Part shown: piece by piece, positions 1-64,000 of the stretch | How positions within the stretch are numbered: position 1 is the stretch's first letter | How the letters are laid out: each line of letters opens with the position of its first letter | Source of the DNA: Bacillus sp. CGMCC 1.16541 | GTDB lineage: Bacteria; Bacillota; Bacilli; Bacillales; Bacillaceae_H | NCBI RefSeq assembly: GCF_003184905.1 | Contig: NZ_QFRU01000026.1 | Span: forward strand, 1 to 64,000 | Direction: 5' to 3' | DNA: 64,000 nt | Program-made: the position numbers and the translations under genes | Notes under the pieces: generated by a model | What the model was told of the DNA's origin: nothing | Database searches by the model: none | Seen by the model: the letters and a program-made list of their open reading frames with translations, nothing else

Positions 1-110
1 TCATAATGGGGAATTTCATTTCGTTGAAATTGGGGAAATTTGAATCGTTGTTGACAACAGATACTCCTTGCCACTATTTATGGTATGACTCGTTTAATTA
101 TATAAAAACA

Positions 111-155
111 AAGAATAAGCATTGGAATCTATAACCGAATGCTCATTCCTGTTTT
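111..155 (-). terminator. Hairpin terminator after agrA
   Basis: An inverted repeat (stem arms near 111-123 and 133-146) is followed on the minus strand by a T-rich run. It lies just beyond the agrA stop, so it probably ends the agr transcript. The first 110 bases hold no gene that I can see, only a 7-bp inverted repeat at 12-31. Confidence 0.6.
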
Positions 156-163
156 TTCACCTT

Positions 164-901
164 TTATAACGTTTCAACCTGTCTCATTTGGATATTTCGT
201 AATGCTCGTGTGGAAACTGGACACTTATATCCATTTAACATTTCAATATACCTTTCCTTTTTATTAATTTGAATCACATGCTGGAGATTCACTACGAAGC
301 TTTTATGACATCTAAAGAACGTTGGATGAATATGTTCAATATTCTTAAGTTTACCGTAAAACTCGTATACTCCACTCTTTTCAAACAATCGAACTTTATG
401 GACATTCTCAGATGTTTCAAAATACCAAATGTTTTCATAGGGAATATTTTTTATGAACTCCCCTATTTTTACTTGATAGAAGCCAACCGAGTTAATCTTT
501 CCTAATTTTTCATAACGTTGAATCGAGCTTTCAAAAGAATCAATTAGCTGATCGGTGAAACTTGCATCCGTTCTTTTTATAATAAAATCTAATGCAGCTA
601 CCTTGTATTTAAATGTTAATTTTTGTGCTTCTGAATAGTCTGTTATAAATATGATACTCGCTAAAATATCTTTCTTTCTAATTTCAGCAGCTAGCTCAAG
701 TCCATTCTGGCCCTGTCCAAGCTCGATATCTAAAAAGTAACAATCAGCTTGGTTTGTTTCCATAAATGATAAAACTTGCTCTGCATTAGATGCTACCAAG
801 ACAATTTCAACACCTGAATGATAAATCATGGCATAGTTTTTCAACCTGGTATAAAGCACTTTTTGTTGTTGTGGATTATCCTCACATATTACGACCCTCA
901 T
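164..901 (-). CDS. agrA: AgrA-type LytTR response regulator
   Basis: A 245-residue response regulator. The N-terminal receiver domain shows the acidic pocket (ICEDN, residues 5-9) and the phosphoacceptor Asp58 in FLDIEL. The C-terminal half (about 140-240) is a LytTR DNA-binding domain, with the characteristic FFRCHKSFVVNL block. The length is close to staphylococcal AgrA (238 residues). The start overlaps the end of the sensor kinase gene by 20 bases, so the two are translationally linked. In the agr family the phosphorylated regulator activates the agr operon and its targets; that role is inferred here from homology and gene order. Confidence 0.9.
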   Translation of the reverse strand: MRVVICEDNPQQQKVLYTRLKNYAMIYHSGVEIVLVASNAEQVLSFMETNQADCYFLDIELGQGQNGLELAAEIRKKDILASIIFITDYSEAQKLTFKYKVAALDFIIKRTDASFTDQLIDSFESSIQRYEKLGKINSVGFYQVKIGEFIKNIPYENIWYFETSENVHKVRLFEKSGVYEFYGKLKNIEHIHPTFFRCHKSFVVNLQHVIQINKKERYIEMLNGYKCPVSTRALRNIQMRQVETL

Positions 902-2195
902 GAAATCCCTCGTTTTTTTTAATTTCGATAATTTGGGTAAATAAGTGCTTCTCTATGCTTGTATTCAAGGTTAAATTGGGATAATTATCAATAATGTTTT
1001 TAACAATATTTAAACCTTTTCCTCGTTTTTTTCCTTTCGTAGAAAAGCCATCTGTGAAAATTTGATTAATTGTTATGGAACTGTTATCGAAGGTGTTTTC
1101 AATAATAATAATGGTGGAACCAGACATGCTATTAAAAAATGCAATGTTAACCTCTTTTTCTTCCTGCATATCATTTTGCTTATTTGCTTCAATTGCATTA
1201 TCTAAAAAGATTCCTACTATTCTTGCTAAATCGATTATATTTATACTGATTTCATTAATTTCATCGGAAATTTCAACGTTGAATGATATTCCCTCTTTTT
1301 CAGCTTGTAAAGATTTTGTTATGATTAGTCCTTTAAGGCCTGTAATTTGTAACTTGGATAAATTGACAAAGCGTTTATTTCTTTTTAATGTTTCTTCTCC
1401 AGCAGTCAAGATATACTTTTTAAAGTACCTCTTTAACTCTTCAAATTCATCTGCTTCTATATAACCTTGCATTGTAACTAAGATATTTGTGTAATCGTGT
1501 TGAAACTTCTGCATATCATTATTAATCAGTTCTAACGAATGCATATAGCTAGTAAATTGCTTCGTTTCGATCTCAATTTTTCGAAAGTGAGCTTCTTTCC
1601 TAATATTAATAATGGTAATATAAAGAACGGCAATCATCATTGTAAAATAGATAATTTGTGTGATGATATTAAATGTTAAAATGCTATTTCTTGATAAATA
1701 ATTCGTTAAATAGATATTAATATAGAACGTACTCATCGTGACGAGTGCAACAGACAAAATAAGCATATAAGCCGTCTTCAATTCGCCAATTAATGTATAG
1801 ATGTTTCGTGTCAGAATACGATAAATGAGAATACTAGCTATAAATAACACGAAAAAAATACAATAATGGATGAATACATGGGGAAGAAATGCAATATGAG
1901 TAGCTACCGCTATGTATTGAGTAAAATTGTCCGTTAAAATACCAATAATTAATACAAAGCAAATATGTATGAAAATAAGAAGATCTTTTGATAACCAAAA
2001 AAAGTAGATAAAAGAGCTAATAATTAAGTAAATAATTCCTTGCCAATTCCCACCAAGCTCATAAATAAGTGTGGTGGGAATAACAATGAATACAGTATAG
2101 ATGATTGTAGACTTTATACTAATCTTAATTTGTGTTGTATAGATAACAGCCCAAAAGATTAAAGCCAACTCAATCATTAAGGTGAACAAATCCAT
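882..2195 (-). CDS. agrC: AgrC-type sensor histidine kinase
   Basis: A 437-residue membrane kinase. Residues 1-200 form about six hydrophobic helices, the peptide-sensing module. The phosphorylated histidine is His233 in FQHDYTNILVTMQGY, close to the AgrC dimerisation motif. A GHKL ATPase domain follows, with an N-box (LDNAIEAN) and a G-box (KKRGKGLNIVKNI). It sits between agrD and agrA. The start has a GGAGAA ribosome site about 6 bases upstream. The expected ligand is the cyclic peptide made from the neighbouring AgrD. No frameshift or missing catalytic residue is seen, so the sensor appears functional. Confidence 0.92.
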   Translation of the reverse strand: MDLFTLMIELALIFWAVIYTTQIKISIKSTIIYTVFIVIPTTLIYELGGNWQGIIYLIISSFIYFFWLSKDLLIFIHICFVLIIGILTDNFTQYIAVATHIAFLPHVFIHYCIFFVLFIASILIYRILTRNIYTLIGELKTAYMLILSVALVTMSTFYINIYLTNYLSRNSILTFNIITQIIYFTMMIAVLYITIINIRKEAHFRKIEIETKQFTSYMHSLELINNDMQKFQHDYTNILVTMQGYIEADEFEELKRYFKKYILTAGEETLKRNKRFVNLSKLQITGLKGLIITKSLQAEKEGISFNVEISDEINEISINIIDLARIVGIFLDNAIEANKQNDMQEEKEVNIAFFNSMSGSTIIIIENTFDNSSITINQIFTDGFSTKGKKRGKGLNIVKNIIDNYPNLTLNTSIEKHLFTQIIEIKKNEGFHEGRNM

Positions 2196-2213
2196 TTTCT
2201 TCTCCGAATCAAT

Positions 2214-2381
2214 TTATTCTTTGTTAGCTGCAAACGGATGACTGTCAATCAGTTCACTAGGAACCTTGTTCTCATGAAATAACGTAGTACAACCTGTAAT
2301 AGTTGCCATTCCTCCTACTGAAACTACAATTTGAGCTACCTTTGATACGAAAAATTTTAAATTAAGTTGTTTTTTATTCAT
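2214..2381 (-). CDS. agrD: AgrD-type cyclic autoinducer peptide precursor
   Basis: A 55-residue precursor. An amphipathic N-terminal leader (MNKKQLNLKFFVSKVAQIVV) precedes a core with a single Cys31 (TGCTTLF) and a C-terminal recognition tail HENKVPSEL. The tail aligns position by position with the S. aureus AgrD tail DEVEVPKEL. By that alignment AgrB would cleave after Phe35, giving a five-residue thiolactone ring Cys-Thr-Thr-Leu-Phe; this is an inference. Ribosome site AGGAGGA lies 6 bases before the ATG. The first 8 bases overlap the end of the ancestral agrB frame, the usual agrB/agrD arrangement. Confidence 0.85.
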   Translation of the reverse strand: MNKKQLNLKFFVSKVAQIVVSVGGMATITGCTTLFHENKVPSELIDSHPFAANKE

Positions 2382-2943
2382 TTTTAATTCCTCCTATGAT
2401 TGTTTGCAAAACTAGCATAATTGTTTCTAAAAATATTCCATAAAAAATAAAAAACTTTACTACTATTGGACTAAAAAGGTATACACCTATCAAGAGTAAT
2501 CATCGGATGCTCATTTTTCTTCTTAAATAATCTTTATGTGTTTTACTAATGACTGGTTGATTATGAGTCCCTTTTGGTGCAAGTATATAAATGAACAGTA
2601 AAACTAGACAAAACGCAATATTCAATGAAATAGCTGAGAAATTTGTATAAGAACTGGATAAGTAATAAATGACTCCAGGGAATGCAACCATACTCCATGC
2701 AATACAAGTAGACAAGCTTTTAAAGTGATAACCAAAACATACTTGTCTTAAAAGAAAGAAGGACAGATGCGTAATTAAAGTTGGAAGCACACAATCTAAT
2801 AAAACTGCCACCAAATAGATTAATAGTAATTTGGCAAATTCCGATAAAATGATTTTTATACCGAATTTCAGCTTTTCTCTTTCAAGAAACGAATAATGCT
2901 CCTGATTTAATAAATTAAATAGAGTATTTTCTAACCTATATAT
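2374..2943 (-). pseudogene. agrB: agrB, disrupted by an in-frame stop
   Basis: This frame spans 190 codons, the size of AgrB (189 residues in S. aureus), and holds the catalytic pair His73 and Cys80 (FGYHFKSLSTC), seven residues apart as in the family. Codon 148 is TGA (2500-2502). The same frame continues for 41 hydrophobic residues (LLLIGVYLFSPIVV onward) to a TAA at 2374-2376 that overlaps agrD. At the 5' end no ATG, GTG or TTG lies before the conserved N-terminal region. The best-placed codon is ATA at 2941-2943, after a GGGGTGAT ribosome-site-like sequence. A TTG at 2812-2814 would remove 43 residues. AgrB is the membrane protease that cleaves and cyclises AgrD; this copy is probably inactive unless the stop is read through or is a sequence error. 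Confidence 0.85.
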
Positions 2944-3024
2944 TTTGTATCACCCCACTTATTAAAAGCCTCATTATACCGCAGTAATCCTTCTCTTTCA
3001 CAGTACATAGTATACCATTATTTC

Positions 3025-3231
3025 CTATTTATTCATTTTTTCCTCATAATTGTTCATATTCTTGTCATAATCGTACCTATCTTTGTGTATTAGTTTCATT
3101 TCGTTTTTTATCATACGAATAAAACACCCTAACTTTGACATATAAACCCGAAGTGTTGTTAAGGATTCTGGATATACCTCCTCATCATTTACACTTACCA
3201 CAGTAGATCCTTGCAAAAAAAAGTGCGCCAT
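3025..3231 (-). CDS. Uncharacterised short ORF
   Basis: A 68-residue reading frame with a Lys/Asn/Asp-rich C-terminus. I do not recognise it. No clear ribosome site precedes the ATG, and there is no membrane segment or known motif. It lies between the agr locus and the bacteriocin exporter and may be chance coding or a remnant. Confidence 0.2.
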   Translation of the reverse strand: MAHFFLQGSTVVSVNDEEVYPESLTTLRVYMSKLGCFIRMIKNEMKLIHKDRYDYDKNMNNYEEKMNK

Positions 3232-3275
3232 ACTGTGGCTGAGACATGAGCAAAAGGAAGAAAGGTATTCATACG

Positions 3276-3325
3276 AAAACCCTTGCCTCTTTATCCGTTA
3301 TCAATTGGACTTTTCAGGCAAGGGT
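3276..3325 (-). terminator. Terminator after the bacteriocin exporter operon
   Basis: The 10-bp arms ACCCTTGCCT (3279-3288) and AGGCAAGGGT (3316-3325) are perfect inverted repeats separated by a 27-base loop. A TTTTCG tail follows on the minus strand. It lies about 95 bases beyond the ATPase gene stop. Confidence 0.6.
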
Positions 3326-3419
3326 CTGTTTTAGGATGAGATAAATATGGTTATGCTTTACCTCTTTTCATACCTTATCTTACTATGAAAAGAAAAGTAG
3401 TTATAGCTCATTACATAAA

Positions 3420-4058
3420 TTATAAGTTGATGACCTTAGAACAATTTGAGATTGCATCTTCATCGTGACTCACCATGATAACCGTCTTTCCTTGATTGTG
3501 AAATTCTTTAAGCAAACCCATGATAATTTCTCCATTCTTCTTATCCAAACTTCCTGTAGGTTCATCTGCTAATATAATTTCATTTTTGCGTAATATTAAC
3601 CTTGTAATTGCTACTCTTTGTTGTTCACCACCAGATAACTGAAAAACTTTTTTATCTAAAATATCACCCAATCCTACTTTATTCAACTCCTGTAAAACCA
3701 GCTTTCTACCTTCTTTTTTAGGGATCTTATCTAAAACAATTTGTAAATTTTCATACACCGTTAAATCATCAATTAATGCATAGTTTTGAAACAAATAACC
3801 AATCTCATTTTTAAGTAGGTTACGTACTTCTTTTGTATTTCTATAACTTATTTTTTTCCCTTTAATCATTACATTTCCATCGCATTCTTCTAATAATCCT
3901 ATTATATTCAATAGTGTAGATTTTCCCGCTCCACTCTTCCCTGTTATTCCTAGAAATTCACCTTTTTCTATTTCTAAATTGAAATTGCTGAATATCTGAT
4001 TTCCATTATATGATTTTGTAATATTCTCTAGTTTTATGATGGTCATTTTCTTCTCCAC
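3420..4058 (-). CDS. Bacteriocin-export ABC transporter ATP-binding protein
   Basis: A 212-residue ABC ATPase of the MacB/LolD-like class. It shows Walker A GKSGAGKST (about residues 39-47), a Q-loop (LFQNYAL), the signature LSGGEQQR, Walker B IILADEPT and the switch His (MVSHDED). It lies 8 bases after the permease gene and about 2 kb after the lactococcin-972-like precursor. That three-gene order is the known arrangement for lactococcin-972-type systems. Its role would be to power export of, or protection from, that bacteriocin; this is inferred from context. Confidence 0.85.
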   Translation of the reverse strand: MEKKMTIIKLENITKSYNGNQIFSNFNLEIEKGEFLGITGKSGAGKSTLLNIIGLLEECDGNVMIKGKKISYRNTKEVRNLLKNEIGYLFQNYALIDDLTVYENLQIVLDKIPKKEGRKLVLQELNKVGLGDILDKKVFQLSGGEQQRVAITRLILRKNEIILADEPTGSLDKKNGEIIMGLLKEFHNQGKTVIMVSHDEDAISNCSKVINL

Positions 4059-4066
4059 TTCTATAT

Positions 4067-5944
4067 TTATTCACCTTTTAAGACGAGCACTGCCTTACTT
4101 CTCATATATCGATGTAATAAAACTACATAAATCATTCCTTCGATGAAGAATAAAAAAAAGAAAATTGGATTTATAATTAGTGTGATTCCCACAGTAATAA
4201 TTCCGTTTAATATGGCAAATTTACCGATTGATTTAATTGGGTAAAGACCATTTAATTGATATACTGCAAGTTCCTTTTTTCGTAGCTCTAAAAAGATAGT
4301 TATGATTGATAAAACACAAAGTAAAAAAGATAGTAGGCTAATTATGACGTGAAAGAGAGATTCAAAAAGATTCAATTCTAAATTTCCTTTTAGAACATGA
4401 TAATCACTATTTAAGGAATCAATTCTTATACTATTTGTGTCTAATCCTAAACGAACTAATTCTCCTTCAATTATTTCTGCACCCTTTTTATCTAGTAAGT
4501 TCTCTCCTGAATTCAAATACAATGTTTTTTTAAATTCGTGTATATAGTAAATAGAGTCGTATATATAATATCCTGGCCACAAAATATTATCTTGAATTTG
4601 TCCATTTTTGATATAGATTATTTTAGTATTTTCGTCTAGCTGAAAATGATTAAGAACCATTTTTACATCATTTTTAATATGAACTGGAATTAATAACGTG
4701 TTTTCCTTTACTTGGGAAGCATTAATCTTATTGCCTTTTTCATCCACAATATTTAGCAATGTTAATACGTTAGGAGAAGTAGAAGTATAAGCAAACTCAT
4801 CGGGACCTCTTAATTTACCGCTAGATTGATAAAGTTTGAGTTTGGTTATATCAAGTAAATGGTCTGTCGGTGAGTAATTATATACATGTTCATCATCTAA
4901 AGAAGCCATTAGTTGATCTAATTTTTTATGTATTTCTTCATCTGGTATAACAGAGGTTTGTATTTTATAGAAGTCATAATTTTGCAGCTTGCTTATGGAT
5001 TGAATGTTTGCATTAACTTTGTAAATATTCGTAATTGAAGTATTTAACGACAGTAATAATAAGGTTACGATAACAAACTTAAATATAATCAATGTATAGA
5101 ATAGTAATTTATTATTTCGCTTGTTTTTTATAGCTCCTACTTGATTTACCTTATATATATAAAGAGTCCCTATCAAGGCACATAATAAAAAGACTATTGC
5201 TAAAAAGAAACATAACAAAATATATATTCGAGCATATAGAATAACTTTGCTAAAATCACTTATAGCAATATATATACTAAAAGGTATCATTAAAAATAAA
5301 CTAGCTAAATAAGAATGAATTAATAGCTTAAACAGTAATCTAAACGAAATTTTCCTATGATTCCATCCATGTAACTTTAAGATCCCTATTTCTTTTAATC
5401 GATACACATAATAAGTTGCTATACTTAATATGATCAACAGAGTAAGCAATGCAAAGAACTTTAAATTTAACGCAGAAAAAAGAATTCCTAAATTAAAGTT
5501 TATTGGCTCGCTTTTGCGTAAACTTACACCATATCCTTCTTTTTCGAGCGAAGTTTTCATCTGTTCTATTTTTTCATATTCATCGCTTTGAATCGTAAAA
5601 AGTTTAATTTGTTTGTCAATTTTCTCATCAAAAGCATAGTAAATAATCTTATTTCTAGGAAATACACTAGGCTGCTTTCCTAATTTAATGGTTGCAGCCG
5701 GATTAATAAAGGTAACCTCTAATTCGTTTCTTCCAAAGCTAATATTTTTAAAATTCACCAATCTAATCATCAAATTCGTATCTTCAACTATCTCTTTTAA
5801 TTCTTTACCTGATATACTTTGAGACAACTCAAAATCATAAATGGTCTCGTCGTTATGATAGACCATCTTATCTGCAACTAGTAGAAAAAAGAAAAAAGAG
5901 AAAGCTGCTACTAATATACCTATCCCATAAAAGATTTTTTTCAT
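4067..5944 (-). CDS. Bacteriocin-associated integral membrane permease
   Basis: A 625-residue membrane protein of the type that accompanies lactococcin-972 bacteriocins (the 'bacteriocin-associated integral membrane protein', DUF1430-like group). An N-terminal signal anchor comes first (residues 5-24), then an extracytoplasmic segment, a cluster of about four helices near 160-300, a second extracellular region, and C-terminal helices around 520-610. This duplicated FtsX/MacB-like layout fits an ABC permease partner of the downstream ATPase. The family assignment rests on topology, length and context rather than a diagnostic motif. Confidence 0.75.
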   Translation of the reverse strand: MKKIFYGIGILVAAFSFFFFLLVADKMVYHNDETIYDFELSQSISGKELKEIVEDTNLMIRLVNFKNISFGRNELEVTFINPAATIKLGKQPSVFPRNKIIYYAFDEKIDKQIKLFTIQSDEYEKIEQMKTSLEKEGYGVSLRKSEPINFNLGILFSALNLKFFALLTLLIILSIATYYVYRLKEIGILKLHGWNHRKISFRLLFKLLIHSYLASLFLMIPFSIYIAISDFSKVILYARIYILLCFFLAIVFLLCALIGTLYIYKVNQVGAIKNKRNNKLLFYTLIIFKFVIVTLLLLSLNTSITNIYKVNANIQSISKLQNYDFYKIQTSVIPDEEIHKKLDQLMASLDDEHVYNYSPTDHLLDITKLKLYQSSGKLRGPDEFAYTSTSPNVLTLLNIVDEKGNKINASQVKENTLLIPVHIKNDVKMVLNHFQLDENTKIIYIKNGQIQDNILWPGYYIYDSIYYIHEFKKTLYLNSGENLLDKKGAEIIEGELVRLGLDTNSIRIDSLNSDYHVLKGNLELNLFESLFHVIISLLSFLLCVLSIITIFLELRKKELAVYQLNGLYPIKSIGKFAILNGIITVGITLIINPIFFFLFFIEGMIYVVLLHRYMRSKAVLVLKGE

Positions 5945-6024
5945 ATTTCTTCCTCTGTTCTCATTTTAAAATGGTTTATGTTACGTTAATTGTACAAATA
6001 CAGTATTTCAGATGAAAAAAGTGT

Positions 6025-6056
6025 ACACTGTAAAGCTTTTGAGAGCTTTACAGTGT
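6025..6056 (-). terminator. Strong hairpin between bacteriocin and exporter genes
   Basis: Perfect 13-bp arms (6025-6037 and 6044-6056) enclose a 6-base loop. The minus-strand continuation (ACTTTTTTCATC) is T-rich. Lying between the bacteriocin and permease genes, it could be a partial terminator that makes more bacteriocin than transporter message. Confidence 0.65.
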
Positions 6057-6072
6057 AGATGTTGAGGATATA

Positions 6073-6441
6073 TTAATTAGCAGATTTTGCTACAAAATCT
6101 TTATAACCAGTTCTTTCTGGTACAAATGGATTTGAATGAGTAGACGCTCTCGTTACTTTTACTTCTCCTGCTGCATCTACTCCGCTAGTTGTACCTGATT
6201 TTTGACTTGTAGTTCCTTTATCATCGGTAACCCAAACAGTTACAGAATATACTATGCCATCACTTTTTCGATCCCAAAGCTTAGAGTAAAGGATACCATC
6301 AGCATTTTCTCCACCATACCATGTCGCACCGCCACCATTTAAAGATTCAGAAGCTGCCATAGCAACTGTTGAAAACCCTAAAGTCATTACACATGCTGCA
6401 AGTAAACCTGTAGCACCTTTTTTGATTTTTTTGAATTCCAT
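6073..6441 (-). CDS. Lactococcin-972-family bacteriocin precursor
   Basis: A 122-residue secreted precursor. The ATG at 6439-6441 is chosen because a GAGGGAG ribosome site lies 9 bases upstream; the in-frame ATG three codons earlier is too close to it. A signal peptide (basic MEFKKIKK, hydrophobic stretch, VAMA cleavage) occupies residues 1-27. The mature part has the Gly-rich N-terminus (NGGGATWYGG) and the Tyr/Ser/Trp-rich beta pattern of lactococcin 972, a lipid-II-binding septum inhibitor. No cysteines are present, so it is not a disulfide or lanthionine peptide. The exporter genes downstream support the call. Confidence 0.75.
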   Translation of the reverse strand: MEFKKIKKGATGLLAACVMTLGFSTVAMAASESLNGGGATWYGGENADGILYSKLWDRKSDGIVYSVTVWVTDDKGTTSQKSGTTSGVDAAGEVKVTRASTHSNPFVPERTGYKDFVAKSAN

Positions 6442-6450
6442 TGTATCCAT

Positions 6451-7210
6451 CTCCCTCTATTAACAGTAATTAATCAACGATTTAAATTTTTAAAAAGCTT
6501 GAAAACTTGAATAGATTAACAATTTAAGGAATACTTCGCTAGAGTCTTTTAACAAATAAGTAATCCAAACACTCAGTGATATAACCTTGTCATGCATTGG
6601 AATCTTTATGTATATTTAAACGCTCATAATTAAGTTTTCACATTCTCTAACATACATACTGGCGCATATAAACGCACCACTACTCATTTTTAAAGCTCTC
6701 AACTCGAGAAGATATACAAGGCTTACGCTTAAATGTAATATCTACACGATTGGGTTTTGAGTTACTTGATTAATGACTTCATTCATATTAGAATTCATAA
6801 ATAGAGTCCTTCCGTGTGATGATTGGTCAATGGCTGTCGACACTCATACATCATACTAGAGGGCTTTTTCATTCCAATACTTTCACAATCCCTCTCACAC
6901 AAATACTCCTTAATGAAAATCCTTACATAATAGCTACTTCCGACGTCGGTAACCAAATTATAGCAAGTCAATTTTCTTAAAGACTATTTTTTTCATAAAA
7001 TGCAATATTTCTATCATAATCGCTAATCGTCTCATTCTGACGATATGTTTAAAATTTTTAATGGTTTTATTCATCAATATAGGGGGGTTGCTGTGGTAGT
7101 CATATCACAGCATGAAGAAAGCAGCTATGGATATCGTATCGTAAAACTACTTTCTTTTCGTATCATGATCATCATGACGTCAAAGAGAAACCGGGTTAAC
7201 CCCCTAATTT
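6451..7210 (-). other. Long gap upstream of the bacteriocin gene
   Basis: About 760 bases without a convincing gene. It presumably carries the bacteriocin promoter. One 18-codon minus-strand frame (6742-6798) has a reasonable AAGGA ribosome site, but nothing supports a function. A weak plus-strand frame starting near 7045 runs into the insertion sequence and looks like chance. I recognise no RNA gene. Confidence 0.4.
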
Positions 7211-7287
7211 TGGACACATACTACTCTTAGCTTATTATTTCATAGAATTGCTCTTTATTTTAGGTGAGGCAAGAAAATCATCCTGCC

Positions 7288-8231
7288 TCATACTCTCACT
7301 TCTTTAATTGTTAGCTCTGCTGTTTGGTTTCGTTGATAAAATTCATTTGGTGCTAAATCTAAAATGCTCGAATGGATTCTTCGATTATTGTAGAAATCCA
7401 TGTATTCAGCCACCTCATGATATGAATCTGTGTAGGAATGAAAAGCGAACCGCCTCAAACATTCATACTCTAGTAATCGGTGAAACGACTCGATATGGGC
7501 ATTCATATTCGGTGTTCTCGGCGGAATGCGTTCATGTTCGATGTGGAACGTTTCACATGCTTTCTGAAATGCCAGAGAAATAAATTATGGACCATTATCC
7601 GTTCGGATGACTAGCTTTGTTTCTCTTTCAAATTTTGCTGGCGTTTAAACAAGGCACGCTGCACAAGTTGGCCAGCATCGTATCTGGTACAATGTAAACC
7701 AATATGATAATCAATGATGGAACGGTCATACACATCAATGAGTGACAGAATAAAGAAGAAACGCTCTTCGCCTTCGATGTAGCCGTATTTACTATCTGCT
7801 TCCCACAGCTAATTCGATTCAGTGATGATCCGGTTCCTTGCTAATTTTCTTGGATAGTGGAACTTCACTTCTCGCTGTGGCTGTAGGACATCGAGCTCCT
7901 TACATAACCGGTACACTTTCTTTTTGTTAATCTGTAGCGCATACTCGCTTCGAAGGCGGAGGCACAACTTTCGATAGCCATAGACACCAGATTCGCCTGA
8001 GATGAGTTCCATCAGCCATTCCTGTATTTGTTCATCCGGTATTTTCTTACCGTTCTTAGTGAGTGAATAGCCCGGAATGGGCCGGCCCTCACTTACTGAT
8101 TTTTCTTCTTTCTTGTATTGATAATAGTACGCAGAAGGAGAAATCTCTAAAATCTTCAGGACTTTGCGGACGGCATAACCTTTCGCAATCCACTCATTCG
8201 CTACTTCAAGCGTTTCAGTAAGTGAGGGTTC
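7288..8231 (-). pseudogene. IS3-family orfB transposase, broken
   Basis: The frame encodes an IS3 orfB integrase: the helix-turn-helix part (SGVYGYRKLCLRLR) and the DDE core in pieces. The first Asp (LWEADSKYGY) comes directly after a TAG stop at 7809-7811. A frameshift near 7640 is needed to reach the second-Asp motif RTDNGP, which ends in a TAA where DNGPQF would be expected. The C-terminal part (IESFHRLLEYEC, then YNNRRIHSSI) is intact to 7288. An intact orfB is about 280 residues. Confidence 0.85.
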
Positions 8232-8521
8232 TTCTTTTTTAGTACGTCACGGAGAATGGCAATTTCTAAATCTTTTTCGCCTAACAGCTTTTTAAGCTGG
8301 TCATTCTCCGTCTCCAACTGTTTGAACACTGAGAGAGAAACGATCTCCTGAATGCCGGAATCATCTAGATTTCCTTTTTCCTTAAAAGCTTTTACCCATT
8401 TGCTTACGAGATTTGGACTAAGTTCATGACGCCTTGCCACCAAAGCTCGATTGTCGGTTTCAATTGCTTCTTGTACCACCTGTTGTTTAAATTCTGCAGA
8501 ATGTTTTCGTCTTTGCATCAC
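8201..8521 (-). CDS. IS3-family orfA transposase subunit
   Basis: A 106-residue protein with the helix-turn-helix of the IS3 orfA family (KHSAEFKQQVVQEAIE, then LVARRHELSPNLVSKWVK) and a C-terminal coiled coil (LETENDQLKKLLGEKDLEIAIL). Its 3' end overlaps the start of the orfB frame, consistent with programmed frameshifting in intact relatives. This copy is intact, but its orfB partner is dead. Confidence 0.9.
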   Translation of the reverse strand: MMQRRKHSAEFKQQVVQEAIETDNRALVARRHELSPNLVSKWVKAFKEKGNLDDSGIQEIVSLSVFKQLETENDQLKKLLGEKDLEIAILRDVLKKKNPHLLKRLK

Positions 8522-8594
8522 AAAAGCCCCTTTATTTGGCTACTTTAAGTATAAAACCACTCTTAGTAGGTGTCCAAACTCATTAAGGGGCTAA

Positions 8595-9311
8595 AGAGCA
8601 CTTAACAAAGCACATCAACTATATGAAGTTGCTTGTGAAAAGGAAATCCCTGTCTACGAGCCATTTGAGGGAGCCCTAATTGGAGAATTTAAAGTACTTT
8701 CCCCTTTCGAAGACTGGTATATTAACTACTTATTACCCTATTTCCCAAATTTACCAAATAGAAAGGAACAAAATGTTATTACTAAAGCAATTTCAGAGGC
8801 TTATGCAAAACTTTTAGAATGGATTGATGAAACATGGGATAAAGAAACTTTAAGTGAGAACTATGATTCTACTGGTGCAAGAAATGAAAGTAGTGTTGTC
8901 TTATACGCTAATATTGATGACTATCAAGTTCTACTTACTGGCGATGCTGGGAAACAAGCACTTCATAATAGTGCTGATTATGCTGAATCTTTAGGCATAG
9001 ATTTAAGGGAATGTAAATTTGTACAAATGCCTCATCATGGTAGCAGACGCAATGTTTCACCTAGTGTTCTTGATAGGATTATTGGTGAAAAAATATCGGA
9101 AGGTACACAACCAAATACTACTACATTTGTTTCAATATCAAAGCAGACTGAAGATCATCCAAAAAGGGTTGTAGTAAATGCATTTATAAGAAGAGGAGCA
9201 AAAGTGTGTGAAACAAGAGGACAAACTATAAGACACCACAAAAATATGCCAGAAAGAACTGGTTGGACTGCCATAACACCTCTTTCATTCAATCCTAATG
9301 TTGAAAAATAA
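8595..9311 (+). pseudogene. ComEC-like metallo-beta-lactamase-fold protein, 5'-truncated
   Basis: An open frame runs uninterrupted from the edge of the insertion sequence to 9311 (238 codons), with an in-frame stop at 8592-8594 and no plausible start at its beginning. It holds the C-terminal part of a metallo-beta-lactamase fold of the ComEC/Rec2-like class: a strand pair ending LLTGDAGK, the QMPHHGSRRNVS motif, and a final strand-helix unit. The N-terminal HxHxDH metal-binding region is absent and is not found left of the insertion sequence. The membrane protein gene follows after 20 bases, suggesting a two-gene unit. Function is unknown; similar folds occur in anti-phage systems. Confidence 0.7.
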
Positions 9312-9331
9312 CAATAATAGAGGAGATACAA

Positions 9332-10063
9332 ATGAACCTAGATGTTGTACTAAATACATATGAAAGAAGAGCAAGATACCTACCAGCAGTTTTGACAGTT
9401 TCACCAGTTATTATTTGGTTATATCTTTGGTTCCCTGATATACGCTCATTAGAAGGGACATTTATTAGTTTAATTGTTGGTTTAGGTATTTCAGTTCCAC
9501 TTTCTATACTCCCAAGAACCTTAGGTAAAAAAGAACAAGAGAAATTACTAGTTAAATGGGGTGCTCTTCCTGCTACTTTAATCCTAAAAAGTAATGATTC
9601 GTCTATAAATAGAGAAACGAAAAACCGTTATCATCAACGACTGAGGTTATTAACAAACGTGGATATTCCAACACCTGAAAAAGAATTAGAAGATCCACTA
9701 GATGCAACAAGAAAATTTGATTCCTGTATTGATTATCTTAGGCAAAGAACTAGAGATAAGGTTAAATATTCTTTAATTTTTAATGAAAACGTTTCTTATG
9801 GTCAGGCAAGAAATTTACTTGGGTTAAAACCTTTAGGATTAACACTATGTTTAATTGTATTAGCAATTCAATCATTTCATATTTATAAAAACTATGGGTT
9901 GGGACTGAATATTTCTGCAGTTCCAATTTTAGAAGTAATTTCAGTAGTTATTACCCTGATATTTTTATCGTTTTGGATATTCTTTGTTAGTTCCAAACAA
10001 GTATATAATGCTGGGGTAAATTACGGAAAAGCACTACTAGAGTCATGCGAACATATTGAATAA
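9332..10063 (+). CDS. Four-helix membrane protein of unknown function
   Basis: A 243-residue protein with two predicted transmembrane hairpins: helices near residues 18-36 and 41-60, and 167-186 and 196-220. They flank a cytoplasmic domain of about 105 residues (65-165) rich in charged residues. An AGAGGAG ribosome site precedes the ATG. It directly follows the truncated metallo-beta-lactamase-fold gene and ends in a good terminator. I do not recognise the family. The layout of paired membrane hairpins around a soluble domain recalls effector proteins of defence systems, but that is only analogy. Confidence 0.7.
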   Translation: MNLDVVLNTYERRARYLPAVLTVSPVIIWLYLWFPDIRSLEGTFISLIVGLGISVPLSILPRTLGKKEQEKLLVKWGALPATLILKSNDSSINRETKNRYHQRLRLLTNVDIPTPEKELEDPLDATRKFDSCIDYLRQRTRDKVKYSLIFNENVSYGQARNLLGLKPLGLTLCLIVLAIQSFHIYKNYGLGLNISAVPILEVISVVITLIFLSFWIFFVSSKQVYNAGVNYGKALLESCEHIE

Positions 10064-10087
10064 ATTGGAACATATATGTATTTGCAG

Positions 10088-10125
10088 AAAAGAGAGAATG
10101 ATTTTTTCATTTATTCTCTCTTTTT
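10088..10125 (+). terminator. Terminator after the membrane protein gene
   Basis: Arms AAAAGAGAGAAT and ATTCTCTCTTTTT form a stem with a T-run on the plus strand, 25 bases after the stop codon. Confidence 0.8.
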
Positions 10126-10235
10126 ACTGCTAAATTGTGATAACAACTAAATAATGTTTAAATCTAAAAATAACTATTACATCAACCTTTTCAGCCACTC
10201 TTTATCAAGAATAACTTCAACTCTCTGCTTTACCA

Positions 10236-10257
10236 CTATTTGTGATACGGTTCCCCC
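10236..10257. repeat. Left attachment site (attL)
   Basis: A 22-bp exact copy of the rlmH 3'-end sequence at 22619-22640, in the same orientation (TTTGTGATACGG near its start, CCCCC at its end). The minus-strand codons read Gly-Glu-Pro-Tyr-His-Lys-stop. Inside the element the sequence diverges at once (TATCAATTTAAAGG). A 9-bp arm of the terminal inverted repeat follows at 10269-10277. The 180 bases left of it, back to 10063, hold only the terminator. Confidence 0.85.
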
Positions 10258-10326
10258 TATCAATTTAAAGGTAATGGACAATTAAAAGCAGTCATCAAGT
10301 AGTTTACTTGGTGACTGCTTACTCAT

Positions 10327-10527
10327 TTATTCAGATTGGGCATCACTCCGATCTAAAAACTCCCCTAACTCCTGCTTCGATAAATCTTGTAGTGTCTTAT
10401 TGTTGGTCTGACAATACTCATATAGAGCTCGCACCTTTACTCTTGGTTCGTATTTATCCCTTGGTACAGCAAATACTCCATCTTCAAAAAAGTCATCCAT
10501 TTTCTTCCTATTAGTCAACCAACCCAC
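10327..10527 (-). CDS. Small protein of unknown function
   Basis: A 66-residue acidic/basic mixed protein (contains KMDDFFEDGVFAVPRDKYEP). It overlaps the upstream 73-residue gene by 13 bases and is the last gene before attL. The overlap suggests translational coupling. There is no membrane segment or recognisable domain. A protein beginning at Met10 is also possible. Confidence 0.45.
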   Translation of the reverse strand: MGWLTNRKKMDDFFEDGVFAVPRDKYEPRVKVRALYEYCQTNNKTLQDLSKQELGEFLDRSDAQSE

Positions 10528-10736
10528 CTCATAAGCGTGTTCTTTTCTTTTATAGACAGCCCTTTCATCTTCTCTTTCACATCATCCTCAAAGTATATTA
10601 ATTCGTAGCTTTTGTCGAAGACAAGAAGTTGGTTGATGGCATTGACTTTTTCAATAATAGTTTCTATTGCGATTTCAATATCAGCGACTTCTTTTGTTCC
10701 ACACAAATGTTCTCTTGCCACATTGATGTCACTCAT
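10515..10736 (-). CDS. Small protein of unknown function
   Basis: A 73-residue protein predicted to be largely helical and acidic. A GGGAGG ribosome site precedes the ATG. It lies 16 bases after the RNase H-like gene and overlaps the next small gene, so the three probably form one transcript. I do not recognise it. Confidence 0.5.
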   Translation of the reverse strand: MSDINVAREHLCGTKEVADIEIAIETIIEKVNAINQLLVFDKSYELIYFEDDVKEKMKGLSIKEKNTLMRWVG

Positions 10737-10752
10737 GGTTTTCCTCCCATAA

Positions 10753-11325
10753 CTATTTCCTTTTTAACAGTGTGTAGCATGCATTATGAGATGCCTTCAT
10801 AAAAGGGTTATGTTTCTTCTGATGTGTTGACAAGTATTGTATAGAGATCGTAATTTGGCAGTATTCCTTTTTCTTTGCTTCATATAAGGAAATTAACTCT
10901 GATTGCAACTTAGATAGCGTTTCGTTTTTCCTAAAAATGACTTCTTTTGAAATGAGTTGTTCAATGTTGTTGACATCAGAGTAAATAACAACGTTCTTGA
11001 CGTTCTTTCCCATATGCTTTTGAAAATGTTTAATACCAAACATTATTGCTTTCAGTTCCCCGTATATATTTTTTCCAATACAATCATAAGGCGGATAAAA
11101 CGAGTACTGTTTTACGATGACTGAACCATTTGTTACATATGTACAAGCAACAGCCATCTCTTTGCTCCCTTCTGTCCTACAGGAGCTGTCACAATACACA
11201 TACAAAGCATCTATACTATAATATTGTTGTAGTACGACCTCCTTTATTTCAACAGGTATACGATGTTCCCTACCTCTCCAAAAATTCACTTTCCCTACTC
11301 TTTTCACATTCCCTTTTGCTTTCAT
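10753..11325 (-). CDS. RNase H-like nuclease domain protein
   Basis: A 190-residue protein with the RNase H fold pattern. Asp46 lies in the first strand (YVYCDSSCR), Glu90 in the helix motif YGELKA, and Asp117 in the IYSDVNN strand; a C-terminal His180-Asn181 could supply the fourth metal site. The carboxylate spacing matches RNase HI, though the basic N-terminal 30 residues are extra. The predicted activity is cleavage of RNA in RNA-DNA hybrids, or a related nuclease role. Two small genes follow in the same direction. Its role within the element is not evident. Confidence 0.65.
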   Translation of the reverse strand: MKAKGNVKRVGKVNFWRGREHRIPVEIKEVVLQQYYSIDALYVYCDSSCRTEGSKEMAVACTYVTNGSVIVKQYSFYPPYDCIGKNIYGELKAIMFGIKHFQKHMGKNVKNVVIYSDVNNIEQLISKEVIFRKNETLSKLQSELISLYEAKKKEYCQITISIQYLSTHQKKHNPFMKASHNACYTLLKRK

Positions 11326-11458
11326 TCAAACATGCTCCATCTATTAATCATTTCAGATATAGTATAAACTATCACTTGTTAATTATCAAAATATTCAAAT
11401 TATTTATAGTCGATAAAAAAATCCATGTTGCCTATATACAGCATGGGTGCATCCTTTT

Positions 11459-11701
11459 TTACTTGTCCTGGCTCGAACGACACCTTTCCAACATCTCTCC
11501 TAAGTCAATATCTAAAGCATTAGAAAGGTTAAATAAAACCTCAATACTTATATTATTTCTCTCTCCATTTTCAATTCTGAATATAAAAGAAGCACTTACC
11601 GATGATATTTCACTCAAGCGATTCAAACTTAGTGATTGCTCTTCTCTTTTCCTGCGTAATTTCCTTGCAAACTCTTTCACAAACACGTCTTCACTGTACA
11701 T
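11459..11701 (-). CDS. XRE-family transcriptional regulator
   Basis: An 80-residue, single-domain Cro/cI-type helix-turn-helix protein (FARKLRRKREEQSLSLNRLS, then SASFIFRIENGERN). I place the start at the ATG at 11699-11701, after an AAGGGG site. The frame can be extended 41 codons upstream, but that stretch is Cys/Arg-rich and unlike the family. It is divergent from the 164-residue gene at 11878 and probably controls its own transcription and that of its neighbours. Confidence 0.7.
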   Translation of the reverse strand: MYSEDVFVKEFARKLRRKREEQSLSLNRLSEISSVSASFIFRIENGERNNISIEVLFNLSNALDIDLGEMLERCRSSQDK

Positions 11702-11877
11702 GTCCCTTCCCCTTCCCATCTTTTTTTCAAAAACCTTTTTCATGATTTCCCTATATCTTAAACATGAGCAAACCAGACAATAACTTCGCTTTTGTACTAT
11801 TTTCTCTTGCTTGAATAAATTCAAGGTCAGGAATCTATAATGAAAAAACTTTATTATGAGAAAGGAGTTAGATTGAC

Positions 11878-12372
11878 ATGAACAGAGAACAATTTTACAA
11901 CACAGTGCCTGAGAAAAGAGTTATTCTCATCAATGAAATGTTAAAAAACAGCAGTATAAAGGAAGTGGCAACTAATATTGGTGTCCCAGAAAGCAGTTTC
12001 AGTAAGGAGATGACAAACGGGGATTATGTCTATATCAAGAGAGATAATCAATATTACAAGTTTTTGAGAGACCCAAACTCTTCTATCACCAAAGAGTCAC
12101 TTCCGAGTGCCGACACGATACAATTTGTTGAGGAGAATCTTGAAACATTACGAGACATTATCACTGTTTTCCAAAAACAACAAGACATGCTGGTGTTAGA
12201 TGAACGAGTCTATAATAAAAGCAAAAAGTTTGTGAATAAGAGTATTAAAATGAATCATGACGTTTACGAGCAATTTGTGCAGTTTTGCGAGAAGCATTAT
12301 CCCTATTTAACCATCCAAGACTTGGTGGCACAGAGTTTGCTTGATTTTATAGACAGGTATGAAAAAAAGTAG
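11878..12372 (+). CDS. Putative DNA-binding protein of the element
   Basis: A 164-residue protein. The N-terminus has a helix-turn-helix-like stretch (SSIKEVATNIGVPESSFSKE, residues 25-44) followed by a short beta segment (DYVYIKRDNQYYKF). The C-terminus (about 115-160) resembles a helical dimerisation or segregation domain. An AAAGGAG ribosome site precedes the ATG. It is the only plus-strand gene among these cargo genes and ends at a terminator shared with hsdR. DNA binding is inferred from the helix-turn-helix pattern; the exact role is unknown. Confidence 0.55.
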   Translation: MNREQFYNTVPEKRVILINEMLKNSSIKEVATNIGVPESSFSKEMTNGDYVYIKRDNQYYKFLRDPNSSITKESLPSADTIQFVEENLETLRDIITVFQKQQDMLVLDERVYNKSKKFVNKSIKMNHDVYEQFVQFCEKHYPYLTIQDLVAQSLLDFIDRYEKK

Positions 12373-12394
12373 TGCTGCGATGCACTACTTTTTT
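12364..12394. terminator. Bidirectional terminator
   Basis: A 14-bp stem (arms 12362-12375 and 12382-12394) has A and T runs on both sides. It sits between the converging 164-residue gene and hsdR, so it can serve both strands. Confidence 0.8.
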
Positions 12395-12397
12395 CAT

Positions 12398-15382
12398 TTA
12401 GGCTCTCAATCCTTCATATACTTCCTCAAACATATCTTCCATGATTAGCGTTTTGAAATCGTTGTTTTCAAGCATCTTCAGGAAGAACGCTTCATTTTGC
12501 GACATGCGTGAAATGACAAAATCCATAAATGCCTTTTCATAGCTGAACTTGAAGTTTTCTTTTGTGTTGTTCTTCGCTTTTTGAGCTAATTCCTCGTCTT
12601 TTATCATGTCTTCTTTAATTTGATCTCTTGACAGTTTGTCCGTTTCCGTAAATTCTGTTCCAAATCGTTCATTCAGTCGATCAATGATGGAGGATAAACG
12701 TTCTTTTTCTTCTTCTGCTTTTTTTCCTTTTCCATGTGATTGCGGGCTAAGCTCTACTTCTCCTTGGACAGTTAGGGAGATACTGCCTTCAAACACTTTT
12801 TCGTTTCGATAATATTCAAGAGCGACATCATCAGCTAAATAGACACCTTCTGATACGTTTTTCGGCAACTTTTTCAACAGATAGTTCAGGTACACATACA
12901 GCTTGTGTAAATCAATATCTGCAAACGGCCCAATCTGTAAAATGAACGAGTAGGTTCGAATGAACTTCGTAGAAGCCCCTTTGAAGTCGTCTTTTTGCTC
13001 TGGTGTTAAATCCTTATTGTAGCGGTTTACTGCATGATCAAGGATGGAATTGAGCTTTTCTTGAGTTCTTGTTGTCTTTTTCTTGCCACTGAACTCTAAC
13101 TCACATACTTGATTGATTTCTTCTTCTGTGTAAACCTGACAAGCATCTAACTCTTGTTGCAAGTCGTATAAGAGATTGGGATCTGTCGTACTTTCTAATC
13201 CTGTCACTTCATAATAAGGCTGGAAAGCTTTTTGAATGTCTTCTGCTTCATTGACAAAATCAAGTACGAACGTGTCATTCTTCCCCTTGCATGTTCGATT
13301 CAGTCTGGAAAGAGTCTGAACGGCTTTAATCCCATCAAGAGGCTTATCGACATACATTGTGTGAAGCAAAGGCTCGTCAAAACCTGTTTGATACTTCTCC
13401 GCAACAAGTAATACCTTATATTCATCTTGGTGAAACTTCTCAGGCAATTCTTTTTCTCCAAAACCGTTCATATCTGGTTCAGTGTATGACATTCCACCAT
13501 CTTGAACGGTCCCTGAAAAGGCAACAACTGCTTTGAGGTCGTCATATCCCTTTACATGAATATACTTATCAAATGCTTGCTTGTATTTAACAGCATGAAG
13601 ACGGCTTCCTGTCACAACCATTGCCTTTGCCCGACCACCAATTTTGTGCCTTGTGACTTGTCGGTAATGTTCAATCATTATTTCGGTCTTCTGTGCAATG
13701 TTATGGGGATGAAGCGACACATACTTAGCAATTTGTTTCGTTGCTTTACCTTTTGCCACCTCTGGATCATCGTCTATACTCTTCGCAACCTTGTAGAAGG
13801 TTTTATACGTTGTGTAGTTCTTCAATACATCTAAAATAAAGCCTTCTTCAATCGCTTGTCTCATCGTATACACATGAAAAGCATACGGCTTTCCTTCAGC
13901 ATCATATGTGCCGAACTTTTCAATTGTCTTCGGTTTAGGCGTTGCAGTAAAGGCGAAGAACGATATGTTATCCTGTTTGCCACTTTTGGCTATTGTTTCA
14001 GCAATTTTCTCTTCCATATCACCCATGTTTTCTTCTGCCAGTCGATCTGCTTCAAGAGCCTCCTCTAACGTCTTGTCCGATAAGATGTTCGTCATAGCTG
14101 TTGAAGCTTTCCCACCTTGGCTTGAGTGTGCTTCATCAATAATGATGGCATATTTTCCTTTATGGAAATCGCCCACTTTTTCCATGATGAATGGGAACTT
14201 TTGCAACGTAGTTATGATGATTCTCGTACCATTTGCAATCGCATTCGCTAATTGAGTGGAATCTTTATCAATCTTTTCGACCATTCCCGCTTTATGTTCC
14301 AATTGGTAGACGGCATCTTGAAGCTGTTTATCCAACACTCTACGGTCGGTAATGACTATCACACTACTGAAAACAGCGTTGTTTTCATCATCATGAAGTT
14401 TTGCCAGACGGTGTGCCAACCAGGAAATACTGTTCGTTTTCCCGCTTCCTGCACTATGTTGAATTAGATAGTTCTCCCCAACACCTTTGTTCTTCACATC
14501 TACTTCTACCTTGCGAACGACATCCAATTGATGATAACGAGGGAAAATGACCGTCTCTTTCTTATCAATGATCTCACCTGTGCTATCTTTGATATCCTCT
14601 TGCTTTACAAAAACAAAGCGGAAGAGAATGTCTAAGAGACTGTCTTTCTGTAATATGTCCGTCCATAAGTACGATGTTCGATAGTCATTGTAGACAATAG
14701 GATTCCCTTTCCCTCCATTGTTTCCTCGATTAAACGGTAGGAAGAACGTCTTTTCCCGATTTAATTGTGTTGTCATGTAAACTTCATCCGTATCAACAGC
14801 AAAGAAGACAATGGCACGCTTTTTAAACTGGAACAGCAACTCTCTCGGATCTCGATCATTCATAAATTGTTTTTTTGAATGTTCAACCGTTTGATTTGTT
14901 AGTTGGTTTTTCAGCTCCATGACTGCAATAGGCAAGCCATTGAGGGAGATGAGCATATCAATACTGTTTGTGTTCTGACTGCTGTAATACACTTGACGAC
15001 TAACTGTGAAAATATTTTGCTCATACTGCTCCACTAACGTACGATTCATCGTGCTGACAGGCTTATTGTAGGCTAATTTAAGTGTCACCCCATAATCTTT
15101 AATACCATGTCGTAGACAGTCAATCATGCCTCGCTTGTCCAACTCTTTTTGCAATCGGTCAATGATTTTGGACTTGTATTGATCTTTGTATGCCTTGTGC
15201 AGACGTTCAAGCGACTTAGGTTGCGTTGCTTCCAAAAATTGAAACAGCACGTCAGTGTCAATTGCGTACTTCTTGAAGACTTCCGCTGACTGTCCTGTCA
15301 GTTGACGTTTGACATAGCCAGATTGGATTAAATGACTTTCAATATTTGCTTCAAATCCTTTTTCCGTTGTATCTATTGCCAC
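12398..15382 (-). CDS. hsdR: Type I restriction enzyme, R (motor/nuclease) subunit
   Basis: A 994-residue HsdR. The N-terminal nuclease domain has a PD-(D/E)xK-type core (SIDMLISL, then AVMELKN near residue 155). The SF2 translocase has Walker A HSAGSGKTNS and motif II IIIDEAHSSQ, with FTATP as motif III. A helical C-terminal domain contacts the methylase. The GTG at 15380-15382 is chosen because AAGGAGGGG lies 6 bases upstream; an upstream in-frame ATG inside hsdS lacks a ribosome site. In the complex with HsdM and HsdS it translocates DNA and cuts unmethylated foreign DNA. No defect is seen. Confidence 0.95.
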   Translation of the reverse strand: MAIDTTEKGFEANIESHLIQSGYVKRQLTGQSAEVFKKYAIDTDVLFQFLEATQPKSLERLHKAYKDQYKSKIIDRLQKELDKRGMIDCLRHGIKDYGVTLKLAYNKPVSTMNRTLVEQYEQNIFTVSRQVYYSSQNTNSIDMLISLNGLPIAVMELKNQLTNQTVEHSKKQFMNDRDPRELLFQFKKRAIVFFAVDTDEVYMTTQLNREKTFFLPFNRGNNGGKGNPIVYNDYRTSYLWTDILQKDSLLDILFRFVFVKQEDIKDSTGEIIDKKETVIFPRYHQLDVVRKVEVDVKNKGVGENYLIQHSAGSGKTNSISWLAHRLAKLHDDENNAVFSSVIVITDRRVLDKQLQDAVYQLEHKAGMVEKIDKDSTQLANAIANGTRIIITTLQKFPFIMEKVGDFHKGKYAIIIDEAHSSQGGKASTAMTNILSDKTLEEALEADRLAEENMGDMEEKIAETIAKSGKQDNISFFAFTATPKPKTIEKFGTYDAEGKPYAFHVYTMRQAIEEGFILDVLKNYTTYKTFYKVAKSIDDDPEVAKGKATKQIAKYVSLHPHNIAQKTEIMIEHYRQVTRHKIGGRAKAMVVTGSRLHAVKYKQAFDKYIHVKGYDDLKAVVAFSGTVQDGGMSYTEPDMNGFGEKELPEKFHQDEYKVLLVAEKYQTGFDEPLLHTMYVDKPLDGIKAVQTLSRLNRTCKGKNDTFVLDFVNEAEDIQKAFQPYYEVTGLESTTDPNLLYDLQQELDACQVYTEEEINQVCELEFSGKKKTTRTQEKLNSILDHAVNRYNKDLTPEQKDDFKGASTKFIRTYSFILQIGPFADIDLHKLYVYLNYLLKKLPKNVSEGVYLADDVALEYYRNEKVFEGSISLTVQGEVELSPQSHGKGKKAEEEKERLSSIIDRLNERFGTEFTETDKLSRDQIKEDMIKDEELAQKAKNNTKENFKFSYEKAFMDFVISRMSQNEAFFLKMLENNDFKTLIMEDMFEEVYEGLRA

Positions 15383-15395
15383 TGCTCTCCCCTCC

Positions 15396-16712
15396 TTATG
15401 ACAACACTTTTTTATACTCCCGCACATCTATTTTCCCTGTGACTGCTTCATAGATGAGAGATTGGCGGTATTCTTTGAGTTTTCCAATTTGTTCTTTAAT
15501 ATCCATAATTGAGGAATATAATTCTTTTGTTTGTTTCTCAATATATTTTGAAATATATCGTTGCTCTTCAATACTGTCAGATAACGGAAGTAATAAATTC
15601 CTTACTTGCGGAAAATTTAGTCCTTCTCTTGAACTTCCATTCTGTGCCATGATAATTTGTTCTTGTACAATTTGTGAACCCATTATTTTTGATAGTAGTG
15701 CAGGGACTATCTTACTTTTACCTGGTCTTATTATACAAACATGTTGGTTTACATTAGCAGGTGGAAAGTTAGCAGGAACTATACACGTTCTACCAATAGA
15801 TGCTCCTGTAATATTTAACAAAATGTCTTGAGATTTAACCCTTGTAGACTTCATATCATCGTCTATTTCAGGATTTATATAAACTATATCGTTTAATCTT
15901 AAACCTTCAAAGTGTACATTCATACTTCTCAAGAACATGACACCTTCATTAGTATATATTTCCCCGCCACCTTTTGGAGTTTTGCCACTACCAACGTAGG
16001 TAGATAGATGTTTTATTTTCTTAATCTTCCAATGCTCTGGAATCTCCCCAATCCATTCCACACCTGAATCTTTCATTTTCACGTTTGGGTTTAATCCTTT
16101 TGTGACAGCTTCGGTGATGATCGCTTGACGTTTTTCTTCGAGCAATTCAATTAGCTTTTCCTTGTCGGCAATGAGCGAGTCGATTTCGGATGTTTTTTCA
16201 TTTAAAAAGTTTGCAATATTTTTTTGTTCTGCTTCCGAGGGCACTAAAGTTACTAAATTCTTTACATCCTCTGTAGTAACCGATTCAAACGTACTACCTT
16301 TAAGTTTAGAATTCATTTCAACCTTAGCATACTGAATCAAATACCATAAATATCTATTTTTCTCTTTTGGTCTTATTGCACATAACCCTCTTCCAATTGC
16401 ATAAACTTGATTAGATATATTCATTGCTCCAACAGGTGCTCTTACAGAAAAAAGAATATCATCAACTTCTGAAACCTTATTAGTTGATTTACAGTACAGC
16501 TTTGGTAAAGGATAATATTGTCCAAACTCTGCATTCCCCTGTAAAAATGGAGCACCAACTTCAATATCACTTACTTCATCAGAAGATGGAGATTGTCCCA
16601 TTACAATATCAGAAACATATTTTAATCGTGATATTTTCCAATCATAAGGGACTTGCTTAATCCAATCTAAACCACTTTCCTTATACTTGGAATAATTCTG
16701 AATCCTCCTCAT
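15396..16712 (-). CDS. hsdS: Type I restriction enzyme, specificity subunit
   Basis: A 438-residue HsdS with two target-recognition domains. Each begins with the usual short motif (ESGLDWIKQVPYDW near residue 12 and DSGVEWIGEIPEHW near 210) and each is followed by a long conserved helix (residues about 165-200 and 385-430). The two halves set the two parts of the bipartite DNA target. The gene overlaps the end of hsdM by 4 bases (ATGA) and runs directly into hsdR. Only one hsdS copy is present and no inverted hsdS fragments are seen, so phase-variable shuffling is not suggested. Confidence 0.95.
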   Translation of the reverse strand: MRRIQNYSKYKESGLDWIKQVPYDWKISRLKYVSDIVMGQSPSSDEVSDIEVGAPFLQGNAEFGQYYPLPKLYCKSTNKVSEVDDILFSVRAPVGAMNISNQVYAIGRGLCAIRPKEKNRYLWYLIQYAKVEMNSKLKGSTFESVTTEDVKNLVTLVPSEAEQKNIANFLNEKTSEIDSLIADKEKLIELLEEKRQAIITEAVTKGLNPNVKMKDSGVEWIGEIPEHWKIKKIKHLSTYVGSGKTPKGGGEIYTNEGVMFLRSMNVHFEGLRLNDIVYINPEIDDDMKSTRVKSQDILLNITGASIGRTCIVPANFPPANVNQHVCIIRPGKSKIVPALLSKIMGSQIVQEQIIMAQNGSSREGLNFPQVRNLLLPLSDSIEEQRYISKYIEKQTKELYSSIMDIKEQIGKLKEYRQSLIYEAVTGKIDVREYKKVLS

Positions 16713-18718
16713 CTACCCATCACCTTCTTCAACTTCTCCAAGATGCTCTCTTCCAACGCCTTGATTTCTTCCTTGATAACCTCGGAGCTTCTGAGTGCTG
16801 TGTATTGGTAGAAATGGCGAGTAAATGGAATTTCATAGCCAACCTTTGTTTTGCTTTCGTCAATCCACGCATCTGGGACATGGGGTTTCACTTCACGCTC
16901 GAAATATTCATAAATGTCCTCTTTTAATGGAACGTTTTCTGTATCTCGTAAGTCTGTATCAGGTTCTGGATTTCCTTTGCTATCCTTGCAAATCTCGGCT
17001 GTTTCATCTTTTTCCGATAAAGCATTCAAGATGGCTTTCAACAGTGGAGCACCAACGGTAATATCCTTTTCTTTGAACAGCTTCTTTACTTTCTTTGTAA
17101 ACTCTTCTCGATTCTTGTATAGCTCGTCAGATTGAATGGACAATAGAGCATCCACAATGTTTGTTTGTTGTTTGGTTCCTAACTCTATCTCTTTTAGCCC
17201 TGCTTCACCTTTTTTCTTGGACTTTGCCAAATTGACAAACGCAGTTTGTTCGTAGAGCTTGTTTACTCTTTCTTCATCTATTTTGAAGTTCAGGCGTAAT
17301 GGTCTTTCCACTGTGATTTTGTGATAGCCGAAATCTTGATTATCAAAGATCTTAACGTGCTCTCCCGCTTTTAGATCTCCATACATTCTCACAATCTCAT
17401 GGATATGCTGTTCAGAAAGCTCATTCCGCTTACTTCCCATGCTTTTCTTCATTTTTTGATACAGATGTATAGCATTGACAAGTTGAATTTTCCCTTTTCG
17501 TAAAGGACTTTTATGGTTAGTTAAAATCCAAATGTACGTTGCAATACCTGTGTTGTAAAAAAGGTCGTTTGGCATCGCCACAATACCTTCTACTAAGTCA
17601 TTTTCAATCATATATCTGCGGATTTCACTTTCTCCGCTTCCTGCATCTCCTGTGAAGAGAGGGGAACCGTTCATAATGATCGCAAGTCGAGAACCTTTCG
17701 GATTATCCTCAGTGACTGGCTTCATTTTGGACACCAGGTGTTGCAAGAAGAGTAGTTGTCCATCTGATATTCTTGGAAGTCCCGCTCCAAATCTACCGTT
17801 AAACCCTAAGTTTTCATATTCTGCTTTCACAGCCTTTTCTGCTGGCTTCCATTCCACCCCATATGGCGGATTTGTGATGAGGTAGTCAAATTTCTTGTCA
17901 GAAAACGCATCGTTCGATAACGTATTCCCAAACCGAATGTTTTTTGCTTCTTCCCCTTTGATGAGGATGTCAGCCTTACAAATGGCATACGACTCTTCGT
18001 TGATTTCTTGGGCAAAGAACTCTAATTCAGCCGTAGGATTAAGCTCCTTTAAATACTCTTGAGCTACTGAACCCATCCCTCCTGTACCCGCACATGAATC
18101 GTAGAGTGTCTGCGTAATGCCAGGTTTCGTCAAAATGTCTTCATCCTCAAGGAATAATAGGCTGACCATCAAACGTACAACTTCTCTTGGTGTGTAATGG
18201 TCCCCAGCTTCCGCATGCTCTGAAAATCTACGAATAAGCTCCTCAAAGATATAGCCCATCTCGACATTCGATACGACCTCTGGATGCAAGTCAATTTCAC
18301 TGAAACGTTTAACTACAAGATAGAGCAAGTCGTTCCGTTCCATCTTTTCAATTTGCTTGTCAAAATCAAAATACTCGATAATGTCTCTTGCTGTTTTTGA
18401 AAAACCGTTAATGTAGTCTCTTAAGTTATCAGCAATATTGTCTGCATCGCTTAGTAGCTTTGAGAAGTCATATTTACTGATGTTACTGAACTTTTGTTTT
18501 GCTTCACGATTTAAAATTTCATCTCTTGAATCTTCAGGCAAACTTTTGAACTGTTCATATTTTTGCAAAACATCTTCTTTTGTTTCTGACAATACACAAT
18601 CAAATCTGCGTAAAACCGCCATAGGAAGAACGACTTTTCCGTAATCGTCTGGCTTGTATGGTCCCCTTAAGATTTCTGCTATGGACCAAATAAAACTAAC
18701 TTTTTCTTGGAAATTCAT
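16709..18718 (-). CDS. hsdM: Type I restriction enzyme, methylase subunit
   Basis: A 669-residue N6-adenine methyltransferase. An N-terminal helical HsdM domain (residues 1-150) is followed by the SAM-binding motif DSCAGTGGMGSV (about 208-219) and the catalytic motif NPPYG (about 281-285). It is longer than the roughly 500-residue HsdM of E. coli because of an extended C-terminal part, including a Lys-rich stretch near 500. First gene of hsdM-hsdS-hsdR; the promoter must lie in the 138 bases upstream. It methylates host sites together with HsdS. Confidence 0.95.
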   Translation of the reverse strand: MNFQEKVSFIWSIAEILRGPYKPDDYGKVVLPMAVLRRFDCVLSETKEDVLQKYEQFKSLPEDSRDEILNREAKQKFSNISKYDFSKLLSDADNIADNLRDYINGFSKTARDIIEYFDFDKQIEKMERNDLLYLVVKRFSEIDLHPEVVSNVEMGYIFEELIRRFSEHAEAGDHYTPREVVRLMVSLLFLEDEDILTKPGITQTLYDSCAGTGGMGSVAQEYLKELNPTAELEFFAQEINEESYAICKADILIKGEEAKNIRFGNTLSNDAFSDKKFDYLITNPPYGVEWKPAEKAVKAEYENLGFNGRFGAGLPRISDGQLLFLQHLVSKMKPVTEDNPKGSRLAIIMNGSPLFTGDAGSGESEIRRYMIENDLVEGIVAMPNDLFYNTGIATYIWILTNHKSPLRKGKIQLVNAIHLYQKMKKSMGSKRNELSEQHIHEIVRMYGDLKAGEHVKIFDNQDFGYHKITVERPLRLNFKIDEERVNKLYEQTAFVNLAKSKKKGEAGLKEIELGTKQQTNIVDALLSIQSDELYKNREEFTKKVKKLFKEKDITVGAPLLKAILNALSEKDETAEICKDSKGNPEPDTDLRDTENVPLKEDIYEYFEREVKPHVPDAWIDESKTKVGYEIPFTRHFYQYTALRSSEVIKEEIKALEESILEKLKKVMGR

Positions 18719-18856
18719 TTAGACAAACTCCTTTTTTCACTCTATGTAATCCCACACCAAATGGGCATGGGTAAAAAAACAATGCTACTACTATTTTATC
18801 AAATATAGACGCTGTTGTTTACAAATAATTGGAACATGCCATTGGATCGGTTGTTT

Positions 18857-19864
18857 TCATTGGATAATGAAAGGATTATTCATGTGGCTTGGAAAATCTT
18901 TGCGGTTTTTGGGGATGAGGATGGGATTAATGTTTAGTTGTTCTAATTCCTTGAGGTAATTACGGTAGGTTGGCTTGGAGAGATACTTTTTAGGGGCGTC
19001 AATGCCGTTATTGCTTATATCCACGAGGAACGCTCGAAGTTTTTCTTTTCTCTTTCTTGAAAGAGGACTATTCTCAATGATTTTTTCTGCTTGATGAATT
19101 TTGTAGTAGTCTCCTTTTCGAATGATGGGTGTGATTTGATTGATCATATAATGTTTATACAGATTTTCCTTAAAATACTCTTTTAACTTTTTCGGTCTTC
19201 CTTTTCCTTTGCTATCGTTTCTTTTCATAGAATTTAAATGTTCATTCTTTAGCCTCAGTTCATATCGGATTACATCTTTCTCATATGGTTGAACGATTTC
19301 TCTCTTCGCCATTCTTTCATCCTCTTTTGAATAAATGACAAACTCTGTGCTCTGACATTTGTGATATTGGGATGTTTCATACTTCATTGGATTTCCTTCC
19401 TCGTCTTTGCCCCACTTGATTTTCTTTTTGTAAAAGTAAATGCGAGTGTATTTCTCGTATAAATGAAAGAGTAACTTTCGATGATCTTTGTTTGGTATGA
19501 CAACGTCAAGCTTATAATCTATTCTTGTTAGTCTGTGATTGTTGAAATATTCTGTGCTACCAAACTGAGAATACAAAAACTTCTTGATTGAAGATTCTAC
19601 CGTTAGATAATCTGCTTCCACGATTTTCCCTTTGCCCAACAATTTCACCAAGTCCACTTTGAGATGAGCATCCCAAACTCCTTTTCCTTGGGAACAAAGC
19701 CAAGTGAAGACAAATTCAGAGTGTGACTGTTTGAGGTTTTCGTTTAGTTTCTTTACTACAGCACCAAAATGATGATAAGCATCTGATTGAACATTATGTT
19801 TCTTTAATAGTCGTTTAATAGTTTCATAGTCAATTGAAAGAATCATCTCTATTGTGTGAATCAT
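18857..19864 (-). CDS. Candidate replication initiation protein (gene II/X-like)
   Basis: A 335-residue basic protein. Features resembling phage/plasmid replication proteins of the gene II/X type include the N-terminal MIHTIEMIL strand, a TRIDYKLDVVI motif (about residue 120), and a region with repeated Tyr and charged residues (EFVIYSKEDER, then YEKDVIRYELRLKNEHLN). I chose the ATG at 19862-19864, 11 bases after an AAGGAG; an upstream in-frame start adds 12 residues. It would let the excised circle replicate. The assignment is by motif impression only; a relaxase-like or other role is possible. Confidence 0.45.
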   Translation of the reverse strand: MIHTIEMILSIDYETIKRLLKKHNVQSDAYHHFGAVVKKLNENLKQSHSEFVFTWLCSQGKGVWDAHLKVDLVKLLGKGKIVEADYLTVESSIKKFLYSQFGSTEYFNNHRLTRIDYKLDVVIPNKDHRKLLFHLYEKYTRIYFYKKKIKWGKDEEGNPMKYETSQYHKCQSTEFVIYSKEDERMAKREIVQPYEKDVIRYELRLKNEHLNSMKRNDSKGKGRPKKLKEYFKENLYKHYMINQITPIIRKGDYYKIHQAEKIIENSPLSRKRKEKLRAFLVDISNNGIDAPKKYLSKPTYRNYLKELEQLNINPILIPKNRKDFPSHMNNPFIIQ

Positions 19865-19900
19865 TTTTCTATCATCTCCTTCATAGACAATCGGGAACAA

Positions 19901-20151
19901 TGCAGTCTTCTTCCTGCTTAGTTTGAACTACAAGAAATTTTTCCCGCCCCCAACCAATTTAAAAGACCTTCCAACACATTGAAAGAACAATGTGTTTCTT
20001 TGTTATTTGATTGATAGAATGTGGGGAAATAATACGAAGTGACAAAAAATGGAGTGCTTTTAAAAGACATTTTATACACTTGTCAATGGATAATGAAGGG
20101 GAAAACGGTTCTATATAGTTCGAGTAATGGAAGCTACGCTTCTTGCTAAAT
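19901..20151. other. Gap between the Rep-like and regulator genes
   Basis: No convincing gene. A minus-strand frame (19959-20201) is possible, but it has a low-complexity composition and includes the terminator hairpin. An origin for the Rep-like protein could lie here; I see no diagnostic iterons. Confidence 0.3.
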
Positions 20152-20185
20152 AAAAAAAACAGTTTTCGGCCGCTGCGGAAAACTG
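20152..20185 (-). terminator. Terminator after the XRE regulator
   Basis: Arms CAGTTTTC (20160-20167) and GAAAACTG (20178-20185) with a GC-rich middle are followed on the minus strand by eight T residues. It lies 20 bases past the regulator stop. Confidence 0.8.
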
Positions 20186-20204
20186 AATCAACTATCATCA
20201 CCTT

Positions 20205-20714
20205 CTATTCCTCATATAACGTTTCTCCTGCATTTGCTATTTTGTTTAAGGCTTCTTCCACTTTGAGGAGGTCGTAAATGCCGATTTCTAAACAAGAAAC
20301 TATTATTCTATCTTTGATCGAATTGCTAAACGTATACCCCCTGGTGAGCAACAATTCTTTTGTTTCTTCTACTGTTAGAGTCATAGCAAATGCCATTCTT
20401 AATAACTTATACTTTGACGGATTCGTTCGCCCATTTATCACATGACTGATATACCCTTTTGAGAAACCAGATTTATTTGCAAGATCTTGTTGCGTCATCT
20501 CAAGCTTGAAGAGAGCTTCATTAATGAATTGTCCTAATGTTTTAGTAGGACGTTTATTTCTTTCTACAAGACTAACCAATTTTTCCAATTCGTGGATTGA
20601 TAAAGCATGATGAAAGATTGTGCTCTCACTAATTCCATAAAGTTCACTGATACATAACAAGTCAAAGCCATGTAACATATATTCATTTATCTCAGACAAA
20701 AAATCATTTTCCAT
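20205..20714 (-). CDS. XRE-family regulator beside the recombinase
   Basis: A 169-residue protein. A Cro/cI helix-turn-helix (KLEMTQQDLANKSGFSKGYI, then SHVINGRTNPS) occupies about residues 60-115. The N-terminal 50 residues also look like a small helix-turn-helix, and a helical C-terminus follows. The ATG at 20712-20714 has a GGGGGG site about 10 bases upstream; a TTG start 6 codons earlier is possible. It is divergent from the recombinase operon, with a palindrome in the shared intergenic region, so it is a likely repressor of excision genes. Confidence 0.75.
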   Translation of the reverse strand: MENDFLSEINEYMLHGFDLLCISELYGISESTIFHHALSIHELEKLVSLVERNKRPTKTLGQFINEALFKLEMTQQDLANKSGFSKGYISHVINGRTNPSKYKLLRMAFAMTLTVEETKELLLTRGYTFSNSIKDRIIVSCLEIGIYDLLKVEEALNKIANAGETLYEE

Positions 20715-20736
20715 ATCCTCATATCCCCCCAAAAGA

Positions 20737-20753
20737 GTATAAAAATTTTATAC
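20737..20753. promoter_or_regulatory. Palindromic operator candidate
   Basis: The 17-bp sequence GTATAAAAATTTTATAC is a perfect inverted repeat in the divergent intergenic region between the XRE regulator and the recombinase operon. It overlaps the expected promoter region and is a natural binding site for a dimeric XRE repressor. Binding is inferred. Confidence 0.45.
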
Positions 20754-20830
20754 CACATAGAAAAATGGTTTTTATATACTATAGTCAACAAAGCAAAAAT
20801 TTATTTTTCAAAGAAAAGGTGGTGTTTCTT

Positions 20831-20995
20831 ATGACCAATTTTCATCAAAATAATATTACACAACAAAGAGAATTTCCAGCAAAAGAGAAAGCATTCTCAA
20901 GTAAAACAAGTGATGATAAACTAAGAACAATTTCTGAATTAATTTTCACTGCAATCTTTAGAAAAGAAAACCAAACATTAAAGGAAGGTGCGTAA
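20831..20995 (+). CDS. Small protein upstream of the recombinase
   Basis: A 54-residue protein (MTNFHQNNITQQREFPAKEK at the start). The ATG at 20831 follows AAGGTGGTG at good spacing; an upstream in-frame ATG has no ribosome site. The stop is 3 bases before the recombinase start, implying one transcript and coupled translation. I do not recognise it. By position it could be an excision factor or control peptide, which is speculative. Confidence 0.55.
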   Translation: MTNFHQNNITQQREFPAKEKAFSSKTSDDKLRTISELIFTAIFRKENQTLKEGA

Positions 20996-20998
20996 TAG

Positions 20999-22675
20999 AT
21001 GAAAAAGAAAGAGATTGTTGTTGGAATTTATCTTCGAGTTTCTACTGATAAGCAAGCTCAAGAAGGGTTTTCAATTGACGGACAAGAACATGAAGCGACA
21101 GAATTTGCTCACAAGTATTTTATCGGTCATGAATTAGCGATAAGAGTCTATGTAGATGAAGGAGTTAGTGCTAAAAGTATAAAAGGGAGAAAAGATTTGA
21201 ATAGAATGATGAGAGATGTTAAAGCTGGGGCACTGGATGTTGTCATCACTTATAAGGTAAGTCGATTAAGTCGAACTTTGTCTGACTCTCTCAAAATTGT
21301 GGAAGAAATACACAAAGAAAAAGTCAGATTTATTAGCATCAAAGAAGGAGAGTATGGAACTCCACACGCCAATCTTCAATTCAATATATTAGCATCCGTG
21401 GCCCAATATCAACGTGAGGAGTTGGTAGAAAACGTAAAAATGGGCATGAGTCAACGTGCAAGGATTGGGAAATTCAACGGCGGTTTAGTGTTAGGCTATG
21501 AAACGATTGAAAAGGAATTAGTTATCGTCCCTGAAGAAGCTGAAACAGTGAAATTAATCTTTACAAAATTTGTTCATGAAGGTTGGGGAACCAAAAAAAT
21601 TGCGAATTATCTTAATGATATCGGAAGGCGAACAAAGAAAAACAATCCTTTCTCCGTCTCTACAGTTTCCATCATCCTTGATAATCCCATATACAAAGGA
21701 TATATACGATTTAATCAAGTGATTGGCTGGGAACAAAACAGAAGAAAAGGAAAAAATCCTGATTATATCCTATCAAAAGGTCAGCATAAGCCTATCATTG
21801 ATGAGGAAACATGGGATAAAGCAAATTTGATAAGAAAACAACGAGCAACAGGAATGCCACGACAATATTCAGGGACTTTTCCTTTAACCTCTATTCTCAA
21901 ATGTCCCCAATGTGGTGCTTATATGACCAGTTTGTACGGTGCAAAAAGAAAAGATGGAACAAAAAAGAGATATTATGCTTGTGGGATGTATCATAACCAA
22001 GGCAGATCGGTGTGCAATCCAAACTTAATAGATGCTGACTGGATTGAAAAAGAAGTGTTCAAACGAGTACAGGAGGCATTTATTTCTGATGAGAGTGTAA
22101 ATAACATCACAAATGAGATTAACCATCACATTCGACAACATCCAAGCTATATGAATAAAACAAATGAAGAACAAATATGGAAAAACAAGTTGAAAGAGCT
22201 TGAAAATCGAAAAAAAAGAATTCAAGAATTAGTTGAGTCAGAAATTTATACCGTTGAAGAAGCAAAAGCAAGAATGAGTGAATTAAGAAGTGAGACCGAA
22301 AAGACAAAAGAGAGTTTACAAAAAGCAATAAAAAGGCAATCCACCTCCACTGTTACTCTGAAAGCTGTAACACCAGATTTTATTAGACAACAATTACAAG
22401 AGTTCATGGAGTTAAAAGAACAATTATCTGTTCAAGAGTTTCGACAATTACTGGTGGCTTCCATCGAAAAAATAGAGGCAAGCAAAAAAGAACTAAAAAA
22501 CATCTACTTCTCCTTTATTGCTCACCTACCGAACTTGGATCCCTCAGATCCAGTTCTACATAAGACTGATGATTCTCCTATCCTGCTGAGGGGATTATAT
22601 TTTAAGTCCAACCATTACCTATTTGTGATACGGTTCCCCCCGATTAATCCGAAACGCTCTGTATACTTGTTCTAA
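20999..22675 (+). CDS. Large serine recombinase (integrase) of the rlmH element
   Basis: A 558-residue large serine recombinase. The resolvase-type catalytic domain holds the nucleophile Ser15 (YLRVSTDKQ) and the YKVSRLSRT arginine motif. A recombinase domain (about 160-285) follows, then a zinc ribbon with Cys pairs (LKCPQCGAY, then [16 protein letters not shown]) and a coiled coil (about 385-450). An AAGGAAGGTG ribosome site precedes the ATG. The last 57 bases run through attR into rlmH on the opposite strand, so the final 12 residues come from host DNA. It catalyses insertion into, and with a helper excision from, the rlmH end. Confidence 0.9.
22619..22640. repeat. Right attachment site (attR) at the rlmH stop
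   Basis: An exact 22-bp repeat of 10236-10257. It covers the rlmH stop codon and the codons for Gly-Glu-Pro-Tyr-His-Lys, so the rlmH C-terminus is preserved. The reverse-complement core CCGTATCACAAATAG is similar to the staphylococcal SCC target at the same gene position (core TATCATAA there, TATCACAA here). Confidence 0.85.
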
Positions 22676-23098
22676 CAAAATCAACCTCATAAGCTGATGA
22701 GGAAAGGTCATCTTAGAAAATGAGAGCTTGTCGTTTGAGCGTTTTAGGACTTCGTCGCTGAGGCCGAGTGAGCCGCCGATGACGAAGGCGATTTTGCTTT
22801 TTCCGTATGTTGCGAGCTTGTCTAAGTCGGTTGCAAGCTCTTCAGATGATTTTTGTTTGCCTTGGATCGCTAAGGCGATGACGTGGGTGTCGTCTGAAAT
22901 TTTAGATAAAATACGCTCGCCCTCTTTGTTTTTGACTTGCTCCATTTCAGATTCACTTAAATTTTCTGGGGCTTTTTCATCAGGTAGTTCGATGATGTCG
23001 ATTTTTGCGTACGGCCTTAGACGTTTTGTATATTCGGCAATGCCTTGTTTTAAATATTTCTCTTTTAATTTTCCAATTGTCACAATTGAGATATTCAC
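22619..23098 (-). CDS. rlmH: 23S rRNA pseudouridine-1915 N3-methyltransferase
   Basis: A 159-residue SPOUT-family methyltransferase, near-identical in length to Bacillus RlmH. The N-terminal strand is [18 protein letters not shown]; the SAM-binding knot holds [10 protein letters not shown] (about 103-112), and the C-terminus is [13 protein letters not shown]. The start is the GTG at 23096-23098, after a GGGGAT site; longer in-frame ATGs would read through the DnaA-box cluster. It methylates pseudouridine 1915 of 23S rRNA. Its 3' end is the insertion site of the adjacent element and its coding sequence is intact. It overlaps the recombinase 3' end tail to tail. Confidence 0.97.
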
Positions 23099-23123
23099 AG
23101 TTAATCCCCGCTTTACAAACATG

Positions 23124-23166
23124 TTATCCACAAAACTTATCCACATATCCACATTTACTATCCACA
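23124..23166. promoter_or_regulatory. DnaA-box cluster upstream of rlmH
   Basis: Four boxes in one orientation and 43 bases: TTATCCACA at 23124-23132 and 23137-23145 (both perfect), ATATCCACA at 23145-23153 and CTATCCACA at 23158-23166. It lies just upstream of rlmH (yydA), where B. subtilis has one of its origin-proximal DnaA-box clusters that titrate DnaA. Confidence 0.75.
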
Positions 23167-23181
23167 TCTTGTATGAGAATA

Positions 23182-23340
23182 TTAGTTCCCTACTACATAT
23201 ATTGCGTTGCTTTCACAATATTCACATGTGGATGACTGTTGTTCAGGTTCGATTTTTTCGAACACTGGTGCTAGTTCAATCTCATCTACCGCAACGTCTA
23301 GTGCTAATTCTACGTGCTCTTCACAGCAATAAATTTTCAT
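23182..23340 (-). CDS. CxxH/CxxC small zinc-binding-type protein
   Basis: A 52-residue protein with CCEEH near the N-terminus and [12 protein letters not shown] at the C-terminus, the pattern of the Bacillus CxxH/CxxC protein family that sits next to rlmH. The four ligands suggest one zinc ion. The ATG at 23338-23340 follows AAAGGAGGG; upstream starts lack a site. The function of the family is unknown. It lies between htrA and rlmH. Confidence 0.8.
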
Positions 23341-23409
23341 CTTTTTCCCTCCTTTTATCAGTATCAGAAAAAAGACCACAGGAGGATTTCTCCCCCCTGT
23401 GGATATCTT

Positions 23410-24609
23410 TTACATCATTTGTTCGGTTAATGTCATTTCGACTTTGTTTTGTTTTCCTTGACGATAGTACGTGACTTCAATTTTATCGCCGATTTCTTTT
23501 TGTGTATAGAGATACTTACGAAGAGCCACGACGTCTGGAATTTTCTCTCCGTCGAATTCGACAATGACGTCATATTCTTTCATTCCGGCTTTGGCAGCTG
23601 GTGATAAAGGTTCCACTCCTAGAACCGCTACCCCTTCGACCACCTTTTGAGGCAATTTTAATGTTTCTTTTAAATGATACCCTGAAATTTCATTAAGTGA
23701 TAATGTACTTACCCCAATGTATGGTCGACGCACTTCACCAAACTTTTCTAAGTCATTAATAATAGGCTGTGCGATGTTAATGGGAATCGCTAATCCAATT
23801 CCTTCAACTTCTTGTTGGGCAATTTTCATTGAGTTAATGCCAATTAGCACGCCATCAATATTAATAAGTGCACCCCCGCTATTTCCTGGGTTAATCGCTG
23901 CATCCGTTTGAATAACTTCTGCTTGCCAATCAGGTGTGCCGTCTTGATTTAAGTCTTGCGGAATGACACGATTGACACCAGAGACGACTCCTTGTGTCAC
24001 AGATCCTGAGAATTGTAAGCCTAATGGATTTCCAATAGCAATGACAGGTTCGCCTGCTTTTAACACATCAGAATCTCCAAACTGTGCCACTTTTGACACG
24101 TGCTTTGAGTCAATTTCTAATACAGCAAGATCCGTTAGTTGATCGCTTCCTAGTGAACGCGCCGGAACACGCGAACCATCTGCAAGACTCACTTCTACTT
24201 GCGTGGCTCCTTGAATGACATGGTGATTCGTCACGATGAACGCTTTCTCACCTGCTTTTTTATAAATCACTCCAGAGCCTGTTCCTGCATCCGTTCGTTC
24301 TTCATTCCAAAAGCTTTGTGATTGCTGAATGTTTACAACTCCAACAACCGCTTCATTTACTTGATCAACAGCTTGTGTGACACTCGTCGTCACGTCAACT
24401 GCGACATTCTTTTGAATGATTTCGCCCTCTTCATTTCGAATCGTTTCATTCTTTGTTTCATCACCAGGCATCATACCTGTATTTGATAAAATAGGAGAAG
24501 CAATGGCGACAATCAATCCACCGACAATGGCGCCGATTAAAGCAGGAAGAAATCCACCTCTTCTGCTTTTTTTCGACTTTTGTTCATACTGCTCATCATA
24601 ATAACCCAC
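23410..24609 (-). CDS. HtrA-type membrane-anchored serine protease
   Basis: A DegP/HtrA protease. A Lys/Arg-rich cytosolic N-terminus and one transmembrane helix (PALIGAIVGGLIVAIASPIL) come first. The trypsin-like domain has the triad His (VTNHHV), Asp (LTDLAVLEI) and Ser (NPGNSGGALI), and a C-terminal PDZ domain follows (about 295-385). I prefer the GTG at 24607-24609 (GYYDEQYEQ start, 399 residues) because relatives begin MGYYDE; an ATG 20 codons upstream has no clear ribosome site. It follows walJ, the position of yycK in Bacillus. It degrades misfolded proteins outside the membrane. Confidence 0.92.
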   Translation of the reverse strand: MGYYDEQYEQKSKKSRRGGFLPALIGAIVGGLIVAIASPILSNTGMMPGDETKNETIRNEEGEIIQKNVAVDVTTSVTQAVDQVNEAVVGVVNIQQSQSFWNEERTDAGTGSGVIYKKAGEKAFIVTNHHVIQGATQVEVSLADGSRVPARSLGSDQLTDLAVLEIDSKHVSKVAQFGDSDVLKAGEPVIAIGNPLGLQFSGSVTQGVVSGVNRVIPQDLNQDGTPDWQAEVIQTDAAINPGNSGGALINIDGVLIGINSMKIAQQEVEGIGLAIPINIAQPIINDLEKFGEVRRPYIGVSTLSLNEISGYHLKETLKLPQKVVEGVAVLGVEPLSPAAKAGMKEYDVIVEFDGEKIPDVVALRKYLYTQKEIGDKIEVTYYRQGKQNKVEMTLTEQMM

Positions 24610-24722
24610 TTCTGTGATCAATCCTTTCACGGTAAAGTGATTATTGAAAGAGTTCCGCGATTTTTTCATCTTTGTTTACGTATGTTTTTCACCATTGTTA
24701 GTTTCGACGTTCTTCATTCGCT

Positions 24723-25517
24723 CTATACATACACGAGTTCAGTTGGTTGTTTTGGATCGGTATCATGTAAAGTAAAGCGTTCGTCGACTCCGACATCTTT
24801 TTCTGTTAACACTTGATGAACAGACATTCTCGCAATTTCTTTCATATTGTTATCTTGACTTAAATGAGCTAAATAAATGCGCTTTGTCTTATCTCCTATG
24901 ACGTCCGCTAACGCTAATCCTGCATCTTCATTTGAAACGTGTCCGACATCACTTAGAATCCGACGTTTGACACTCCACGGATAGCGTCCCATCCGAAGCA
25001 TTTCCACGTCATGATTGCTTTCAAAAATGAAGGCATCACTATTTTGAATAATACCTTTCATGCGGTCACTCACATATCCTGTATCTGTAATAAGGGTCAC
25101 TTTTTTATTGTCTTGATGAAAAGAAAAGAACATCGGCTCTGCAGCATCGTGAGACACACCGAACGATTCCACCGAAATACCGCCAAATGTCTTCACTTCT
25201 CCTGTTGAAAATATGAATTTTTGATCAGAAGGAACAGTACCAATTAATCCTTCCATCGCTTTCCACGTTTTTTCATTCGCGTAAATCGGAAGGTTATACT
25301 TTCTCGCTAACACACCAATTCCTTTAATATGATCACTATGTTCATGCGTCACTAAAATACCTGATAGATCTTGGACGTTGCGATGAATTTGTTGAAATAA
25401 TGCTTCCATTTGCTTTCCGCTTAACCCAGCGTCAACAAGCAATGAGTGATGGTCATCACCAACAAAGACCGCATTTCCTGTGCTTCCACTTGCAAGCACA
25501 CTAAAATGCAAACTCAT
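24723..25517 (-). CDS. walJ: Metallo-beta-lactamase-fold exonuclease WalJ
   Basis: A 264-residue protein of the YycJ/WalJ family. The metal-binding motif THEHSDH (in [12 protein letters not shown]) is near residue 63, with further ligands in ITDTGYV and HLSQDNN. The start [16 protein letters not shown] is family-typical; the ATG at 25515-25517 follows GGAGTGAG. It is the last gene of the wal operon, 9 bases after walI. WalJ homologues are 5'-3' DNA exonucleases linked to mismatch repair and to coordination of cell division and replication. Confidence 0.93.
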
Positions 25518-25534
25518 GTTTCTCACTCCAATGT

Positions 25535-26314
25535 TTAATTAGTTCGTTTACTCAAAATTTGCCCTTCAAATGCGTTCACAAAGTAATGTTTTTTCTCATC
25601 CACAATAATGTGCCAAGTCGGAACGAGTACTTGTGAACTTGAAACGGGAAGGTCGAATGTGTAATATCCTAATGATACTTTTGTTACTTTGCTTCCTGGT
25701 TTCAATTCATCTTTAAGAAGTAAGTTTTCAAGTGCTTTAATGGGTGTTAAAATTTCTTGATCATCATCCATTTTTTCAATGTCTTCTAAAAGCTTTTGTT
25801 CATATGAAATCATTTCATTCTTTTCGTTCAAATGAACAACAATCATGGCGTTCGTATTATCATAAATAAATTTATCATGATGCTTTTGATAAAAAATGAT
25901 GACTTTTGCTTCTTTATCAATATGCCAAATCCCGTAAGAACTACCTTTGAAAATATATTCTTTTAAAAATTGATTTAAGCGAAACGACGTATTATTGGAA
26001 GGCAAAGAAACGGGTTCATCAAATACACCTTGAATTTCATAGTCACTTAAAAATTCAATTTGTTGATTTTTTAATTTCGTTAAATCTTCTTCCGCAAAAT
26101 TCACACTTCGTGCGTTCAAATATGTCTTCTTTTCAACGTTCTTTGGCAGCTCTTCATACGTAATGTTTTCTTGAGCTAGTTGCTCTTCTACACTTGCTTC
26201 TGTAATGAAGTCTAAGTCATTTTGATTTTTTTTCACCATAAATTGATACGCTAAAAATAAGTCGAGAATTAAGAAGGTAACGATAAAGACGGTTTTTGTT
26301 TTATTCCAATCCAT
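25535..26314 (-). CDS. walI: WalI, regulator of the WalK kinase
   Basis: A 259-residue protein with one N-terminal membrane helix ([19 protein letters not shown]) and an extracytoplasmic YycI-type domain. It overlaps walH by 14 bases. WalI and WalH bind the WalK transmembrane part and restrain its kinase activity in B. subtilis. Identification rests on operon position, topology and the N-terminal [11 protein letters not shown] start. Confidence 0.92.
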
Positions 26315-27665
26315 CCGTTTTACCTCCTGATTCTTTTTCCATCACAACTTGAAACCACTTTTTATCATATACATAAAACCAAGCTGGCTCTAAAGACACA
26401 TCCGTCAAGTTGAAGACTTCGTTAAACTCACTATCTTCTTCGAGGTTTTCATTTTTCACAAACACATATCCAACAATTACATCTTCTAGTAACTCTTGTT
26501 GAAAGTTAGGATGCTTATTTTCAATAAATGAAACAATTTCTTTCCCAGACGATAAGGTCACCTGGTACGCATCTGATCGGAAATTCAGCATGCGATACAA
26601 TGATCGTTTGTAGTTTAAAATCTCCATACTTCCCCATCGCTGATAAATTTCTGTTAACCCTTGAGCATTAAAAACAGGGTAGTTCCCTTCATGAAACCGA
26701 TAAATAATTTCTCTTGTATTACGATTCCAACTCGCAAATCGATACGACTTGTCAACCCATCCTCCATGATCATTCATGAAAGTAAAGCTACGTTTTAGTA
26801 AGTTGTTGCTTTCTGGCCCTTCTGTACCTGAACTCATAAGACTTGTGTATTCAATCATGTTCGTTTGCGTATTGACATCCAACACACGTGGGCCATCCGT
26901 ATACAAATCACGGTTCATGAGTGATTCTTTTTTTACGTACTCAGGACTGTTAAACAACGACTTCCAAAACTTCTCTACCTCAATCGTTTCAAAATAAGAC
27001 TGTACACGCTTCATTTTTTGAGGTTTTTCGGGAATAAAAATGGTTCGAGCATCTTCAATTTGATAAGCAAAGTAAGGTTCATAAACAGACTTTAGTTTCT
27101 CTTCTAATTGTTGAAAACTTGATCGACTAACGTTATTGACGTTTGCCTCAAACACAGACCGCGTTTCATAATCAACAAAATAAGCCGTGACTACTTGAGA
27201 TTGCGGACTTTTCAACCTAAAAACAATGCGATCAAAATAAGATTCAGGAAATGATTGTTCTTGAATTTCAAACATGAGTTGAAACACATTGAATGAAATT
27301 TGATCTGGATAAATCACTTCAATCCCTTGACGGTTATGAACAAATGATAAAAAGTCTTCTTCAAGTGTTGGCGTATTTACAAAACGAATATTTGAGAACG
27401 TCCACTTTTTCATCCCTTTAATGAAACTTTTCATGTACTCATTTTCTGTAGAGCCCAGTATATTCTTTTCATCATGATAAATAATCTTAGATGGAATGAT
27501 GTGATCTTCAAGCTTGCGCTCATCACTTGTTGCGACGTCTTGTAGAAATTGCGTGTTATCTACCACATCATACGCTGGTTGATAGGTCCATAAATTCCAT
27601 GTCAACACAAGACTAATGGCTACTAGAATAAACAAGAAGACGGTTTTTACATGTTCATACTTCAT
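26301..27665 (-). CDS. walH: WalH, regulator of the WalK kinase
   Basis: A 454-residue protein with a single N-terminal membrane helix (residues 7-26) and a large extracytoplasmic YycH domain. The ATG at 27663-27665 overlaps the walK stop as ATGA and has a GGAGATGA ribosome site; the in-frame GTG two codons earlier is less likely. It works with WalI to inhibit WalK. It is followed by walI with a 14-base overlap, so walK-walH-walI are translationally chained. Confidence 0.93.
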   Translation of the reverse strand: MKYEHVKTVFLFILVAISLVLTWNLWTYQPAYDVVDNTQFLQDVATSDERKLEDHIIPSKIIYHDEKNILGSTENEYMKSFIKGMKKWTFSNIRFVNTPTLEEDFLSFVHNRQGIEVIYPDQISFNVFQLMFEIQEQSFPESYFDRIVFRLKSPQSQVVTAYFVDYETRSVFEANVNNVSRSSFQQLEEKLKSVYEPYFAYQIEDARTIFIPEKPQKMKRVQSYFETIEVEKFWKSLFNSPEYVKKESLMNRDLYTDGPRVLDVNTQTNMIEYTSLMSSGTEGPESNNLLKRSFTFMNDHGGWVDKSYRFASWNRNTREIIYRFHEGNYPVFNAQGLTEIYQRWGSMEILNYKRSLYRMLNFRSDAYQVTLSSGKEIVSFIENKHPNFQQELLEDVIVGYVFVKNENLEEDSEFNEVFNLTDVSLEPAWFYVYDKKWFQVVMEKESGGKTDGLE

Positions 27666-29491
27666 GCCCACTCATCTCCATCATCTTCTTCAACAGGCAG
27701 CGTAAAATAAATCGTCGTCCCTAATCCTTCTTTACTCTCAGCCCAAATACGTCCGTGATGAGCAACCACAATTTCTTTCGCAATCGCCAAACCTAGCCCT
27801 GTACCACCTAATTTTCGTGTTCTCGCTTTATCTACACGATAAAAACGCTCAAATATTTTCGTTACATTTGCTTGAGGAATTCCCATACCTTGGTCTTTTA
27901 CGCTAATCAATACGTCGTTTTCACGTTTATCAAGCGAGAAGGTAATCGTTCCACCTTCTGGCGAATATTTAATTGCGTTGGAAATAATGTTGTCTAACAC
28001 TTGGGTAATTTTATCTTGATCAATAGACACGTAAACAGGTTCATTCGGCAGCTCACGTGTAAATGAAATGCTTTGTTCGATTGTCATTTCAAAACGATCG
28101 ATAACATGGTGATAAAAGTCCACAAAATTAATATAATCTGTTGCAAAGCGATAATCTTCACTATCTAACTTCGACAATTGTAATAAGTCGTTCACTAAAC
28201 GAATCATGCGTTCCGTTTCTGTTTGCGTCACGTTTAAAAATTTAGGTGCAATGTCTTTATCTTCCCACGCACCTTCTGCAAGTGCTTCTAAATAGCTTCT
28301 CATCGTTGTTAACGGTGTACGCAATTCGTGAGAAACATTTGCGACGAACTCACGACGCTCTTGATCAATTTTTTCTTGTTCAGTAATGTCATGTAAAACA
28401 AGAATAATTCCATTAATAAACCCTGTTTCCTTTTGAATTGCCGACACCGTAGCACGTAAAATGAAGTGATCTGAATGCGTACTAAAATCTAAAATTAACG
28501 CATCTTGATTTTCCAGAATACTTTCAAACGTGTGTGTTTCTTCTAACCCTAACAAAGTTACAACTGGTTCTGATAACACTGTTTCACGTGAAACGTTCAA
28601 CATATCTGCCGCTGGATCATTAATTAAGATGACACGCCCTTTACGGTCTGTCGCAATTACACCGTCTGTCATATGCGCTAAAACAGAACTGAGCTTTCTT
28701 CGCTCTCCTTCTGTTGTCGCCTGTGCTTCTTGAAGCTTGCGTGTTAAGTTATTGAACGTTAGCGCAAGCTGTCCAATCTCATCATAGCCGTAGACTTTGG
28801 CTTTTCGCGAAAAGTTTCCTTTTGCCATTTCAAGGGCTTGTTTCCTCATCTCAGACATCGGCCGCGTAATCGTTTGGGCCAAAAGCACCCCTAACACGGC
28901 AGTAATGACGAGAGCAATCATCGTTCCGGTCACAAAGATGCTATTGATGTCACGCATTTGGTCATAGATTGGCTCCATCGTTGCCTTTAAATAAATCGCA
29001 CCGACAATTTCATCTTGACTACCAATAGGAATAGGAGCAGTAATGATCCTCATTCGTTGGCCTGTTTGAGGATCTACTACTACTCGCTCTGATTTCGTTC
29101 CAACTAAAAGAGCTCGTCTCACATTGGTCTCGGTTGATCGCTTTCCTAGTATTCGCTGTGGATACTCATGAGACGTTCCAATGACTCGTCTATTTTGATC
29201 AATCACTCGCACTTCTGAAATATCCTTTGATACAACATCTTGGAGAATGGTTCGAATATCTTGTTCTAACGTTGTTGTTCCTTCATCTCGCTTCTTTTTC
29301 ATCTCTTGATCGATATTATAGGAAAGGAAGCTAATTCGCTCATCTAACGATTCTGAGAAATTTGTGACGAGCTCTTTTTCAAGCTGACGAACGAAGTACA
29401 CACCAATAATTTGCATCGCAATTAAAATGAGCAATACATAAATTAATACAAATTTTAAATGAATAGACTGTAAAAACCGAACTTTCTTCAT
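27662..29491 (-). CDS. walK: WalK essential cell-wall sensor histidine kinase
   Basis: A 609-residue kinase. In order: transmembrane helix 1 (about 13-33), an extracytoplasmic PAS-like domain, helix 2 (about 183-204), HAMP, a cytoplasmic PAS domain (about 265-370), the phospho-His motif FVANVSHELRTPLTTMRSYL, and an ATPase domain with DNIISNAIKYSPEGG and GTGLGLAI. It senses cell-wall status and phosphorylates WalR, which controls autolysins and wall metabolism. It lies 6 bases after walR. A parS site lies inside the gene. Confidence 0.96.
   Translation of the reverse strand: MKKVRFLQSIHLKFVLIYVLLILIAMQIIGVYFVRQLEKELVTNFSESLDERISFLSYNIDQEMKKKRDEGTTTLEQDIRTILQDVVSKDISEVRVIDQNRRVIGTSHEYPQRILGKRSTETNVRRALLVGTKSERVVVDPQTGQRMRIITAPIPIGSQDEIVGAIYLKATMEPIYDQMRDINSIFVTGTMIALVITAVLGVLLAQTITRPMSEMRKQALEMAKGNFSRKAKVYGYDEIGQLALTFNNLTRKLQEAQATTEGERRKLSSVLAHMTDGVIATDRKGRVILINDPAADMLNVSRETVLSEPVVTLLGLEETHTFESILENQDALILDFSTHSDHFILRATVSAIQKETGFINGIILVLHDITEQEKIDQERREFVANVSHELRTPLTTMRSYLEALAEGAWEDKDIAPKFLNVTQTETERMIRLVNDLLQLSKLDSEDYRFATDYINFVDFYHHVIDRFEMTIEQSISFTRELPNEPVYVSIDQDKITQVLDNIISNAIKYSPEGGTITFSLDKRENDVLISVKDQGMGIPQANVTKIFERFYRVDKARTRKLGGTGLGLAIAKEIVVAHHGRIWAESKEGLGTTIYFTLPVEEDDGDEWA
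28580..28595. promoter_or_regulatory. parS: parS centromere site inside walK
   Basis: TGTTTCACGTGAAACG matches the ParB/Spo0J target TGTTTCACGTGAAACA at 15 of 16 positions. B. subtilis carries a parS inside the same gene (yycG), which supports function. Confidence 0.85.
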
Positions 29492-29497
29492 CTTTTA

Positions 29498-30208
29498 TTA
29501 CTCCTGTTCAGGATTGCGTAGGTAATAGCCCACTCCTCGTCTTGTCACAATCCAAGCTGGGTGACTAGGGTTATCTTCAATCTTTTCACGTAGACGGCGT
29601 ACGGTAACATCCACTGTACGCACATCACCAAAGTAGTCGTAGCCCCACACGGTTTGTAGTAAATGTTCACGTGTCATAACTTGTCCGATATGCTTGGCTA
29701 AATAGTGAAGCAACTCAAATTCTCGGTGTGTTAACTCAATGGTTTCACCGCGCTTAGACACGATATAAGCATCAGGATGAATCACAAGCGAACCGATTGC
29801 AATTTCATTGGTTTCACTTTCTTCTGCTGCATTCGCCACTTGTTGATGTCTACGCAAGTTCGCTTTTACACGTGCTAATAACTCTCTTGTACTAAAAGGC
29901 TTTGTGACATAGTCATCTGCACCCAGTTCTAACCCTAATACTTTATCGATTTCAGAATCCTTTGCTGTTAACATAATAATGGGCATGTCATACTTTTTTC
30001 GAACTTCACGACACACTTCCATGCCGTCTTTTTGCGGTAGCATAATGTCTAATAAAATCAATTCAGGTTGTACTTCTTCTACTTTATCTAATGCATCCGC
30101 TCCATCATACGCACAAAATACTTCATAACCTTCTTTTTGTAAGTTGAATTTTAAAATATCTGCAATTGGTTTTTCATCGTCAACCACTAAGATTCGCTTA
30201 TCCATCAT
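29498..30208 (-). CDS. walR: WalR essential response regulator
   Basis: A 236-residue OmpR/PhoB-family regulator. The receiver domain has VVDDEKP, the phosphoacceptor Asp54 (ILLDIMLP), Thr (MLTAKDS) and Lys (YVTKPFS). The winged helix spans about residues 130-232 and includes [13 protein letters not shown] and [20 protein letters not shown] lies 7 bases before the first of two adjacent ATGs; either may be used. First gene of walRKHIJ. It controls cell-wall hydrolase genes. Confidence 0.97.
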
Positions 30209-30578
30209 TATCGTTCTCCTTTTTCATTAAGAAACCATTAAAAATAAGATGTTATCACTAATTTTTCAATCCATCATTTTTATTATACTTGATAATTAAA
30301 TAATCGTCATATACATGATGCTGCCGCATCAGCACTTAGGTTAAAAATCTTTTGAAAGGTTGAGTGTCCTGCATAGCTAGTTTGGTTGCTCTCTCTTGGT
30401 CGAATACTTAATATTTATGAATTAAACGGCTTATGCTTTCTTAAAACAGATGACATAAGCCACTATCTATAACACACCTGCTAAACCTACGCGTATGGAT
30501 ACCCTCTTATAGGGGAGGTCAAACCTGTTAAGAGTCATGAAAGTAAATAATGAATGGTACTTTTTTGCACAAAACAAC
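30209..30578. other. walR upstream region
   Basis: No gene seen. It should contain the walR promoter. An inverted repeat GGCTTATG (30429-30436) and CATAAGCC (30451-30458) could be a terminator or leader hairpin. The next 100 bases before the inverted repeat hold no pattern I recognise. Confidence 0.4.
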
Positions 30579-30608
30579 AAAAAGCATGACTATTGAAGTC
30601 ATGCTCAG
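30579..30608 (+). repeat. Left 30-bp inverted repeat of the walR-tRNA island
   Basis: A perfect inverted copy of 33507-33536. The repeat is itself a terminator-like hairpin (arms GCATGACT and AGTCATGC, loop ATTGA) and ends exactly where the IS1182-type left end (CAGGCTGT) begins. Confidence 0.85.
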
Positions 30609-30712
30609 GCTGTCGAGAAAGTCTCAACAGCCATTCTTTTTGAGAGTATTCTTTAACTATTCACCGCGTTAATTTATTATAATATAAATAACAATTAAAG
30701 GCGGTGTTTCTC

Positions 30713-30876
30713 ATGCTTCACACTAGGAAAAATGCACAAAATGAACTCGAATTTGTATCCATTGAAGACCTTGTCCCTCAAGACCATCTCCTTAGAAAAA
30801 TTGATAAGTACATAGATTTCTCTTTTATCCTCGAAAAAGTTCGACCATATTATTCAGAAGATAACGGTCGCACATT
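30713..30876 (+). pseudogene. IS1182-type transposase, 5' fragment
   Basis: The start MLHTRKNAQNELEFVSIEDL and continuation HLLRKIDKYIDFSF and RPYYSEDNGR are those of an IS1182-family transposase. A GGCGGTG ribosome site and the IS left end (CAGGCTGTCGAGAAA from 30606) precede it. Similarity stops at about residue 54, where unrelated cargo DNA begins. Only about a tenth of the gene remains. Confidence 0.85.
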
Positions 30877-31162
30877 CACGCAACTCCACCAGGCCGTATC
30901 CTTCTTCTTCTGTCAACTCGATGAATGATGGAGCGTCTCCCGGGATGTGCGAATCGGTGTATGTGAAAGATTCCTTTGTGATCAAGTATCCCCAGTAATT
31001 GACGATGACCCGCTGTTCAATCGTCACAGGAATGCTCATGTCGTTCCCCGCGTGGCGCATGACATAAAAATGATGATTTTCATTTCTTGCCTGTTTTAAC
31101 TCCTCTTTTGAAATGCGCTTTCCTTCAACAACCTTTACGATTTCTGTTCCTCGAATCGACAT
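30854..31162 (-). pseudogene. LPD28-like protein, 3' end truncated by IS sequence
   Basis: A 102-codon frame. The central part (YVMRHAGNDMSIPVTIEQRV, then IVNYWGYLITKE) resembles the LPD28 large-polyvalent-protein-associated domain found on conjugative elements and phages. An AGGAGATG site precedes the ATG. The last six residues (CATVIF) are encoded by the reverse strand of the IS1182 fragment, so the native C-terminus is lost. The family call is from motif memory and is moderate. Confidence 0.5.
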
Positions 31163-31193
31163 CTAATCATCTCCTTTAGTGGTATGGGTATAA

Positions 31194-31225
31194 GAAAAAA
31201 AGAGATAAGCAGAATTCTGCCTATC
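31194..31225 (-). terminator. Terminator after the SSB-like gene
   Basis: GATAAGCAGA and TCTGCCTATC (31204-31225) form a hairpin, followed on the minus strand by a T-run. It lies 25 bases after the SSB-like stop. Confidence 0.75.
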
Positions 31226-31250
31226 GCTTTTTGTGTGAAATTAGTTCTTT

Positions 31251-31616
31251 TTACGAGTATCCGGCATAAGAGCGATCCATTAGGTTATAGATGTTCGTAT
31301 AACCGTTATTTTCTTTGAATTCAACCGCAACCAGTTGACCTTTTGCAAGGCTTGCATAAAATTCCTCAAGCTTGTCTTTTCCTTTCGCGATGAACGCACT
31401 CGCTGTGAAGAACTTGGTTTCTTCTGTATCCTTGTTGTACGCCGCTAACCGGAAAATGGCCAATTTATTGTTACCTTTAATTGGTTTGATGTTCGCTGGT
31501 TTCACCAGGCGAGCAAGTGTTTCTTCGATTCCGCGAGCTTCGCGTTCCTTTTGGTACTTTGCTAAACGCTGTTGTTGTCCTTTTTCTGTTAATTCCTCGA
31601 ATTTTTTCTTTGCCAT
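31251..31616 (-). CDS. SSB-like OB-fold protein of mobile-element type
   Basis: A 121-residue protein. After a charged helical N-terminus (residues 1-35), the pattern NKLAIFRLAAYNK, then TKFFTASAFIAKGKDKLEEF, then KGQLVAVEFKENN matches the strand order of a single-stranded-DNA-binding OB fold. It lacks the acidic Gly-rich tail and the DDDLPF tip seen in the chromosomal ssb of this window. Ribosome site AGGAGAG. Similar proteins occur on plasmids and integrative elements. It is likely cargo from one. Confidence 0.5.
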   Translation of the reverse strand: MAKKKFEELTEKGQQQRLAKYQKEREARGIEETLARLVKPANIKPIKGNNKLAIFRLAAYNKDTEETKFFTASAFIAKGKDKLEEFYASLAKGQLVAVEFKENNGYTNIYNLMDRSYAGYS

Positions 31617-31730
31617 GATAAATCTCTCCTTTTAGGTTTTTTATTTGTTTTTTAGCTTCATGTCTTTTACTGGCGGTGGTCATCACCGCAATGGTTTCCT
31701 TCAATGTTTTATAACTGATACGATCCATTC

Positions 31731-31766
31731 AAAAAAAAGAAGGGTTACCTGATATTCGGTACCCTT
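31731..31766 (-). terminator. Terminator after the small membrane protein
   Basis: Arms AAGGGTTACC and GGTACCCTT (31740-31766) are followed on the minus strand by TTCTTTTTTT. It ends the toxin/membrane-protein transcript. Confidence 0.8.
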
Positions 31767-31805
31767 ACGTACATTGATCGATGATCATCATTTTGTTATT
31801 CAATT

Positions 31806-32003
31806 TTAAGATTCTATGAGGAGTATAAAGTAGATAATACCGTAAATAGGAATGGAGATGTATGTAAGTATGTAAATTATTTTCTCCCCAATAGAAAGAC
31901 CGTTTTCCCATTTTTTTAATTTGAGGTTTCTCAAGTAAAGAATGCTAGAAATCAGTATTATCAAAAAAGACAAGTCTTTTATGTTTACCAAGAGAGTATT
32001 CAA
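31806..32003 (-). CDS. Small membrane protein, possible immunity protein
   Basis: A 65-residue protein with two hydrophobic helices (about 10-26 and 42-63) separated by a basic loop (RNLKLKKWENG). The start is TTG at 32001-32003 after AAGGAG. It lies 130 bases downstream of the candidate toxin and before a terminator. The size and topology fit bacteriocin immunity proteins, and the pairing supports that idea; there is no family match. Confidence 0.5.
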   Translation of the reverse strand: MNTLLVNIKDLSFLIILISSILYLRNLKLKKWENGLSIGEKIIYILTYISIPIYGIIYFILLIES

Positions 32004-32054
32004 CTTATCATCTCCTTGAGGTTTTTAATAATCTCCATGCACGGCTAGGTGAAA

Positions 32055-32106
32055 CAAAAAAGAGTCTCTATCTACTGTTAAGTATATCAGACTTAGAGAC
32101 TCTTTT
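32055..32106 (-). terminator. Hairpin between candidate toxin and membrane protein
   Basis: Perfect 12-bp arms AAAGAGTCTCTA and TAGAGACTCTTT (32059-32070 and 32094-32105) with a T-run on the minus strand. A partial terminator would give more toxin than membrane-protein message. Confidence 0.75.
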
Positions 32107-32132
32107 ATATTGAACAAGGTATTTCATTTAAG

Positions 32133-32615
32133 TTAGCTCGCAGAAGATGGCCCGCATGTGGCAACAAATATAGCAATAGCGATCGGGTTGGTTGCTATTC
32201 CGCCTGCAATTGCAATGGCTCCGGCAGCTGAAAGGTATTGTTTGGCATCAATTAAACCTTTTATTTCTTTCCATGCCGCAGATCCAATACCTAATGCATC
32301 CTGCATGCATCTATCAAATGTGCCAGCTGTCTTGAACTTGCTGGTAGCAGCCCGAAGTTGCGCCTTCTCTTCATCTGTATATGGTGCTTTTTTCAATTCT
32401 TCCTCATTCAGAACATATTCCCCGGTCTTTTCATCTTTTACCATCACTTCAGTGAAAAGATATTCCAGCTCATTAGCTAATGCTTGTACATCTTCATCTG
32501 TTGGGGGATCACCGCTTGTTTTCAGCGGTTGCTCTGAAGCTTGCGCTGGCGATAACCCCAAACAGAAAACGGCCAATACTAACATCATAGGTAAAAACTT
32601 CTTTAAACTAGACAA
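32133..32615 (-). CDS. Candidate secreted toxin/bacteriocin precursor
   Basis: A 160-residue protein. A signal peptide occupies residues 1-26 (hydrophobic stretch, SPAQA end), then comes an acidic pro-region (about 27-95). The C-terminus is long, Ala/Gly/Ile-rich and hydrophobic (AGAIAIAGGIATNPIAIAIF), bracketed by Cys103 and Cys154. The start is TTG after GGGGGATGG. The layout (secreted, acidic pro-part, disulfide-bracketed hydrophobic C-terminal peptide, small membrane protein downstream) recalls SdpC-type cannibalism toxins, but I see no sequence identity with them. Function is inferred, not shown. Confidence 0.55.
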   Translation of the reverse strand: MSSLKKFLPMMLVLAVFCLGLSPAQASEQPLKTSGDPPTDEDVQALANELEYLFTEVMVKDEKTGEYVLNEEELKKAPYTDEEKAQLRAATSKFKTAGTFDRCMQDALGIGSAAWKEIKGLIDAKQYLSAAGAIAIAGGIATNPIAIAIFVATCGPSSAS

Positions 32616-32674
32616 AATAAACCATCCCCCTATAAGTTTTGTTGAACAAAATTCATTATACAGAAAAAAACCAT

Positions 32675-32818
32675 TTAAATTCCATAAATTCCTCCATTTT
32701 CTATTTTATTATATTTTAAAAAAGATAGATTAGTAGGCGTGCAATCCTCCTGAAAATTCGAATCAAATTCCTGTTGCTTAGACGACGCTAAGGTCTTTTT
32801 AATTGACGTATTCGTCAT
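32675..32818 (-). CDS. 47-residue peptide upstream of the candidate toxin
   Basis: A short frame, ATG at 32816-32818 after AAAGGAG with 9-base spacing. It begins MTNTSIKKTLASSKQQEFDS and ends KIENGGIYGI, with one Cys. It lies about 60 bases before the toxin start, in the same direction. Inside its end is a second perfect ribosome site (GGAGG) followed by a 9-codon frame. It may be a regulator or leader for the toxin gene; I do not recognise it. Confidence 0.4.
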   Translation of the reverse strand: MTNTSIKKTLASSKQQEFDSNFQEDCTPTNLSFLKYNKIENGGIYGI

Positions 32819-32988
32819 GTCCCTTCACTCCTTTGTATGTTTGGTTATCACAAGAAAAAAGCAATGTGTGAATCACACATCCAGGCTGTCGAGAAAGTCT
32901 CGACAGCCATTCTTTTTGAAAGTATTCTTTAACTATTCACCGCGTTAATTTGTTATAATATAAATAACAATTAAAGGCGGTGTTTCTC

Positions 32989-33399
32989 ATGCTTCACACT
33001 AGGAAAAATGCACAAAATGAACTCCAATTTGTATCCATTGAAGACCCAGTCCCTCACCACTCTACAATCAGCTGGAATCGGAGAAAACGCTTCAACGAAA
33101 CAAATATCTTTCAGGAAATCTTTGATGAAATCGTCTTACAGGCGATGAATCATAAAATGGTTGAAGGCCGTGTATTATTTACCGACTCCACTCATTTAAA
33201 AGCGAATGCCAATAAAAATAAATTTACGAAGAAAACCGTAGAAATAGAAAAGAAAAAATTGAGCGAAGCTTTGCAGATTCAAAACAACTGTATGGGCTTC
33301 GCTACTGCGGGTTGAGGGGCATTCACAATGCGAGTGAGCAAGTGCTTCTCACCGCAGCGTGTCAGAACATGAAAAAGATTGCCACACACCTAGCCTAGC
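32989..33399 (+). pseudogene. IS1182-type transposase with internal deletion
   Basis: This has the same N-terminal start and upstream IS end (32881 onward) as the fragment at 30713. After residue 20 it jumps to the family middle (STISWNRRKRFNETNIFQEI, then LFTDSTHLKANANK), a deletion of roughly 80 codons. The frame breaks at 33315. A C-terminal remnant ([19 protein letters not shown]) follows to about 33399. A short GTCCCTCA sequence at the deletion point is the likely recombination site. Cannot transpose. Confidence 0.85.
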
Positions 33400-33415
33400 T
33401 AGGCTAGGTGTGTGG
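33382..33415. repeat. Perfect 34-bp palindrome
   Basis: Arms of 17 bp with no loop (left arm CCACACACCTAGCCTAG, right arm its exact complement). It lies at the end of the transposase remnant, before the IS right end. On either strand it would fold into a long cruciform. Confidence 0.9.
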
Positions 33416-33506
33416 GAGTCTATTTTCTAGGATAATTCACTTTAAATTTGTATTCATATCAACCAATAAAAAAAGCCTGTAGAAAAACACTAGGTTTCTC
33501 TACAAG

Positions 33507-33536
33507 CTGAGCATGACTTCAATAGTCATGCTTTTT
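33507..33536 (-). repeat. Right 30-bp inverted repeat / terminator hairpin
   Basis: An exact reverse complement of 30579-30608. On the plus strand GCATGACT-TCAAT-AGTCATGC is followed by six T residues. The IS right end (about 33482-33506) abuts it. It closes the island just beside the tRNA-Phe gene. Confidence 0.85.
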
Positions 33537-33539
33537 TGA

Positions 33540-33612
33540 TGGCTCGGGACGGAATCGAACCGCCGACACATGGATTTTCAGTCCATTGCTCTACCGACTG
33601 AGCTACCGAGCC
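33540..33612 (-). tRNA. tRNA-Phe (GAA)
   Basis: Cloverleaf of 73 bases. The acceptor GGCTCGG pairs with CCGAGCC, D-loop and T-loop (GGTTCGATTCC) are standard, and the anticodon loop CTGAAAA gives GAA. CCA is not encoded. Last of four clustered tRNAs. Confidence 0.96.
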
Positions 33613-33640
33613 CAATAACGTATTCAAGTATGTATAATGG

Positions 33641-33713
33641 CGGTCCCGACGGGAATCGAACCCGCGATCTCCTGCGTGACAGGCAGGCATGTTAACCGCT
33701 ACACCACGGGACC
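33641..33713 (-). tRNA. tRNA-Asp (GTC)
   Basis: Cloverleaf of 73 bases with acceptor GGTCCCG/CGGGACC, anticodon loop CTGTCAC (GTC) and T-loop GGTTCGATTCC. Confidence 0.96.
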
Positions 33714-33722
33714 TAACAAAGA

Positions 33723-33794
33723 TGACCCATACGGGATTCGAACCCGTGTTACCGCCGTGAAAGGGCGGTGTCTTAACCGCTTGACCAATGGGCC
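33723..33794 (-). tRNA. tRNA-Glu (TTC)
   Basis: Cloverleaf of 72 bases with acceptor GGCCCAT/ATGGGTC (one G-U pair), anticodon loop CTTTCAC (TTC) and T-loop GGTTCGAATCC. Confidence 0.95.
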
Positions 33795-33814
33795 ATATTA
33801 AATTTTATCGAAAG

Positions 33815-33887
33815 TGAGCCATGAAGGACTCGAACCTTCGACCCTCTGATTAAAAGTCAGATGCTCTACCAACTGAGCTAATGGCTC
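33815..33887 (-). tRNA. tRNA-Lys (TTT)
   Basis: Cloverleaf of 73 bases with acceptor GAGCCAT/ATGGCTC, anticodon loop CTTTTAA (TTT) and T-loop GGTTCGAGTCC. First of the cluster in the direction of transcription. Confidence 0.95.
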
Positions 33888-34011
33888 ATGTTACTGTTGC
33901 TGTTATCAGCGACAAGAATTATATTATCATAGATTATAAATGTTTGGCAATATCTTTTTTACACTTTTTTTCTCGTTTTTTTAGGAAAGATTCATTTCTT
34001 TCTTAACAGTG

Positions 34012-34042
34012 AAAAGGTAGCGACTCAATGAGCCACTACCTT
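34012..34042 (-). terminator. Terminator after purA
   Basis: An AAGGTAG...CTACCTT stem with an inner GCTCA/TGAGT pairing, then TTTT on the minus strand, just after the purA stop. It separates purA from the tRNA cluster. Confidence 0.7.
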
Positions 34043-34050
34043 ACACCTTT

Positions 34051-35340
<1,290 letters not shown>

Positions 35341-35397
35341 TTAAGCACCTCCGCTTAGTCAATCACAGATTACTACAATATAATTTAACCGTTATTA

Positions 35398-35426
35398 AGT
35401 GTAACAATTCACCGTAGTAAAGTCAA
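35398..35426 (-). promoter_or_regulatory. Sigma-A promoter of purA
   Basis: Minus-strand TTGACT (35421-35426) and TACACT (35398-35403) are separated by exactly 17 bases. The position is about 60-90 bases before the purA start. Confidence 0.7.
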
Positions 35427-35428
35427 TA

Positions 35429-35461
35429 AAATCCGAACAATTAAATCATATTAAAGTTTAT
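35429..35461. promoter_or_regulatory. PurR operator (PurBox pair) of purA
   Basis: AAATCCGAACAAT (35429-35441) fits the PurBox consensus AWWWCCGAACWWT fully. A weaker inverted partner has its centre GTTTAT (35456-35461) 17 bases away, the usual 16-17 spacing. It lies just upstream of the -35, as expected for repression by PurR when purines are abundant. Confidence 0.65.
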
Positions 35462-35549
35462 TTATCGTATTTTAATGAATTCCCCTTCTGTTATATCCGA
35501 AAAACACCTACTTATGTAACATTAAAAAGGTAAAACGCTCATTTTTATA

Positions 35550-35591
35550 GGCTGTGTGAAATGCTGTCCAATTACAACATTTCACACAGCC
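35550..35591 (-). terminator. Hairpin after dnaC
   Basis: Perfect 14-bp arms (GGCTGTGTGAAATG and its complement) with a 14-base loop, directly after the dnaC stop. The following tract is only moderately T-rich, so termination may be partial. Confidence 0.6.
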
Positions 35592-35592
35592 T

Positions 35593-36957
35593 CTATGCAC
35601 CTGGTGGCATATTTGAATCATCAAAGCGCCGCTCTAAATTAACAAACTTATTGTATTCTTTTACGAATGCTAATTGAACTGTCCCTACAGGACCGTTACG
35701 TTGCTTGGCAATAATAATCTCGATGATGTTTTTATCTTCAGATTCTTTGTCATAATAATCATCACGATATAAAAAGGCAACAATATCCGCATCCTGCTCA
35801 ATACTTCCTGATTCACGAATATCAGACATCATCGGACGCTTATCTTGCCTTGATTCTACACCACGAGAAAGCTGTGATAAGGCAATAACCGGTACATCTA
35901 ATTCACGCGCTAATCCTTTTAATGCACGAGAGATTTCAGATACTTCCTGTTGGCGGTTCTCCCCGCTTCGACCACTACCTTGAATGAGTTGCAAGTAGTC
36001 AATAAGAATCATCCCTAAGCCACTTTCTTGCTTTAGACGTCGACATTTTGAACGAATATCACCAACACGAACCCCTGGTGTATCGTCAATGTAAATTCCT
36101 GCGTTTGATAAAGACCCCATGGCCATTGTGAGCTTACCCCAGTCATCAGAAGTCAAAGAACCTGTACGTAAGTTTTGGGCATTAATGTTTCCTTCCGCAC
36201 ACAGCATCCTCATCACTAGCTGTTGGGCACCCATCTCTAAACTGAAGATCGCGACATTTTCATCTGTTTTTGTGGCCACGTTTTGGGCAATATTTAACGC
36301 AAAAGCGGTTTTCCCTACAGACGGTCGAGCAGCTACGATAATTAAATCACTTCGTTGAAAGCCTGCTGTCATACGGTCTAATTCCGCAAATCCTGTTGGG
36401 ATACCTGTGATGTCCCCTTTACGATTATGAAGCTGCTCAATGTTATCATACGTTTGAACAAGTACATCTTTTATGTTTTGAAACACACCGGTATTTTTAC
36501 GTTGTGCCACTTCGAGAATGTTTTTCTCTGCTTCATTTAATAATACTTCTACTTCGTCTTCCCTTGCATACCCTTCAGAAGCAATGTTCGTCGCTGTACG
36601 AATCAATCTTCTTAAAATTGACTTCTCTTCTACAATCTTTGCATAGTACTCTAAATTGGCTGCTGTTGGAACAGCATTTGCTAAATCGCTTAAATACGCA
36701 ACACCGCCAACTTCTTCTAGAATCTTTTGGTCAGCTAATTCAGATGTGACAGTAATTAAGTCGACTGGCTCACCCTTATCAGCAAGTACCAGCATACAAT
36801 TGAAGATTTTTTGATGCGCTGCACGATAAAAATCTTCTGGTATAAGTAATTCAGAAGCCAATGTTAAAGAAGATGGCTCTAAAAAAACAGCCCCTAAGAC
36901 AGCTTGTTCAGCTTCAATATTCTGGGGCGGAAGACGGTCTGCTAAAAGATCACTCAT
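35593..36957 (-). CDS. dnaC: Replicative DNA helicase (DnaB-type)
   Basis: A 454-residue hexameric helicase, called DnaC in Bacillus. The N-terminal domain starts LADRLPPQNIEAEQAVLG; the RecA core has Walker A ARPSVGKTAFAL (about 209-220), Walker B MILIDYLQLI and QLSRGVESR. The start at 36955-36957 matches Bacillus DnaC; an upstream in-frame ATG adds 10 residues but lacks a ribosome site. It unwinds DNA at the fork. It lies between rplI and purA, as in B. subtilis. Confidence 0.97.
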   Translation of the reverse strand: MSDLLADRLPPQNIEAEQAVLGAVFLEPSSLTLASELLIPEDFYRAAHQKIFNCMLVLADKGEPVDLITVTSELADQKILEEVGGVAYLSDLANAVPTAANLEYYAKIVEEKSILRRLIRTATNIASEGYAREDEVEVLLNEAEKNILEVAQRKNTGVFQNIKDVLVQTYDNIEQLHNRKGDITGIPTGFAELDRMTAGFQRSDLIIVAARPSVGKTAFALNIAQNVATKTDENVAIFSLEMGAQQLVMRMLCAEGNINAQNLRTGSLTSDDWGKLTMAMGSLSNAGIYIDDTPGVRVGDIRSKCRRLKQESGLGMILIDYLQLIQGSGRSGENRQQEVSEISRALKGLARELDVPVIALSQLSRGVESRQDKRPMMSDIRESGSIEQDADIVAFLYRDDYYDKESEDKNIIEIIIAKQRNGPVGTVQLAFVKEYNKFVNLERRFDDSNMPPGA

Positions 36958-37120
36958 CGTTTCTTTTCCCTGCCCCTCTTCGTTCATTTTTTATACAAGT
37001 TTCACCTTTTAAAAGAAAAAGGCCAGATTCTCCACAACAATAACTAGCCTTTGAATAAAAATAAGTACTGGATATTGTAACATGAGAGAATCAGGCACTT
37101 TCATGACTCATCGTGTTATC

Positions 37121-37567
37121 TTACTGTTCAGTTACATGCACTTTCATTGTTGCTATTACGTCTGAATGAAGCTTCACAGGAACGTTTGTATAGCCAAGCG
37201 CACGAATCGCATCGTTCATTTCAATTTTACGCTTATCAATTTTAATTCCGTGCGTCTTTTTAAGTTCATCAGCAATTTGCTTACTTGTAATTGAACCGAA
37301 TAGACGTCCACCTTCTCCTGATTTTGCTTTTAACTCAACTGTAAGTTTTTCTAGTGTTTCTTTTAACTGCTTGCTTTTTTCTAACTCTTCTGCCGCTTCT
37401 TGTTTTGCTTTATTTTTCTGTGCTTCTAATGCTTTTAAGTTACCACCTGTTGCTTCAACCGCTAAGCCTTGCTTTAGTAAAAAGTTATGCGCATAACCGT
37501 CTGCAACGTTTTTTGTTTCACCTTTTTTTCCTTTACCTTTTACATCTTTTAAGAAAATAACCTTCAT
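37121..37567 (-). CDS. rplI: 50S ribosomal protein L9
   Basis: A 148-residue protein with the L9 N-terminal domain ([29 protein letters not shown] pattern, residues 2-30), the long connecting helix (about 45-75) and the C-terminal RNA-binding domain. It overlaps the gdpP stop by 4 bases (ATGA), indicating coupling. It stabilises 23S rRNA and helps maintain the reading frame. Confidence 0.98.
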
Positions 37568-39537
37568 GATTTTTTTCCTCCCTCTAAATACTCATCAATG
37601 ACTTGTTTTAATCGTTCTTCTGCTTCATCAAGTGTGAGATTATTTAATTGTGTCGCAGCGTTTGTTAAATGTCCGCCGCCTTGTAATCCCTCCATAATAA
37701 CTTGAACGTTAATGTCACCTAATGAACGAGCACTAATGCCTACTTGTTGATCGCGTCTCTTTGAAATAACAAAAGATGCACCGACGCCACTAATACCTAA
37801 TAACGTATCAGCTGCTTGAGCAATTAAGACATGATCATATGTTTCACCTTCATCACCTTTTGAGATAGCAATCCCGTCTCGGTAAATTTCAGCTTTTTCA
37901 ATAAACCTTGCTCGTTGCACATATTGATTTAAATCTTCTTTTAAAAACTTTTGTACCAGAACCGTATCTGCTCCTTGTGAACGTAAGAAGGATGCCGCAT
38001 CAAACGTGCGAGAACCTGTTCGTAATGTGAAGCTTTTGGTATCAACAATGATTCCAGCTAAAAGAGCTGTTGCTTCTAACATATCTATTTTAAATCGTTT
38101 TGGTTGATATTCAAGTAACTCTGTCACAAGTTCAGCAGTAGACGACGCATAAGGTTCCATATACACAAGTAGAGGATCTTCAATAAATTCTTCTCCTCTA
38201 CGGTGATGGTCAATCACAATAATATTCTCCACTTTATTAATTAACCGCTCTTCAATTACAAGAGATGGCTTATGCGTATCAACAACAACTAGTAACGTAT
38301 CATCCGTTAACAGATTAAGTGCTTCTTCTGGTGTAATAAAACGCGACCATAAATCAGGATTTTTCTTAATCTCTTCTAACAAACGTTGTACACCTGTATC
38401 TACTTGGGTTGTATCCAAGACAATAAATCCTTCTTTTTGATTCACTTGTGCCACTTTTAAAATCCCGATAGCTGATCCGATAGCGTCCATATCAGGGAAT
38501 TTATGACCCATGATAATGACCTTTCCACTCTCTGTAATTAGTTCTTTTAATGCATGAGAAATCACACGCGCTCGTACTCTTGTACGTTTTTCCATCGGGT
38601 TTGTTTTTCCACCGTAAAACTTCACTTTCCCATTTGTCTGTTTAATCGCGACCTGATCGCCACCACGACCTAATGCCAAGTCTAAACTAGACTGCGCCAA
38701 TGCGCCGAGCTCTGGTAAAGTCGATCCGCCCGTTCCTACACCCACACTTAGCGTAAGGGGAATGCTTTGTTTTGATGTTTCTTCTCTCACTTTATCTAAG
38801 ATCGAGAACTTACTTCTTTCTAAGTGAATTAAAATCTGCTCATTCATAACGGCGATAAACTTATCAGAAGATGTTCGTTTAAGGAATACACCTGATTCAT
38901 TTGCCCAGTTATTAATTAAGGAAGTGACTTGGCTGTTTAAGTTACTTTTAAGCTGGTCATCCATTCCTTGTGTTAACTCATCATAATTATCTAGAAAAAT
39001 GATTGCTAGTACTGTTCGCTCATCTTCGTATAACTTTTCAATCTCAGTTTGCTCCGTAATATCAAAGAAATAAAGCAGACGCTCTTCTCGCTTAATAATG
39101 ACTTTAAACTTCCGATCGTGAAGTGTCACTACTTCTGATTCCACTTCTTGCTTAATAAGAGGGATTAGACTCTCTGCTACGTCGTACAATGAGCGACCAA
39201 CAAGTGTATCTTCTGCAAAGCACGAAGCAAGAAACGGATTTGTCCATTCAACTTGAAAATCATCATTAAAGAGCATAATTCCAATTGGCATTTCCATCAA
39301 TGCCTCTTCCCCTACTTTCTTCAATCGATGAGAAAGCATGGAGATGTATGATTCAAATTCATTGAACATTATTCGCTCCATCTTAACAAAAAGGGCTAGA
39401 AAAGCAAATAGCAACAAAAACCCTACTGCTCCTACCATCCAATTATGATAAGTAACAATACCTGTTAAAATTAAGGTAAGGCTATAAAGCAAATAAAATG
39501 GATAGCGAATCACGTTCTTTTTTGTAAAGACAGGCAT
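37564..39537 (-). CDS. gdpP: Cyclic-di-AMP phosphodiesterase GdpP
   Basis: A 657-residue membrane enzyme. Two N-terminal membrane helices (about 14-52) precede a PAS domain (about 80-150), a degenerate GGDEF domain (SSDKFIAVM in place of the active motif) and DHH/DHHA1 domains with [22 protein letters not shown] and [10 protein letters not shown]. It hydrolyses c-di-AMP, affecting potassium balance, wall stress and beta-lactam tolerance. It sits between yybS and rplI, the conserved Bacillus order. Confidence 0.96.
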
Positions 39538-39595
39538 CCATTTCAGCTCCTAATCTTTAAGTTAATCAATCATTGCTTTGCTAAAAGCAATCGAT

Positions 39596-40525
39596 TTATT
39601 TCTGCTGTTTTTTACGCAAATCAAACCCTAAATCAATTATACCTAAGATTCGTACGAATTGAAGGACAATTGGAATAATAGATAGGACAACGACCATAAT
39701 TGCAATGGCTTTTGAATATCCTTTTTGACGACAAAAATAAAAAATAAATGAGTATCCTTGGATTAAAATTAACGTTTGTAACACCATTAATAAATTCACA
39801 ACGGCAATAAATAAAAATGAACCAGTCTGCAAATCAAAGAACGACAAAATGAGTACAAGTAAATAGTACCAAAGGATGCTCTTAGGAAGTTTCAACTCGT
39901 GAAACGGAGGAAACTTTTCCACTTTGTACTGTAACCTTTTTAAAATAGGTGTCGCAATTAACTGAGTGAAAAAGGCAAACACAAATGACATCATCACAAT
40001 AATAGATGGAAACATATACTTAATAATATCCACCGCTTGTTCTAACTGTTGTACTTGCTGTTCGTTTGCAGTCTGCCCCATCATTTCTAATGTATTTTTA
40101 GACATCTCCATTGATTCATTTAATGTTTGCTCCATTAGTTGCATTAAATCAATTTTAAACAGGACATTTACTACTACATATAGTAGTAATAAGTTAATGC
40201 TGAATGCAACTGTTCCACCTAAAAGAGTGACATATCGGTTTTTTTGTTGACTGTACAAATACCCCATGAACACACCACTTACACCAAAAGCAAAAACAGT
40301 AGGTAATGCGACAACACGTCCAAATAAGAGACCCAAAAGAAGGGATACAATAAAGAAAACAACCGACTTTTTCACGCCATGGCGGACAGTAAAAATGATA
40401 AACGGTACAGCTAAACTTAACATGAAAAGCTGACCAATGATCGGTATGTATAAAGAAAAGAGAAGCAACCCAACTAAAATGGCTAAAAGCATTGCTCCTT
40501 CGGTAATAAATCGTGTTCCTTTCAC
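39596..40525 (-). CDS. yybS: YybS-family membrane protein
   Basis: A 309-residue protein with about eight hydrophobic helices and a DUF2232 (YybS) character. A C-terminal basic tail (LRKKQQK) follows the last helix. It lies immediately upstream of gdpP and probably in its operon. The function of the family is not established. The call uses topology and the conserved position. Confidence 0.88.
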   Translation of the reverse strand: MKGTRFITEGAMLLAILVGLLLFSLYIPIIGQLFMLSLAVPFIIFTVRHGVKKSVVFFIVSLLLGLLFGRVVALPTVFAFGVSGVFMGYLYSQQKNRYVTLLGGTVAFSINLLLLYVVVNVLFKIDLMQLMEQTLNESMEMSKNTLEMMGQTANEQQVQQLEQAVDIIKYMFPSIIVMMSFVFAFFTQLIATPILKRLQYKVEKFPPFHELKLPKSILWYYLLVLILSFFDLQTGSFLFIAVVNLLMVLQTLILIQGYSFIFYFCRQKGYSKAIAIMVVVLSIIPIVLQFVRILGIIDLGFDLRKKQQK

Positions 40526-40611
40526 AACTCCACCTCATATGTTATAAGCTATTTCTTATTTTATCGGTTCGTTGCGTGATAATCAAATGTTTGCCAAGGA
40601 AATAATAATGT

Positions 40612-40643
40612 AAAAAAGACAGTAAGGATGTCCTTACTGTCTC
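40612..40643 (-). terminator. Terminator after rpsR
   Basis: GACAGTAAGGA and TCCTTACTGTC form a near loop-less stem (40618-40641), with TTTTTT on the minus strand. It ends the rpsF-ssb-rpsR operon. Confidence 0.85.
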
Positions 40644-40659
40644 TTATATATCTAAATTA

Positions 40660-40896
<237 letters not shown>

Positions 40897-40961
40897 CTAA
40901 ATACGCCTCCTTCCTTTTTGTAGAATGTTATATTCCATGCTTATACTCTACAGATACATGC

Positions 40962-41477
40962 TTAAAACGGTAAGTCATCATCTGAAATGTCAATAGGTTG
41001 GCCATCATTTGCAAATGGATCATCATCGACGCGAGTATAACCTTTATTGCCTGAGTTACGGTTCTGATTATCACCAAATGGAGAACCTTGTCCAGAGCCA
41101 CCTGAACCTTGACCTTGTGCAGCAAAGTTATTTCTTTGCATGTCACTGCCTCCGCCAGACTTCGGCTCTAAGAACTGTACGCTTTCCGCTAAAATCTCTG
41201 TAACATAGACACGACGACCGTCTTGTCCTTCAAAGTTACGAGTTTGTACGCGACCATCTACGCCAGCTAAACTACCTTTTTTCAAAAAGTTTGCTACGTT
41301 TTCAGCAGGACGACGCCATACTACGCAGTTAATGAAATCTGCTTCGCGTTCACCTTGCTGATTTGTAAACGAGCGGTTTACAGCTAATGTGAAAGTTGCG
41401 ACAGCTACTCCATTTGGTGTATAACGTAATTCAGGATCTTTTGTTAAGCGCCCTACTAGAATTACGCGATTCATCAT
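40962..41477 (-). CDS. ssb: Single-stranded DNA-binding protein
   Basis: A 171-residue SSB (SsbA type). The OB fold (residues 1-107) includes [20 protein letters not shown] and [20 protein letters not shown] Gly/Gln-rich linker and the acidic tip DISDDDLPF, which recruits repair and replication proteins, follow. The first of two ATGs after AAGGAG is used. It lies between rpsF and rpsR, the usual order. Confidence 0.97.
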
Positions 41478-41524
41478 CAGAACCACTCCTTAAGGATTTA
41501 GAAACTGTTTATTTAAACGATTAA

Positions 41525-41812
41525 TTATTCTGCTTCTTTAACAACGATATGACGGATGATGTCTTCGCTGATTTTAGCAAGACGATCAAATTCTAAGATA
41601 GCTTCGTTACCAGATGCTACATTAAGAATCATGTAGTAACCGTCGCGGAAATCGTTGATTTCATAAGCTAAACGGCGTTTACCCCATTCTTTTACGTTTG
41701 AGATTTCTGCCCCATTTTCAGTTAAAACGCCATTAAAACGCTCAACTAAAGCTTTTTTTGCTTCGTCATCAATGTTTGGACGGATGATATACATAACTTC
41801 GTATTTTTTCAT
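41525..41812 (-). CDS. rpsF: 30S ribosomal protein S6
   Basis: A 95-residue protein beginning [20 protein letters not shown], the Bacillus S6 start. The ATG at 41810-41812 follows AAAGGAGGTGACAG; an upstream in-frame ATG adds 21 residues from the leader. It binds S18 and 16S rRNA. Confidence 0.98.
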
Positions 41813-41827
41813 CACTGTCACCTCCTT

Positions 41828-41860
41828 TTGGTCTAACGGCCCTCTGAGGGCAAGGAGCAA
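41828..41860 (-). promoter_or_regulatory. Probable S6:S18-binding leader of rpsF
   Basis: The mRNA leader folds as GCCCTC-A-GAGGGC followed by CCG and an AAAAGGAGG ribosome site. Many bacteria have a hairpin with a conserved CCG in this position that binds S6:S18 to repress the operon. The match is by appearance only. Confidence 0.4.
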
Positions 41861-42081
41861 TAAAATATCACTCACAAATTCAGATTATAGCACAACAAAA
41901 ACATGAAAGCAATATCCTCTTAAAAATTGAATTAATTCATCCTCCTCATCACCTTGCTTCCATATCTTCATGCTCATCTGTGTAGGAATATCATGCTAAA
42001 AGAACATATGTTTGTATAGTGAAACATGTTGTGATTGTATTCAACCACCTTAGAACATGTCAATACTTTCCTAAACAACAC

Positions 42082-42132
42082 AACCCCCCCGGTAAACCGT
42101 TCAACATAAGGCCACCAGAGGGGTTCATTTTT
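42082..42132. terminator. Hairpin after ychF
   Basis: AACCCC (42082-42087) and GGGGTT (42119-42124) with internal pairing; ATTTTTA follows on the plus strand. The rest of 41876-42081 contains the rpsF promoter region and no gene. Confidence 0.4.
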
Positions 42133-42157
42133 ACTTATTTATCATTTCATGAACAGA

Positions 42158-43258
42158 TTAAACGTTAAATCTAAAGTGCATAACATCGCCGTCTTTTACG
42201 ATGTATTCTTTTCCTTCAAGTCTTACTTTCCCTGCTTCACGAGCTGCTCCCATCGAACCATTTGTAAGAAGGTCTTCGTAAGCCACCGTTTCAGCACGGA
42301 TAAATCCACGCTCAAAGTCAGTATGAATGATTCCTGCACATTCAGGAGCTTTCATTCCTTTTTTGAACGTCCATGCGCGAACTTCTTGCTCACCAGCTGT
42401 GAAATAAGTTGCTAACCCAAGAAGGTTATAAGAAGCCTTGATTAATTGATCTAAACCTGATTCTTGAATGCCTAGCTCTTCTAAAAACATTTCTTTTTCT
42501 TCGCCTTCAAGTTCAGCAATTTCAGATTCAATTTTTGCACATACAACAATTACTTCTGCACCTTCTTTTGCCGCATACTCACGAACTAAGGCAACATATT
42601 CGTTGTTAGACGCATCCGCTACTTCATCTTCTCCTACGTTTGCTACGTAAAGAATTGGTTTAATCGTTAACAAGTGCAATTGTTTCACAATACGCATTTG
42701 CTCATCTGTAAATGAAACCGCACGAGCCGGTTGATCGCTTTCAAACGCATCTTTTAGCTTCACTAAAATTTCATGCTCATACATTGCATCTTTATCTTTT
42801 TGCTTTGCCATTTTTTCTACACGGCTAAGACGCTTATCAACTGTTTCTAAGTCAGCTAAAATTAACTCTAAGTTAATCGTTTCGATATCTGAAATTGGAT
42901 CTACTTTACCTGACACATGTGTAATGTTTTCATCAACAAAACAACGTACTACTTGGCAGATCGCATCTACTTCACGGATATGAGATAAGAATTTATTTCC
43001 TAACCCTTCACCTTTACTTGCACCTTTTACAATTCCTGCAATATCTGTAAATTCAAACGCAGTTGGAATTGTCTTTTTCGGTTTTACTAATTCTGTTAAT
43101 TGTTGCAGACGCTCATCTGGAACCTCAACAATCCCTACGTTTGGATCAATGGTACAGAAAGGATAGTTCGCTGATTCTGCACCTGCTTGTGTAATTGCAT
43201 TAAATAACGTTGATTTTCCAACATTCGGAAGACCAACAATTCCCGCTGTTAAAGCCAT
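42158..43258 (-). CDS. ychF: Ribosome-binding ATPase YchF/OLA1 type
   Basis: A 366-residue Obg-like P-loop protein. G1 is GLPNVGKSTLFN (8-19), G2/G3 region DIAGIVKGASKGEGLGNKFL. A coiled-coil insertion spans about 130-200, and the C-terminal TGS domain includes CAGIIHTDFERGFIRAE. YchF proteins prefer ATP over GTP and bind ribosomes. Called yyaF in B. subtilis. It stands upstream of rpsF, as there. Confidence 0.96.
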   Translation of the reverse strand: MALTAGIVGLPNVGKSTLFNAITQAGAESANYPFCTIDPNVGIVEVPDERLQQLTELVKPKKTIPTAFEFTDIAGIVKGASKGEGLGNKFLSHIREVDAICQVVRCFVDENITHVSGKVDPISDIETINLELILADLETVDKRLSRVEKMAKQKDKDAMYEHEILVKLKDAFESDQPARAVSFTDEQMRIVKQLHLLTIKPILYVANVGEDEVADASNNEYVALVREYAAKEGAEVIVVCAKIESEIAELEGEEKEMFLEELGIQESGLDQLIKASYNLLGLATYFTAGEQEVRAWTFKKGMKAPECAGIIHTDFERGFIRAETVAYEDLLTNGSMGAAREAGKVRLEGKEYIVKDGDVMHFRFNV

Positions 43259-43388
43259 ATCTATTTCACTCCTCTTTGATTATCCGAAAACAAGTTAACC
43301 TTTCACAATTATAGTGAGTCAAAATTAAAAAGACAAGCACTATTCACTTACGCACAATGGAGGAAACGCTTGCCTCGTTACTCCTCAA

Positions 43389-43417
43389 ACAGAAAAAACA
43401 TGAGGTTATTCCTCATG
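43389..43417 (-). terminator. Terminator overlapping the DUF951 stop
   Basis: AACATGAGG and CCTCATGTT enclose a short loop that contains the stop codon. The minus-strand tail is TTTTTTCTG. Confidence 0.75.
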
Positions 43418-43603
43418 TTTCACCAACACTTTCTTCATTTTGCGTGCAAAATCACGTCGTGGAATTAAGACGCTATGGCCGCACCCTTCACATTTAATTC
43501 GAATGTCCATTCCCATACGAATAATTTTCCAACGGTTTTCACCACAAGGATGGGCTTTTTTCATTTCTACGACATCTAATAAGCCAAATTCTTTCTCAAT
43601 CAT
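43406..43603 (-). CDS. DUF951 (YyzM-type) small protein
   Basis: A 65-residue protein. The pattern DVVEMKKAHPCGENRW, then RMGMDIRIKCEGCGHSV is typical of DUF951, a short basic beta-rich protein possibly binding nucleic acid or zinc through CEGC. The ATG at 43601-43603 follows GAGGGG. It lies between the MscS gene and ychF. The function of the family is unknown. Confidence 0.85.
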   Translation of the reverse strand: MIEKEFGLLDVVEMKKAHPCGENRWKIIRMGMDIRIKCEGCGHSVLIPRRDFARKMKKVLVKHEE

Positions 43604-43624
43604 TGTCCTACCCCTCACTTACGA

Positions 43625-44521
43625 TTACTCATTCATTCTTGTCTGTTTAGAGCTCATTTCTTCTGTACGATTATACATAACCATTCGTGGAAATGGAATC
43701 TCAATGCCATGTTCATTTAATCGCATACGAATGTCTTTTCGTAGCATTCTTGAAATAAAGAAATGACGCATCGGCTTAACTTCACTAATGACTCGAATGA
43801 CTAATTCAGATGGTCCGAGTGTTTGGACCCCTAGAATCTCTGGTGCTTTGACCATATCTTCATACTTAGATGGTAATTCTTCTAGAAGATCTGAGATAAC
43901 TTTCTCCGCTTTTTGAATATCTTCTTCATATGAAATACTCACATCAACAAACGCAACACTGTTATGAATCGAAAAGTTCGTGACCTCAATAATACTTCCG
44001 TTCGGTAAAATATTGAGCTCTCCTGTCCAACTTTTAATTTTTGTCGTTCGTAATCCAATTTCTTCAACAGTTCCTTCAAATGCTCCAATACGCACGTAAT
44101 CTCCAACAGAAAATTGATCCTCGAAAATAATAAAAAAACCTGTAATGATGTCGCGCACAAGGTTTTGAGCACCAAAACCTACTGCTAAACCAACGATACC
44201 AGCTCCCGCTAATAACGCGCTTATGTTGATCGTCATCGCTTCTAAAATCATCACGAGCGCGATAAAGTAAACCGCATACGTAAAGACATTTTGTACGAGC
44301 TTCATTAACGTTGCTTCTCGACGCTCTGAAATACGAAGAGGACTTTTCGTTCTTGCTTCAAAAATCTTATTTAGCATGACTTTTCCAACTCGGATAATAA
44401 GAGCTGCAATTAACAAGATGAAAAAGATTTTAATAATCGACGTTCCAATTTGTTGCCACGTGTTTTCATTAAAGATTGATTTAACTATTTTACTGATCTC
44501 TTTTTCTAACGATTGTATCAT
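43625..44521 (-). CDS. Small-conductance mechanosensitive channel (MscS family)
   Basis: A 298-residue protein. Three membrane helices (about 22-44, 74-94, 97-125), the last with the Gly/Ala-packed GIVGLAVGFGAQNLVRDII typical of the MscS pore. A beta domain (VGDYVRIGAFEGTVEEIGLR) and an alpha/beta C-terminal domain follow. It releases solutes on hypo-osmotic shock. It lies directly before the DUF951 gene. Confidence 0.93.
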   Translation of the reverse strand: MIQSLEKEISKIVKSIFNENTWQQIGTSIIKIFFILLIAALIIRVGKVMLNKIFEARTKSPLRISERREATLMKLVQNVFTYAVYFIALVMILEAMTINISALLAGAGIVGLAVGFGAQNLVRDIITGFFIIFEDQFSVGDYVRIGAFEGTVEEIGLRTTKIKSWTGELNILPNGSIIEVTNFSIHNSVAFVDVSISYEEDIQKAEKVISDLLEELPSKYEDMVKAPEILGVQTLGPSELVIRVISEVKPMRHFFISRMLRKDIRMRLNEHGIEIPFPRMVMYNRTEEMSSKQTRMNE

Positions 44522-44579
44522 TCTTTGTTCCTACCTTATGTTGTAAATATGTGATGACTTTTATTTTAGCAATTTTTCT

Positions 44580-45596
44580 TTATAGTTTGTAGCGATTTAG
44601 GATCGGATATAACAAGATAGCCGTTAATAAATATAAATTTAACAATCCATAAATCGGATATAGAATTGAAATCAGTGTTGAGAACCCAAAGGTTGTAAAA
44701 GGAATCATCAATAAAAGTAGAAAAGCAGCTAAAAGCCATAGAGGTTTCTTTGTGTACGCTTTAAATCTTGTCGTTAAACCGAGAACGCCAGATACAGCCG
44801 TCGTGTAAATAGCGATAAGCAATAGAATCGTCATAAAAACAAGCATCGCGTATGGAAAATGTTTCAAAATTGCAAACAGTGGAATTTCATATAAAGGGAG
44901 AGAATCCGCTACTTGCATGAGTGATTCATTATATATAAACGAAATTACCCCCAAAATGACTCCACTCCCAATACTTGCAATCCCAATCTCTGCTTGATGT
45001 TTAATTTGCTTGCCTACTGCCGATAAAACAGCAACTAGGGGTAAGATATTAAGAGCGGTAAACGTAAATGCTGCAGGCCAATTCGCTTGAGATGTCCACT
45101 CCAAAGCCCAAGGTCGATCATTATCAAACATGAAAACGAGTAGCACACTGATTAATCCAACAATCAAAATAGGGATAATCACCGCATTCATCGTGATCAT
45201 ACCATCTAATCCTTTTAAAAACACTAAAATAACAAACAATGAAAACAGAATAATGCCAATCCAATAAGGAATGTGGAACGTTTCTAGTGTCGCGCCTCCA
45301 CCTGCTAACATCACAACAGTTGTCGTAAACAAATATAAAATAATGAGTACGTCATAGATATAACTCCACTTTTTCCCGATTAAGACTTGTAACACCGGTA
45401 GAAAATGCTCTGTTTGATGTTTATAACTAATGGTCATCACTGTATAGCAGCAAACCGAAAAGATAATGGTAAATAGAATAATAGCCAGTACACTTTCTTC
45501 CCCAAAAAATTGCCATAGCTCTCGACCTGATGCATAACCTGCTCCAATCATTGTTCCCATAATTAAAAACATCCACTTACATCCAGCCTTCCACAT
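44580..45596 (-). CDS. YkvI-type membrane transporter
   Basis: A 338-residue membrane protein with about ten helices. The first helix carries MGTMIGAGYASGRELWQFF, the unwound-helix motif of LeuT-fold YkvI-type transporters. The substrate is unknown. It is divergent from yyaC, with 86 bases between the two starts. It is probably a monocistronic unit. Confidence 0.8.
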   Translation of the reverse strand: MWKAGCKWMFLIMGTMIGAGYASGRELWQFFGEESVLAIILFTIIFSVCCYTVMTISYKHQTEHFLPVLQVLIGKKWSYIYDVLIILYLFTTTVVMLAGGGATLETFHIPYWIGIILFSLFVILVFLKGLDGMITMNAVIIPILIVGLISVLLVFMFDNDRPWALEWTSQANWPAAFTFTALNILPLVAVLSAVGKQIKHQAEIGIASIGSGVILGVISFIYNESLMQVADSLPLYEIPLFAILKHFPYAMLVFMTILLLIAIYTTAVSGVLGLTTRFKAYTKKPLWLLAAFLLLLMIPFTTFGFSTLISILYPIYGLLNLYLLTAILLYPILNRYKL

Positions 45597-45682
45597 TCAC
45601 TCTCCCCCAAACTTTCCAATCTATGTATAGATTTCTATAAATCTTCGTATACTGTTACTACTATGTAAAAGGAGTGGGCACT

Positions 45683-46303
45683 ATGAACGTAAAATCCTCC
45701 TTCTTTGAGAGGAATCGAGATCCAATTCGTGTTCCCCATGATGAACGAGAAGCTTCACTTGTTTTAAAAGATCATTTACTTTCCCTTCTACCTTCTTCTC
45801 TAGATAAACAAATTGTCGTTGTATGCATCGGAACTGATCGCCTAACTGGGGATTCATTAGGTCCACTAGTTGGCACAAAGTTAAAAGAAAAAGGATTGTC
45901 CTCTTTTCATATATATGGGACATTAGAAGAACCTATTCATGCTGTTAATTTGAAAGAAACGTTAAAAGAGATTTATAAAGTTCACCATAATCCATTTGTT
46001 ATCGGAATTGATGCATGTCTTGGAAAAATGAAAAGTGTAGGCATGGTGACAATGGGTGGAGGACCTGTTAAGCCAGGTGCTGGGGTAAATAAAGATTTAC
46101 CACCTGTAGGAAATATGTACATCACGGGCATTGTGAATGTGAGTGGATTTATGGAGTTTTTTGTGCTTCAAAACACACGTCTATTCCTTGTTATGAAAAT
46201 GGCTGATTTAATTGCAGAATGCATTTATGAAGCAAGCGAAGATCCTTCAAGAAAGAAGCAAAGTCGCTCTATTTTTTTAAATTTACGCAAATCCACGCAA
46301 TAA
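45683..46303 (+). CDS. yyaC: Spore protease-like protein YyaC
   Basis: A 206-residue protein related to the germination protease (Gpr) fold. It has VVCIGTDRLTGDSLGPLVG (about 44-62) and IDACLGKMKSVGMVTMGGGPVKPG. The ATG at 45683 has AAAGGAG 8 bases upstream; an upstream GTG lacks a site. Found beside spo0J in Bacillus. It supports a spore-forming host. The role in sporulation is not well defined. Confidence 0.92.
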   Translation: MNVKSSFFERNRDPIRVPHDEREASLVLKDHLLSLLPSSLDKQIVVVCIGTDRLTGDSLGPLVGTKLKEKGLSSFHIYGTLEEPIHAVNLKETLKEIYKVHHNPFVIGIDACLGKMKSVGMVTMGGGPVKPGAGVNKDLPPVGNMYITGIVNVSGFMEFFVLQNTRLFLVMKMADLIAECIYEASEDPSRKKQSRSIFLNLRKSTQ

Positions 46304-46350
46304 AAAAGATCGTCCTTAAGAAGAGACATTTCTTTAGGACAATCTTTTTA
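46300..46350. terminator. Bidirectional terminator between yyaC and spo0J
   Basis: An AAAGATCGTCCTTAAGAA stem pairs with TTCTTTAGGACAATCTTT, with A and T runs at each side, between the converging genes. Confidence 0.8.
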
Positions 46351-46361
46351 CAAATTCTATT

Positions 46362-47213
46362 TTATGAATTTGGTACCCGCTGAAGTAACTCTAGTAGTCT
46401 ATTTAAATCTTCAGGTGAAAAGAATTCAATTTCAATCTTTCCTTTTTTCTTTTGTTGCGTAATGTGAACAGATGTACCGAATGTTTCACGTAGTTTTGCT
46501 TCACTTTCCTTGAAAAACACATTCTTTTCTAATTTTGGCTTCGTTTCACGTGAAACATGTTCATTTACATGAGAAATATATTCTTCTAATTGGCGAACAT
46601 TTAATTGCTCTTCAATAACTTTTTGTGCAACTTTCAATATCAACTCTTTTTTCTTTAACCCAAGCAATGCTCGTCCATGTCCCATTGACAGTTTACCATC
46701 TGACACAAGTTGTTGAATTGAGTTTGGTAGATTTAATAACCGTAAGTGATTCGCAATGTGAGGGCGACTTTTTCCTAGTCGAACGGCAAGCTGTTCTTGC
46801 GTCATATCTAACTTTTGAATAAGGGTTTGATAAGCCAATGCTTCTTCAATCGGTGTTAAATCTTCTCGTTGTAAGTTTTCTAGTAAAGCAAGCTCCATCA
46901 TTTGTTGTTCAGAGAACTCTCGAATGATGACAGGAACCGTTTCAAGCTGCGCTTCTTTTGCTGCTCGAAATCTTCGTTCACCTGCGACAATTTCGTATCC
47001 CTTTATACTTTTACGCACAATAATGGGCTGTAAGATACCATGTTGTAAGATGGATTGTTTTAACTCTAAAATCGCTTCTGGTTGAAACGTTTTACGAGGT
47101 TGATAAGGGTTAGGCCTTAACTCATGAAGAGACATTTCTTTAATCGAATCTTCACTTTGTACATCTAATCCAGAAAATAATGCATTAATGCCCTTTCCTA
47201 ATCCTTTCGCCAC
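46362..47213 (-). CDS. spo0J: Chromosome partitioning protein ParB/Spo0J
   Basis: A 283-residue ParB. The N-terminal CTPase domain has [13 protein letters not shown] and [13 protein letters not shown]. The helix-turn-helix (about 120-165; [20 protein letters not shown]) binds parS, and the C-terminal domain dimerises. It loads onto parS as CTP clamps and recruits SMC. It overlaps soj by 29 bases. A parS lies inside the gene, as in B. subtilis. Confidence 0.97.
46542..46557. promoter_or_regulatory. parS: parS site inside spo0J
   Basis: CGTTTCACGTGAAACA matches the 16-bp parS consensus TGTTTCACGTGAAACA except at the first base. Confidence 0.88.
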
Positions 47214-47967
47214 TATATATCACTTCCTTTGCAAGTTCCATATAAACTTCGGCTCCTCTAGATCTTGCATCATATAAAATAATCGGTTCACCATGACTAG
47301 GTGCTTCACTCAAACGAACATTTCGTGGAATAATAGTTTGATACACGCGATCTTGGAAATACTTCTTCACTTCAGCTGTTACTTGTAACCCTAAATTGGT
47401 TCTTGCGTCTAGCATCGTTAATAACACACCTTCAATGCGAAGATGTTGATTTAGATGCTTTTGAACTAAGCGAACGGTATTCAACAGCTGACTTAATCCT
47501 TCTAATGCATAATACTCGCATTGAACAGGGATTAAAACAGAGCCTGATGCTGTAAGCGCATTGATTGTTAACAAACCTAGAGAAGGTGGACAATCAATAA
47601 TAACATAATCATATTGATCTTTCACCGCTTCTAACGCTCTTTTTAAGCGAACTTCCCTTGAGATAGTGGAAACAAGTTCAATCTCTGCACCAGCCAACTG
47701 AATGGTTGCAGGAATAATAGAAAGATGATCAACTGCTGTGTAACAAATGACTTCACTTGCATCCATATCTTCTACAATGACATTATAAATACAAGCGTCT
47801 ACTTCAGCTTTATCAATCCCCACTCCACTTGTTGCATTCCCTTGAGGATCTCCGTCTACAAGTAGCACTTTCTTGCCTTGATGCGCTAAGCATGCTCCTA
47901 AGTTTACTGCAGTAGTAGTTTTTCCAACTCCACCTTTTTGATTGGCAATTGCAATAATCTTGCCCAC
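47185..47967 (-). CDS. soj: Chromosome partitioning ATPase ParA/Soj
   Basis: A 260-residue ParA with the deviant Walker [14 protein letters not shown], switch regions DGDPQGNAT and [10 protein letters not shown]. The GTG at 47965-47967 ([10 protein letters not shown]) matches Bacillus Soj and follows AGGTGA; in-frame ATGs 6-8 codons upstream are possible. It regulates DnaA and, with Spo0J, origin separation. First of soj-spo0J. Confidence 0.97.
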
Positions 47968-48055
47968 GGTGTCACCTACCCTCATTTGCATAAAATCGAT
48001 TACTCTACCACCTATTCTATCAGTAAATTATGAATACTTTCACTTTTTTTACAAA

Positions 48056-48083
48056 AAAACCTCATCATGACAAAAGATGAGGA
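48056..48083 (-). terminator. Terminator after noc
   Basis: CCTCATC and GATGAGG arms with a 9-base loop, then seven T residues on the minus strand. It lies between noc and soj. Confidence 0.85.
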
Positions 48084-48095
48084 TTATTCACGACA

Positions 48096-48971
48096 CTACT
48101 TCTTCGGAATTTTAATGGTAAATTGGTAATAATCATCAAACTCTTCTTCTTCAGAATCAAATGAAATGCCACTATCATTTACCATTGATAGAGATTGACG
48201 AATCGTATTCATCGCAATTCGTGCATCTTTACTAAATGCTTTTCGTTTTGCTCGTTTCTTCGCCGTCTGATTCTCTAACAACTTCGCCACACGTTCTTCA
48301 CTTTGCTTCACATTTAATTGCTTTTCTAAAATCTCATTCAAGACCATTAACTGCTTTTCTGGATCTTTTAATGGAATAAGCGCACGTGCATGTCGTTCTG
48401 TAATTAACTTTTTCTTGATTGCTTCTTGTACTTCATTTGGAAGTTTTAACAATCGAAGCTTATTTGCAATCGTTGATTGACCTTTTCCAAGACGTTGCGC
48501 TAATGCTTCTTGTGTTAAATTATGTAACTCTATTAATTTGGCATAAGCTATTGCTTCTTCAATAGCCGTCAGCTCTTCACGTTGTAAGTTTTCAATTAAA
48601 GCCACAGAAGCGGTCTCTGTATCATTAAAGTGTTTCACAATTGCAGGAATTGTCTCCCAACCGAGCGTCTGTACAGCCCTCCACCGACGTTCCCCAGCAA
48701 TTAGCTCATAAGATTCTTCATCCATTGGACGCACTACAATGGGTTGAATAATACCATGTGTGTGAATCGTAAGTGCTAATTCCTCAATTTTATTTTCGTT
48801 GAACACAGTTCGCGGCTGATAACGGTTTGGAATGATGCTTGAAACCTCTATTTGTTTCACTTCATCTCGTGTCACTTCTTCTTCGTTTTCACTTTTTATT
48901 GGCTGTTCAATGTCCATTTCCTCTTGAACTTTGTCTTTTAAGTTAAAAAAACGTGAAAAAGCAGATTTCAT
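48096..48971 (-). CDS. noc: Nucleoid occlusion protein Noc
   Basis: A 291-residue ParB paralogue. An N-terminal Lys/Glu-rich membrane-targeting segment ([19 protein letters not shown]) precedes [21 protein letters not shown]-like [11 protein letters not shown] and the helix-turn-helix [19 protein letters not shown]. Noc binds its own sites (not parS) and the membrane, and blocks division over the chromosome. Order rsmG-noc-soj is the Bacillus one. Confidence 0.96.
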
Positions 48972-49060
48972 CGTGCTACACCACCTTTAGGAAAATCCCA
49001 CCATAAATTAGTTCTCTACTTCTATTTCTTTTCCTGCTAATTCTTATGAAATTCTAAAAG

Positions 49061-49091
49061 TAGATAGATGTTTCACATGAAACATCTATCT
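49061..49091. promoter_or_regulatory. parS-like palindrome between rsmG and noc
   Basis: The 16-bp core TGTTTCACATGAAACA (49069-49084) differs from parS at one central base. Outer arms (AGATAGA / TCTATCT) extend the palindrome to about 30 bp. It could be a degenerate parS, or simply the rsmG terminator hairpin. Confidence 0.5.
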
Positions 49092-49102
49092 ATTCTTCTT
49101 CA

Positions 49103-49819
49103 TTATTCAAGAGGCATTTTCACCGGTGTACCCGGCTTTCTAGGATACTTGTTAGGGGTCTTTTTTACTTTATCTATAAAAATAATATAACGCTCACTTT
49201 TTTCTAAAGGCAATTGGAAATGTTCAATTCGGTTCAGTTTTCCACCTAATACTTGCATCGATTTTTCACCTTTTTCTAACTCTTCAGGCGCTGATGCCCC
49301 TTTCATTGCAATAAAAAGGCCATTTTCCTTTACAAGTGGTAAACAAAACTCATTTAAAACCGAAATACGTGCAACGGCTCTAGCTGTTACAACGTCGTAC
49401 GACTCACGAATTGGCTCTTTCTTTCCAAATGTCTCTGCTCGATCATGATAAAGAGACACGTTTTCAAGATTCAATGCATCCACTAAGTTTGATAAAAAGG
49501 TGATTCGCTTCTGTAGTGAATCAACGATTGTCACATGAAGATGAGGGAAACAGATTTTCAATGGGATACTCGGAAACCCAGCTCCTGCACCGACATCACA
49601 AATCGTTTGAGCGGATGAAAAATCATGAAAAAAAGCAGCTGAAATTGAATCGTAAAAATGTTTTTCAAGCACTTCACTGTATTCTGTAATCGCCGTTAAA
49701 TTCATTTTCTCATTCCACTCGACAAGCAACTTGTAATACATATCAAATTGTTCAAGTTGTTGAGACGAAAGGGTGATGCCTCTTGCCTCAAGTAATTGTT
49801 GAAACTGTTCTTTGTTCAT
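49103..49819 (-). CDS. rsmG: 16S rRNA guanine-527 N7-methyltransferase
   Basis: A 238-residue GidB-type methyltransferase. The SAM motif is [15 protein letters not shown] (about 67-81), followed by [12 protein letters not shown] and a conserved TARAVARI. It methylates G527 of 16S rRNA; loss gives low-level streptomycin resistance. It lies 33 bases after mnmG. Confidence 0.97.
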
Positions 49820-49852
49820 ATGTCTTCCCTTTCACATTGAAAATTCGCGATT

Positions 49853-51742
49853 TTATTCATTTGATACTTTCGCAATACGACCTTGTTCAATATAAACAAG
49901 TAAAATCGATACGTCCGCTGGATTCACTCCAGAAATACGTGACGCTTGCGCAACAGTCAATGGACGAACTTCTTTTAACTTTTGTCGAGCCTCTGATGCT
50001 AATCCATTGATCGCATCATAATCAATGTTGTCTGGAATTTTTTTATCTTCAAGCTTTTTCAAACGCTCAACTTGTTGTAATGATTTTTGAATATAGCCTT
50101 CATATTTTGTTTGAATTTCGACTTGTTCTGCTACATCTGAATCAATGTCTACATCTGCTGGAGCTAACTTATAAATATGTTCATATGTCATTTCCGGACG
50201 CTTTAATAAATCGATGGCTTTAATACCATCCTTTAACTCACTGCCGCCTGCTTCTTTAATGACAGCCTGTACATCAGTTGATGGTTTAATTATAAATGCA
50301 GCTAAGCGTGCTTTTTCTTCTTCAATTTGCTCTTTCTTCTTTTGGAAACGAGCATAGCGCTCATCGGATACTAGTCCAATCTCTCGTCCGATATCCGTTA
50401 AACGTAAATCTGCATTGTCGTGACGAAGTAATAAGCGATACTCCGCTCTTGATGTTAATAAACGATAAGGTTCATTCGTCCCTTTCGTAACTAAATCATC
50501 AATTAAGACACCGATGTATGCATCTGAACGGCTAAGAATTAACTCTTCTCGACCTAATGCTCTTCTTGCTGCATTAATTCCAGCCATTAACCCTTGACCT
50601 GCCGCTTCTTCATAACCAGACGTTCCGTTAATTTGACCGGCTGTATATAAATTTGTCACTACTTTTGTTTCAAGCGTTGGCCACAGTTGCGTCGGCACAA
50701 CCGCATCATATTCAATTGCATAACCAGCACGCATCATTTGAACATTTTCAAGACCAGGAATCGTAGATAAAATCTTACGTTGTACTTCTTCTGGTAAGCT
50801 TGTTGACAGTCCCTGTACGTAAACTTCTTGTGTGTTACGACCTTCTGGCTCTAAGAAGATTTGATGTCTTGGTTTATCGTTAAAGCGAACGACTTTATCT
50901 TCAATCGATGGACAATAACGCGGACCTGTTCCTTTAATCATGCCAGAATACATTGGTGATAAATGTAGGTTATCATCAATAATTTGATGTGTTTTTTCAC
51001 TTGTATATGTTAACCAACACGGTAACTGATCTGTGATATACTTAGTTGTTTCATACGAAAACGCTCGTGGTACATCATCACCAGGCTGAATTTCTGTTTT
51101 GCTGTAATCAATCGTTTGACTATTTACACGAGGGGGTGTTCCCGTTTTAAAACGAACCAAATCAAACCCAAGCTCTTCTAAATGCTCTGATAATGAAATC
51201 GAAGGCTGTTGATTATTTGGACCACTTGAATATTTAAGTTGTCCAAGGATGATTTCACCACGCAAGAATGTACCTGTCGTAATCACGACTGTTTTCGCGT
51301 TATACGTTGCACCTGTTTGTGTGATAACGCCTTTACACTCGCCATCTTCCACAATTAAGCGCTCGACCATTCCTTGTAGCAAAGTTAAGTTTTTTTCGTT
51401 TTCTAATGTTTTCTTTAGTTCATGTTGATAAAGAAATTTGTCAGCTTGTGCACGTAACGCTCGAACCGCTGGACCCTTCCCTGTATTCAACATTCTCATT
51501 TGAATATGCGTTTTATCGATGTTTTTACCCATCTCTCCGCCTAGGGCATCAATTTCACGTACAACAATCCCTTTAGCTGGACCACCAACAGACGGATTAC
51601 ATGGCATAAACGCAACCATATCTAAGTTAATTGTAATGGCTAATGTTTTCGCACCCATGCGAGCAGAAGCAAGAGCTGCTTCACACCCTGCATGTCCAGC
51701 ACCAATTACAATTACATCATAATCTCCACCATGATAATGCAT
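49853..51742 (-). CDS. mnmG: tRNA U34 modification enzyme MnmG (GidA)
   Basis: A 629-residue FAD enzyme. The dinucleotide fold [22 protein letters not shown] lies at the start, [12 protein letters not shown] and TTGTFLRG follow, and a C-terminal helical domain binds MnmE. The ATG at 51740-51742 follows GGAGGTACACAT; the upstream ATG is inside mnmE without a site. With MnmE it makes carboxymethylaminomethyl-U34. Confidence 0.97.
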
Positions 51743-51759
51743 ATGTGTACCTCCTTTTA

Positions 51760-53148
51760 TTATTTTCCTAAACAAAATTGAGAGAACAATTGATCAATTA
51801 AGCTTTCATGAACAGACTCTCCGATTACTTCTCCTAGTAACTCCCACGTTCTTGTTAAATCAATTTGAACAATATCAATTGGGATGCCACTTTCAATTCC
51901 TGAAATAGCTTCATCAATGGAACCTTGAGCTTGTGTTAAAAGTGCAATGTGTCTTGTATTTGAAACATACGTTAAATCTTGTGACTCAACAGAACCTTCA
52001 AAGAACAATGAAGCGATTGCCTCTTCTAATTGATCAATTCCTTCTTCACGCAATAAAGAAGTTGTCACAACAGAATGTCCTTCTGCTAGTTCGTGTACTC
52101 GTTCCAAATCGATTTTTTGTGATAAATCCGTCTTATTTACAATCACAATGTAATCCATGCCTTTGACCGCTTCAAATAGACGCTCATCTTCTTCTGTTAA
52201 ATCCTCATGGAAATTTAAGACGAGTAAAATTAAATCTGCTTCTTTTAAGTATTGACGTGAACGCTCTACACCGATTCGCTCGACGATATCTTCCGTTTCA
52301 CGAATACCAGCCGTATCAACTAATCGTAAAGGTACACCTCTTACATTCACATACTCCTCGATCACATCTCGAGTGGTACCAGGAATGTCAGTCACAATTG
52401 CTTTTGTATCTTGTACTAAGCTATTTAAAAGTGATGATTTCCCTACGTTTGGACGACCCACAATGACCGTTGCTAGTCCTTCTCGTAAGATTTTTCCTTG
52501 CTGAGATGTTTGAAGCAACTTCGCAATTTCATTTCGTACTTTCGTTGCTTTTTCAATTAAAATAGAATGAGTCATCTCTTCTACATCGTCATACTCAGGA
52601 TAATCGATGTTTACTTCTACATGAGCCAATGTTTCTAAAATTTCTTGGCGAAGTTTACGAATCAAGTTTGACAAACGACCTTCCATTTGATTAATCGCCA
52701 CGTTCATCGCTTTATCCGTTTTCGCACGAATTAAATCCATCACTGCTTCTGCTTGAGACAAATCAATTCGACCGTTTAAAAATGCTCTTTTTGTAAATTC
52801 ACCTGGTTCTGCTAAACGAGCACCGTTTGCTAACACGAGCTGCAAGACACGGTTCACGGAAACAATCCCACCATGGCAATTAATTTCAACGATATCTTCT
52901 CTTGTAAACGTTCTAGGCCCTTTCATAACGGACATCATTACTTCTTCAACAGTGTCACCTGTTTTCGGATCAACAATATGACCATAATGAATGGTGTGAG
53001 AAGGAACTTCTAATAAATCTTTCTTACCGGGACTCTTAAAAATTGCATTGGCAATCTTAAACGCTTCATCTCCACTTAAGCGAACAATAGCAATTGCACC
53101 CTCTCCCATCGGGGTCGAGATGGCCGCAATTGTATCAAAATCTAACAT
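51760..53148 (-). CDS. mnmE: tRNA modification GTPase MnmE (TrmE)
   Basis: A 462-residue GTPase. An N-terminal folate-binding domain (about 1-118) precedes helical regions and the G domain with [30 protein letters not shown] and NKTD. The C-terminus FCLGK carries the essential Cys. Partner of MnmG, 17 bases upstream of it. Confidence 0.97.
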
Positions 53149-53329
53149 TAGCCTTCACCTCATTTCCTTTCTATTTCTCTTTCTTATCTATTTCAACACG
53201 ACTTTCTTATTACTATCGTTTACAGTTTTTCAAAATCGAAAACATTTAACACTGAAATAAAGCACAATAACACCAAATAAATAGGATACCATATTTTTAT
53301 AAAATTCAACATCAATAACTTCTCAAAAA

Positions 53330-53388
53330 TTATTCACAGTCCGTCTAGTTATAACAGTCTTATTTTAACTTATCCACATGTGAATAAC
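53330..53388. promoter_or_regulatory. DnaA boxes between jag and mnmE
   Basis: TTATTCACA (53330-53338), TTATCCACA (53370-53378) and, reversed, TGTGAATAA (53380-53388) in the 359-base gap. The rest of this gap (53149-53491) has no gene and should hold the mnmE promoter. Confidence 0.6.
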
Positions 53389-53491
53389 AATTATCACTTC
53401 ACGCTTCTTTCATACCAATTCCTGTCGTCTTTTTTACTCATTGTCCGCACTCTCTTTACATCGTTTCATGTGTTAACGGTTTTGATCTATC

Positions 53492-53518
53492 AAAAAAAGC
53501 CCTCGTTTCAACGAGGAC
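53492..53518 (-). terminator. Terminator overlapping the jag stop
   Basis: GTCCTCGTT and AACGAGGGC arms with a minimal loop contain the jag stop; seven T residues follow on the minus strand. It ends the rnpA-yidC-jag unit. Confidence 0.85.
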
Positions 53519-54134
53519 TTTTTGGTTCAATAACAACACTTCGATTTGGTTCTCGTCCTGTTGAAGACGAGCGAACAGAAGAGTGATGAGCTAAGATATG
53601 GTGAATGACTTTTCTTTCATAGGAAGGCATTGGCTCTAAATGAACCGCCTTATGTGTTTTTGTTGCATGTTTCGCCATCTTTAATGCAAGGTTTTCCAAA
53701 ATCTCTTTTCTTTTTTCTCGATAGCCTTCAGGATTTAGCATAATTGTTATATAATGTGAGCTATATCGATTCGCTACGATTTGCGTAAGAACTTGTAGAG
53801 CATTGAGTGTTTGTCCTCTTTTTCCAATTAAAACCCCAATTTCTTTACCGCGAATTTTAAATTCGTACTCTCTTGCACGCTGGATGACTTCAATTTCGAT
53901 TTCTACATTCATTTCTTTACTAACACTTTTTAGAAACATTTCAGCTTCTTCGATTGGGTCTTGTAACACTTCAATTCTTACAACAGCTGGCTTGGATTTA
54001 AAGATGCCAAGAAACCCTTTCTTTCCTACATCAAGTACTTCAATTTTCACTTTATCTTTTGAAACGCCTAGTTGAGCTAAACCATATTTGACTGCTTCAT
54101 CGACTGTTTGACCAGTAGCAGTTAGTTGGTTCAC
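53508..54134 (-). CDS. jag: RNA-binding protein Jag/KhpB
   Basis: A 208-residue protein: Jag-N domain (1-50), a KH domain with the GKRGQTL loop (about 108-114), and an R3H domain ([31 protein letters not shown]). The GTG start overlaps the yidC stop (GTGA). KhpB homologues work with KhpA in RNA binding and control of cell elongation. Confidence 0.95.
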
Positions 54135-54901
54135 TTTTTCGCTCCCCCTAGTTCATGTTTTTTCTGACTCAAATCGGGACCTTTAATAAAGTAAGTTTGA
54201 GCAATCATAAACAAGTTCCCTACTACCCAGTATAAAGATAAAGCTGCTGGGAAATTAATGGCGAAAATAACAATCATAATTGGCATAATCCAAAGCATCA
54301 TTGCCATTTGTGGATTTTGTGTTGCAGATCCAGCCATCATCATTTTTTGTTGAATAAATGTTGTGATACCTGCGATAATTGGTAAAGCGAAATATGGATC
54401 TCTTGTTCCTAGATCAAACCACAAGAATGTATGATTTGCAATTTCTTCGGTACGTGTAATGGCATGGAAGAAACCGATTAAAATTGGCATTTGAACTAAA
54501 ATTGGTAAACAACCAGATAACGGGTTCACATTATGTGTTTGAAACAACTGCATCGTTTCTTGCTGAAGCTTTTGCTGCGTTTTAGCATCTTTTGAGCTAT
54601 ATTTTTCTCTTAACTTTTGCATTTCAGGCTGTAACGCTTGCATCGCTTTTGTATTTTGCATTTGTTTTACCATTAAAGGTAGAATTAATAAGCGAATTAA
54701 AATCGTTACAACAATGATTGATAATCCATAGTCTCCAAAGAGGTTAGCAAAATACGTAATTAGCCATGATAATGGGTATACAACATACTCATTCCAAAAC
54801 CCTTTACTCTCTGATGTAATAGGCTGATTGATCTCTGTACATCCAGCTAAAACTGTTAATGATAAGATAAGAACGAGCCCGAATAGTAGCTTTTTCCTCA
54901 A
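54131..54901 (-). CDS. yidC: Membrane protein insertase YidC (SpoIIIJ type)
   Basis: A 256-residue YidC/Oxa1 insertase. A lipoprotein signal ends in the lipobox LAGC (Cys20); five helices follow, the first with [20 protein letters not shown], which carries the positively charged groove residue Arg. As the copy between rnpA and jag, it corresponds to SpoIIIJ, which in Bacillus also supports sporulation. It inserts membrane proteins alone or with SecYEG. Confidence 0.95.
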
Positions 54902-55010
54902 TCTCTATATCCTCCTTTTATTCATTCATCCCTCTTGCAGAGGTTGTCCAAGTACATTATATAAGGATTAAACTAAAAAAACACCTCTATGTGTTAATCA
55001 AATACTTCTC

Positions 55011-55361
55011 TTATTTATGTACTTTATTTAACACTCTAGCTTTATTTAAGACATGTTGCAAACTCTTTTTTACCTCATCATAATTCATTGTTGCCGCAGG
55101 TTGTCTTGCAATAATTACGTAATCTTTCGGTTGCCGTAAAAATGGGCTCAGTTCGAAGACTGTTTGTCTAAGCAATCGTTTCACTCGGTTACGTACTACA
55201 GCGTTTCCAATTTTCTTTCCTACCGACAAACCTACACGAAAATGTAGCTGATCCGGTTTATCTAATACGTAGACAACGAATTGTCTATTTGCAACTGACT
55301 TCCCCTTTTTAAACACTTGTTGAAATTCTTCATTTTTTTTAATTCGATAACTTTTTTTCAT
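55011..55361 (-). CDS. rnpA: Ribonuclease P protein component
   Basis: A 116-residue basic protein with the RNR motif [17 protein letters not shown] and the N-terminal [10 protein letters not shown]. The ATG at 55359-55361 follows GGAG with 8 bases; an in-frame GTG two codons earlier is too close. With the RnpB RNA it matures tRNA 5' ends. Confidence 0.97.
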
Positions 55362-55445
55362 TTTCACAGCTCCTGTTCAATTCCAGGTCATCGCAATCTT
55401 CTTTATTCCTTGTCAAAAAAGAGGTAATTTATGACATGAAATCGA

Positions 55446-55475
55446 AAAAAAAGACCACTGACGTCTCAGTGGCCT
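55446..55475 (-). terminator. Hairpin between rpmH and rnpA
   Basis: GGCCACTGA and TCAGTGGTC arms around ACG, then TTTTTTTTCG on the minus strand. It directly follows the rpmH stop and likely attenuates rnpA expression relative to rpmH. Confidence 0.85.
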
Positions 55476-55476
55476 A

Positions 55477-55611
55477 TTATGCAGATAATACTTTTCTTCC
55501 TTTACGACGACGACGTGCTAAAACTTTACGTCCGTTTGCTGAGCTCATGCGAGCACGGAAACCATGTACTTTGCTACGCTTACGTTTATTTGGTTGATAA
55601 GTTCTTTTCAT
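55477..55611 (-). CDS. rpmH: 50S ribosomal protein L34
   Basis: A 44-residue, highly basic protein: [20 protein letters not shown] at the start and [12 protein letters not shown] at the end. Length and sequence are typical. An AGGGAGGTG ribosome site precedes the ATG. It faces away from dnaA across the origin. Confidence 0.98.
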
Positions 55612-55621
55612 CTATTAACAC

Positions 55622-56344
55622 CTCCCTGAGGAATATCTGAAAAAGACAGTCCTAATAATTATAGAGAACCGCTTGGTAATCTGTCAATGTTATTTGTAAA
55701 AAAAGCTGTTTTATTTCTATTTCACAACATTATAATCCTATCTTCTTTTTGAATACTTGTCCATACCTATCTTACTTTTTTTAAAAGGTCGTTTTCTTGA
55801 ACTTTGTTGCACTTGAACAAGTCATAACGTATCACTAAATTGTACTCTAGGCTCCCCTTTTCCATTAAGGATGTGGTGCGTCTTTTTACAATTTAATCCC
55901 TTACTCTTTGACCAACCTTCGCCTGTTGTTATTCAAAAGCTCGACTAAAAAACGCTGTGAAGAACCTTTTATCTGTTCATTATAAGTTTACAGGAAGATG
56001 TTGATTTACAGTCTAGGATACTTGCTTTCTGTAGAGCATCTGGTATACTTCCTCATCAAAAAGCTCCTGGGGAATCTCATCTATTATGTTGCTTCTACTA
56101 GAATCTTGCACGTTCCACTTCAATCATCCTTGACAAATAATTGGGTGAGAAACGACTTTACACATAACAACCTTTCAGAAACAAGCCTTCTCTTAAAATA
56201 AATGAGATCAAAACATTTATCGTCTCCTATCTAGTTTCACCCTTGTTCACTTCGTTATACACTTCCTATTTTTCAGTGAATCTGTCTGCTTCAAAAAAAG
56301 CATAAAAAGAATCACATTTATTCATTTTCTTGATCCAATGCTAT
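55622..56344. other. rpmH-oriC spacer
   Basis: More than 700 bases with no gene. It should contain the rpmH promoter. A plus-strand frame at 55998-56201 has no ribosome site or recognisable product. No repeats or RNA gene recognised. Confidence 0.5.
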
Positions 56345-56606
56345 TGTGGATAAGTTTTTTCGACATTTTTCAGTTATCAAAATGTTTATCGACAAATCAT
56401 ACACATCATCTAGTATTGTGGAAAACTATGTTCCACAACCTGTAGTTCTTGTGGATAAGTTTTGAAATTCCATTGCAACTATTGATTTTATTTGATATTA
56501 TATTTTTGTTTTCACTCTTAACAACTTTTCCACATAATATTCTTATCCACAAATGTGGATAACTTGTGGACATTGAATTCACTGTAGAGGATAACAATTA
56601 TCCACA
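56345..56606. other. oriC: oriC, DnaA-box cluster upstream of dnaA
   Basis: Five perfect DnaA boxes: TGTGGATAA at 56345-56353, 56450-56458 and 56554-56562, and TTATCCACA at 56543-56551 and 56598-56606. Variant boxes (for example TTTTCCACA near 56526) lie between. This is the incA/incB-type part of the Bacillus bipartite origin and also lets DnaA control its own gene. Confidence 0.92.
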
Positions 56607-56652
56607 AGTTGTGGAATGTGTCGAATAGTCGACTATCTTCTATAATATATAT

Positions 56653-56679
56653 TTGACACCATAAATGCAATTGTATAAA
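56653..56679 (+). promoter_or_regulatory. Probable dnaA promoter
   Basis: TTGACA (56653-56658) with a TATAAA -10 candidate (56674-56679) at a short 15-base spacing. It lies just after the DnaA boxes, compatible with autoregulation. Confidence 0.4.
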
Positions 56680-56763
56680 TATTGATTTTTCATGCATACC
56701 GATGTATATATCGTTGTACATGTTTTGTACAACTCAATAAAATGAATGCAAAGGAGGGGTATT

Positions 56764-58107
56764 TTGGAGAATATACATGACTTATGGAATCGAGCACTAG
56801 GAGAAATTGAGAAGAAATTAAGTAAACCTAGTTTTGAAACATGGTTAAAATCCACAAAAGCACATGCTTTGCAAGGCGATGCTTTAATTATTACGGCTCC
56901 TAATGACTTTGCTAGGGATTGGCTTGAATCACGTTATTCTAACCTGATTGCTGAAACTTTATACGACTTAACTGGCGAAGAGCTAGATGTAAAATTTATT
57001 ATCCCTCAAAATCAGACAGAAGAAGATTTTGATATACAGCCGCAAAAGAAAAAAGTATCCAAAGAAGAGCCCGCTGAGTTACCACAAAGTATGCTGAATT
57101 CAAAATACACATTTGACACGTTTGTGATTGGCTCAGGTAATCGCTTTGCACACGCCGCTTCTCTAGCAGTGGCTGAAGCACCAGCTAAAGCTTATAATCC
57201 ATTGTTTATTTACGGAGGGGTTGGATTAGGTAAAACCCATCTTATGCATGCGATTGGGCACTATGTATTAGATCATAATCCATCTGCGAAGGTTGTTTAT
57301 CTTTCATCAGAAAAATTTACAAATGAGTTTATTAATTCAATTCGTGATAACAAAGCAGTTGAATTTCGAAACAAGTATCGAAACGTAGATGTTTTACTCA
57401 TAGATGATATTCAATTTTTAGCTGGTAAAGAACAAACACAAGAAGAATTTTTCCATACATTTAATACACTTCATGAAGAAAGTAAGCAAATTATCATTTC
57501 AAGTGATCGACCACCAAAAGAAATCCCAACGTTAGAAGATCGCTTACGCTCTCGATTTGAGTGGGGATTAATTACAGATATCACACCTCCAGATCTAGAA
57601 ACTCGAATTGCGATTTTACGCAAAAAAGCGAAAGCAGATGGGTTAGCGATTCCTAACGAAGTCATGCTGTACATTGCAAATCAAATTGATTCGAATATTC
57701 GTGAGCTAGAAGGCGCACTTATTCGCGTTGTAGCTTACTCATCTTTAATTAATAAAGATATTAATGCAGATCTAGCAGCAGAAGCATTAAAAGATATTAT
57801 TCCAAGCTCGAAGCCCAAAATCATTACGATTCAAAATATCCAGCAAGTTGTTGGACAACATTTTAATATCAAATTAGATGACTTTAAAGCGAAGAAAAGA
57901 ACAAAATCAGTTGCCTTTCCACGCCAAATTGCCATGTATTTATCGCGTGAATTAACAGATTCATCTTTACCGAAAATTGGTGAGGAATTTGGTGGGCGAG
58001 ATCACACAACAGTCATTCATGCTCATGAAAAAATTTCAAAGTTAGTTCAAAGTGATGCTCAATTACAAAAGCAAATAAAAGAGATTAGTGATTCTCTCAA
58101 GTTTTAA
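56764..58107 (+). CDS. dnaA: Chromosomal replication initiator DnaA
   Basis: A 447-residue AAA+ initiator. Domain I starts [20 protein letters not shown]; domain III has Walker [16 protein letters not shown], Walker [10 protein letters not shown] and the sensor region. Domain IV carries the DnaA signature [15 protein letters not shown]. The TTG at 56764-56766 follows AAAGGAGGGG and fits the family start; the ATG 6 codons upstream overlaps that site. It binds the boxes on both sides to open the origin. Confidence 0.98.
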
Positions 58108-58160
58108 ACTCTTTTGCTTCTTGTTTTTTGTGTATAAATGCGATAGGATTGTACACAGTC

Positions 58161-58262
58161 TGTCCACATGTGGATAGGCTGTGTTATCATTTTCAAAGGG
58201 CTTATCCACATTTCCACAGGCCCTATTACTACTACTACTTTAAAAAATAATAATTAATAATA
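58161..58262. other. oriC: oriC, DnaA-trio and unwinding element
   Basis: DnaA boxes TGTGGATAG (58169-58177) and TTATCCACA (58202-58210) precede a GC-rich spacer, a DnaA-trio run TATTACTACTACTACT (58224-58239), and an A/T-only tract (58241-58262). This is the box, spacer, trio and unwinding order defined for B. subtilis between dnaA and dnaN. Confidence 0.9.
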
Positions 58263-58304
58263 GACTTCGCTTCTAAATCCACTTCTCTATAAGGAGGAAT
58301 TTCC

Positions 58305-59441
58305 ATGAAATTTATTATTCAAAAAGATTATTTAGTTCAAAGTGTCCAAGATGTCATGAAAGCTGTGTCTTCTCGCACAACGATTCCTATCCTGACTGGT
58401 ATTAAACTTGTTGTGAATGAAGAAGGCGTGACATTAACAGGAAGTGATTCTGATATTTCAATTGAGTCGTTCATTCCAAATGAAGATGAAGGCAAAGAGA
58501 TTGTAGAGATTATTAAAACAGGAAGTGTTGTTCTACCAGCTCGTTTCTTCAGTGAAATCGTTAAAAAGTTGCCAAAAGAAACAGTAGAAGTAGAAGTTCA
58601 AAATCACTTTTCAACAATTATCCGTTCTGGAAAAGCTGAGTTTAATTTGAATGGATTAGATGCTGAGGAATACCCACACTTACCACAGATCGAAGAAGAA
58701 AACGTATTTAAGATTCCTAACGATCTATTAAAGAATATGATTCGACAAACTGTCTTTGCGGTGTCCACCTCAGAAACACGCCCTATATTGACAGGTGTAA
58801 ACTGGAGAGTTGACGGTAAAGAACTAACGTGTGTCGCAACAGACAGTCATCGATTAGCTTCAAGGAAAGCAACTATTCAATCAGAAAATGATAGTTCATA
58901 CAATGTTGTAATCCCAGGTAAAAGCTTAAGTGAATTTAGCAAAATATTAGATGACTCCAACGAGTTAGTAGACATTGTCATTACAGAGAATCAAGTTTTA
59001 TTTAAAACGAAGCATCTTTTATTCTTTTCTCGCTTATTAGATGGGAATTACCCAGATACATCACGCTTAATTCCGAATGAAAGTAAAACAGATGTGATTC
59101 TGAATGTAAAAGAGTTTTTACAATCCATAGACCGTGCATCTTTATTAGCACGAGAAGGACGTAATAACGTAGTCAAATTATCAACACTACCTGATGGAGT
59201 CATTGAGATATCTTCAAACTCCCCTGAGATTGGGAAAGTAATTGAGGAAGTACAGAGTGAATCCATTGAAGGAGAAGAACTGAAGATCTCTTTTAGTGCA
59301 AAATATATGTTAGATGCATTGAAAGCTTTAGAAGGATCAACCATTAAAATTAATTTTACTGGAGCAATGCGACCATTTGTTATTAAGACAGTCGAAGATG
59401 ATTCTATGCTTCAGCTTATTCTGCCAGTACGAACATATTAA
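58305..59441 (+). CDS. dnaN: DNA polymerase III beta clamp
   Basis: A 378-residue sliding clamp, three repeated domains. The start is MKFIIQKDYLVQSVQDVMKA and the end is MLQLILPVRTY, the usual clamp C-terminus. AAGGAGG precedes the ATG. It tethers polymerases and repair proteins to DNA. Confidence 0.98.
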   Translation: MKFIIQKDYLVQSVQDVMKAVSSRTTIPILTGIKLVVNEEGVTLTGSDSDISIESFIPNEDEGKEIVEIIKTGSVVLPARFFSEIVKKLPKETVEVEVQNHFSTIIRSGKAEFNLNGLDAEEYPHLPQIEEENVFKIPNDLLKNMIRQTVFAVSTSETRPILTGVNWRVDGKELTCVATDSHRLASRKATIQSENDSSYNVVIPGKSLSEFSKILDDSNELVDIVITENQVLFKTKHLLFFSRLLDGNYPDTSRLIPNESKTDVILNVKEFLQSIDRASLLAREGRNNVVKLSTLPDGVIEISSNSPEIGKVIEEVQSESIEGEELKISFSAKYMLDALKALEGSTIKINFTGAMRPFVIKTVEDDSMLQLILPVRTY

Positions 59442-59588
59442 AAAATTAGGAGCTGATTTTATAATGTCAGGCGAAACTCCATGATGATGGAGTAAGCTAG
59501 AGCGTTATGAGTCGGCTTCTTTTCTTGTTGAGGATTATTTAGTAAAATAGAGGAATGGATTCTATTTGAAAATGAACGGAGTGTGTAT

Positions 59589-59801
59589 ATGACAAAAATT
59601 AAGATTTCAACGGAGATCATTACATTAGGACAATTCCTGAAGTTAGCAGATATCATTCAAACAGGCGGCATGGTGAAATGGTTCTTAAGTGAACATGAAG
59701 TCTATGTGAATGGAGAATTAGAAGACAGACGAGGTCGGAAGTTAAGAGCGAACGATACGGTGGAAGTACCAGGTGTTGGCTCATTTATTGTAATTTCTTA
59801 A
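59589..59801 (+). CDS. rlbA: S4-domain RNA-binding protein YaaA/RlbA
   Basis: A 70-residue S4-domain protein with LGQFLKLADIIQTGGMVKWFL and VYVNGELEDRRGRKL. The ATG at 59589 follows GGAG; an upstream GTG is too close to it. Conserved between dnaN and recF. The family is linked to ribosome assembly. The 147 bases before it hold no gene. Confidence 0.93.
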   Translation: MTKIKISTEIITLGQFLKLADIIQTGGMVKWFLSEHEVYVNGELEDRRGRKLRANDTVEVPGVGSFIVIS

Positions 59802-59816
59802 AGTTGGTGAACTTTT

Positions 59817-60935
59817 TTGCATATTAAAGAGCTTTCGTTAGTTAATTATCGTAATTACAGTAAAACGACTGTAGAGTTCGAAAATAAAGTAAATGTCATT
59901 TTAGGTGAGAATGCACAAGGAAAGACTAATGTCATGGAATCGATATTTGTTTTATCTATGGCTAAGTCTCACCGTACATCAAATGACAAAGAATTAATTC
60001 GCTGGGACCAAGAGTATGCCAAAATCACAGGGATTGTTGAAAAGCATAACGGGCCTGTCACCTTAGATTTAATTATTTCAACTAAAGGTAAGAAAGCAAA
60101 GTTCAATCACCTAGAGCAGCGAAAGTTAAGTCAATACGTTGGCTCAATTAACACTGTGATGTTCGCTCCAGAAGACTTAAATCTAGTTAAGGGTAGCCCT
60201 CAAGTTAGACGACGATTCATTGATATGGAAATAGGGCAAGTTTCTCCTGTTTATATGCATGACTTAGGTAAATATCAGAAGATTTTACAGCAACGCAATC
60301 AGTATTTGAAGCAGTTGCAAACACGAAAACAATCTGATTTATCTTTACTAGACATTTTAACGAGTCAGTTAGTTGAAATGGCAGCTCGTATCCTGAAAAA
60401 GCGATTTGAGTTCTTGCACTTACTTCAAGAGTGGGCAGAACCCATCCATAAGGGGATTAGTAGAGGCCTTGAAACGTTAAGAATTGAATATAAGAATTCA
60501 ATTGATGTATCAGACAAGAAAGATTTGTCGAAAATGATAGAAGCATATTATGAAAAATTTGATAAAATAAGAAGTAGAGAAATTGATAGGGGAACCACGT
60601 TAGTGGGACCTCACCGTGATGACTTAGCGTTTTATGTGAATGAAAAAGATGTTCAAACATTCGGTTCACAAGGTCAACAGCGTACAACAGCTTTGTCGTT
60701 AAAGTTAGCGGAAATTGAGTTGATTCATGCTGAAATCGGTGAGTATCCTGTTCTTCTATTAGACGATGTTCTATCTGAATTAGATGATTTTCGACAGTCT
60801 CACTTGCTTAATACAATCGAAGGTAAGGTTCAAACGTTCGTAACAACCACAAGTATCGATGGAATTCATCATGAAACGTTACAGAGAGCAGCCACATATG
60901 AGGTCGTATCTGGAAAGATTGAAAAAGTAAAATGA
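59817..60935 (+). CDS. recF: DNA repair protein RecF
   Basis: A 372-residue SMC-like ATPase with Walker [14 protein letters not shown] (30-42), signature [18 protein letters not shown] and Walker [13 protein letters not shown]. The start is TTG at 59817, which gives the family N-terminus [14 protein letters not shown]. It loads RecA at gaps together with RecO and RecR. Directly after rlbA (15 bases). Confidence 0.97.
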
Positions 60936-60944
60936 GGTGAGATA

Positions 60945-61163
60945 TTGCTCATCGATATAGGAGAAGGCACAATTATTCAAAAGTGTGATATGATTTTTAT
61001 TCTAGATAAGCAAGTTTATCAATCGTCATCCATATACAATCAGCATGATATAAAACTTAATGATATACTTAAACAAGCAAAGTCAGTTGTCATTACAAGC
61101 AATGGTGTTCATTACTCTGCTTTGGCTCCTCAGACGATTAAAAGGAGAGCATATGGCTTTTAA
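60945..61163 (+). CDS. remB: Extracellular matrix regulator RemB (YaaB)
   Basis: A 72-residue DUF370-type protein: MLIDIGEGTIIQKCDMIFIL, then YSALAPQTIKRRAYGF. The start is TTG after GAGGTGAG. Conserved between recF and gyrB in Bacillus, where RemB supports matrix gene expression. Confidence 0.9.
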   Translation: MLIDIGEGTIIQKCDMIFILDKQVYQSSSIYNQHDIKLNDILKQAKSVVITSNGVHYSALAPQTIKRRAYGF

Positions 61164-61217
61164 TATTTAATAGTCAGTCACATCGGGATAATAGTTCACT
61201 GCTAATAAAAAGTGTAG

Positions 61218-63158
<1,941 letters not shown>

Positions 63159-63178
63159 TTAAAGAGTGAGTGGCTTAT

Positions 63179-63270
63179 AAGTGCTTGTTCTTCTTCAATT
63201 CTTATACTAACTAGTACTTATTACTTGTACCTTTATGGAGTATTGTATTGAGAGAACGAGCACTTTTCTT
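63179..63270 (+). terminator. Hairpin between gyrB and gyrA
   Basis: AAGTGCTTGTTCT (63179-63191) pairs with AGAACGAGCACTT (63253-63265), with one G-T pair and TTCTTTT after it. The long loop suggests partial termination between the subunit genes. Confidence 0.55.
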
Positions 63271-63334
63271 TTAGGTTCATCACCTTTACATATAGGATTT
63301 ATTATCTTGAACTTCGCGAAGGAGGTTCTTATCG

Positions 63335-64000
63335 ATGTCAGATAAACCAAACTCTCAAATAAAAGAGATTAATATTAGTCAAGAAATGAAATCATCCTTT
63401 TTAGATTACGCGATGAGTGTAATCGTATCTCGTGCATTACCTGATGTACGAGATGGCTTAAAGCCTGTACATCGTCGTATTTTATATGCAATGAATGATT
63501 TAGGAATGACAGCAGAAAAAGCTTATAAGAAGTCAGCTCGTATCGTAGGGGAAGTTATTGGTAAGTATCACCCACATGGTGATTCAGCTGTATACGATAC
63601 AATGGTGCGTATGGCTCAAGATTTTAGCTACCGTTACATGTTAGTAGATGGTCATGGTAACTTTGGTTCCGTTGATGGTGATGCAGCAGCAGCAATGCGT
63701 TATACAGAAGCAAGAATGTCTAAAGTGTCTATGGAGCTACTACGAGATATTAATAAAGACACGATTGATTACCAAGATAACTACGATGGGTCAGAACGTG
63801 AACCAATTGTTCTTCCTTCTAGGTTTCCTAACTTATTAGTGAACGGTTCAGCAGGAATTGCGGTAGGTATGGCTACAAATATCCCTCCTCATCAACTAGG
63901 AGAGGTAATTGATGGCGTGTTAGCGGTGAGTAGAGATCCAGAGATTACAATTCCAGAATTAATGGAAATTATCCCTGGACCTGATTTTCCAACTGCAGGA
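63335..64000 (+). CDS. gyrA: DNA gyrase subunit A (partial, runs off the window)
   Basis: The first 222 codons of GyrA. GGAGG precedes the ATG. The start [20 protein letters not shown] leads into the winged helix ([18 protein letters not shown]), the quinolone region [18 protein letters not shown] with the susceptible-type Ser and Asp, and [10 protein letters not shown] with the DNA-linking Tyr. The remainder lies beyond 64000. Confidence 0.98.

Follow-up and report, generated by a model that had tools for sequence, protein, structure and literature searches.

We propose that the 12.4-kb island at positions 10258-22618 of the window, the whole 64,000-nt stretch of Bacillus sp. CGMCC 1.16541 DNA analysed here, is very probably a site-specific, SCC-like integrative island whose attP lies inside the end of its own recombinase gene, the tail of the enzyme being replaced on integration. 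In this model a CcrB-like large serine recombinase would recombine the attP of the circle, placed within the last codons of its own gene, with the 3′ end of rlmH, leaving the RlmH protein intact. The circle would encode an enzyme with a short native tail; integration would exchange the final four codons of the gene, together with its stop codon, for sequence encoded antisense to rlmH. Excision is likewise predicted. Besides the recombinase, the backbone comprises two HTH regulators, a 164-aa protein and a Rep-like protein, with a type I restriction-modification system as cargo. The features are given below with their basis in brackets.

10236..10257, unstranded: attL, the distal 22-bp attachment-site copy, same as the rlmH 3′ end (sequence identity)
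10269..10277, unstranded: left arm of the 9-bp inverted repeat
10327..10527, minus strand: 66-aa ORF common to L245 and L246 (locus comparison)
10515..10736, minus strand: 73-aa ORF common to L245 and L246 (locus comparison)
10753..11325, minus strand: RNase H-like protein common to L245 and L246 (Pfam, locus comparison)
11459..11824, minus strand: HTH regulator, backbone (Pfam, locus comparison)
11878..12372, plus strand: 164-aa backbone protein, PHROG 2727 (PHROG, locus comparison)
12398..15427, minus strand: HsdR, type I restriction subunit, cargo (Pfam)
15396..16712, minus strand: HsdS, type I specificity subunit, cargo (Pfam)
16709..18718, minus strand: HsdM, type I methyltransferase, cargo (Pfam)
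18857..19900, minus strand: Rep-like protein, backbone, 67-68% in L056, L245 and L246 (weak Pfam and PHROG)
20205..20732, minus strand: HTH regulator, backbone, 57-59% in L056, L245 and L246 (Pfam, locus comparison)
20765..20995, plus strand: 76-aa ORF without a family match, directly before the recombinase (ORF list, PHROG)
20999..22675, plus strand: CcrB-like large serine recombinase of 558 aa in its integrated form, with host-derived codons (rlmH antisense) from about 22637 (profile matches)
22612..22620, unstranded: right arm of the 9-bp inverted repeat
22619..22640, unstranded: attR, the rlmH-side attachment-site copy, within both rlmH and the recombinase frame (sequence identity)
22619..23167, minus strand: rlmH, the target gene, C-terminus GEPYHK-stop (RlmH model matches)

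The island is enclosed by direct repeats, one of which is the rlmH 3′ end. A preliminary description of this DNA had reported 22-bp repeats and a 9-bp terminal inverted repeat, and both are present. The repeat CTATTTGTGATACGGTTCCCCC is identical at 10236-10257 and 22619-22640, with neighbouring bases that differ on either side of the 22 bp, and no repeated 20-mer occurred in 20 Markov controls; the inverted repeat AGGTAATGG has its arms at 10269-10277 and 22612-22620, the right arm reaching two bases into the 22-bp repeat. The core named in that description, TATCACAA, does lie within the repeat. It is unlikely to be where crossover takes place, as the reconstructed attP dyad of related elements is centred elsewhere, at GGT-TC-ACC (core positions 17-18). 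This centre is found in 19/19 elements of groups ii and iii, and we infer that strand exchange would occur there. In group i, which includes the window element, odd-centred dyad scoring places base 18 best or tied in 4/5 elements, and even-centred scoring places the centre elsewhere than 17|18 in 5/5. The two site copies disagree at core position 13 in L056 and in L035. Among the rlmH ends of L056's genus, read by script at 22 of 25 loci with the remaining three unmatched, position 13 gives CCG in 19/22, CCT in 2/22 and CCA in 1/22; the two CCT ends are those of L056 itself and of G429, which carries a window-type element, and G434, also carrying one, has CCG. The pattern at position 13 is no more than suggestive.

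The preliminary description correctly placed a large serine recombinase beside rlmH, but overlooked that the gene crosses the attachment site and that its frame ends outside the element. The frame passes through the right repeat and reaches its stop 57 nt into rlmH, antisense. Such an overlap is present in 39/43 loci where a recombinase of this kind faces rlmH (the window and 38/42 others), defined as loci in which the recombinase ends at most 400 nt from a convergent rlmH; L034 is not counted as overlapping among these because it is frameshifted and was dropped. Duplicates (L009, L010, L011, L141, L148, L196 and L206) were removed before counting, recombinase matches below 150 bits were left out of the counts, frames below 420 aa were also left out of the tree, and the relatives scan kept the best 80 of at least 303 relatives. 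In the host's order, a straddling recombinase is found in at least 30/397 sampled genomes (31 including the shortened L197), a lower bound because loci were inspected for all but 4 of 57 matches (G095, G108, G121 and G272).

Twenty-four elements have a second copy of the site, three of these pairs being split over two contigs; for them the excised circle is predicted to give the recombinase a short conserved C-terminus, such as RFTVVI* or RFPLSI*. The predicted stop falls four codons past a shared F (L in L035) in 16/16 elements from groups i and ii; in group iii the distance is eight or nine codons in 8/8 elements. By contrast, the integrated copies of the same 24 elements carry 12-159 other residues after the shared F. 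Integration would therefore swap the tail of the enzyme, and the native-tailed enzyme is presumably the form kept by selection. The arms of the attachment site may account for some of the conservation seen in the circular ends. Control site copies also give a stop at four codons in 3/14 cases, and a frame test favours the coding frame only mildly, and in group i hardly at all (0.28 vs 0.26 and 0.10).

It falls only somewhat short of an even chance that this overlap is neutral, the attachment site sitting in the recombinase 3′ end for compactness and the tail being dispensable, with both forms equally functional. The integrated tails, varied in length as they are, are conserved no more than rlmH, and the staphylococcal CcrB genes (L033 and L054) lie inside their elements and end at a stop of their own. 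A profile built from 20 non-nested CcrB-like proteins likewise found no difference between circular and integrated tails, because its alignment stops 28-40 positions short of the profile end. Against neutrality, the predicted circular ends are conserved inside each of three type A clades, type B elements regain a conserved-looking end in another frame in 3/3 cases, a TAA-to-TGA change in L145 preserves the stop, and, in groups ii and iii, the relatives at rlmH that lack the overlap (L192, L202 and L205) appear frameshifted rather than properly ended. A possible though rather unlikely reading is that the tail swap acts as a one-way latch, whereby the native C-terminus, encoded only by the circle, would drive integration, and integration itself would put in its place an arbitrary host-encoded tail that weakens or redirects the enzyme; the island would then be kept at its site until a different recombinase mobilises it. 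Were this so, no separate factor would be needed to hold the integrated state, and a common logic would extend across a large family of bacterial islands at rlmH and ssrA. To our knowledge, it is not settled what decides between integration and excision in CcrB-like recombinases. Under our model of tail exchange the state of the DNA itself would rewrite the end of the enzyme in the straddling genomes counted above, and would therefore provide a natural pair of enzyme forms that can be compared directly.

Elements of the same gene order are found at rlmH in two other genomes, G434 and G429, with identities to the window of 74% for the recombinase, 67% for Rep, 93-94% for HsdM and HsdR and 35-38% for HsdS; the divergent HsdS beside near-identical HsdM and HsdR suggests recent traffic. 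The empty-site comparison proposed in the preliminary description gave a supportive result, in that L173 joins a matching flank straight to rlmH and, as an unoccupied site, aligns over 79 bp with the island's outer flank and rlmH put together, with no recombinase match found within 1.5 kb. The island's left flank (8700-10235) had no match in the nine other genomes of the host genus. Separately, in a sister lineage the insertion appears to disable the host RlmH, and the element appears to bring a replacement gene. Searches for a captured circle returned none among viral contigs, where only distant relatives were seen (4 for the window protein at 27-34%, 0 for that of L140 and 1 for that of L025 at 29%), and none among plasmids (4 records per query, all below 60% identity); a phage search with the recombinase gave 297 records, all likewise below 60%. 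The outer flank resembles a recombinase 3′ end at three site copies (G381, G128 and G117), in G381 and G128 as a relic only, of roughly the last 35-60 residues, and in G117 with no recombinase match in that flank. That the island is an immobile relic would agree with the lack of a circular form in the collections searched, but is improbable given that its main genes are all open, its gene order recurs at rlmH in two other genomes and its HsdS differs strongly from theirs beside well-conserved HsdM and HsdR.

SCC inserts at the rlmH 3′ end between direct repeats, with inverted repeats at the element ends, and its recombinase, CcrA, CcrB or CcrC, excises it precisely and circularises it. The window island has the insertion at the rlmH 3′ end with direct repeats and the inverted repeats at its ends, and the preliminary view of an SCC-like element holds on its paired sites, CcrB-like recombinase, gene order conserved elsewhere and unoccupied site. 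The type I restriction-modification cargo is also borne out, with clear matches to HsdM, HsdS and HsdR. The Rep-like gene said to replace cch stands on weak matches (Phage_CRI 17.9 of 21.7 bits and Rep_trans 17.4 of 29.6 bits, both below the Pfam cut-off; PHROG 702 'replication protein' at 5e-5, with the L056 homologue at 3e-11). The DUF927 helicase, DUF960 and DUF1643 annotated in the S. aureus SCC record (L033) found no match in ten island proteins of at least 70 aa (Pfam, E 0.1).

All three curated NCBIfam models score the recombinase below their cut-offs, CcrB being the best (321.9 of 900 bits) ahead of CcrC (256.8 of 900) and CcrA (143.4 of 700). In the recombinase tree suggested earlier, the window enzyme does not group with staphylococcal CcrB but belongs to a separate five-member clade (support 100), with weak deep branches. 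The proposed shared ancestry with SCC is thus supported only for the wide CcrB-like family as a whole and not within the staphylococcal CcrB clade. It is highly improbable that the island is a true SCC-family member that left the staphylococci or has a direct ancestor in common with them, for although the target gene end is the same and the enzyme is closer to the CcrB of the S. aureus record (42.6% identity over residues 8-375) than to three host-genus relatives (35-39%), the model scores, the tree and the lack of DUF matches among the ten scanned proteins all stand against it. The island is best called SCC-like, for how it would work, rather than SCC.

Like SCC and SCCmec (CcrA, CcrB, CcrC), the window island combines a CcrB-like large serine recombinase with insertion at the rlmH 3′ end and direct repeats by which the gene end is restored; tandem copies are a further likeness, and restriction-modification cargo is known in such islands. 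Unlike them, it has a single CcrB-like gene, which borders rlmH and straddles attR, with Ccr scores below cut-off and a weak Rep-like gene where L033 has the DUF927 helicase. SCC-like rlmH islands outside Staphylococcus are already published (PMC6222049, PMC10061031). The Enterococcus cassette chromosome is one such insertion, for which circularisation and transfer were demonstrated; it carries a ccrAB pair, and straddling is not described in the available text, in contrast to the single straddling gene of the window (PMC6222049). The rlmH islands with Pol-SSB primase pairs, known from Bacillus, Listeria, Planococcus and others, resemble the window island in having large serine recombinases, most of them downstream of rlmH, and restriction-modification genes, and their ends were likewise located by matches to the rlmH end; unlike them, the window island shows no helicase or polymerase match among the scanned proteins, and the portion of that report available makes no mention of a recombinase frame crossing the site (PMC10061031).

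The closest precedent for the straddling is from 2011, in the ssrA islands of Dehalococcoides, where the 3′ end of the CcrB homologue DsiB always overlaps the attachment site and its stop lies beyond the island, its authors suggesting that only the circular form may give a fully functional DsiB (PMC3146451). The window recombinase has the same open frame through the site and a stop outside the element, but its target is rlmH instead of ssrA, and for DsiB divergent ends were reported, with no conserved circular end described in the available text, unlike the ends predicted for the 24 rlmH elements (PMC3146451). Finally, the window recombinase resembles the archaeal suicidal SSV-type integrases, in which attP lies inside the integrase gene and integration thus alters it; these are tyrosine enzymes that are split in two, whereas the window encodes a bacterial serine enzyme that would keep its catalytic domains and lose only its tail (PMC8371274). 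According to that 2021 review, recombinases that disrupt their own gene are exclusively archaeal, a statement on which tail-swapping bacterial serine recombinases would bear (PMC8371274).

The recombinase frame of the island continues past the right repeat to a stop codon 57 nt within rlmH, antisense to that gene and in the same register as its codons. The window makes up the left end of a contig of 66 kb, in a genome of 3.97 Mb, and the parts of the island are, from left to right:

10236-10257, left 22-bp repeat
10269-10277, left copy of the 9-bp inverted repeat
then rightward, in order, two small ORFs, an RNase H-like protein, an HTH regulator and a 164-aa protein (PHROG 2727)
12398-18718, restriction genes, in order HsdR, HsdS and HsdM
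then rightward, a Rep-like protein, an HTH regulator and a 76-aa ORF
20999-22675, recombinase frame, antisense to rlmH, next to and across the right repeat
22612-22620, right copy of the 9-bp inverted repeat
22619-22640, right 22-bp repeat, 3′ end of rlmH, minus-strand reading GEPYHK-stop

The preliminary description placed the island between 22-bp direct repeats with a 9-bp inverted repeat and the end of rlmH on its right, all of which we find; the repeats are exact, the bases beyond them differ on either side, and repeated 20-mers were seen in none of 20 Markov controls. Its type I restriction-modification cargo was identified, as was the large serine recombinase, which carries Resolvase, Recombinase and zinc-ribbon domains; the Rep-like gene is a weak assignment, with Pfam scores below the cut-offs. 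Against NCBIfam the recombinase scores best with CcrB (322 bits), followed by CcrC (257), CcrA (143) and XisF (100), all four far under the model cut-offs, and a more distant large serine recombinase run alongside the relatives (L061) scores 179 with XisF and 172 with CcrB.

Relatives were drawn from a scan of named genomes (best 80 of 303), 397 genomes of the host's order and 20 fetched stretches. Among the matches listed, a recombinase ending within 400 nt of a convergent rlmH overlaps it in 39 of 43 distinct loci; of these, 35 share the window's register (type A), three use a different one (type B: L055, L138, L146) and one, L197, is shortened. The four without overlap are L051 (Paenibacillus), which belongs to a non-nested clade, and L192, L202 and L205, which look frameshifted. 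A recombinase match occurs in 54 of the 397 genomes, and such a recombinase stands at rlmH in at least 30 of the 397 by hand count. Named hosts among the matches listed are Amphibacillus, Aneurinibacillus, Alkalihalobacterium, Bacillus, Terrilactibacillus, Virgibacillus, Ureibacillus, Rossellomorea, Lysinibacillus and Planococcus. The recombinase locus of G173, a genome of the host's order, is also that of L037, from which the host probably belongs to one order with Alkalihalobacterium chitinilyticum. At one locus, L039, the integrated frame runs 498 nt beyond the base at which the rlmH stop codon begins, and the opposite-strand frame is open across the entire rlmH gene. A tree of 99 recombinases puts the enzyme of the window in a clade of five with support of 100, all members straddling; groups ii and iii are two further clades, straddling rlmH in 19 of 23 and 11 of 13 rows, and type B is a fourth. 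The tree proposed for relating the enzyme to the Ccr proteins separates the window clade from staphylococcal CcrB, which sits elsewhere with other non-nested enzymes, and its deep branches are weak. The straddling arrangement is either old, with several losses, or the product of several gains.

For 24 type A elements we took a second site copy, on the same contig in 21 and on another in three (L063, L156, L161), and read the recombinase frame over the predicted junction. The predicted circular ends are RFPLSI (window), RFPVSI (L056), RLTVTI (L035), RFTVTI (L137) and RFPTLI (L136) in group i, RF[TS]V-x-[IVF] in group ii (n = 11) and RFTVTL-x-RV[KN] in group iii (n = 8), with one extra N in L049. 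The predicted circular stop comes four codons past the shared F (L in L035) in 16 of 16 elements of groups i and ii, with TGA replacing TAA in L145 of group ii, and eight codons past it in seven of the eight of group iii and nine in the other; when integrated, the 24 stop 12-159 codons past the same residue. Among 14 control site copies, which include the distal copy of a type B element (L126), the stop falls at four codons in three, at eight in two, and at three, at nine to 35 or past the end of the stretch in the others; two further copies run as controls (L224, L225) belong to window-type elements of genomes G429 and G434 and read RFTVSI. All three type B elements, in their other register, have predicted circular ends 19-21 residues past a shared GTV (YISI, FISI, FINILA), and end three residues past it when integrated. 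Non-nested CcrB-like proteins often end in similar hydrophobic stretches, such as RFTIVI (L048) and LYLTI (S. aureus). A profile of 20 such proteins did not tell circular from integrated tails, its alignment ending 28-40 positions early, and a frame test mildly favoured the coding frame in groups ii and iii but scarcely did so in group i. Conservation of the predicted circular end within groups is solid at the level of sequence and may be partly due to the site arms themselves; that it is homologous to the ends of ordinary CcrB proteins is plausible.

We propose a model in which the pairing of sites, the kept RlmH end, the read-through and the conserved predicted circular ends are read from the DNA itself. 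After transfer, which we infer, the circle would encode a recombinase with its native tail that joins attP, the site reconstructed on the predicted circle, to the end of rlmH. The left part of attP would supply the last RlmH codons, and because these are restored the host gene would survive intact. On integration the recombinase would lose its last four codons and stop and read through into rlmH; excision, which we likewise infer together with any effect of the tail, would bring back both the rlmH end and the recombinase tail. Even-centred dyad scores place the centre between core positions 17 and 18, CGGTT/C[AT]CCG, for all 19 attPs of groups ii and iii; in group i base 18 is best or tied in four of five by the odd-centred count, and the even-centred count gives other positions in all five. 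This points to a predicted exchange at GGT-TC-ACC, within the Gly-Glu-Pro codons of RlmH. By these scores a crossover at TATCACAA is disfavoured.

Unoccupied sites were also found, as the preliminary description had suggested looking for: when the window's outer flank is joined to rlmH, the predicted site and the rlmH end of L173 align across 79 bp, which take in 43 bp of flank at 84% identity, and L173, extending 1.5 kb past rlmH, gave no recombinase match. The outer flank also adjoins another element's site in Cytobacillus firmus (L045), and the window's longer flank is absent from the nine other genomes of the host genus. The outer flanks of two group ii elements (L118, L125) stand directly at rlmH in L183 and L168, 93-95% identical and with no recombinase match beside the gene; of the 25 rlmH loci from that genus, 7 have such a match beside the gene and 18 have none within 1.5 kb.

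The window island appears to belong to a mobile family. G434 and G429, of the genus to which the database also assigns Lysinibacillus endophyticus and Ureibacillus manganicus, share the window's arrangement of genes at rlmH, with another copy of the site 14.4 kb away. Their backbone is 51-74% identical to the window's (recombinase 74%, Rep 67%, HTH proteins 56-57% and 64-66%, 164-aa protein 53%, RNase H-like protein 51%), whereas HsdM is 93%, HsdR 93-94% and HsdS just 35-38% identical. These identities suggest a later exchange of the restriction module than of the backbone, with a changed specificity subunit, and movement of the module by itself. L. endophyticus has the same backbone with different cargo in an 8.5-kb element. 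Where the recombinase is 62-65% identical, the window Rep is without a match in L035 and L248 and 38% identical in L247. Straddling recombinases of L025 (the host's genus) and L049 (Rossellomorea aquimaris) are nearly identical, with a tree path of 0.03, a likeness across two genera that would point to recent transfer. Seven copies of the site pattern (at most two mismatches) lie in one orientation within 29 kb adjoining rlmH at G022:C52:146156-174680, a tandem array of islands or scars. Two straddling recombinases (L144 in G061, L149 in G142) have a site without a recognisable rlmH after it, perhaps secondary insertion sites.

Elsewhere, to the left of the island (9027-10063), an ORF of 94 aa matches the PADLOC candidate defence model PDC-M48B solely over its final part (263-356 of 357) and is followed by a 243-aa ORF without a match in PHROG or PADLOC; the two probably make up a truncated defence locus. 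At 3420-6450 lie ABC transporter-like genes with a small secreted-protein-like ORF, which we take to resemble a lactococcin 972-type bacteriocin operon, and the ORFs at 7288-8521 presumably resemble broken IS3-type transposase genes. A direct repeat of about 100 bp (30606-30719 and 32882-32995, end approximate) shares many 20-mers among those listed. The host genome also holds two neighbouring large serine recombinases (L003 and L004, G000:C9:9706-12557), whose frames encode 526 and 539 aa and which share 27% identity with the window enzyme.

A sister lineage (L041, L158, L199, L200 and L202, with L263-L267) treats its target otherwise. In its five genomes (G403, G213, G188, G103, G021) the host RlmH ends in EPYIF, EPYLV or EPYIFQG, not EPYHK, and that of G103 has an internal stop; PMC5430550 gives the C-terminal Y152, H153 and R154 of E. 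coli RlmH as essential for catalysis. All five have a second full-length rlmH with an EPYHK end about 2 kb upstream of the recombinase, whereas the nine comparison genomes, whose RlmH ends in EPYHK or EPYHR, all lack a second full-length copy (G005 has a 43-residue match). This copy resembles rlmH genes that neighbour an HtrA gene in four genomes of a single genus, and a search with it at E 1e-74 returned 8 of 397 genomes, those four and four of the five, G021 lying outside the sample. From its sequence this element looks to disable its target gene and bring a substitute; it is a different element from that of the window, whose insertion preserves EPYHK.

A straddling recombinase at rlmH appears in no title or abstract start found in the open-access articles searched. 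Pol-SSB islands with large serine recombinases are reported to lie mostly downstream of rlmH, most with genetic-conflict genes such as restriction-modification, and empty sites are given for three, in C. difficile, B. cereus and B. wiedmannii (PMC10061031); an Enterococcus cassette chromosome is described (PMC6222049). Self-disrupting recombinases are called exclusively archaeal in PMC8371274, and dsiB, a CcrB homologue at ssrA, is said in PMC3146451 always to overlap its site and perhaps to be fully functional on the circle only.
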